Part shown: positions 1-23,860 of the stretch, one piece after another
Layout: each line of letters begins with the position of its first letter
Position numbering within the stretch: position 1 is the stretch's first letter
Origin: a virus
DNA length: 23,860 nucleotides
IMG/VR virus record: IMGVR_UViG_3300028045_000098
Coordinates: 1-23,860 of that record
Reading direction: 5' to 3' (one strand)
Program-made: the position numbers and the translations under genes
The notes under the pieces: model-generated
Database searches by the model: none
What the model was told of the DNA's origin: nothing
The model's input: only the letters and a program-made list of their open reading frames with translations

Positions 1-262
1 CTGGTTGTAATTTCTTTATTCTTGGTAGTAGTAAGTCTGAGCAGTAAGGTGCTCTGCCGTTACCGTGAATCCAAAAATTGAGTGTTGTTCCGTCTGCTAG
101 TTTTAGTCCTGGTGGTATTGGTTGCCCTACGTAGTTGTGTGCGTTGTAGTGTATTTCGTACTCGTCAGAGAGTCCGTTTAGTATTTTGACGCTCATGTTC
201 GAGTATCCAGTTGTAGTCATAGGACTGTCGCTTAACCACATGAGTACTGGTTTCTTATTCAT
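1..262 (-). CDS. Glycosyltransferase, N-terminal part (cut by window edge)
   Basis: An open frame starts at ATG 262 and runs off the window at position 1, giving 87 residues without a stop. The N-terminus contains MWLSDSPMTTTGYSNMS, which resembles the first beta strand and Gly-rich loop of GT-B fold (GT4-type) glycosyltransferases seen in archaeal viruses and phages. It would transfer a sugar from a nucleotide-sugar donor to an acceptor that cannot be told from this fragment; virion or host surface glycans are plausible. The start overlaps the stop of the upstream 101-aa gene by four bases (ATGA), so the two are probably translationally coupled. The catalytic C-terminal domain is outside the window, so activity cannot be judged. 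The assignment is inference from a short motif. Confidence 0.6.
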   Translation of the reverse strand, partial: MNKKPVLMWLSDSPMTTTGYSNMSVKILNGLSDEYEIHYNAHNYVGQPIPPGLKLADGTTLNFWIHGNGRAPYCSDLLLPRIKKLQP

Positions 263-564
263 TGTTTTTCCTCTTCCCCCTCTGGGCGGTGAAATTTAAC
301 TTGTGAAAAAAACTGTTTAATTTGTTTCGTCAGATTAGGATATAACCCTTTTTTGAGATTGTTGACTATACAATCCAAGTATAAGAAATGGTTGTATAAT
401 TGATTGGTTGACGTTTCACCAACTTCGTTATACATGTTATATAATTGGGTTTGGAATTTGTCAGAAGTATATATTAGTGATATTGTCATACCACTTTCTT
501 TTGAAATATGTTGTAATAATTGGTTTAATTTATGAAGATCTTTGTTTAATTCTTCTTGATTCAT
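259..564 (-). CDS. Hypothetical protein, 101 aa, mostly helical
   Basis: I do not recognise this family. The protein is 101 aa, rich in Leu, Asn, Gln and Lys, with amphipathic stretches (residues 1-25 and 45-90) that suggest helices. It has no signal peptide, membrane segment or Cys cluster, and a charged tail ending GEEEKQ. It starts at ATG 564, overlapping the stop of the AbrB-like gene as ATGA, and its own stop overlaps the start of the glycosyltransferase in the same way. It therefore belongs to a three-gene unit driven by the promoter at about 785-791. A role linked to the regulator or to the glycosyltransferase is only suggested by position. Confidence 0.7.
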   Translation of the reverse strand: MNQEELNKDLHKLNQLLQHISKESGMTISLIYTSDKFQTQLYNMYNEVGETSTNQLYNHFLYLDCIVNNLKKGLYPNLTKQIKQFFSQVKFHRPEGEEEKQ

Positions 565-761
565 GGTTTTGCTCCGCTCATCAAGATAATGGCGTTGTTT
601 GCTTTGTGTGGAGTGAAATACACTCCTATGAACTCTTTACTAATATGCTTAGGTATTGTTATACCGTAGGAGTCTCCTGTTCTATTGTTAGAAGTTAGTT
701 TTCTTAGTTTGTGGCTTTTTGCGCTTTTTGCTATGTTTGTTTTTGTTAATCCCTCTTCCAT
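561..761 (-). CDS. AbrB/SpoVT-like DNA-binding protein, 66 aa
   Basis: This small protein has an N-terminal basic segment (residues 1-24, many Lys and Ser) followed by a stretch like a swapped-hairpin AbrB domain: NRTGDSYGITIPKHISKEF at residues 26-44, then a hydrophobic strand NNAIILM. The ITIPK core is the hallmark of the family, whose members act as dimers that bind DNA and are common as regulators in archaea and their viruses. Its ATG at 761 lies about 24-30 bases from a TATA box (TTTTATA, 785-791), so the mRNA is probably leaderless. A perfect 12-bp palindrome lies between TATA box and start codon, a position typical of autorepression. It heads a unit with the 101-aa gene and the glycosyltransferase. 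The link to the late promoters described below is inference. Confidence 0.75.
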   Translation of the reverse strand: MEEGLTKTNIAKSAKSHKLRKLTSNNRTGDSYGITIPKHISKEFIGVYFTPHKANNAIILMSGAKP

Positions 762-766
762 ACTCT

Positions 767-778
767 GATTATATAATC
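767..778. promoter_or_regulatory. Palindromic operator candidate GATTATATAATC
   Basis: A perfect 12-bp palindrome lies at -6 to -17 from the ATG of the AbrB-like gene, between the TATA box and the start codon. A protein bound here would block transcription start. The core ATTATATAAT recurs next to three late promoters (12100-12109, 18880-18889, 21375-21384). Confidence 0.6.
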
Positions 779-784
779 ACTAAG

Positions 785-791
785 TATAAAA
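785..791 (-). promoter_or_regulatory. TATA box of the AbrB-like gene unit
   Basis: TTTTATA on the minus strand lies 24-30 bases upstream of the A of ATG 761. This is the standard distance of an archaeal TATA box from the transcription start, so the start codon is probably at or near the 5' end of the mRNA. Confidence 0.6.
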
Positions 792-796
792 GGGTG

Positions 797-822
797 TCGC
801 CACTACTAAATAATAGTGACGA
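797..822 (-). terminator. Hairpin between lysis cassette and AbrB unit
   Basis: An imperfect stem (TCG/CGA, one mismatch, CACTA/TAGTG, 8-base loop) lies between the stop of the holin-like gene and the TATA box of the AbrB unit. It could end late transcription, although no long T run follows directly. The call is weak. Confidence 0.3.
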
Positions 823-837
823 ACAACACTAATATTA

Positions 838-1134
838 TTACTTATCAGCAGGAAGATAATCCTTAAGCTTAGTATGCCTAACAAGATACTTCCAACCATT
901 CTCAATAACAGCAGCACCAAGAACAGCAAAACTAGTAGACTCCAAAGAACCAATAGACTGACCAGTAAAAGTACTAACAGCACCAAGAACACCACCAAGA
1001 ATCATAACAGGAGCAGCCTTCTTAAAACAAAAACTCTCCTTAGCATGAGTCTTAATCCACATAGAGTAAGCATAAGCAACTCCACCAACAACACCCATAA
1101 CACCAGCACCAAGTACCGTAAATAATTCAACCAT
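838..1134 (-). CDS. Holin-like small membrane protein, 98 aa
   Basis: The 98-aa product is dominated by hydrophobic, Gly-rich segments at about residues 4-24, 41-62 and 66-79, with Lys and Arg in the connecting loops and a hydrophilic tail (residues 86-98). This matches the size and topology of class I holins, which form pores in the cytoplasmic membrane to release an endolysin. I chose ATG 1134 because a strong SD (GGAGGT) lies about 12 bases upstream; a longer frame from 1206 would add an implausible Cys/Trp-rich stretch that overlaps the upstream gene. It is the last gene of the late tail unit, directly after an XhlA-like gene and a cysteine hydrolase. It could be another membrane protein, such as a superinfection factor, since no homolog search was possible. 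Confidence 0.6.
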   Translation of the reverse strand: MVELFTVLGAGVMGVVGGVAYAYSMWIKTHAKESFCFKKAAPVMILGGVLGAVSTFTGQSIGSLESTSFAVLGAAVIENGWKYLVRHTKLKDYLPADK

Positions 1135-1139
1135 AACTT

Positions 1140-1430
1140 CTAACCTCCAAAAACACCTGTCATCACATAAGTCAAAGAACCACCAACAACAATAGCAGCA
1201 ATCCATTGAGCCAACCTATTAGTGACAGACTGGTTACTAAGTAATTTATCGTGCTCTCCAACACGAGATTTCAGCACTGCTAGATCGTCACTAACACTAC
1301 CAGTCTTAAAACGGTACTTCGTATTCTCACGAACCTGACCATTCAACTCTTTAAGAGAATCCCTAATTTCATCAAGTCTAATACCTTGATTATCAAGCTT
1401 CTCATTTAAAACATTCATTGTAATTTTCAT
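1140..1430 (-). CDS. XhlA-like membrane-tethered coiled-coil protein, 96 aa
   Basis: Residues 5-66 form a heptad-like, charged coiled coil, and residues 73-93 form one hydrophobic segment (WIAAIVVGGSLTYVMTGVF) near the C-terminus. This layout, soluble coiled coil then a C-terminal membrane anchor at about 90 aa, is that of the XhlA / haemolysin-type accessory proteins found next to holins and endolysins in phage lysis modules. It overlaps the upstream hydrolase gene by ATGA and its stop codon TAG touches the SD of the holin-like gene, so the three are tightly coupled. Function by analogy: helping the holin or recruiting the lytic enzyme to the membrane. A structural spacer role cannot be excluded. 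Confidence 0.6.
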   Translation of the reverse strand: MKITMNVLNEKLDNQGIRLDEIRDSLKELNGQVRENTKYRFKTGSVSDDLAVLKSRVGEHDKLLSNQSVTNRLAQWIAAIVVGGSLTYVMTGVFGG

Positions 1431-2335
1431 CCGTCAACCCTCACTATACTAAATTTCTTAACAGCTTTAATCACTTCAGGACTAGTACTGCTATCAAAAT
1501 CATAAAAAGCACTCTTATCATTAAAAGAGAACCACACTTTAGTTATACCACAACCGCTAGCGTCACCACCATTTCTAGCGCTTTCATGAGTAGGGAACCT
1601 ACGAACATAAGTATGATTGTGAGGACCATAAGTAGAATTAATGTGGTGCCATTTATGAGTTTTTAAAGAATAAACATAAACTGTACTGTGACCAAAACCG
1701 CCACTAGTATGACCACAAACTACTCTAACTCTCCAACTAGGAACACCAGCAGCCAAGTAATAACTAACTTGAAAATGAGACCACGAATCACAATCAAATC
1801 CTTTACGAAAATCTCTTGCTCTCATCTCGAATGGGAACTCGAATACTTCAGGAGCTCTCCAAACAGCCTCATCACTAGTGTACTTGTAATATAACTTGAA
1901 TATTTTCTTGTAAATCTTAGGAATTAGAGTCTCAGCATCCTCGATAGTATCTAATAATTTCCACTTCTCAAGATCTAATCTTATGAAAGGATCAGTAGGA
2001 GTGAGAAATACTGTAACTGGACTTCCTATAAGAACCTTACTGAAAGGAAGACTCCTTCCTTTAAACTCTACAATAGCTCTAGGGTATTTAGTATTCCAGT
2101 AATCCTCCATAGTAGAACTAACTCTATAATCACTAAGATCCTTATTAACCAACTTAACCTCTTCAGTAGCCTTAACAAGCTCTTTCTCTAAAGAAACATA
2201 ATCACTAACACTAGACTTCAAAGACTTATTAAGATCTCTAACCCTAATCTTCAAACTACTTATTTCAGAGTCATGACTAGAACAATCACTAAAACCAAAA
2301 AGTTTCTTAACAAAATCCCTAAAACTATTATACAT
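1427..2335 (-). CDS. Coiled-coil plus transglutaminase-like cysteine hydrolase (putative endolysin)
   Basis: From ATG 2335 the product is 302 aa. Residues 20-72 look like a coiled coil. The C-terminal half has the transglutaminase-like/papain-like layout: Cys182 in FDCDSWSHF at a helix start, AAGVPSWRVRVV, His216 in GFGHSTVYVY, and Asn233 in HHINSTYG as likely third triad residue (Asp in most transglutaminase-like enzymes, Asn in papain). The family includes peptidases, and the methanogen virus pseudomurein endoisopeptidases share this fold, so a cell-envelope lytic role is a reasonable inference given the XhlA-like and holin-like genes downstream. No signal peptide is seen, so export would depend on the holin. 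A GTG at 2338 is an alternative start, but AGGAG spaced 7 bases from ATG 2335 favours the ATG. It could instead be a virion-associated peptidase. Confidence 0.6.
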   Translation of the reverse strand: MYNSFRDFVKKLFGFSDCSSHDSEISSLKIRVRDLNKSLKSSVSDYVSLEKELVKATEEVKLVNKDLSDYRVSSTMEDYWNTKYPRAIVEFKGRSLPFSKVLIGSPVTVFLTPTDPFIRLDLEKWKLLDTIEDAETLIPKIYKKIFKLYYKYTSDEAVWRAPEVFEFPFEMRARDFRKGFDCDSWSHFQVSYYLAAGVPSWRVRVVCGHTSGGFGHSTVYVYSLKTHKWHHINSTYGPHNHTYVRRFPTHESARNGGDASGCGITKVWFSFNDKSAFYDFDSSTSPEVIKAVKKFSIVRVDG

Positions 2336-3339
2336 CACTTATCTCCTAACTCAATCTTAACAATGAAACCAGAAAGATTCAAATACAAAACATTATCATG
2401 ATGTATTAAGTTATTAACAAAAGTATTATCACTAACAAAACTAGGACTCTTAACAGTAACTATCTTAGTGAAAACTTTAGAACCATCATACTTTAACAAA
2501 GTAACTTGACTATCAGTACCAGTACTAACAGCATACACATTACCATTAGTAGCAATAACAGGATTAGTCAACGAACTAGCTCCACCAACAGTAGCAATTG
2601 TATTAACAGTATTAGTACTATTAACATACTCTTGCAAAACCATACTATCACCATCAGTCCAGTAAACAACATCAGTACCACTAGAAACAGCCTTAGCCAT
2701 ATTAACACTAAGATTATCAGCAGTATCAGTCCAGTTAACACCACCATCAGTAGTTTTCCAAATATTCTGACTATTATCACACAAGTAACCAACAGACGAA
2801 CTAGACATAGTAACCCCATGAGTTATTACACCAGGACCGCTAATTTGAGCCCAAGTACTACCAGTATCATGAGAGTACCATCCAAAACCAGGACCTCCAT
2901 TAGCATTACCAGTCATAATACCCACACTACCATTAAGAGCCATATCTCTAACACCAGCAGTACCATAACTACCAGCATCAACAGCAGCATCAAACCAAGG
3001 ACTTCCATTAGTAAGAGTATACTTTAAACCAGTATTACCACCAGTCTTCTGACTTATACCACCACTACCATTAGCAACAGCTAAAGCAGCTTCGTCATAA
3101 TAACCCTGACTAACCCAAGAACCACCGCTATCAGTAGTTAACTCATTTCTAGTTTGCCATATACTACCTGAAGTTCCAAAAGCAATCAATCCTCTCTGCA
3201 CCGTACTGCCTTCATTTTGTATTACTTCATACCATGGCTCTGTAGCTGCCTTAGTAATAGTCTCAGACTGATCACTGCCAGTAAGTATATCTCCGTCGGC
3301 CCAGTCAGTGTTTCCAAAAATTTTTAATCTTACTGTCAT
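2335..3339 (-). CDS. Tail fibre / receptor-binding protein with Asp-box beta-propeller
   Basis: The 334-aa protein carries at least three Asp-box-like repeats (TTDSGGSWVS, SHDTGSTWAQ, TTDGGVNWTD), the turn motif S/T-x-D-x-G-x-T/N-W of sialidase-like and sortilin-type beta-propellers. The rest is rich in Gly, Ser, Thr and Asn with alternating strands, and the end (LYLNLSGFIVKIELG) is typical of a closing propeller strand. It is the last structural gene before the lysis cassette, the usual place for a receptor-binding fibre, so it probably binds a surface glycan or glycoprotein. No catalytic Arg triad of a sialidase can be recognised by eye, so I infer binding rather than cleavage. An SD (AAGGAGA) precedes the ATG by about a dozen bases. 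Confidence 0.6.
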   Translation of the reverse strand: MTVRLKIFGNTDWADGDILTGSDQSETITKAATEPWYEVIQNEGSTVQRGLIAFGTSGSIWQTRNELTTDSGGSWVSQGYYDEAALAVANGSGGISQKTGGNTGLKYTLTNGSPWFDAAVDAGSYGTAGVRDMALNGSVGIMTGNANGGPGFGWYSHDTGSTWAQISGPGVITHGVTMSSSSVGYLCDNSQNIWKTTDGGVNWTDTADNLSVNMAKAVSSGTDVVYWTDGDSMVLQEYVNSTNTVNTIATVGGASSLTNPVIATNGNVYAVSTGTDSQVTLLKYDGSKVFTKIVTVKSPSFVSDNTFVNNLIHHDNVLYLNLSGFIVKIELGDK

Positions 3340-3357
3340 AATATAATCATTCTCCTT

Positions 3358-3726
3358 CTAAAATATGTTAATAGTAATCTCCAATTGCAATTCATTTGTA
3401 CCGTCAAACGTGACAGCATCAAATCCTTCACGTAACCATAAGTTATTACCGCCGGCAGTACTTCCTGCTGCGAAACCAAACTCGGTAAGACCAAGACCAC
3501 TCATCTCAACAGAGTTATAATCATGTGTCCATACTGTTTCAGCAGCAGTGCTTATGTCTCTAGTACTCCAAATCCTTCTAGGACTCAAACCACTCTCGTT
3601 GATTAGGCTTCCTAGAGTTGGTAGTTCAGCTCCAGATCCATCACCTATGCAACTCCATTGAGGAATGTTACCGCTTCCAGCCATTAATAGACTAAGCCCT
3701 GAGCGACCATAATTTGTAATTACCAT
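3358..3726 (-). CDS. Tail-tip / fibre-associated structural protein, 122 aa
   Basis: The product is 122 aa, Gly/Ser rich and beta-predicted, with the string CIGDGSGAE followed by a short polar stretch and LINESGLSPRR. A GxGSG ... NE ... R arrangement near the N-terminus is familiar in small phage tail fibre and fibre-attachment proteins. The C-terminus alternates hydrophobic residues (NELQLEITINIF), consistent with a final beta strand. The ATG at 3726 lies one base after the TAA of the 128-aa gene, so translation is probably coupled. It lies between the secreted proteins and the propeller fibre and is most likely part of the distal tail. The precise role is unknown. Confidence 0.55.
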   Translation of the reverse strand: MVITNYGRSGLSLLMAGSGNIPQWSCIGDGSGAELPTLGSLINESGLSPRRIWSTRDISTAAETVWTHDYNSVEMSGLGLTEFGFAAGSTAGGNNLWLREGFDAVTFDGTNELQLEITINIF

Positions 3727-3727
3727 T

Positions 3728-4114
3728 TTAAAATACTCCGCTTCTCACTGTAGTGAGAGCTCCTCTCCTGTCTCCTAATGGAGTTGGTACGTAATCCAGT
3801 GTCCACCAATAAAGTTGAGGACTTCTTGTAATCCATTCCGCATCGATTCGTACTTGTAGGCTTACTCCGCTCAAACCTACTATACCGCTCAACGTTACAG
3901 GACTCGAACCTAAACTCTGGCTTCCAAGAACTAAAGCTTGGCTGTTGTAATCGAAAACGTGAGCTAGTATAGTGCTGTCTGCTGGTTCTGCACCGCTCAG
4001 AGTTAGAGTTAACCAACTGTTTGTATCGCTCGTACTTCCTGGTTGGTATTGAAGTTTTGGACTTCTCCACTGACCATGAACGAAAGCGGAACCCCCTCCG
4101 AAATTGAAAGGCAT
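3728..4114 (-). CDS. Beta-rich tail-tip protein, 128 aa
   Basis: The 128-aa product is beta-rich with repeated Ser/Leu strands (SWLTLTLSG, GLSGVSLQVRIDAEW, LYWWTLDYVP). Cys is absent and Trp and Gly are common, as in tail-fibre or carbohydrate-binding folds. A competing frame at 3720-4121 encodes an Arg/Ser-rich, low-complexity product and is rejected. No signal peptide is present, in contrast to the gene just upstream. Position between the secreted block and the fibre genes suggests a minor virion protein. I cannot assign a family. Confidence 0.55.
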   Translation of the reverse strand: MPFNFGGGSAFVHGQWRSPKLQYQPGSTSDTNSWLTLTLSGAEPADSTILAHVFDYNSQALVLGSQSLGSSPVTLSGIVGLSGVSLQVRIDAEWITRSPQLYWWTLDYVPTPLGDRRGALTTVRSGVF

Positions 4115-4142
4115 CAGTCACTACCCCACACCCTCTTTAGTA

Positions 4143-4736
4143 TCATGAGTCGTCTACCTCGTTGAATTGGTAATTTCCTGTTACGAAACCTTGACTAGGT
4201 GAAGAGTAATTCATGTATAACCATATTAGTCCTGCCCCATCTAATGGTATTCCACTAAGTATTGTAGTAACAGTGCTGTTTAGTGCTCTGCAATTACTTC
4301 TTGTTGTACTGTTAGAACATAATGTTATGTTGGATGGTGGGTTGTTAGCTATTGCTAGGGTTATGTTTACTGTTACACAACCGTGACTTCCTCTAATTAT
4401 GTTGAAAGCTCCGTTACTTCCTGTTTGCCCTGCTGGCTGAACCATAGTGCTGTTAGCTGCTGCTGGGTTAAAGTTAAGGTTAGCTACTCTATTGCTTAAT
4501 GCGTAGGTAACATTAGGAGCGCAAGATATTGGAGCTACTCCTGGAATACCCCCTAGTATTAATGGAACATCACTAAACACAGGTGGTATTGTCGGATTAT
4601 TTAGTACTAAACCAATGTTACCAAATGACGGTGGATTGTAGGCAGCGCTAGCAGAGTAAGAAAGTAATAAAATAGATAATACCATCGCTATCCCTATCAT
4701 TAAGTGTCTGTATCTTAAACCACTATTCTTATTCAT
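4143..4736 (-). CDS. Secreted, sequon-rich protein with signal peptide, 197 aa
   Basis: The N-terminus has a basic region (MNKNSGLRYRH), a hydrophobic core (residues 12-26) and an AxA-type site (SASA, cleavage near 31/32), a textbook Sec signal peptide. The mature part holds four Cys and about seven N-X-S/T sequons (NVT, NIT, NST, NYS), is rich in Asn, Pro and Ser, and probably folds as beta structure. It overlaps the end of the larger secreted gene by ATGA, so the two are co-translated and may form one complex outside the membrane. Signal peptides are unusual for tail proteins, which are assembled in the cytoplasm. Possibilities are a host-surface modifier, a superinfection-exclusion factor or a membrane-exposed virion component. 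No family is recognised. Confidence 0.75.
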   Translation of the reverse strand: MNKNSGLRYRHLMIGIAMVLSILLLSYSASAAYNPPSFGNIGLVLNNPTIPPVFSDVPLILGGIPGVAPISCAPNVTYALSNRVANLNFNPAAANSTMVQPAGQTGSNGAFNIIRGSHGCVTVNITLAIANNPPSNITLCSNSTTRSNCRALNSTVTTILSGIPLDGAGLIWLYMNYSSPSQGFVTGNYQFNEVDDS

Positions 4737-6046
4737 TGAACTACAATGTGCGGGCTTGCCGCTCCTCCATTACTAGCGTTGTTAGCATCAAAACTCATTG
4801 CTGTTACGTTACGCTTAATGAACTCGAACAAGTCTATAGTCCAATTACCAGTAGTATTACTTTGATTGTGTCCTAATATCCTATAAGGAAATCTTTGATC
4901 AATTAATAACACACTAGCGTTACTTACTGGTCCGCTAACAGTCTCATTATTTATCACGTATCCTGAAAATCTAAACCTCATAAAACTGTTAAGAGGACCG
5001 CTGCTAGACACTCCAGTACTATTCTCATCAAAAGTAGCACTACGACAACTAACACTTAGGTTATCTTGTCCAGCTCCTTGAGTCTCATTATCAGATAAGT
5101 GACATAAGTGAGGACCCGAACTCCCTCCTCCTAAACTACAATTTCTTGAGCTAGTTAGTTGAGTCCAGTTAAGGCTAACATTAATCCCTATACGACACCA
5201 AGCAGGAACATTAGTTGAGAAGTTTATTGCTGCTTTAGCTACAGTATTATTACACTGAGTTGTTTTACTAGAATCTCTCCAAGCAAGACACTCTCCAGTG
5301 GTAGAGTTTAATAGCATGAAATCACTAACCGATGGAGCAATTGTAGGAACGTCTCCAATCATGTAAGAAAGATTAGCTAAGAATAACTCAGTACCACTAG
5401 TGCCACCGTTGCTGTTCTGTATGCTAAACTTGAAATTTACAGGGTCAAGGAAAGTGGCTGCTGATAATCCAACACTTATTTTTGTTTCGTTGTTTACTTT
5501 GAACTCTACAGTTAGGTTTGTTGCGTTGAGTATCATTCTATACTCTTCAAACACAGTGGTGCTTAGAGTGTAATCTGCTCTGCTAGCTAGTTCTGTTTGA
5601 GAATTATTAGAGTGAGAATATAACTTAATATTTGATCCTCCATCTCGGTGAACAGTGAACGATGAACCAGCAAAGTGTGCGAAAGTTCCTGCACTCATTG
5701 ATCCATTACCTACTACTACTAGATTTATTCTGTTAGTTTGAGCAACTCCTGCCTTAGCATACCATTTAGCAACTATACTTCCATCAACTAATTGAACCAA
5801 CTGAGGAGTAGTTATAGCATCTAAAGCGTAGAACCCGCTGTCTTGATTTGAACAATCAGCACTACCTTCAATAAAGTACTGACCGCTACTTATTGAGTAA
5901 CCACAAGGAGCTATTTCAGACCATAATGTAGTATCTTTAGGAGTTGAAAGATTACTTACTAAGACATAATCTTCTGCACTAGCTATAGAACACAGCATTA
6001 AAATCCCTATAAGTAAAAATATTATTCTTGTATTATGATTTGACAT
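4733..6046 (-). CDS. Secreted glycoprotein-like protein with lectin-like domain, 437 aa
   Basis: A signal peptide (hydrophobic core at residues 8-18, site SIASA/E near 24/25) is followed by a region (about 25-235) whose strands and hydrophobic spacing suggest a concanavalin-like (LamG-type) jelly roll. A Cys-containing region follows (about 240-345; eight Cys in the mature protein, an even number suited to disulfides), then a C-terminal beta domain reminiscent of carboxypeptidase-regulatory-like modules. There are more than twenty N-X-S/T sequons, pointing to N-glycosylation outside an archaeal membrane. The style resembles surface proteins of small archaea. Translation starts at ATG 6046 behind a strong SD (AAAGGAGG), inside the end of the upstream membrane-protein gene. 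It may bind glycans on the cell surface. Domain borders are approximate and by eye. Confidence 0.7.
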   Translation of the reverse strand: MSNHNTRIIFLLIGILMLCSIASAEDYVLVSNLSTPKDTTLWSEIAPCGYSISSGQYFIEGSADCSNQDSGFYALDAITTPQLVQLVDGSIVAKWYAKAGVAQTNRINLVVVGNGSMSAGTFAHFAGSSFTVHRDGGSNIKLYSHSNNSQTELASRADYTLSTTVFEEYRMILNATNLTVEFKVNNETKISVGLSAATFLDPVNFKFSIQNSNGGTSGTELFLANLSYMIGDVPTIAPSVSDFMLLNSTTGECLAWRDSSKTTQCNNTVAKAAINFSTNVPAWCRIGINVSLNWTQLTSSRNCSLGGGSSGPHLCHLSDNETQGAGQDNLSVSCRSATFDENSTGVSSSGPLNSFMRFRFSGYVINNETVSGPVSNASVLLIDQRFPYRILGHNQSNTTGNWTIDLFEFIKRNVTAMSFDANNASNGGAASPHIVVQ

Positions 6047-6765
6047 CCTTTCCTCCTTTGAGAATCACTATATGATTTGTATTCTGCTATTCTTTTCTCT
6101 TTAGTTGAGAACTCTCCATCTTCCTTTACAGTGAAGTAAGTGTAATTAAGAACTCTAGTTTTTGTTTTTGAAGTAATGCAAGACTTGTTTGTTGGCTCGT
6201 CATCACACTTTAGTGTTGAGTCTATTCTTGTATAAAACGTTTCGTTCGCACAGTTAGCTCCATCCCATAAAGGATCGTTCTCGACTCCTAAACTTTCATT
6301 ACCTAAAGTCCACTTCACTATATCAAAAGGACTTTCTTTATAACCTTTAACTAGTACTTCGTAAGTAGTACCGCTGTTGAATCTGAAAGAATAAGTTCCT
6401 TTACCACCGCAACCAGTTTCAGTGCAAGAACTTGTTATGTCATACCATTCAGTACTTCCTTTCTCTCTAAAATATTGATCACTAGAATGTAATTTCTTGT
6501 TAGTGGTGAAACCCCATGACTCGCTAGGGTATATGAAGAAGTCTTCATAGACTGGCATATCACACTGAGCAATGCAAGGATCTAAACTGTTACCTGCACA
6601 ACGAGTATCTCCAGTGCAGTTTTCTAGTCCTATTAGTCCTTGACTTAGTAACATTACTAATAGTAAGCTACCTAGTGCAGCACCGCTGGTTACTCCACCC
6701 GCTGTTTTACCAGGGTTTTTTGTAACCCATTTATTTACTGTGCTTTCTTTGAATCTTCTTGCCAT
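6022..6765 (-). CDS. Membrane-anchored Cys-rich ectodomain protein, 247 aa
   Basis: The N-terminal 26 residues are basic (Lys/Arg, NPGK), followed by one hydrophobic segment at about residues 27-46 (ALGSLLLVMLLSQGLIGL). The remaining 200 residues are hydrophilic with ten Cys, all on the far side of this segment, and five sequons. No clear cleavage site follows the segment, so a signal-anchor with the C-terminus outside is the likely topology. The disulfide-rich ectodomain is unlike normal tail proteins. It directly follows the baseplate hub gene (stop and start three bases apart) and overlaps the next secreted gene by 25 bases. With the two signal-peptide proteins it forms a coupled three-gene block. 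Function unknown; membrane-interacting spike, receptor or exclusion protein are all possible. Confidence 0.7.
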   Translation of the reverse strand: MARRFKESTVNKWVTKNPGKTAGGVTSGAALGSLLLVMLLSQGLIGLENCTGDTRCAGNSLDPCIAQCDMPVYEDFFIYPSESWGFTTNKKLHSSDQYFREKGSTEWYDITSSCTETGCGGKGTYSFRFNSGTTYEVLVKGYKESPFDIVKWTLGNESLGVENDPLWDGANCANETFYTRIDSTLKCDDEPTNKSCITSKTKTRVLNYTYFTVKEDGEFSTKEKRIAEYKSYSDSQRRKGCQIIIQE

Positions 6766-6767
6766 TA

Positions 6768-8327
6768 TTATATTGCTCCAAATACTAAACCGTTGTTAGT
6801 GTGATCTACGTTTGTATCGCTAGTACCTTTGTCTAGCATTATCTTACTATTATAATTATGCATACTTCCAAGCGTAGTAATTCCTAGAATGAAACTACTC
6901 TCAACAAGTCTTGTTTTAACTTTCCACATAACGTTACCTGCACTTACGCTTCCTATACCGAAGCTTCCTGTACTTATTTGTAATCTACTTATGATTCCTG
7001 TTGTGTCAATTTCTGCTGCTTGTAATCTTTTAACGTCAGTTAACATTTCAGCTAGTACATCTGTTAGGTTGCTTATTCTTTCACTTACTCTAACAGTTAT
7101 TACTGTGTCGTTCTCAACATTCTTAGTCGTGAAATCGTAACGAACTTCTAGAATCTCGTAAGTTTGTAACACTACGTTTTGTGATGGTATGTTTACTATA
7201 ACAGTATTCCCTGGGGTGAGGCTGCTTATTCCTTGTAAGTTAAGTGTTCCTTCTACCTTAGGTTCTTTATTTAGTAATACTTGGTTTTTAGCTACGTCTC
7301 TAGCTGTTCTTGCATCTTCAATGTTATCGTCGATAATTACTTTTGTTCTCATATCATAAGTCGCTATGCTTGTCGCGTCGTCAGCAAACTTTATTATTGG
7401 TCTTGTCGTTTGATAATCACAAGTAATAACGCTACCTGATGGCGGTAGACTGTCGTAACCTATAGCTTGACCGCTAGTGAATACGAATTGTTTGTTAAAG
7501 AAATCAACTAAGTAATTAACACCACTTACTTGACTGTTGCTTACGTTAAGTATTCCTCCAACTTGTTCTATTCCACTAGCTATTACTTGTGTGTTGTGAG
7601 GCTCGTTAGATAATGTGAATACACTACCTGTACCGTCGCTAGTGAATGATTCTTGAGGTGCCTTAACAAGTTGTCTCTTACCATAAACAAACACACGATT
7701 GAATACGCTGTCTACATCGCTTTTGAATTGTGATTTAATTACGTTAGTACTGTCTAAAGTTACTCCGCTACTTACGCTGCTTTTTTGTTCGAAGTGAAAG
7801 TCTTTGTTAGCGTCAACGTAGAAGTAGAAGTTCTTGCTTAATTCTGCTAATTGTTTTAGCGCCTCGAATAGTGTTGTTTGCTTGAACTGTATTCTGTCTA
7901 GTGTGATTCCTGTTACGTTAATGTTGTTACGAGTTATTGCTGTGCTTGCGTACTTAGTTAGTATGTCGTCAACTATGACGCTTATTTCAGTGTTAGTATA
8001 CACCTCAGGGGTGATGCTTGTTCTTTGTAATAAACTGGTGTAGTCTCTAACCATTAATGTTATTTCGTCGTTAGCTCCTTTGCCTCGATGTGTTATTTGA
8101 GTTAGTATACCTGTGAATATTAGTGTTGTTGGAGGCTCGCTTGTGTCTGCTAGTAGTTGTACTTGGTCTCCTTCTGTGAAGTCGTTGTTGTGTCTTCCGT
8201 TAGTGTTAGGTATTTGAGCGTTCAATCGGCAACTACTGTTGTTGTCTCCTATACTCTTTACTAATTGTATTTTAGTTTGGTCACGGAACTCAACTCCAGC
8301 AACTTTAAGTATAGTTTGAATAGTCAT
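6768..8327 (-). CDS. Baseplate hub / tail-tip protein (gpD- or gp27-like)
   Basis: The 519-aa protein has the look of a tail hub protein of the phage late-control D / gp27 group: an N-terminal barrel with DQVQLLADTSEPPTTLIF and IFTGILTQITHRG, a VRDYTSLLQR strand, then TEISVIVDDILTKYA and a FKQTTLFEALKQLAELSKNFYFYVDANKDFHFE segment that is typical of the second barrel. The C-terminal part (about residues 400-519) looks like an attachment region for fibres. It comes directly after the tape measure gene, the conserved place of hub or distal tail genes. It would form the ring at the tail tip through which DNA and the tape measure pass. A Tal-type or Dit-type protein is a close alternative. Confidence 0.65.
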   Translation of the reverse strand: MTIQTILKVAGVEFRDQTKIQLVKSIGDNNSSCRLNAQIPNTNGRHNNDFTEGDQVQLLADTSEPPTTLIFTGILTQITHRGKGANDEITLMVRDYTSLLQRTSITPEVYTNTEISVIVDDILTKYASTAITRNNINVTGITLDRIQFKQTTLFEALKQLAELSKNFYFYVDANKDFHFEQKSSVSSGVTLDSTNVIKSQFKSDVDSVFNRVFVYGKRQLVKAPQESFTSDGTGSVFTLSNEPHNTQVIASGIEQVGGILNVSNSQVSGVNYLVDFFNKQFVFTSGQAIGYDSLPPSGSVITCDYQTTRPIIKFADDATSIATYDMRTKVIIDDNIEDARTARDVAKNQVLLNKEPKVEGTLNLQGISSLTPGNTVIVNIPSQNVVLQTYEILEVRYDFTTKNVENDTVITVRVSERISNLTDVLAEMLTDVKRLQAAEIDTTGIISRLQISTGSFGIGSVSAGNVMWKVKTRLVESSFILGITTLGSMHNYNSKIMLDKGTSDTNVDHTNNGLVFGAI

Positions 8328-8328
8328 A

Positions 8329-10002
8329 TTAAACTCCAGAGAGATCCCCTAAAGTCTCACGTAACGCAACTGCTATAGCATCAGCATCAACACCACTAAC
8401 ATTATCAATATTAACAGTAATGCCACCACCACCACCTAAACTAGCAGGATCCTTAACACCAATAATAGTATCATTAGGACTAAAACTAGTAGGAGCCTGA
8501 CCAGGTCTTTGAACAAAATCTTGCTCAGGCTGTTTAGCACCAGCACCAGGAGTAAAACCAGTACTCGCACCAATAAGTCCTTTAATAGCAAAAGCAACTC
8601 TAGCACCAAAACCAAGAGCAGTAACAATACCTTGAAGCTTCTCACTCTCCTTACCAAGATCAGTTATAGCGACCTTCAAATCCTTAACCTTCTTTATCTC
8701 TTCCTTCCACTTAGTAATCTCAGCATCACGATGAGCTATTATTTCAGCACTAGTCTTAGCCTGCTTCTTAACCTGCTCCACAAGAACCAAACCTTTCTTA
8801 GCCTCAGTATCCCTAAAATTATCAAATTCTATTTTCTTCTGTAAACGTAAAGTATCAAAAGAAGTTCTTAACTCATCAACCTTAATTTTCTGAGCAGCAA
8901 TAAGTTCAGACATAGCAGTCTGGTGCATTTCATCTTCAGCATTAGTTGCTATACCTGCTTCTTTCTGTTCAGCTATTTTGTTTCTTAAAAATAATGTTTC
9001 TTCATCTATCTTATTACGAGCCTCAGCAAGTTCAACATCTTTTTCAGCCTCTCCAGAAATAAGAGCGCTAGGTACTAAGCCAAGTATTGAAGACCTAAAA
9101 GCATCACTTGCTTTCTGAGCCTTAAACAAAGCGTCTTCAGTACCAACAAGTGTAGAAGCTAACTCTACTTGATCTGCAATAACGTGTTGTGGAATAGCAG
9201 CTCCAGTCCACATAGCAATGAAACTTTCTCTCATTTGCTCGTTCTCATCAATAACAGTGCCAGCAGTATTACCAACAGTTAACTTAAACTCCTCCCAAGA
9301 AGTTTGTAATTTAGCAATCTTCTCAGCAGTAGTCTCCTCAAGAAGATCCATAGCAGCTACTAAAGCCTGGTTTCTAGAAATTATCTGATCCTCTATTGCT
9401 TGAGTAAGAGTCATTCCAGACTGTGCAACTTTCTTCTGAGCTTCTTCAAGATCTATGATAATTCCTAAATTGTCAAGTATTAATTTACTGTTACGACCAA
9501 TTCCTATGCTTATGTCATTGAAAGCTTGAGTAGCTGTGATACCCATTATTTTAGCTCTGGCAGTAGCGATCTTCATCAATTCAGGAAGATTACTCTTAGT
9601 TAGTCCTAAAGCCATTGCTCTGTTTGCAGCAGCTAGAGTGTCAACAGTACCTACCATTCCATTACTAGCTTTTTTAAGATCTTGTAATAATTGGTCAGCT
9701 CCTTTACCGACAACAAGATTGAAGGATTGCATTGCTTGTTCTCCTTTAATAAAAGCAGCAAATGAATCTTTACCAAACTGTATTAGTGCAGTAGTAGCTA
9801 CAGCAGCAGCGTTAGCGATACCAAAACCTAGTGCTGATTCAGCAACGTTTTGTAAGTCAATAAAGCTTTTAGATCCTTCCTTCTTAGTATTCTTTGTTTG
9901 CTTTTGCAAACCTTTAAGGTCTTTCTGTGTCTTAGCTAAAGCTTTGGTGAACTTCTTATTGTCCGCTGTGATAATTATTTTAAGCTCGTCTACAGTAACC
10001 AT
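8329..10002 (-). CDS. Tape measure protein, short (557 aa)
   Basis: This is the tail-length ruler: an N-terminal coiled coil with regular Lys-rich heptads (residues 15-45), a hydrophobic Ala-rich stretch (about 57-78) that may insert in the host membrane on DNA delivery, a long helical middle with more coiled coil (about 320-440), and a Gly-rich C-terminus. Phrases such as MKIATARAKIMGITATQAFNDI and EETTAEKIAKLQTSWEEFKLTVGNTAGTV are typical of tape measure proteins. At 557 aa it is short, and by the usual 1.5 angstrom per residue would give a tail of roughly 80 nm. It starts right behind the frameshifted chaperone stop (TAATATG). No lytic domain is seen. Confidence 0.8.
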   Translation of the reverse strand: MVTVDELKIIITADNKKFTKALAKTQKDLKGLQKQTKNTKKEGSKSFIDLQNVAESALGFGIANAAAVATTALIQFGKDSFAAFIKGEQAMQSFNLVVGKGADQLLQDLKKASNGMVGTVDTLAAANRAMALGLTKSNLPELMKIATARAKIMGITATQAFNDISIGIGRNSKLILDNLGIIIDLEEAQKKVAQSGMTLTQAIEDQIISRNQALVAAMDLLEETTAEKIAKLQTSWEEFKLTVGNTAGTVIDENEQMRESFIAMWTGAAIPQHVIADQVELASTLVGTEDALFKAQKASDAFRSSILGLVPSALISGEAEKDVELAEARNKIDEETLFLRNKIAEQKEAGIATNAEDEMHQTAMSELIAAQKIKVDELRTSFDTLRLQKKIEFDNFRDTEAKKGLVLVEQVKKQAKTSAEIIAHRDAEITKWKEEIKKVKDLKVAITDLGKESEKLQGIVTALGFGARVAFAIKGLIGASTGFTPGAGAKQPEQDFVQRPGQAPTSFSPNDTIIGVKDPASLGGGGGITVNIDNVSGVDADAIAVALRETLGDLSGV

Positions 10003-10003
10003 A

Positions 10004-10452
10004 TTAACGACGTCCTTTTCTTGACTTTCTTTGTTGTCTTTTCATTATGTTTTCTTTCTTTTTTTGTTGATTATTCCATGAATTTAGTAGTTCTTGAATT
10101 TCTCGGTAAGGCATTAAATCTACTTCTTGTGGTTTCCACCCGAAGGTTTGAGCGCACCATAGTTTTATTTCCCACTCCCATCTTCTTTTTTTTTAAGTTC
10201 AACGTCGGCAGCAGTCTTTATATCTACTTTATCTATTTTTATTAGTTCAGCAAAAGCGTCTAGTATTATAGTTCCTGATTTTGAGCTAATTAGTTCTAGC
10301 TTGTTGAAGTCTTCTTCGTTCATCATTTCTTTGAATAATTCTAGTTCGCTATAATCTCCTATTTTACGTAATCTTATTTGTGCAGCGAAGCTTAGTTCTT
10401 TCAAGTTTAGTGTTTGACCGTCTACTTCTATTGTTTTAGTTTTTAGTGCCAT
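10004..10452 (-). CDS. Tail assembly chaperone, -1 frameshift product (gpGT-like), 149 aa
   Basis: The 0-frame protein begins at ATG 10452 and reaches a run of nine A residues (minus strand; 10186-10194). Slippage by -1 on A-AAA-AAA continues into a frame that reads RRWEWEIKLWCAQTFGWKPQ and ends at TAA 10004-10006, adding 60 residues to the first 89. The -1 frame is closed by a TAA just upstream of the A run (10194-10196), so it can only be entered by slippage there. Order (major tail protein, G, GT, tape measure) and the WCAQTFGW signature match the lambda G/GT system, in which the extension recruits the tail tube protein to the tape measure. The extension is strongly basic at its end. A GTGG-AAA-CCAC hairpin lies further downstream but may not matter. 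Confidence 0.8.
10165..10452 (-). CDS. Tail assembly chaperone, short form (gpG-like), 95 aa
   Basis: The unshifted product is 95 aa, acidic and helical (NLKELSFAAQIRLRKIGDYS and a FAELIKIDKVDI core), as are gpG-type chaperones that coat the tape measure before tube assembly. It ends six residues after the Lys run that encodes the slippery site. It is placed between the major tail protein and the tape measure, the invariant position. Expression relative to the major tail protein may be lowered by the two hairpins in the intergenic region. Only a weak SD-like AGG lies about 10 bases from the ATG. Confidence 0.8.
   Translation of the reverse strand: MALKTKTIEVDGQTLNLKELSFAAQIRLRKIGDYSELELFKEMMNEEDFNKLELISSKSGTIILDAFAELIKIDKVDIKTAADVELKKKEDGSGK
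10186..10194 (-). other. Slippery A9 run for -1 ribosomal frameshift
   Basis: Nine A residues on the coding strand read as Lys-Lys-Lys in frame 0. The tandem slip A-AAA-AAA keeps full pairing of both tRNAs after a -1 move. The run lies about 20 bases before the 0-frame stop and directly after the -1 frame opens. Confidence 0.75.
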
Positions 10453-10462
10453 AATAATGAAA

Positions 10463-10494
10463 CCTAAAGGGAGAACATGACTCCTCCCTTCAGG
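10463..10494 (-). promoter_or_regulatory. Hairpin in the leader of the tail chaperone gene
   Basis: A stem of CCT and AAGGGAG paired with CTCCCTT and AGG, one mismatch and a 10-base loop, lies between the major tail protein and chaperone genes. It may shape relative expression, protect a processed RNA end or hide the GGGAGGAG sequence in its stem. No factor is identified. Confidence 0.4.
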
Positions 10495-10522
10495 AAAAAA
10501 GAGGTGATTTTAATTTATCACC
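10495..10522 (-). terminator. Terminator-like hairpin after the major tail protein gene
   Basis: On the minus strand the stem GGTGAT/ATCACC with an 8-base loop overlaps the stop codon of the major tail protein and is followed by CTCTTTTTT. This looks like a partial terminator that would let most transcripts end after the abundant tube protein and fewer continue into the chaperone and tape measure genes. Confidence 0.5.
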
Positions 10523-11519
10523 ATGGGTTATACAATTGTATAAGGTCGTTAACTACAACTGTTGCAGTCTTAGGCATTATAGTAATTGTTTGTTCTTCAA
10601 CACCATCTCTGGTTGTTGGAGCGTCCATTTCAGTGATTCTACAACCGCTAAAACTCATTAAGCAATCACGACTACCTGCTCCTGCATCTGCTGCAGTAAC
10701 TTCGAATAGTACGTTGAAAGTGCTTCCTCCTCTGAAGTACTCGTCATACAATGTTTTAGTTCTCTCACTAGACGCATCAAGAGTTAAGTCAAGTTGGTAG
10801 TCTCTGTTAGTAGGTATAGGAGTTCCTATATCTCTACTACCGTTAAGGTAGTGTGGTCTTACAAGATTATTACCAGCAGACAAGCTAACGCTTTTTATCT
10901 CGTCATAAACTGTTCCACTAGGTATGTGAACAAGAATATCACTCCATAAGAAAGGTCTTAGTGTAGCTGCTGTTACAGCAGTGCTTGTTCCGCTGCTATA
11001 GTTTACGCTTTGAGCTACATAAGTTAATTCTACTGTTGCTATTTCTCCTTCAGCACAACTAAAAGTCCAATTATCTACGTTGCAACCTACTGCTGTTCTT
11101 ACGAATTCAAAACCGTCTCCTCCAGCGCTAGACTGACTGTCTTCAATAGTGAAGCTTGCGAATGGGTTTTGTGTTCCGCTAGTATAAGCGTAACTGTTAT
11201 CGTTATTTGTTGCTGTGAATGTGTGAATGTATGGGCTTGGGCTTCCACTGTCTACTGTGCTTCCTAGTGTTAGTCCTAAGAATTTCCAGTCTTGTGGGTG
11301 GAATGTTGCTGTTCCTTCGTGGTCTCTTGCTCCGTCTACGAAGATGTCTATGTCTCTGTCTGCTGCTCCTAAGTATCTTAGGTTGTTTACGTTCTCAGTT
11401 GTTGCTATGTTGCTTTCTGTTACTAGTCCAATCCAGTGTCCTGTACCGCTTGTTGCAGCATAGGTACCTGATTCATATTGAAATAGTGTTTTTCCTTGGT
11501 CTCCTACAAATCTTGCCAT
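10518..11519 (-). CDS. Major tail (tube) protein, 333 aa
   Basis: The 333-aa protein begins MARFVGDQGKTLFQYESGTY, a start typical of tail tube proteins, and shows a beta-rich fold with strands such as EIATVELTYVAQSV, DYQLDLTLDASSER and a short helix (TKTLYDEYFRGGSTFNVLFEV) as in the tube-fold domain, closing with EEQTITIMPKTATVVVND. It would polymerise as hexameric rings around the tape measure. Size and the position between tail terminator and chaperone support the call. A good SD (TAGGAGAT) precedes ATG 11519. The extra length relative to about 200 aa tube proteins suggests an inserted surface domain, perhaps residues 90-160. Confidence 0.75.
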   Translation of the reverse strand: MARFVGDQGKTLFQYESGTYAATSGTGHWIGLVTESNIATTENVNNLRYLGAADRDIDIFVDGARDHEGTATFHPQDWKFLGLTLGSTVDSGSPSPYIHTFTATNNDNSYAYTSGTQNPFASFTIEDSQSSAGGDGFEFVRTAVGCNVDNWTFSCAEGEIATVELTYVAQSVNYSSGTSTAVTAATLRPFLWSDILVHIPSGTVYDEIKSVSLSAGNNLVRPHYLNGSRDIGTPIPTNRDYQLDLTLDASSERTKTLYDEYFRGGSTFNVLFEVTAADAGAGSRDCLMSFSGCRITEMDAPTTRDGVEEQTITIMPKTATVVVNDLIQLYNPW

Positions 11520-11547
11520 AATATTTTAATCTCCTATAATGTTATTT

Positions 11548-12009
11548 TTATGTTCCTAGGATGTACTTATACTCCACCGTGATAACTCTACTCTTTGGAG
11601 TGTTCTGTCCATCCTCATCTACATTAACCGCGCTAGTAATACCAAAATCAATTAGTGATGCTTTAACTGTTCCATCACTATCGAACTCAATACCTCTAAG
11701 GTGGTTCATTACTTCCTGTGTTAGGAAGTCTTTTTCTTTCTGGTTTCTTGCCCATACTCTTATTTCGATGGGGATTCTTACCATTAATAATTCTGATTGC
11801 ATGCCTAGCTTTTGGCTGTCTATGTTTGTGTTTTGTACGGTGACTATTGGGTACTTGACTAAGCGTTGTGGGTATCCTGTCATGACGAATTTCTCGCCAG
11901 CAGATCTGCTACTGCTTATTGGGTCTGTGATGTTAGAAGATAGAGTGTCTCGTAATTGTATGACTGTGTCGCTGATGAATGTAACTGTGTTTATAGTGCT
12001 TATCGCCAT
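11548..12009 (-). CDS. Tail terminator / tail completion protein, 153 aa
   Basis: The 153-aa protein follows the gp10-like gene and precedes the major tail protein, the usual place of gpU-like tail terminators, which cap the growing tube and join it to the head. The sequence has an N-terminal helix (FISDTVIQLRDTLSSNI), a central strand pair with RLVKYPIVTVQN and SELLMVRIPIEIRVWARN, then a helix FLTQEVMNHLRGIEF and a terminal strand VITVEYKYILG, which matches the mixed alpha/beta fold of that family. The start ATG has an in-frame TAG upstream and no usable alternative. It has no obvious SD and lies about 50 bases below the predicted transcription start of the 12071-12109 promoter, so unlike the other promoters it has a leader, with a hairpin. 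Confidence 0.6.
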   Translation of the reverse strand: MAISTINTVTFISDTVIQLRDTLSSNITDPISSSRSAGEKFVMTGYPQRLVKYPIVTVQNTNIDSQKLGMQSELLMVRIPIEIRVWARNQKEKDFLTQEVMNHLRGIEFDSDGTVKASLIDFGITSAVNVDEDGQNTPKSRVITVEYKYILGT

Positions 12010-12038
12010 TGGTTTTTGTCTCGCTTGACTACTCTAAG

Positions 12039-12056
12039 GACTCATCGCTTTGAGTC
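12039..12056 (-). promoter_or_regulatory. Leader hairpin and micro-ORF before the tail terminator gene
   Basis: GACTCA and TGAGTC form a perfect 6-bp stem with a 6-base loop, almost at the predicted transcription start near 12058. An ATG at 12045 in the hairpin reads Met-Ser-Pro-stop. It may stabilise the RNA end or tune translation. Confidence 0.35.
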
Positions 12057-12070
12057 TTATAGTATTGTAT

Positions 12071-12110
12071 GTAAAGGTATTATTTAAACCACAGTACAGA
12101 TTATATAATC
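12071..12110 (-). promoter_or_regulatory. Late promoter copy 1 (tail unit) with ATTATATAAT palindrome
   Basis: On the minus strand ATTATATAATCTG, seven bases, then GTTTAAATAATACCTTTAC. The TATA box TTTAAATA is at 12081-12088 and predicts a start near 12058. The palindrome GATTATATAATC (12099-12110) is perfect here and overlaps the TGA stop of the gp10-like gene. Confidence 0.7.
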
Positions 12111-12489
12111 ACCTGAATATCTTGGCTAACTGATCAATAAAGAAATTCTCTAACTTCTTACGGTTGCGCTTAAAACTATTACCAAAATGGTGACGAGCAC
12201 TACGATTGCTAGAACCAAACTCAAGTATAGGACCATACTTAACATTACTACTAACTACTGCTTGTGATTTTGTAGAACTACTACTAACACTAGACCTGAA
12301 ACGACCTGTATCAACACTCATAGGTTCAGCTCTTTGACCACTAATACTAGACTTCACCTCTCCCTCAAGGAATAGTCCTGCTTGTGAGAATGCTTTTTGT
12401 GAAGCTTTACTAGAGTTATTGTTTGCTCTTCGTAATTTTCTTAGTAATTCGTTAGCTCCTCTTAATTCTATAGTGAAGCTTTTAGCCAT
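12109..12489 (-). CDS. HK97 gp10-like neck/minor tail protein, 126 aa
   Basis: The pattern is diagnostic: an N-terminal strand and basic helix (IELRGANELLRKLRRAN), a central VDTGRFRSSVS motif, VKYGPILEFGSS, then a C-terminal basic helix (NSFKRNRKKLENFFIDQL). VDTG.LR.S and YA..vEFG with a closing basic helix define the HK97-gp10 family, which joins head and tail at the neck. At 126 aa it has the usual length. Its ATG overlaps the stop of the head-closure gene, and its stop codon overlaps the palindrome of late promoter copy 1, so the boundary between head and tail transcription is very compact. Confidence 0.75.
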   Translation of the reverse strand: MAKSFTIELRGANELLRKLRRANNNSSKASQKAFSQAGLFLEGEVKSSISGQRAEPMSVDTGRFRSSVSSSSTKSQAVVSSNVKYGPILEFGSSNRSARHHFGNSFKRNRKKLENFFIDQLAKIFR

Positions 12490-12914
12490 TACTCACCAAT
12501 AAGCGATCCAGTAGTTAAACGACGAATATACACTTTCTTCACTACAGGAACACCATCCAAGTCCCACTGGTGAACACCTTTAGGCACTAGAGAGTACTCA
12601 GTAAAACCAGTAATAGGACTACCAATACCAACACGCCAAGTACCAGAAGTCTGAATCGATCCAGCCATATACAAAGCTAAGTCAGCACTATCAAGCAGTC
12701 CTTGTTGTACAAGAACAGCATCATTACTACCCTGAGCAGTCTCAATAGGAGCTGTTAAACCACTAACATAAAAATCAGTACCTGACTGCGCATAAGAAAC
12801 ATCACCATCATAAGAAGTGCCAGAATAAGTTATAGTAAAATACCTGAAACGAACTTGAGTGCCGTTGCTAAGAATCTGCTTCAAATCCTTACCCATGCCC
12901 TCGCCTAAACCCAT
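12489..12914 (-). CDS. Putative head-closure / stopper protein, 141 aa
   Basis: The 141-aa beta-rich protein sits between the connector-type genes and the gp10-like gene, where head-closure (gp16 or FII-like) proteins are encoded. The sequence shows a helix (GMGKDLKQILSNG), strands (VRFRYFTITYSG, TDFYVSGL) and a closing segment HQWDLDGVPVVKKVYIRRL, compatible with the small barrel of stopper proteins that prevents DNA leaking before the tail attaches. I do not see a diagnostic motif, so the call rests on size, fold impression and position. A GAGAGG SD lies about 10 bases before ATG 12914. Confidence 0.5.
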   Translation of the reverse strand: MGLGEGMGKDLKQILSNGTQVRFRYFTITYSGTSYDGDVSYAQSGTDFYVSGLTAPIETAQGSNDAVLVQQGLLDSADLALYMAGSIQTSGTWRVGIGSPITGFTEYSLVPKGVHQWDLDGVPVVKKVYIRRLTTGSLIGE

Positions 12915-12917
12915 AAA

Positions 12918-13211
12918 CTAAAGCCTCTCGATTAATTCTTTAAACAATTCCTCAGCAAGTTCATCACGAGAATTATCCTTACTATGAAGACCATTCTTTA
13001 AAGCAAACTTACGCAACTCTTTAAGACTCATACTCATTAAAAAATCAATAGTCACACTAGGAATTTTAGGAACAACAACCGGTTCTCTGAGCTCTCCGCT
13101 AACCATCTTATAAGAACCAGACTCAATAAGAGCACCAGCATCTTTACTGCTAACTTCATATAACCCTTTGACCGCATGCTTACCTATATACTCAATAATT
13201 ACTTTATCCAT
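12918..13211 (-). CDS. Small head-region protein with SAP/HeH-like C-terminus, 97 aa
   Basis: Residues 1-40 (IIEYIGKHAVKGLYEVSSKD, then ALIESGSYKMV) look like the small domain found in many short phage head proteins encoded between capsid and connector genes. Residues 59-97 (MSMSLKELRKFALKNGLHSK, DELAEELFKEL) match the helix-extended-helix layout of SAP, HeH or Rho-N-like motifs that bind nucleic acid. A role in the capsid, at the DNA or at the connector, is possible but not known. It has clean junctions with both neighbours and no membrane or signal segment. Confidence 0.6.
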   Translation of the reverse strand: MDKVIIEYIGKHAVKGLYEVSSKDAGALIESGSYKMVSGELREPVVVPKIPSVTIDFLMSMSLKELRKFALKNGLHSKDNSRDELAEELFKELIERL

Positions 13212-13212
13212 A

Positions 13213-13596
13213 CTAACCTAACACCCTTTTAAATCTTATAACGCTTCCCAATCTTTTAAGCTTAAGCATTCCACTCTTATGAAACGACTGACTAGCTGTA
13301 AGAACATTACTCCCCTCTCCCTTTTTTATGCTTAGTGGACCTAAGCTAGCGCTGTTATAATCTCCACCTTGTAATTGCATATTAGCAAGAAGCTCAGCAG
13401 TAGACAAATCAACTAGAGCAGGCTGGTACTTCTCAGCAATAGCAACACTACCAATAGTGAAACCACCATACTCTTCCATAAACAACCTTTGCTCATCAAC
13501 AATCTGAATAAGTTCAGCACCGCTAATCGATGTAGGTATGTCATCTACTCTATTCTGAATCCTCGTCGCTATAGATCCCAGCGAAGCCACGACCAT
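13213..13596 (-). CDS. Head-tail connector (gp6/gp15-like adaptor), 127 aa
   Basis: The first 80 residues are helical (SIATRIQNRVDDI, AELIQIVDEQRLFMEEY, ALVDLSTAELLANMQL), matching the helical bundle of gp6- or gp15-type adaptors that form a ring under the portal. A Gly/Ser loop (GGDYNSASLGPLSIKKGEGS) and a basic C-terminal segment follow, as in proteins that insert an arm into the neighbouring subunit. Position directly before the small SAP-like and stopper genes supports it. No catalytic motif is present. Confidence 0.6.
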   Translation of the reverse strand: MVVASLGSIATRIQNRVDDIPTSISGAELIQIVDEQRLFMEEYGGFTIGSVAIAEKYQPALVDLSTAELLANMQLQGGDYNSASLGPLSIKKGEGSNVLTASQSFHKSGMLKLKRLGSVIRFKRVLG

Positions 13597-13597
13597 T

Positions 13598-13972
13598 TTA
13601 TCTGTACCTTACCGTAACTTCAAAAGGAGCAGCACCACTAAGTATAGCCTTAGTATTCAACACTATGTGTTCATTACTCACGTACTTATCAGGTCTAGCT
13701 CCAGCAGCAACACTAATAGATCCAGTACTTAACTGAGTAAGTACTCTAGGATAAAAATGCTGAGTAGTAGCACCACTAGCAGCATCAGTACGCCAAAACT
13801 CAGTACCATTACTAGTAGTTAAAAAAGCACTACCAACACCTTGACTTCCATAAATTAAATCAACCTCTAAGATCTCCCCGTTAACAGGCTGAGAACTCAC
13901 GAAACTACCAGTACTAGAAGCACTGATGGTCTCACTAAATCTATATTCTTTAATACGATTACTTCGAACCAT
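13598..13972 (-). CDS. Small beta-rich structural protein, 124 aa
   Basis: I do not recognise a named family. The 124-aa protein has a short basic start (MVRSNRIKEYRF) and then alternating polar and hydrophobic strands, for example NGEILEVDLIYGSQGVGSAF and NEHIVLNTKAIL, ending PFEVTVRYR. The pattern suggests a beta sandwich. It is the last of six small beta-rich proteins encoded between the capsid cassette and the connector genes, linked by one-base to four-base overlaps. A virion surface (decoration or head fibre) role is inferred from position. Confidence 0.55.
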   Translation of the reverse strand: MVRSNRIKEYRFSETISASSTGSFVSSQPVNGEILEVDLIYGSQGVGSAFLTTSNGTEFWRTDAASGATTQHFYPRVLTQLSTGSISVAAGARPDKYVSNEHIVLNTKAILSGAAPFEVTVRYR

Positions 13973-14316
13973 TATTTATTCCTCCATACATTATAATTTG
14001 GGCCGGTAGCTTTTAGGAAACCGGCACTTGAATTTATTACACCATCGTTACTCTCTTTAACGATTACTAATTTTGCTCCTTTCCAGAACAACCATCCTCC
14101 GCGAAATGCGTGACTGAAAGTAGTTTGTGGTTGAACGCTAGCTATAATCACTTGACGTTCACCATCAGTAGCTATAACAGTAGCCATTCCATCACTCAAG
14201 TTACTTACTAAAAGATCAACTAAGATAAAGTCAGAACGAATAAGCTCAACACTACCCTCAAAAGTAGATTGAACCATACGAACACTAGTCCTAGATAATA
14301 GTATATCGTTACTCAT
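13972..14316 (-). CDS. Small beta-rich structural protein, 114 aa
   Basis: The 114-aa protein is beta-rich with strands FILVDLLVSNLSDGMATVIA and ERQVIIASVQP and the string FRGGWLFWKGAKLVIVKES, which places an aromatic-rich turn before a hydrophobic strand. Its spacing resembles the 142-aa neighbour (DLFVITDIIADAD). Start and stop overlap the neighbours (TAATG). It is probably a virion protein, with the same uncertainty as its neighbours. No Cys, signal or membrane segment is present. Confidence 0.55.
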   Translation of the reverse strand: MSNDILLSRTSVRMVQSTFEGSVELIRSDFILVDLLVSNLSDGMATVIATDGERQVIIASVQPQTTFSHAFRGGWLFWKGAKLVIVKESNDGVINSSAGFLKATGPNYNVWRNK

Positions 14317-14741
14317 GATGAAATGTAATACCCCGCAATAGTCATACTAATATTATTATCATTAGTCTTAGCATTAACAAAACGACCAACAGTACTAACA
14401 ATAAAATTAAGACCAGTAAGTATCTTACTAGTATTCTTAAGCATCTCAAACTGAATTATAGTCTTACTAACAGTAGCTATGTCTGCGTCTTCAGCTTCAT
14501 AAACAATAACCGTAGCTCCATTAGCTCCAACGCCCTTGTCAGCATCAGCAATAATATCAGTAATCACAAACAAATCACTATTAATAGGTTCAAAAAACGT
14601 GTAACCTTGATTATTAACAGCTAATCTAGTGAACACAGGAGTGCTATAACTAAGAGGAGCAGTAACTAACTGACCATTACTAGTAACAATAGCTTTAGTA
14701 CCCTTACCTTCTCCATCGACAATAACTCCCTTAAGACTCAT
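14313..14741 (-). CDS. DGxGxG-type virion protein, 142 aa
   Basis: The N-terminus GVIVDGEGKGTKAIVTSNGQ shares the pattern hydrophobic-x-D/N-G-x-G-x-G followed by an alternating strand and N/G-Q/R-L with the two upstream genes. After it comes a jelly-roll-like body (DLFVITDIIADADKGVGAN, ATVIVYEAEDAD, NISMTIAGYYIS). Such modules occur in phage head-fibre or decoration proteins. The three genes lie in tandem and probably arose by duplication. I infer exposed virion proteins that bind the capsid by the shared N-terminus. A tail location is possible but less consistent with gene order. Confidence 0.6.
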   Translation of the reverse strand: MSLKGVIVDGEGKGTKAIVTSNGQLVTAPLSYSTPVFTRLAVNNQGYTFFEPINSDLFVITDIIADADKGVGANGATVIVYEAEDADIATVSKTIIQFEMLKNTSKILTGLNFIVSTVGRFVNAKTNDNNISMTIAGYYISS

Positions 14742-15289
14742 TACTCTGCCTCTGCAATACTAATCACTCCAGTAAGGTTAGCAGTTCCAGTCTCAATAAG
14801 AACTCCTATAGCCTTACCTTTAGGAATAATTATGTTACTAGTAGTCGATAAATGATACAACGTATCAGCAACAGGACAATTCATAAAAAATATAGTCCCA
14901 GAACTAGTCAAACCAGTAATATTAGTTCCACTTTCTATAGTAGCGGAGGGCGTTTCATTGCTACCAAGATTTCTAACAATAGGAGTTATACTACTACCAC
15001 CACTAGCTGTTCCAGTAACAGAATTAATTTGTATCTGTGTTGCTGCACTAGATGCAAAACGAAAATCAGTAATATTCAAGTTCTTACTTCCAGTATTCTT
15101 AATATACACTACGTAATCATTATTACCAGTAGGATTCAGTGCCGTGAAAGGAACACTCCATAATTTACCATTGGCTGTGTTAATATGTTTATCTTCAGTT
15201 TCAGTAATAGCAAAAGTTCTAGCTCTTCCCTCACTATCAATTTCTAGAGTGTTACCGTCTCCACGTCCGTTTTCAATTACAAATCCCAT
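14741..15289 (-). CDS. DGxGxG-type virion protein, 182 aa
   Basis: The shared N-terminal motif is IENGRGDGNTLEIDSEGRA, followed by FAITETEDKHINTANGKLWS. The body contains VVYIKNTGSKNLNITDFRFA, closely parallel to LYLKNNEDQPLNITAIIVG in the next upstream gene, which supports common descent of the two bodies and not only of their N-termini. Strands end with a KGKAIGVLIETGTANLTGVI segment. It is likely a beta-sandwich decoration or head fibre protein. One Cys is present. The stop overlaps the next start. Confidence 0.6.
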   Translation of the reverse strand: MGFVIENGRGDGNTLEIDSEGRARTFAITETEDKHINTANGKLWSVPFTALNPTGNNDYVVYIKNTGSKNLNITDFRFASSAATQIQINSVTGTASGGSSITPIVRNLGSNETPSATIESGTNITGLTSSGTIFFMNCPVADTLYHLSTTSNIIIPKGKAIGVLIETGTANLTGVISIAEAE

Positions 15290-15885
15290 TATTCTTTAGC
15301 ATCCTCCAAGTGACAAATCAGCGCAATATAACAAGGCAGAGCAGTGTTATTTTCAGGAGGTTCTATAGCTATGCCAATAGTACTTCCCTTAGGAAGAATC
15401 CCGTCAATACTAGCGGACAACCTTCCAAAATCATCTTGGAAAATAAATAAGTGATCAGTACCACCAGTCATAGTAACTCCAGTACCTCCTTTGTAAGCGT
15501 CAACATCAAGGTTTTTACTGTCTCCAAAATTCCTGTTACTATTAATATCTACTGCTGAAGCTGTACTGATTATATCCCCTCCATTAGGGTTTCTCTCTAC
15601 TGTTATTCTTGCAATATCAGTGGTAGTTCCGTTAGTGCTTGTTCCTAGTCCTACTATTATTGCTGTTATGTTTAAAGGTTGATCTTCATTATTCTTCAAG
15701 TATAAGACTGGAGTTTTAGAATCGTTAGTTAATGATAGTTCTCCAGTGTTAATGTTGTAACTGTTTCCTATTTTTGTTGCTTGTAGGTCTTCGTCAATGA
15801 CTACTCCGTTAACGTATAGTCTGTTATTTTCGTTAACTTTTGCTTGACTCCCTGTTCCAGTTCCGTCTTTTATTGTGTTAGCCAT
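15289..15885 (-). CDS. DGxGxG-type virion protein, 198 aa
   Basis: This is the longest of the three related proteins. The N-terminus IKDGTGTGSQAKVNENNRLY carries the shared motif, and the body has LSLTNDSKTPVLYLKNNEDQ and PLNITAIIVGLG, parallel to the 182-aa neighbour, then GILPKGSTIGIAIEPPENN near the end, which matches the neighbour's PKGKAIGVLIETG. A virion surface role is inferred. GGAGG lies about 16 bases before ATG 15885, a long but possible SD distance. Third-position bases shift from A/C-rich in the first half to T-rich in the second. Confidence 0.6.
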   Translation of the reverse strand: MANTIKDGTGTGSQAKVNENNRLYVNGVVIDEDLQATKIGNSYNINTGELSLTNDSKTPVLYLKNNEDQPLNITAIIVGLGTSTNGTTTDIARITVERNPNGGDIISTASAVDINSNRNFGDSKNLDVDAYKGGTGVTMTGGTDHLFIFQDDFGRLSASIDGILPKGSTIGIAIEPPENNTALPCYIALICHLEDAKE

Positions 15886-15896
15886 AGATTGTTTTT

Positions 15897-16190
15897 TTAG
15901 TCCTCCAGTATGTCTCTGTTTTCGACGTTTTCGTCTGTTATTTTGCTTAAGTGAATGTTAGTTTTTAGTAGTTCGTAATGAATTCCTTCTAGTAGTTCTC
16001 TTACTGTTGGGTCTGTTGTGAATAGTGAGTTTCCGTCGTCTACTCCTATGAAACTTTCTTCTCCTGTGCTTGATGTTCCTGTTAGTTTGGTGCTTGTGTC
16101 TAGGTAGAATTTTGTTCCGCTTGTTGTTATTGTAACTTCGTTTAGAATGCTTGTTTTGCTTCCTGTGTTGTATCCTTGTATTTCAGGCAT
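15897..16190 (-). CDS. Small structural protein, 97 aa, beta N-terminus and helical C-terminus
   Basis: Residues 1-45 are beta-like (LNEVTITTSGTKFYLDTSTK), and residues 62-97 form a charged helix (VRELLEGIHYELLKTNIHLS). This is the layout of small virion proteins that trimerise through a C-terminal helix. It is the first gene after the structured intergenic region and probably starts the transcription unit of head-surface genes. AAGGA lies about 9 bases upstream of the ATG, so an SD is available. A palindrome overlaps positions -18 to -33. Function is otherwise unknown. Confidence 0.55.
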   Translation of the reverse strand: MPEIQGYNTGSKTSILNEVTITTSGTKFYLDTSTKLTGTSSTGEESFIGVDDGNSLFTTDPTVRELLEGIHYELLKTNIHLSKITDENVENRDILED

Positions 16191-16207
16191 TTTGTTGTTT
16201 CCTTATC

Positions 16208-16223
16208 CACGATAAGTATCGTG
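16208..16223. promoter_or_regulatory. Palindrome CACGATA-AG-TATCGTG upstream of the 97-aa gene
   Basis: Seven-base arms with a 2-base spacer lie 18-33 bases upstream of ATG 16190. If the mRNA is leaderless the palindrome would cover the TATA position (GATACTTA); if it is leadered it is a hairpin in the 5' leader. Confidence 0.45.
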
Positions 16224-16248
16224 TGCTCTTCGGCGTAATTACTATCAG

Positions 16249-16275
16249 TTACTATTAATTGTTGTTTAATAGTAA
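16249..16275. repeat. Inverted repeat TTACTATTAA / TTAATAGTAA
   Basis: Perfect 10-bp arms are separated by 7 bases in an AT-rich gene-free stretch. The partial repeat TTACTAT occurs again just to the left (16238-16244). Confidence 0.65.
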
Positions 16276-16282
16276 TTAACAG

Positions 16283-16299
16283 TAAATAATCGTTATTTA
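16283..16299. repeat. Inverted repeat TAAATAA-TCG-TTATTTA
   Basis: Perfect 7-bp arms with a 3-base spacer form a third dyad in the same intergenic region, between the terminator and the previous dyad. Confidence 0.55.
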
Positions 16300-16316
16300 T
16301 TATCGTTAAAAGATAT

Positions 16317-16345
16317 AAAAAAAATAAAAAAAAGGTATCTCTACC
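16317..16345 (-). terminator. Terminator after the capsid cassette (GGTA-GAGA-TACC plus T8AT8)
   Basis: On the minus strand, directly after the stop of the 103-aa gene, a 4-bp stem closed by a GNRA-type loop (GAGA) is followed by eight T, one A and eight T. Archaeal terminators rely mainly on such T runs. It would end the abundant capsid transcript. TTTATATC right after the T runs (16312-16319) may be the TATA box of the next unit. Confidence 0.65.
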
Positions 16346-16348
16346 TAA

Positions 16349-16660
16349 TTATAAGTTACCAGTACCAATAGCAGTATAGCTATAGTCAAGACCAGACTGT
16401 CCAAGGAAGGTAAAACTTCCAGCAGCAGCACCAGTTACAGCACCAGGATGACTAGCAGCAGCGCCACTAACAGCCAAAGTAACATTAACTTTAGGAGCTG
16501 CAGAAAAAGCAGTTCCAAAGCTAGCCGTAACAGCAACATTACTTGCTTGAACAGTTCCTGTCTGAATACTAAGGTCAAAACTAGTAGGGCTTCCAGTACC
16601 AATGATACCTTCAGAGAAAGCCTTTACTTGTTCTAATCCGTTTCCTAGTCCATCAGCCAT
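16349..16660 (-). CDS. Small beta-rich virion protein with lectin/fibre-like strand motif, 103 aa
   Basis: Ala/Gly/Thr-rich, 103 aa. The core ASFGTAFSAAPKVNVTLAVS resembles the strand pattern of lectin-like or fibre-tip domains of phages (F-x-x-x-F-x-x-x-P-x-V), followed by a Gly/Ala loop and SFTFLGQSGLDYSYTAIGTG. It follows the major capsid gene with only two bases between, and a terminator ends the unit after it, so it is probably made in capsid-like amounts. A head-decoration or head-fibre role fits. Not a known family to me. Confidence 0.6.
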   Translation of the reverse strand: MADGLGNGLEQVKAFSEGIIGTGSPTSFDLSIQTGTVQASNVAVTASFGTAFSAAPKVNVTLAVSGAAASHPGAVTGAAAGSFTFLGQSGLDYSYTAIGTGNL

Positions 16661-16662
16661 AA

Positions 16663-17520
16663 CTAACTACTCGTAATCTTTGCGATGGCTTCAGCACGTA
16701 ACTGACGTACTTTTAGTCTTTGAGTAACACTTACTGCACTCATGTCGTTGCTTGGAAGTTCAAAACCTTCAACGGTCATTGCTCTCTTCTCTGCGATGAC
16801 GTAAGCTTGTGTGTTATCAAATACGTAACTTGAAGTTGTAGTCATACCAGCGTTTGTACTAACAAGTAATACATTCATACCGTAAAGTGTTCCTAAGAAT
16901 CCTCTTTGTAGCATGTCTGTGTTACCTACTTTGTTAGCTTCAACAAAAGTATCAATATTTTGCAAGTCGTTTAGTACTTCGTTTCCAATAGCGTATGTAG
17001 TTGGAGTGTAGTCCTCATCTCTAAGGTGTTGTATTGCTCGAGTAATGTTTGCAATAGTTACAGTAGCTCCACCAGCAACGGTATTAGCTGCTTGATCAAG
17101 AGCGTCACTGATTACAAGACTGTTCTCGTTCTCAGCAAGTCTCTTACCAGCTAAACGTACGTTCATATCTAGTAAATTCCATTTAGCGTCTTCTAACATT
17201 TCACGAGTGATACGTAGACCAACAGCGAACTTAACAGGTTTCATGTTGAAACTTGTGTATTCTTCCTGATCAATAGTAATGTTAGCTCCTTCAGCCGTTT
17301 GTCTAACAGCCATGCTGTTAGGTGTTGCAAGATCAATATCAATGCTGCTTCCTGGGATATCACTAGGACCATAAAATAAAGCTGCTTCCGATCGAGGAAT
17401 TAGAACTTTCTCTACTTCCTGAACAAGAGTGTCAGCAATCTTTCTAGGTATAAGTAATTGTCCCTCAGTACCTAAAGCAGTACTAAGAAGTTCTCTTACG
17501 TTTGGTAAAATAGTTGTCAT
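16663..17520 (-). CDS. Major capsid protein, HK97 fold, 285 aa
   Basis: The order protease, decoration protein, this gene, and the 285-aa length fit an HK97-fold major capsid protein. The sequence shows an N-terminal arm, an E-loop-like strand (SIDIDLATPNSMAV to ANITIDQEEYTSF), an P-domain with the spine helix (ITREMLEDAKWNLLDMNVRL and AGKRLAENENSLVIS), an A-domain with TYAIGNEVLNDLQNIDTF and LLVSTNAGM, and a closing strand pair VEGFELPSND to VSVTQRLKVRQLRAEAIAKI. It forms hexamers and pentamers of the icosahedral head. No long N-terminal delta domain is present, so scaffolding probably comes from the nested scaffold product of the protease gene. Confidence 0.85.
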   Translation of the reverse strand: MTTILPNVRELLSTALGTEGQLLIPRKIADTLVQEVEKVLIPRSEAALFYGPSDIPGSSIDIDLATPNSMAVRQTAEGANITIDQEEYTSFNMKPVKFAVGLRITREMLEDAKWNLLDMNVRLAGKRLAENENSLVISDALDQAANTVAGGATVTIANITRAIQHLRDEDYTPTTYAIGNEVLNDLQNIDTFVEANKVGNTDMLQRGFLGTLYGMNVLLVSTNAGMTTTSSYVFDNTQAYVIAEKRAMTVEGFELPSNDMSAVSVTQRLKVRQLRAEAIAKITSS

Positions 17521-17522
17521 AA

Positions 17523-17945
17523 TTAGGACCTTCCGATTTGTACTAAAACAAATCCTTCACTGCCTGCGCTACAAAGACTTCTGCCGATAGCTCTACCATC
17601 AACAACACTCTCAATAACTGCATCTCCGCCGTTAACACCAACATTTCTACTAGCTTCAATAGTTCCTGCAGCCGTGATTAGGAAAATTCCTTCGGTTGCG
17701 ATAGCCACTTCTAAGCCACTAGTTACAGTTGATAAAGCTACACCAGCAAAGTTAACTCCGCTAGCTCCAGCTGCTGCTTCAATATCTCCGAAAACAAAAC
17801 TGTTTGCTCCGCTTGAAACAACTCCTGCTGCTCCACTAAGGAAACATAACTGACCACCAGAGATGGTGCCACGTGCCTTAGCAGTAATAATTTTAGGACA
17901 GCCAAAATCTTCTAAGAAGACTGCTCCTGCTGTATTTAGTACCAT
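17523..17945 (-). CDS. Capsid decoration/stabilisation protein (DUF2190-like), 140 aa
   Basis: The small Gly/Ala/Val-rich protein consists of many short strands (ARGTISGGQLCFLSGAAGVV, NFAGVALSTVTSGLEVAIAT, GIFLITAAG, ASRNVGVNGGDAVI), as in the capsid-cement or DUF2190-type proteins that bind capsomer junctions after expansion. It is encoded immediately upstream of the major capsid gene and its ATG overlaps the protease stop. Three Cys are present. The assignment rests on composition, length and position. Confidence 0.65.
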   Translation of the reverse strand: MVLNTAGAVFLEDFGCPKIITAKARGTISGGQLCFLSGAAGVVSSGANSFVFGDIEAAAGASGVNFAGVALSTVTSGLEVAIATEGIFLITAAGTIEASRNVGVNGGDAVIESVVDGRAIGRSLCSAGSEGFVLVQIGRS

Positions 17946-18280
17946 TATTGGTTCCTCCCTTTAAGTCTAGAACTACCAGCTCTAGTACTCATATCAATAC
18001 TTAGAGCGTAACCCTTACCTGCTTCTGCAGTAGATAAAGTGTAACCTTCTAAGTCGTTAGTTTTAGTCTCTTCAATAGATACTTCGCTAACTGTTTTATC
18101 CTCCATTACTGGAGTTTCTGCAACTTTCTCAGCTACAGCTTTTGCTTCTTCCATACTTAACTTCTCTGCTTTAAGAGCTTCTAGCTTCATACTCTCGATC
18201 TCGAGTAGTAGTGCTTCTTTCTCAGAGCGGATAGTTTCTAGAGCGGAATTAGCTTCCTGAATTTTAATTTCTTCAGCCAT
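17945..18280 (-). CDS. Nested scaffold protein from internal start in the protease gene, 111 aa
   Basis: An ATG at 18280 (Met187 of the protease) has a strong SD, GGAGG at 18289-18293, with 8 bases spacing. The resulting 111-aa product is the Glu/Lys-rich coiled-coil C-terminus of the protease gene and ends at the same stop. This mirrors lambda gpC/Nu3, where the scaffold is made from an internal start. It would line the inside of the procapsid and be degraded by the protease. Because the full gene starts leaderless and this one has a strong SD, the scaffold could be made in excess. The start is read directly from the sequence; its use is inference. Confidence 0.6.
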   Translation of the reverse strand: MAEEIKIQEANSALETIRSEKEALLLEIESMKLEALKAEKLSMEEAKAVAEKVAETPVMEDKTVSEVSIEETKTNDLEGYTLSTAEAGKGYALSIDMSTRAGSSRLKGRNQ

Positions 18281-18838
18281 TTTCTTATCCTCCGATACTT
18301 TTTCTGAAACAATACTTTCTTGTATTGCTTGTGAATTTTTGTTATTATAAGATTCCATACATGCTTTGCTGAATCCAGCGTTACTGTCTGCTGGTACAGC
18401 GACTAAGGAAAGTTCTACGAAGTCAATTCCCATTGCTTCTACTCCGCCGCCTTGCTCTTCAGTACGTTGCTTTAGTTCTGAAACCATAGCTCCTATACTT
18501 ACTGCGCTTACTAGTCCTTGATCAATTTTCTCCTGCATTACAGGGTCCATTATGATTCCTTCGAACATTACTGCGTTGTTTTCTGCGCTGAAGAATGCGT
18601 TAGTTGTCTTTCCTACTATGCTTTCTACGCTGTTGATGTGATCTTTTAGTATTGGTTTGTTGGATAAACTAGCTGCTCCTTTGCTTAGTTCTTCTTTGCT
18701 ATAGAATACACCGTTTCTGGTGGTTGTTTCGTTGATTGCTCTTCCTCTTATAATGAATGATGAGCTTCCGTCTTCTTTAACAGTTCTTGAACTTTCAGTT
18801 ATTGGGACGCTGTAAGAAATATTGTGAATAGTATCCAT
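17945..18838 (-). CDS. Prohead maturation protease fused to scaffold, 297 aa
   Basis: Residues 20-155 match the HK97-type prohead protease (S78): FIIRGRAINETTTRNGVFYS, His67 in LKDHINS, Ser114 in SAVSIGAM, and FVELSLVAVPAD, the conserved ELS-hydrophobic-VP string. It cleaves scaffold and capsid arms inside the procapsid. Residues 165-250 are a Glu/Lys/Ala-rich coiled coil, the scaffold part. The ATG at 18838 has no SD but lies 23-30 bases from the TATA box TTTAAATA (18861-18868), so the mRNA is predicted leaderless. The promoter element ends at the stop codon of the upstream zinc-finger gene. It heads the capsid transcription unit. Confidence 0.85.
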   Translation of the reverse strand: MDTIHNISYSVPITESSRTVKEDGSSSFIIRGRAINETTTRNGVFYSKEELSKGAASLSNKPILKDHINSVESIVGKTTNAFFSAENNAVMFEGIIMDPVMQEKIDQGLVSAVSIGAMVSELKQRTEEQGGGVEAMGIDFVELSLVAVPADSNAGFSKACMESYNNKNSQAIQESIVSEKVSEDKKMAEEIKIQEANSALETIRSEKEALLLEIESMKLEALKAEKLSMEEAKAVAEKVAETPVMEDKTVSEVSIEETKTNDLEGYTLSTAEAGKGYALSIDMSTRAGSSRLKGRNQ

Positions 18839-18850
18839 ACTGTATAGTAT

Positions 18851-18890
18851 GTAAAGGTATTATTTAAACGAGAGTTCAGATTATATAATT
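18851..18890 (-). promoter_or_regulatory. Late promoter copy 2 (capsid unit) with ATTATATAAT palindrome
   Basis: Same layout as copy 1: ATTATATAATCTG, seven bases, GTTTAAATAATACCTTTAC on the minus strand. TTTAAATA is at -23 to -30 from the protease ATG, and the palindrome is at about -41 to -52, overlapping the TAA of the upstream gene. Confidence 0.75.
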
Positions 18891-19207
18891 TAATTACTTC
18901 TTTCTTTAGTTAAGTCTTTGAAAACAATACGGCGCCTTGTACGGTGAGTGCTTTTTCTATTGCCTCTTGAAGTTACTGAACTGAATCGTTGACCCATTAC
19001 TCCGGCTGTAGTTCCTTGTAATTCGTTAACTACTCCTTCAAATGAGTTAGTAGGTCCTCCACCGCTTCCAGTGTAATCGCTCCATTCTCCTACTACCACT
19101 ACGTCTTCGAAGTCTATTGCTTCATCGCCATTAGTGCACACGTGTAATATATCGTTATTTCCTATTGCTGAGGCGAAACGTTGATCGCATTGAGAACACC
19201 AAAACAC
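18890..19207 (-). CDS. Small zinc-finger protein with basic tail, 105 aa
   Basis: The start codon is GTG (19207), one base inside the TAG of the preceding gene (TAGTG). The N-terminus FWCSQCDQRFASAIGN followed by LHVC has a Cys-x2-Cys and a His-x-Cys that could hold one zinc ion. Acidic and Gly-rich stretches follow (residues 28-75), and the C-terminus is strongly basic (NRKSTHRTRRRIVF), suited to binding DNA or RNA. Similar small zinc proteins occur between portal and protease genes of some tailed viruses. It may help packaging or portal assembly. Unknown function. Confidence 0.65.
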   Translation of the reverse strand: MFWCSQCDQRFASAIGNNDILHVCTNGDEAIDFEDVVVVGEWSDYTGSGGGPTNSFEGVVNELQGTTAGVMGQRFSSVTSRGNRKSTHRTRRRIVFKDLTKERSN

Positions 19208-19374
19208 TAGAATAACTCCAAAAGTAATTTCTTTGCTGCTCCTTTAGTAGCTTTATTGTACTTAATAGTGCAAGTTCCACAGAGTACTAGTCCGTGTAAT
19301 AGTACGAATCCAGGTTCTTTATCGCACTTGGCACAAACAGGACCCTTAACAATAGTAGAATCAATCTTCATCAT
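19207..19374 (-). CDS. Zinc-ribbon microprotein, 55 aa
   Basis: Translation from ATG 19374 gives 55 aa ending at TAG 19207-19209. It contains PVCAKCDKE and, 15 residues on, LCGTCTIKY: two Cys-x2-Cys knuckles, the classic zinc ribbon. A Lys-rich helix closes it (KATKGAAKKLLLELF). It overlaps the portal stop as ATGA and shares TAGTG with the following zinc-finger gene, so three genes are chained by overlaps. A second ATG at 19371 would shorten it by one residue. The protein is too short for many gene finders. A nucleic-acid or protein-binding role is likely; which one is unknown. Confidence 0.75.
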   Translation of the reverse strand: MMKIDSTIVKGPVCAKCDKEPGFVLLHGLVLCGTCTIKYNKATKGAAKKLLLELF

Positions 19375-21332
19375 ATACCCTCAAGATCTGTTATTGGAAC
19401 AACAGTGCACCTACACATATTATGTGCTGGCGGCATAGTGCTCAAACTCTCACTAAGTATAGCGCCACTCTCTGACACATCAAAAACTACTCCATTAAGA
19501 GCTTCACAAATAGGACATGTACGATCAGACATAGTAGCAAGCCACCTATACTGAGTAACTCCACCAGTCTTGTAATTGTTCATAGCTCCTTTGTTAGCTA
19601 AACGAATAGTCTCAGTACGAGCAATATTAATGCTACGACTTCTTGCTCTTGCCGCTAGTATCTTATCACCATTAGCGTTCAATACTAGCTTACCATCTTT
19701 AGTTCTGAATAAATCACGTACTCTTGCGTCTTCTTCAATACGTCTAGCAATATCATTAATTGATCCGCCAGTACCGAACTCTTCGCTAAGTATACGTTTA
19801 AGTTTAATAATTTGTTTCTCTTGTAATCTACCAGCTAGTATCTCGTCATCAGTACTAGCCATTAAGCTTGAGAAATCGTCTTTCTCAATCTGTTGTAGTA
19901 TGTCTCTTAGGTATTCTTCGTAATTGAATCCTATCCATTCTTTCAAGTCGGCAGCGCTCAACTCTTCTAAATGTGTTAGTGATTGTGTGTCTTCACACAC
20001 ATGAGTACTTGTTTTCTCTTCTTCCCTACTATTACTTCCAGGTACTAATGGTTGAGGTTGTTCCTCTTCCCTTTCCCTTTCTTCATCATCGTCAAGTACT
20101 TCATCAGGATCAAAACCCAACAAAGTAGCTAGCTCTCTTTCTAATGCGTGACGCATACTCATACTTAGGAACGCGTTTTGTAACAAACCAGTAACAGTAG
20201 TGATTCTAGAGTTAGTCTCAGCGTTGCTTGGCATTCCCCAATCTAACTCAACGTGAACATCCAAACCATTACCCTGAAGTACTCTGCGGAATATTTTATT
20301 CTCAATAACCTTCTCAAGCTCAACCTGAATAGAATTAATACGTCTCTCGAAAGCGTCCATCTGAACTTGAGCAAGTCCTTCAGGTATACTACCACGACCA
20401 AGAAGTACTTCTGGTACTTGGTAACCAAAAACTAGCATGTCAATATCGTGCTTTAGTAAGGTCTCAAACTTATCCCCTATGTTACCAAAATCAACAGTTG
20501 ATAAAGAGACACCAGCACCTACAGCGAACTCAGTCTTATCCTTCAAAGTCTGAAGAAGATTTCCTACGCTCTCAATCTCAGCAGAACTAGCAGGAGTTCC
20601 CTCATTATCACCAAGAGTAGCAATAAGAGGAACATTAGCCTTACGCTTCATCAACACATGCAAGCTTTTCTCAGCACCAATCAATGAATCAAGAACTCTA
20701 AATGTTGGGCTTATGATACCATAACCATAAGGGTTATCTCCAGTAGTATTCAAACTAATGTGAGCTATTTGAAATGGCTTAAAACTAATCTTCTTAGTCT
20801 TAGACAACCTAGACTTACTACCTATTACTTGGTTGTACTCCTCGATCATGCCAGACTTATCGCGCTTGATAAACATATTAGTAGCGTTAATAACCTTAAC
20901 ACCTTGAGGTGGTTCGTTAACACTACCTCCTAATTCCATGTAACCAGTTCCTTTAATCAAAGCTTCCTTCAACCATTTTCTTACTAATGAATTGAAGTTA
21001 ACGTCTTGCATCCATTGATCTATTATCGCTTTAGCTCTTTCATCATCACTCTTAGTGTGAAATCCAGGTCCTATTACGAAGTCTACGTATTTTGTTACTA
21101 CTCCGCTGACTATTGGTACGTGTAAGAATAATTGTTCTGCTGCTTCTAGATCGAATGGGTGGGCTTCTCCAACATCTTTTGAGAATCCTACTTGATCGGA
21201 CTTAGTTACTTCGCTTTTTAGTGATTCTAAAATGTTTAGTTTAGGTGAAGAAATAGAGTATTTAGAATTGTTATTAGTAGTAGTTTGTTGAACAGTTGTT
21301 TTCCTGTTAAGAATGTTGGAGAATATGCCCAT
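19371..21332 (-). CDS. Portal protein fused to MuF-like head morphogenesis domain, 653 aa
   Basis: The first 400 residues or so form a portal: EQLFLHVPIVSGVVTKYVDF, WLKEALIKGTGYMELGG, PFQIAHISLNTTGDNPYGYG, then the wing and stem. A linker rich in Glu, Arg and Gln (about 415-450, DDDEEREREEEQPQ) joins a C-terminal MuF-type domain with IARTETIRLANKGAMNNYK, YRWLATMSDRTCPICEALNG (Cys606, Cys609) and PPAHNMCRC (His637, Cys640, Cys642), the usual metal-binding end. Portal and MuF are commonly separate genes, so this is a fusion. The portal ring carries DNA in and out of the head; MuF proteins can sit in the capsid and be ejected. The ATG is 24-31 bases from the TATA box of promoter copy 3. Confidence 0.85.
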   Translation of the reverse strand: MGIFSNILNRKTTVQQTTTNNNSKYSISSPKLNILESLKSEVTKSDQVGFSKDVGEAHPFDLEAAEQLFLHVPIVSGVVTKYVDFVIGPGFHTKSDDERAKAIIDQWMQDVNFNSLVRKWLKEALIKGTGYMELGGSVNEPPQGVKVINATNMFIKRDKSGMIEEYNQVIGSKSRLSKTKKISFKPFQIAHISLNTTGDNPYGYGIISPTFRVLDSLIGAEKSLHVLMKRKANVPLIATLGDNEGTPASSAEIESVGNLLQTLKDKTEFAVGAGVSLSTVDFGNIGDKFETLLKHDIDMLVFGYQVPEVLLGRGSIPEGLAQVQMDAFERRINSIQVELEKVIENKIFRRVLQGNGLDVHVELDWGMPSNAETNSRITTVTGLLQNAFLSMSMRHALERELATLLGFDPDEVLDDDEEREREEEQPQPLVPGSNSREEEKTSTHVCEDTQSLTHLEELSAADLKEWIGFNYEEYLRDILQQIEKDDFSSLMASTDDEILAGRLQEKQIIKLKRILSEEFGTGGSINDIARRIEEDARVRDLFRTKDGKLVLNANGDKILAARARSRSINIARTETIRLANKGAMNNYKTGGVTQYRWLATMSDRTCPICEALNGVVFDVSESGAILSESLSTMPPAHNMCRCTVVPITDLEGI

Positions 21333-21345
21333 TAGTGTTGTAGTA

Positions 21346-21385
21346 GTGAAGGTATTATTTAAACGATAGGACAGATTATATAATT
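21346..21385 (-). promoter_or_regulatory. Late promoter copy 3 (portal unit) with ATTATATAAT palindrome
   Basis: ATTATATAATCTG, seven bases, then GTTTAAATAATACCTTCAC on the minus strand, one base different from copies 1 and 2. TTTAAATA lies at -24 to -31 from ATG 21332. The palindrome overlaps the TAA stop of the large terminase gene. Confidence 0.75.
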
Positions 21386-22769
21386 ATCCTGCTATGAAGT
21401 AACCAGCCCTACCAGCACTCCAAGTAAGATACACAAGAGCATCAACATGATTAGGAGATTTAGAAGGATCAATAATCTTAACTTTGCCACTGCTAGTATG
21501 CTCCCACCTCATACTAATCAATTCTTTTATTAGCGTAGGATCATCAGGAATACTAATCAATCCCTCATCAAACAACTTCTTCAAACGCCACATCTTCTCA
21601 GCCTTCATATTAGCAAAAAGAGTTGGCTTGCTAGACTTCTTACCATAATGGCAAGCATTAACCTTACAAGATCTTGGAGCCCCCTCATTAACCATACTAA
21701 GTACTCCAGTGCCAACACCAATAGGATCTATATTGATAACAGTAGCCAAATGTTTCTCACGCATACTAAGCAATCTACCAGCTATCTTAGTGTTCTCACT
21801 CTTTGATTCACTGAATATCTCTCGAACAAGGTAGTGTGTTTTGTAACGCCAACCCATCATAATACAAGTCCAATCAGCTCCTTTGTCAGCAGGATCGCAG
21901 CTTAGTATAACGTCGTCTTTCCTCTTGAAATCAGAGAACTTATTTATCGCTTCCTTAATCTTAGCGTAACTAATTAGTTGGTCTTCAGCTTCTTGAGGGA
22001 ACTCAGAGTCATAGAGTACTGTGAACTGCATAGTAGTAAGTTCTTCACGCATTTCATCAACAAAGTCTTCAGTTATACGTCCTTCTTCAACACCAACTTG
22101 CCATGGTACGTGTATAGTGTGATAGTTTGGGTTGACCCAGTGATCGTAATACTTGTTGTTCATATTCCAGGGATTACTTAAATCAACTAGAACAGAGCTG
22201 TCCGAACTGTCTCCAAGCATCCGCGCTATCCTACTGCTTGCTTCTTCACTAATTAGCGCTGCCTCGTCTCTTATTACTAGGTCAGCTCCAAATCCCATTA
22301 GCCTGTTTGCTTCACCCTCAGCAGATAGCGTACGTAGTTCGCATCCGTTCTTGAAGGTAATACGCTTACGACTTACCTCTCTCTTCAATCTCTCTACTCC
22401 ACCGCTTTTTTCGAAGTCAACAAGATCACTAAGTATCTTACTAGAAGTCATTAGTTCAGCTATGTAGTTTCTTATGATGTTTGCTTGAGCTTCCTTAGGA
22501 CCAATCAAGGCTACCTTCTTCTTAGGATTTAGTAGAACATAAATGCACACTCCTAATGCTACGCATTGAGTCTTACCGTATCTAGTGTAGCAGTTGATAG
22601 CAACACGCCTATGCTCAGAGAAGGCAATAATCCTAACTATATCTTGCTGAGTAGGAGTTAGATTGCAAGCTGGATCGTTGTTAGGAAACAACCACTTGCA
22701 TAGTACTTTGACATTCTTTTGTTTGAGAACTTTCTTTAGTATAGTTCTCTGCTCATCATTCATCACCAT
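21384..22769 (-). CDS. terL: Terminase large subunit, 461 aa
   Basis: This is the packaging motor. The ATPase part has an atypical Walker A, CYTRYGKT (residues 60-67), a Walker B LVIRDEA with Asp168 and Glu169, and a likely coupling motif VLVDLSNPW. The nuclease part has the RNase H-like acidic residues at ILSCDPADKGADW (Asp292), VINIDPIGVGTG (Asp348) and NHVDALVYLTW (Asp443). The enzyme translocates DNA through the portal and cuts it into genome lengths. It overlaps the small terminase by 14 bases; an alternative start at ATG 22763 overlaps the small terminase stop. 461 aa is a normal length. Confidence 0.9.
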   Translation of the reverse strand: MVMNDEQRTILKKVLKQKNVKVLCKWLFPNNDPACNLTPTQQDIVRIIAFSEHRRVAINCYTRYGKTQCVALGVCIYVLLNPKKKVALIGPKEAQANIIRNYIAELMTSSKILSDLVDFEKSGGVERLKREVSRKRITFKNGCELRTLSAEGEANRLMGFGADLVIRDEAALISEEASSRIARMLGDSSDSSVLVDLSNPWNMNNKYYDHWVNPNYHTIHVPWQVGVEEGRITEDFVDEMREELTTMQFTVLYDSEFPQEAEDQLISYAKIKEAINKFSDFKRKDDVILSCDPADKGADWTCIMMGWRYKTHYLVREIFSESKSENTKIAGRLLSMREKHLATVINIDPIGVGTGVLSMVNEGAPRSCKVNACHYGKKSSKPTLFANMKAEKMWRLKKLFDEGLISIPDDPTLIKELISMRWEHTSSGKVKIIDPSKSPNHVDALVYLTWSAGRAGYFIAG

Positions 22770-23211
22770 CTTTGTAAATATCTACCAGCTCATTCCATAA
22801 AGTTCCTTCAACCTTAATCTTCTTAGCAACAACATCTTTGTGGCCAAACTTCTCAAGAATCTCAGCATAAGCCTTACCCATGTCTACAAGGTTTCGACGA
22901 ATACTAGACTTATTAGTTACTGAAATGTCAGGATCATCAAGGTCTTTTTGACAAATAGCAATGTTTTTCTTTAAACAGTCAGCAATATGCCAACCTGCTT
23001 TATACACATCTACGGGTCCTTTCTCTCGAATTATACGATCTTTCCAGTTGTTTAATGTTTGGTCCGGGACACCTGTCTCACGACTCATCTTTCGTAAATT
23101 CACGCCCCAGACGCCAATTCTATCTAGATCCTCTTCTAGACGGTGATAAATTTCTTTACCTTTACCTGTCTTGTAAGACCACTTCTGTTTCTTGCCTTTT
23201 ATTGCACCCAT
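22756..23211 (-). CDS. terS: Terminase small subunit, 151 aa
   Basis: Residues 36-62 (GVNLRKMSRETGVPDQTLNN, then WKDRI) form a helix-turn-helix that would recognise the packaging site. Helices follow (VYKAGWHIADCLKKNIAICQ and RRNLVDMGKAYAEILEKFGH), suited to ring oligomerisation, and a C-terminal part that meets the large subunit. Length and the position directly before terL fit. The ATG overlaps the stop of the 62-aa gene (TAATG). Confidence 0.75.
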   Translation of the reverse strand: MGAIKGKKQKWSYKTGKGKEIYHRLEEDLDRIGVWGVNLRKMSRETGVPDQTLNNWKDRIIREKGPVDVYKAGWHIADCLKKNIAICQKDLDDPDISVTNKSSIRRNLVDMGKAYAEILEKFGHKDVVAKKIKVEGTLWNELVDIYKDGDE

Positions 23212-23399
23212 TACTCTTCTATAACCTCTAGCTTAAACATTATTTTCTTACCCTCAAAACCCTTAGGCAAACGAACAACACCAACAGCTATGTTACATGA
23301 TTCTGGTACGAAATACCAAGATCTAGTGCATGGTTTCATTGGTCCTTTGCCTCCGCTTGTGGTTCTGCATACGTAGTTCTGAGTGTTAATACTTGCCAT
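23211..23399 (-). CDS. Hypothetical protein, 62 aa, with three Cys
   Basis: The small protein has three Cys (YVCRTT, KPCTRSW, ESCNIAV) and beta-like strands (AVGVVRLPKGFEG, IMFKLEVIEE). It could be a small metal- or disulfide-containing domain, but the number of Cys is odd and no His pairs with them clearly. It is coupled to the small terminase by TAATG. I do not recognise a family; the conserved place directly before terS hints at a packaging or early head role. Confidence 0.55.
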   Translation of the reverse strand: MASINTQNYVCRTTSGGKGPMKPCTRSWYFVPESCNIAVGVVRLPKGFEGKKIMFKLEVIEE

Positions 23400-23401
23400 A
23401 A

Positions 23402-23713
23402 TTATTTCTTCTTTTTAGTTATCTTAACTGGTGCAACTTCTTGAGGGTTAGCTGTCAAGTAATTATCTTGCTTAGTCTGGAAAGCCAAACGATCTAATGT
23501 TTCTGCGTCGTTGTCTTTCAAAAATTTAGCTTGATTGATTAGGTTCGCCATTTCCATACCACAATGCTCACTGAGTACATCGAATGCCGCGAATGCTCTA
23601 CTTGCTTTACCTGTTGGTGTGTTCTTCTTTACTCCCATGATGTCTAGTATTTCAGCTGCTTCACGAGCTGCTAGTATCCCTGGGCTATCTCTTTTTTTCC
23701 AAGGCCAGTCCAT
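23402..23713 (-). CDS. Hypothetical protein, 103 aa, helical with Lys tail
   Basis: The 103-aa protein is mainly helical (ILAAREAAEILDIMGV, RAFAAFDVLSEHCGMEMANL, DAETLDRLAFQTKQDN) with a Lys-rich C-terminus (KITKKKK). The start MDWPWKKRD is unusual. It overlaps the stop of the preceding partial gene (TAATG) and lies two bases from the next. No family is recognised. A nucleic-acid binding role is possible because of the basic tail. Confidence 0.6.
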   Translation of the reverse strand: MDWPWKKRDSPGILAAREAAEILDIMGVKKNTPTGKASRAFAAFDVLSEHCGMEMANLINQAKFLKDNDAETLDRLAFQTKQDNYLTANPQEVAPVKITKKKK

Positions 23714-23860
23714 TATTGTAGCACCTTTGTTGGTGCTTCAACAAGAATGCTTAGCTTGCATCCTCTTTCTTTGCACTGCCAGTCTTCGTACTTATCGCCA
23801 ACGTCTACTTGTCTTCTTGTTGCTGGATCGTACCTTAATGATTTTTTTACTCCTAAAAGT
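23713..23860 (-). CDS. Hypothetical protein, C-terminal part (cut by window edge)
   Basis: An open frame enters from position 23860 and stops at TAA 23713-23715, giving at least 48 residues. It contains RYDPATRRQVDVGDKYEDWQ and a Cys-x4-Cys (CKERGC), then a strand ILVEAPTKVLQ. The two Cys could be half of a zinc site whose other half, if any, lies upstream. The start is not in the window, or it is a non-ATG codon near 23850. It overlaps the next gene by TAATG, so it is part of the same unit. Confidence 0.5.
   Translation of the reverse strand, partial: LLGVKKSLRYDPATRRQVDVGDKYEDWQCKERGCKLSILVEAPTKVLQ

Follow-up and report, generated by a model that had tools for sequence, protein, structure and literature searches.

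A probable lambda-type −1 frameshift in the tail assembly chaperone genes of a probably archaeal virus and its relatives

How can a protein domain be translated when it lies in the −1 frame at the end of another gene and seems to have no start codon before its core? In lambda and most long-tailed phages, frameshifting that gives G and G-T is the textbook case. The same question is raised by a locus on the minus strand of virus record IMGVR_UViG_3300028045_000098, of which a stretch of 23,860 nucleotides (hereafter the window) has been analyzed. An earlier note had read this locus as a lambda-type −1 frameshift in the tail chaperone of a probable archaeal virus. The direction of the shift, the slippery run and the chaperone identity turned out to be conserved, but slippage of RNA polymerase on the run of nine A's (A9) had been left out of consideration and is weighed here.

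Layout of the tail locus and the shift site

The coordinates of the features are given in Table 1. The G/T locus sits between the genes for the tail tube and the tape measure, as in the lambda-type order, and this order, already recognized in the earlier note, holds in the window and is conserved in relatives. Further upstream of the tail tube, domain and PHROG matches point to a terminase, a portal that carries a Mu gpF domain as a fusion, and an HK97-type capsid protein. The portal-Mu gpF domain fusion, at 19371-21332, is of the same kind as that in gp7 of the haloarchaeal virus HGTV-1. Elsewhere in the window, between genes 16349-16660 and 15897-16190, an A8-N-A8 stretch on the plus strand (16317-16333), which is T8NT8 in the coding direction, resembles an oligo-T terminator of archaea.

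Table 1. Features of the tail locus in the window
Feature	Positions	Strand	Basis and remarks
Tail tube protein gene	10518..11519	−	Directly upstream of G; Pfam Phage_tube_2, E 6e-13; PHROG 290; 42% identical in G001
G, frame-0 tail assembly chaperone ORF, 95 aa	10165..10452	−	ORF; flanked by the tail tube and tape measure genes; relatives have a homologous G
−1 frame TAA, 5′ bound of the shift window	10193..10195	−	
A9 slippery run	10186..10194	−	In-phase A_AAA_AAA heptamer at 10192-10186
Predicted downstream RNA hairpins, possible stimulator	10122..10181	−	Begin a few nt past A9
T, −1 frame, 60 codons and stop	10004..10186	−	PHROG 9001; AlphaFold; homologues in 51 other loci
Tape measure protein gene, 557 aa	8329..10002	−	Directly downstream of T; PHROG 3779 tape measure, E 0.0019; PHROG 32115; position

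Nine T's on the plus strand form the A9 of the coding minus strand, which is the sole homopolymer of nine or more in the 23,860 bases. The 3′ end of G reads, in frame 0, GTT GAA CTT AAA AAA AAA GAA GAT GGG AGT GGG AAA TAA, and its stop at 10167-10165 lies 18 nt past A9, in agreement with the earlier description of a run in lysine codons about 20 bases before the stop. The −1 frame TAA, which had also been described correctly, overlaps the first two A's of A9, so that a shift is possible only from that point on. Beyond it the −1 frame is open for 60 codons, from 10186 to 10007, and is closed by a stop at 10006-10004; this is one base before the tape measure ATG at 10002 and not two as had been noted, a trivial difference. 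Within the long ORFs of the window, only 1.7% of positions have by chance an open −1 frame of 62 codons. The 60-nt region of the predicted hairpins has an MFE of −16.2 and a z-score of −2.33, with 3 of 200 shuffles equally stable, and the z-score is only −0.46 when a stretch of 101 nt is folded. Shine-Dalgarno-like upstream stimulators were sought as well; none is present in the window, and they are only scattered among the loci of relatives.

The T domain and its frame across the family

Is the product of the −1 frame a real protein? Scanned alone, the T peptide matches the tail assembly chaperone family PHROG 9001 with an E-value of 7e-5, and its AlphaFold2 model, made with 19 relatives, consists of three helices with a mean pLDDT of 92.9. 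The top match in a fold search is an uncultured archaeal virus protein (probability 1.00, E 0.09), and two of the next matches are annotated as tail assembly chaperones (probability 0.94 and 0.72, E 0.5-0.8); because of these E-values, 0.09-0.8, the fold matches are supportive and not significant. Together with the homologues in other loci, the family match and the predicted fold bear out the protein-like content noticed earlier, and they indicate that the −1 frame encodes a genuine domain of the tail-assembly-chaperone family. A tblastn search of T against named phages gave no match. G has no family match of its own in Pfam and PHROG scans; its model is poor (pLDDT 63), and a fold search with it gave no meaningful PDB matches. 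Searches with G alone, and with the tail tube and tape measure as single-sequence queries, found no relatives, and a PDB sequence search gave nothing meaningful.

Many related contigs were instead gathered by terminase and capsid searches, and a T-domain profile was applied to them frame-blind. Counting the loci between tail tube or G and tape measure gave 52 true loci, the window included; one further match to the profile, in L242, is not accompanied by G and was dropped from the count as a false positive. T lies in the −1 frame in 51 of the 52 loci, among them the window, and in the +1 frame in one (L210), and in none of the 52 is it fused in frame with G or present as a separate gene. Chance falls far short of explaining this pattern across the family. 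All of the first 20 loci have a −1 frame T that ends near the start of the tape measure, and the overlap contains an in-phase XXXYYYZ heptamer in 18 of them, where 1.6-3.3 would be expected (P 6e-14 or less). A comparison of substitutions between close relatives, akin to the one that the earlier note had suggested, gave a third-position excess in the part of the T frame that lies beyond the stop of G (by codon position, 7, 4 and 19 for the pair L204/L168 and 12, 13 and 28 for L239/L241), which fits a translated frame. The single exception, L210 (14252-14450, plus strand), is the closest homologue of both G (37% over 79 aa, the best match of G) and T of the window. Its T is in +1 and its A-run is an A6, and one added A would restore the −1 frame; the +1 frame may reflect an indel or a fault in the assembly, or the site may truly be of a −2/+1 type.

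The shift site itself is less constant. A shift motif is recognizable in 50 of the 51 −1 loci, L108 being the one that lacks it: A9-A10 in 21, U_UUU in 17, A6-A7 in nine and GGGAAAA or CCCAAAA in three. The U_UUU class is mostly GAT TTT CAR at the end of G and occurs in relatives without A-run heptamers (L175, L216, L225, L207, L208, L196, L187, L199, L243, L194 and others). An in-phase NNT-TTT is found in 17 of the 18 loci without A-run or XXXAAAA heptamers, against 2.4 expected, with a P value of 7e-15 that is post hoc, since the class was noticed on inspecting the exceptions. On a tail-tube tree, parsimony requires the site type to have changed at least 17 times, a rough count because many branches of that tree are poorly supported. 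One such change can be seen between L239 and L241, sisters on the tail-tube tree, which share ...AAAAAAGTCT: a C-to-A difference converts A6 to A9 beside an unchanged A_AAA_AAG. L239, with its A6G, also has a strong predicted stem. As far as the compared sequences indicate, the T-frame architecture is kept while the slippery sequence keeps changing.

Ribosomal frameshifting and its alternatives

Taken as a whole, lambda-type programmed −1 ribosomal frameshifting that yields G and G-T is the model we regard as probable, with good confidence. Most ribosomes would translate G to its stop, giving the 95-aa protein, and a minority would slip back one base on A_AAA_AAA within A9 and continue through T, giving a G-T of 149 aa that would read VELKKK/RRWEWEIK across the junction. 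If the two parts act as their counterparts in lambda do, G would cover the tape measure protein and T would bring in the subunits of the tail tube. At the level of sequence, the basis of the model consists of the architecture, the −1 direction, the slip site, the conservation of T and the missing usable start of T; the making of the G-T fusion, the ratio of G to G-T and the chaperone roles are what we infer beyond it. Several findings count against the model: L210, nearest to the window in both proteins, carries its T in +1, for which a pure −1 model offers no explanation, L108 has no motif, and G has no match to a chaperone family. The others concern the A9 itself and lead to RNA polymerase.

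If RNA polymerase slipped on the A-run, some transcripts would carry one A more (or two fewer) than A9, and T would be in frame with G without any shift of the ribosome. Nine A's is the length at which bacterial polymerases slip (PMC5009743). The A-runs at the sites exceed what a heptamer requires: 21 of 30 are 9 or 10 long, whereas 8 of the 218 in-phase A-runs elsewhere in the same sequences reach at least nine (P 3e-17). Downstream structure is enriched at the short sites (P 2e-5 versus control windows) and not at the A9-A10 sites (P 0.2), and short sites differ from long ones with P 0.012; this analysis of structure is exploratory and uncorrected for alternative window choices. RNA structure is accordingly not supported as a universal stimulator. 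There is also a precedent, dnaX, which uses either mechanism in different bacteria according to the work of Larsen (2000) as it appears in the reference list of PMC3711429. However, 30 of the 51 loci (A6-A7, U_UUU, GGGAAAA, CCCAAAA and the one unrecognized) have motifs too short for slippage on long homopolymers and yet keep the −1 architecture, which makes a ribosomal −1 shift the simplest common mechanism. Longer A-runs are also associated with more frameshifting in ribosomal cassettes (PMC3711429), and slipping of an archaeal polymerase at A9 is undocumented in the literature that we found. The window has both A9 and a predicted structure 3′ of it, so ribosomal frameshifting is favored there. 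On this evidence polymerase slippage is rather improbable, but a serious rival.

Another reading gives each mechanism its own loci: within one family, polymerase slippage at structureless A9-A10 sites and ribosomal −1 frameshifting at structure-backed short heptamers or U_UUU would repeatedly replace each other. We put this forward tentatively, as possible and somewhat doubtful.

Could T instead be a separate gene with its own start, translated without any frameshift? The open T frame of the window does contain an ATG, its first possible start, at codon 27, but this ATG follows FGWKPQEVDL and is inside the conserved core. The first ATG, GTG or TTG of the T frame in relatives is often later, at codons 43-75, as with the TTG at codon 60 in L194. 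From these positions, T is judged to be without a usable start codon before its core. An arrangement of two separate genes with their own starts and no slippery run, named in the earlier note as speaking against a frameshift, was sought in the 52 loci and found in none. A separate T gene is thus very improbable, and this reading was rejected on the start positions and the count of loci. Least probable of all, and refuted for the family, is an error of assembly or sequencing in the A-run that hides one fused frame or a G alone: homopolymers are error-prone and L210 is off by one at its A6, but the −1 offset is identical in 51 different loci, 30 of them without an A-run longer than seven, and no in-frame fusion occurs in any of the 52.

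Host and known systems

The virus probably infects a Nanobdellota archaeon (Woesearchaeota/Nanoarchaeota), one of a group of small symbiotic archaea, as judged from contigs of metagenome-assembled genomes (MAGs), and all host links depend on MAG binning. The window terminase falls in a supported clade in which only the MAG contigs of a Woesearchaeota (L017) and a Nanoarchaeota (L020) have a named host, and a Nanobdellota genome, G226, encodes a capsid protein 58% identical to that of the window. These links lend indirect support to the archaeal virus proposed earlier. The best match among annotated phage terminases is that of haloarchaeal HGTV-1, with 26% identity, and one relative, L018, is binned in a bacterial MAG. 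A DNA search with positions 8000-23860 of the window against 371 Nanobdellota genomes gave mostly short matches at background level. The contig of G226 that encodes the similar capsid protein (C14; L161) has head genes, but its portal gene runs on the other strand, and a search for a tail tube on it found none. Tailed proviruses of Woesearchaeales are already known, in a paper that does not mention frameshifting (PMC11705971). Among the relatives, the terminases of L115 (G008) and L114 (G221) match in two pieces, about 100 and about 300 residues apart, possibly because of inteins, and a minor head ORF on the minus strand of L110 (3350-4597 in reverse-complement coordinates) contains an intein-like (Hint) sequence, CFLADTLVKTETGHKPISEIKIGEKVL....

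How does this locus compare with known systems? With lambda it shares the order of tail tube, G, G-T and tape measure, a T reached only by a −1 shift near the end of G, and an in-phase slippery heptamer, which in one relative, L082/L094, is G_GGA_AAA, close to the G_GGA_AAG of lambda. It differs in that the heptamer of the window is A_AAA_AAA within A9, that no sequence similarity to lambda G was found and that the window is known from sequence alone. The dnaX genes resemble the family in that homologous genes have either a short A-rich heptamer with RNA structure or a long A-run. This is a comparison of how things work only: dnaX is an unrelated gene, and the split of mechanisms in the window family is one by correlation only.

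Nearer in probable host are the tailed viruses of haloarchaea. In what PMC5009743 and PMC8211752 say of them, −1 frameshifting in G-T is predicted for HVTV-1, HCTV-1, HCTV-2 and HCTV-5, and +1 frameshifting for HSTV-2. They too are tailed viruses of archaea for which this recoding is predicted, but their hosts are halophiles, whereas the window family is distant from them, probably infects Nanobdellota and also has long A-runs and U_UUU. In HGTV-1 (L150, 16200-17200), gp20, which directly precedes the tape measure, is offset by −1 from gp19, with no slippery heptamer in the overlap; the two may represent a different type of G-T that has escaped annotation. One −1 frameshift in archaea, that of a fucosidase, is called demonstrated in a review (PMC8211752).

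Since −1 sites in haloarchaeal tail chaperones were predicted earlier, the present case is not the first of its kind. What is new is a probable new host group together with this unusually rich series. Annotation pipelines will tend to overlook T at all these loci. About 50 natural, diverse and probably archaeal sites of one gene pair are now available, with a known expected outcome and with sister loci that differ in type, and such a series makes the rules of slippery sequences, the need for RNA structure and the question of ribosome versus polymerase testable for archaea.

Follow-up and report, generated by a model that had tools for sequence, protein, structure and literature searches.

Late operons and repeated promoter elements

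The analyzed DNA (the window) is the whole 23,860-nucleotide stretch of the virus record IMGVR_UViG_3300028045_000098, a tailed-virus fragment. All features described here lie on the minus strand. The terminase large subunit is encoded at 21384-22769 (phrog_2, 8e-25; PF03237, 2.5e-11). It is followed by a portal fused to a Mu F-like minor head domain (19371-21332; phrog_9232, 1e-27; PF04233, 7e-13). The first gene of the capsid unit (17945-18838) matches PHROG major head/head maturation protease families (phrog_617, 2e-11; phrog_80, 4e-8), and the HK97-type major capsid protein is encoded at 16663-17520 (PF05065, 4e-9). Next come a neck/tail completion protein (12109-12489; phrog_5, 2.6e-17), a putative tail terminator (11548-12009) and a tail tube protein (10518-11519; phrog_290, 3e-18; PF18906, 6e-13). 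The assignment of the tail terminator rests on a weak match to phrog_176 (0.047) and on its conserved position and family in relatives.

Three copies of a 39-bp element precede the portal, protease/capsid and tail genes. An exact match search confirmed the three copies described in the earlier note, with 0, 0 and 1 mismatches, whereas dinucleotide shuffles gave 0 matches. The portal copy (21346-21384) consists of the palindrome ATTATATAAT at 21375-21384 and the TATA box TTTAAATA at 21356-21363. In the protease/capsid copy (18851-18889), the palindrome lies at 18880-18889 and the TATA box at 18861-18868. In the tail copy (12071-12109), they lie at 12100-12109 and 12081-12088, respectively. The TATA box starts 31 nt before the portal ATG at 21332, 30 nt before the protease ATG at 18838 and 79 nt before the ATG of the tail unit. 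The first two values are those of archaeal leaderless promoters. The earlier note had described the seven spacer bases as variable, but the spacers TACTGTG, AACTCTC and TCCTATC vary at only 4 of 7 positions, as compared to 1 of 32 outside (Fisher p=0.002). The note had also placed the palindrome over the preceding stop codon each time; it overlaps the stop codon by one base in two copies and abuts it in the third. The spacer is where a BRE would lie, but it contains no A-rich BRE, although relatives often have one.

A fourth exact ATTATATAAT, missed in the earlier note, was found inside a perfect 14-bp palindrome, TGATTATATAATCA, at 766-779. About 0.07 exact 10-mers are expected in the window and 4 are seen. 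This palindrome lies between the TATA-like TTTTATAC (784-791) and the ATG (761) of a gene coding for a 66-aa protein (561-761), which is a repressor-like position. The 66-aa protein is weakly AbrB/MazE-like (GDSYGITIPK motif) and is a candidate regulator. The match to PF04014 was below the cut-off (E=0.24), and no NCBIfam match was found. An hhalign comparison gave E=0.033 over 14 columns, blastp gave E=1e-5 to an AbrB-like viral protein, and phmmer gave 3.5e-5 to a protein of the virus in the metagenome-assembled genome (MAG) G191. A search of viral contigs for homologs gave none, and PF04014 was not found in the records of the first six relatives. A phmmer search against PDB returned only designed repeat proteins and a ribosomal protein, which we do not consider meaningful. 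The single-sequence AF2 model was too poor to be used in a search (pLDDT 56).

The palindrome and TATA box in related viruses

To determine whether the element is private to this virus, we searched related sequences. An exact scan of IMG/VR for the 13-N-12 element gave no hits, so the full element was found only in the window. Looser and clade-based searches, however, showed that dozens of related uncultured viruses share the design. In a relative with 49% TerL identity, G001 (L004/L014), the palindrome and TATA box are at the same three junctions at an offset of about 21. The portal and protease/capsid counterparts are at 11345 and 16584 in L004, and the tail counterpart is at 11108 in L014. 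In a major-capsid clade, exact ATTATATAAT occurs in 15/57 capsid and 17/60 tail upstream regions, against 1.1% of random windows. Perfect palindromes at -27 to -18 from the TATA box numbered 27, as compared to 0 in a control interval. The variants ACTATATAGT, ATTACGTAAT and AGTATATACT keep the dyad, and one virus, L167, has ATTACGTAAT in both its copies. The TATA-to-ATG distance is about 30 nt at most capsid-unit promoters of the relatives. In the viral contig of MAG G191, TCATTATATAATGA lies at offset 21 at four promoters, two of which are divergent and share one palindrome. In the other 59 genomes searched, the ATTATATAAT-TATA pair occurs at most once per genome.

More distant relatives repeat other distal boxes at this place. 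Within-virus similarity exceeds between-virus similarity in 45 viruses (p=1e-12) and in 33 viruses (p=1e-4). In other relatives, within-virus conservation starts sharply at -21 from the TATA box, and this edge persists when the stop codon is away from it. Some relatives (L023, L071 and others) keep the TATA box but have a different repeated distal box; the palindrome is replaced there, not simply lost. The spacing is 21, 23 or 25 across viruses, rather than one fixed value. The motif TTATG-N6-CATAA at portal promoters of a subclade was considered as the same site, but it is a different sequence. The box TAATGCTCAACCNTAAAAA of a relative is absent from 279 genomes of the same phylum bar one hit with 1 mismatch, in genome G115, which is not at an evident promoter. 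The TerL hits in genomes G186, G115 and G262 gave no portal/protease pair to test.

Hairpins in the tail leader

Following the tail promoter led us to an RNA element in the tail leader. Hairpin 1 (12039-12056; GACUCA-AAGCGA-UGAGUC) starts at the predicted transcript start (about 12058). Its distance from the TATA box is 32, and the clade median is 28. Hairpin 2 (12018-12029; GUC-AAGCGA-GAC) lies 9-20 nt before the ATG at 12009. In relatives, the latter is usually CC-AAGCGA-GG with an SD-like GAGG. One or two hairpins with the same AAGCGA-type loop were found in 52/62 tail leaders, with strong covariation (0.85 vs 0.19 shuffled). In total, 90.6% of cells were paired, as compared to 55% in shuffled data, and the loop types are concerted within a virus. 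The structure was revealed only by the alignment, as a single-sequence fold of the window leader gave z=-1.0. No Rfam family matched above the gathering score in the window leader or in 8 relatives, nor was the element found in the papers searched. It may add a post-transcriptional layer to the control of tail genes.

A possible late switch and its alternatives

These data suggest that the three copies are late promoters of an archaeal tailed virus, each with a site for a bound factor. We estimate the probability of this reading, which also covers the hairpins, at about 0.7. The two-part interpretation of the earlier note, a core promoter plus a bound factor driving portal, capsid and tail units, is supported by the relatives. 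The TATA box would serve host TBP/TFB and is placed so that the portal and capsid transcripts would start at their ATG. The 10-bp dyad-symmetric site, starting 21 bp upstream and about two helical turns from the TATA box, would bind a dimeric protein, most likely virus-encoded, which would recruit or stabilise TBP/TFB and switch on the three operons together. The palindrome between the TATA box and the ATG of the 66-aa gene would let the same protein repress that gene. The roughly 50-nt leader of the tail transcript, with a hairpin at the predicted 5' end and another just before the ATG, would most simply allow a loop-binding factor to adjust tail translation or mRNA stability. Promoter activity, activation, the translational role and the identity of the factors are inferred. 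Neither the AbrB-like 66-aa protein nor the wHTH of other viruses is more than a candidate, and the host of the window is inferred from relatives, which occur in Nanoarchaeota-phylum (DPANN) genome bins. We consider it about as likely as not that a clade of uncultured archaeal tailed viruses runs a two-layer late switch, in which a viral dimer reads a palindrome 21-25 bp upstream of TATA at the portal, capsid and tail promoters, and a second, loop-specific RNA-binding factor reads the paired same-loop hairpins at the 5' end of the tail mRNA. The palindrome, its variants and the hairpins offer short, defined targets for finding such factors, as well as markers for calling late operons in metagenomes.

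Other explanations were considered. The palindrome could be a repressor operator that holds the late genes off. The 766-779 copy is in a typical repressor position, and most well-characterised archaeal viral regulators act by repression (PMC5569661). At the late promoters, however, it lies upstream of TATA/BRE and leaves the core promoter free, and the copies of the G191 virus are at the same upstream position of divergent non-structural genes, so we find this reading unlikely. Somewhat less likely still are tandem core promoters, in which ATTATATAAT is itself a TATA box, each unit has two start sites about 21 bp apart, and no regulator is needed. Indeed, TTATATAA resembles archaeal TATA boxes, and both elements are AT-rich in the major-capsid clade. 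On the other hand, the distal box at the same place in other relatives is not TATA-like (ATGTACAGTTAA, TTAATGCTCAACC, ATTGCAAT), no conservation is seen upstream of -21 where its BRE would be, changes keep the dyad (including ATTACGTAAT), and divergent promoters share one palindrome.

A host-type extended promoter, read by a host factor and borrowed by the virus, is improbable. Archaeal viruses do rely on host RNA polymerase and TBP/TFB, but the box differs from virus to virus, TAATGCTCAACCNTAAAAA is absent from the 279 genomes of the host phylum bar one hit with 1 mismatch, and the four ATTATATAAT-TATA pairs of G191 are all on a viral contig. Recent duplication or gene conversion, with no special function for the palindrome, is the least probable. 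Although the 29-bp blocks are identical in some relatives (L023, L034, L073), the spacer of the window varies far more than its flanks, and the palindrome persists between viruses with 49% identical TerL and across the major-capsid clade.

The closest precedent is that of the class I/II intergenic repeats of halovirus HF2 (Russ et al. 2021, PMC8707807). They are near-identical, contain TATA boxes, sit at operon starts and are conserved in position among related viruses. The class II copies lie in the late morphogenesis region, and a virus-encoded regulator was proposed. Their sequence and host are different, and neither a conserved palindrome at a fixed distance upstream of TATA, in the parts of that work consulted, nor a hairpin leader is described. 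The HF2 repeats work in uninfected cells without viral factors, and BRE changes did not matter there, so conservation alone does not prove a viral activator. In SIRV2 and related viruses (PMC11065993), several genes of one virus share a promoter core plus flanking regulatory sequence, and the flanks differ from virus to virus. Those are early anti-defence genes of hyperthermophile viruses with a strong BRE, whereas here there are late structural operons with a weak BRE and a palindromic distal site. AvtR represses its own gene and activates another, and C68 is a small AbrB-like protein that binds near its own gene (PMC5569661), which matches the logic proposed for the 766-779 copy. AvtR, however, is an RHH protein thought to oligomerise over about 100 nt, in contrast to the single 10-bp dyads of the window. 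The tail-leader hairpins appear to share with RNA operators bound by viral proteins, such as the MS2 coat-protein hairpin, a short hairpin with a constant loop just before the start codon of a structural gene. They differ in that two hairpins carry the same loop, the first at the predicted 5' end of the transcript, in a DNA virus with an inferred archaeal host.

Architecture of the late promoter-like sites

The earlier note described three near-identical 39-bp late promoters on the minus strand at positions 12071-12109, 18851-18889 and 21346-21384. An exact search confirmed all three copies at these positions, with 0, 0 and 1 mismatches, whereas shuffled sequence gave none. The note treated the seven bases between the two conserved blocks as fully variable. 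We found that the spacer (TACTGTG/AACTCTC/TCCTATC) varies at 4 of 7 positions against 1 of 32 in the rest (Fisher p=0.002), so the two flanks look held by selection rather than by recent copying. The note also stated that the palindrome overlaps the stop codon of the preceding gene each time. In fact, it overlaps the stop codon by one base in two copies (12109 and 21384) and abuts it in the other (18889). A fourth exact ATTATATAAT, in a perfect 14-bp palindrome, was found at 766-779. The expected number of exact 10-mers in the window is about 0.07.

Reading on the minus strand of this 23.9-kb virus record, the gene order is terminase, portal-MuF, a 105-aa ORF, the protease/capsid-unit gene, HK97 major capsid, neck, putative tail terminator and tail tube. 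The portal and the Mu F-like minor head domain are fused in one protein (19371-21332). The promoters open the portal, capsid and tail blocks, and the distance from the first TATA base to the ATG is 31, 30 and 79 nt, respectively. At the gene coding for a 66-aa protein, the TATA-like box is also located 30 nt before the ATG, and the palindrome lies between them.

Conservation of the sites in related viruses

One 35.8-kb record (loci L004/L014), with a TerL 49% identical, has ATTATATAAT followed by a TATA box at about offset 21 at the same three junctions (11345, 16584 and L014 11108). Its only other exact copy lies inside a coding region. By eye, without a family search, three adjacent genes of this viral genome (L004:5383-7207) look like a ubiquitin-like protein, a JAB/MPN peptidase and an E1/ThiF-like enzyme. 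In the next step, scans with the tail tube and the major capsid protein were performed, which gave about 85 non-redundant loci. Exact ATTATATAAT occurs upstream of 15/57 protease and 17/60 tail-terminator genes, against 1.1% of random windows from the same loci, and TATA follows at mostly 21, 23 or 25 bp. Perfect 10-bp palindromes lie at -27..-18 from TATA in 27 cases among 86 promoters and never in a control interval. Six of these are dyad-keeping variants, i.e., ACTATATAGT (3), ATTACGTAAT (2) and AGTATATACT (1), and a further three (TATAATTATA) are a shifted AT palindrome. One virus of the set (L167) carries ATTACGTAAT in both its copies. In the loci L190/L191, two ATTATATAAT palindromes (4240 and 4261) lie 21 bp apart upstream of one TATA box.

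To determine whether promoter sharing extends to the wider group, we compared the portal-upstream and protease-upstream sequences of 45 TerL relatives. Sequences of one virus are more alike than those of different viruses (mean 23.7 vs 19.3 of 32; 23 exceed the between-virus 95% point; p=1e-12). Anchored on TATA, within-virus identity in the 23 best rises abruptly at -21 and stays high to +7. These viruses were chosen for similarity, so the edge, not the height, is the informative part; the edge remains when the stop codon is 8 nt or more away. The distal box differs between viruses: ATGTACAGTTAA was found in L023 at the same three junctions, TTAATGCTCAACC in L071, L073, L054 and others, and ATTGCAAT in L061. 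The TTAATGCTCAACC-type box is absent from 279 genomes of the host phylum, bar one 1-mismatch hit. A different palindrome, TTATG-N6-CATAA, is located directly upstream of BRE/TATA at the portal promoter of a subclade, just after TerL (L039, L041, L046, L049, L054, L071, L072 and L074). A second test, in which protease promoters were compared with tail promoters in 33 capsid-clade viruses, agrees with the first (p=1e-4).

Probable host and candidate factors

TerL relatives occur in bins named Woesearchaeota, Nanoarchaeota and Bathycorpusculum, and in one Syntrophomonadaceae bin. The contig in the Syntrophomonadaceae MAG (L076, PWMM01000035.1) has TATA-type late promoters and portal/tail genes related to these archaeal viruses, and is possibly misbinned. 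In a bin of the same phylum as the Woesearchaeota one (G191), one contig encodes the MCP of the capsid clade (E=4e-126) and a TerL, and another, 61 kb and viral, has tail genes with the RNA element described below. On that second contig, TCATTATATAATGA sits exactly 21 bp from TATA at four promoters. Two divergent promoters share one palindrome (59021-59068), and one of them drives a wHTH protein. The divergent viral promoters sharing one palindrome TCATTATATAATGA are L226:19021-19068 and L226:14064-14092 (G191 C11), and the winged-helix protein has 92 aa (L226:19128-19406). QueE/QueD-like genes, recognized by eye in the G191 viral contig (L225:9257-10669), suggest 7-deazaguanine DNA or tRNA modification. 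The host of the window is probably an archaeon of this kind, as inferred from these relatives.

The 66-aa protein contains the AbrB-like GDSYGITIPK motif but fails the Pfam cut-off (E=0.24), and profile comparison is weak (E=0.033). It has a relative in the G191 virus (phmmer 3.5e-5) and resembles a second small protein there (blastp 1e-5) that itself matches the AbrB profile better (6.5e-4). Its own promoter bears the longest copy of the palindrome. This makes it the first candidate in the window, although only a tentative one, and the early genes are not in this fragment. Small winged-helix proteins are encoded upstream of TerL in about a dozen relatives (L018, L028, L033, L036, L037, L042, L043, L045, L046, L065, L069, L071 and L078) and are alternative candidates for the late regulator.

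RNA hairpins in the tail leader and interpretation

While following the promoter copy at 12071-12109, we found that the tail leader (12018-12056, minus strand) has two hairpins, GACUCA-AAGCGA-UGAGUC and GUC-AAGCGA-GAC. Of 62 non-redundant tail leaders, 52 have at least one such hairpin and 39 have two. Tandem hairpins with the same AAGCGA-type loop were noted in tail leaders of loci L107-L210. Stems formed with a virus's own arms average 8.2 bp, against 1.3 with arms swapped between viruses, and 33 different 5′ arms occur. On 37 aligned leaders, 90.6% of cells pair (55.0% shuffled, 0/500), with 126 double changes (37.7 shuffled) and covariation of 0.848 (0.192 shuffled), and slid structures reach at most 0.135. 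The shuffle control does not remove relatedness, but the slid control keeps it and the arms are diverse. The leaders in the alignment were picked for having the hairpins, which inflates the paired fraction but not the variety of pairs. RNAalifold finds the same two helices unaided. The model finds further copies that were not used to build it, some of them before other genes (L111:5084, L128:1206, L142:2909, L171:9280 and L208:6774). The loop type is usually shared by both hairpins of a virus: we counted 45 AAGCGA/AAGCGA, 7 AAGTGA/AAGTGA, 4 AAACGA/AAACGA, 3 AATGCGA/AATGCGA and 6 mixed pairs, some loci being duplicates. Hairpin 1 begins a median 28 nt after the first TATA base (IQR 26-29), at the predicted transcript start. 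A search of Rfam with the leader of the window and those of several relatives gave no match.

These data show a set of late promoter-like sites with a dyad site at a defined distance upstream of TATA, and a conserved RNA structure in the tail leader. From them we infer a dimeric, probably viral, activator, repression at the fourth site (766-779), and a loop-binding factor for the tail message. The example of HF2 (PMC8707807) warns that such promoters can fire without viral factors. Virus-specific shared promoters are already known (PMC8707807, PMC11065993), as is a dual activator/repressor, AvtR (PMC5569661). Compared with these, what is new here is the late, dyad-centred architecture in this virus group, its clade-wide extent with dyad-keeping variants, and the RNA element.
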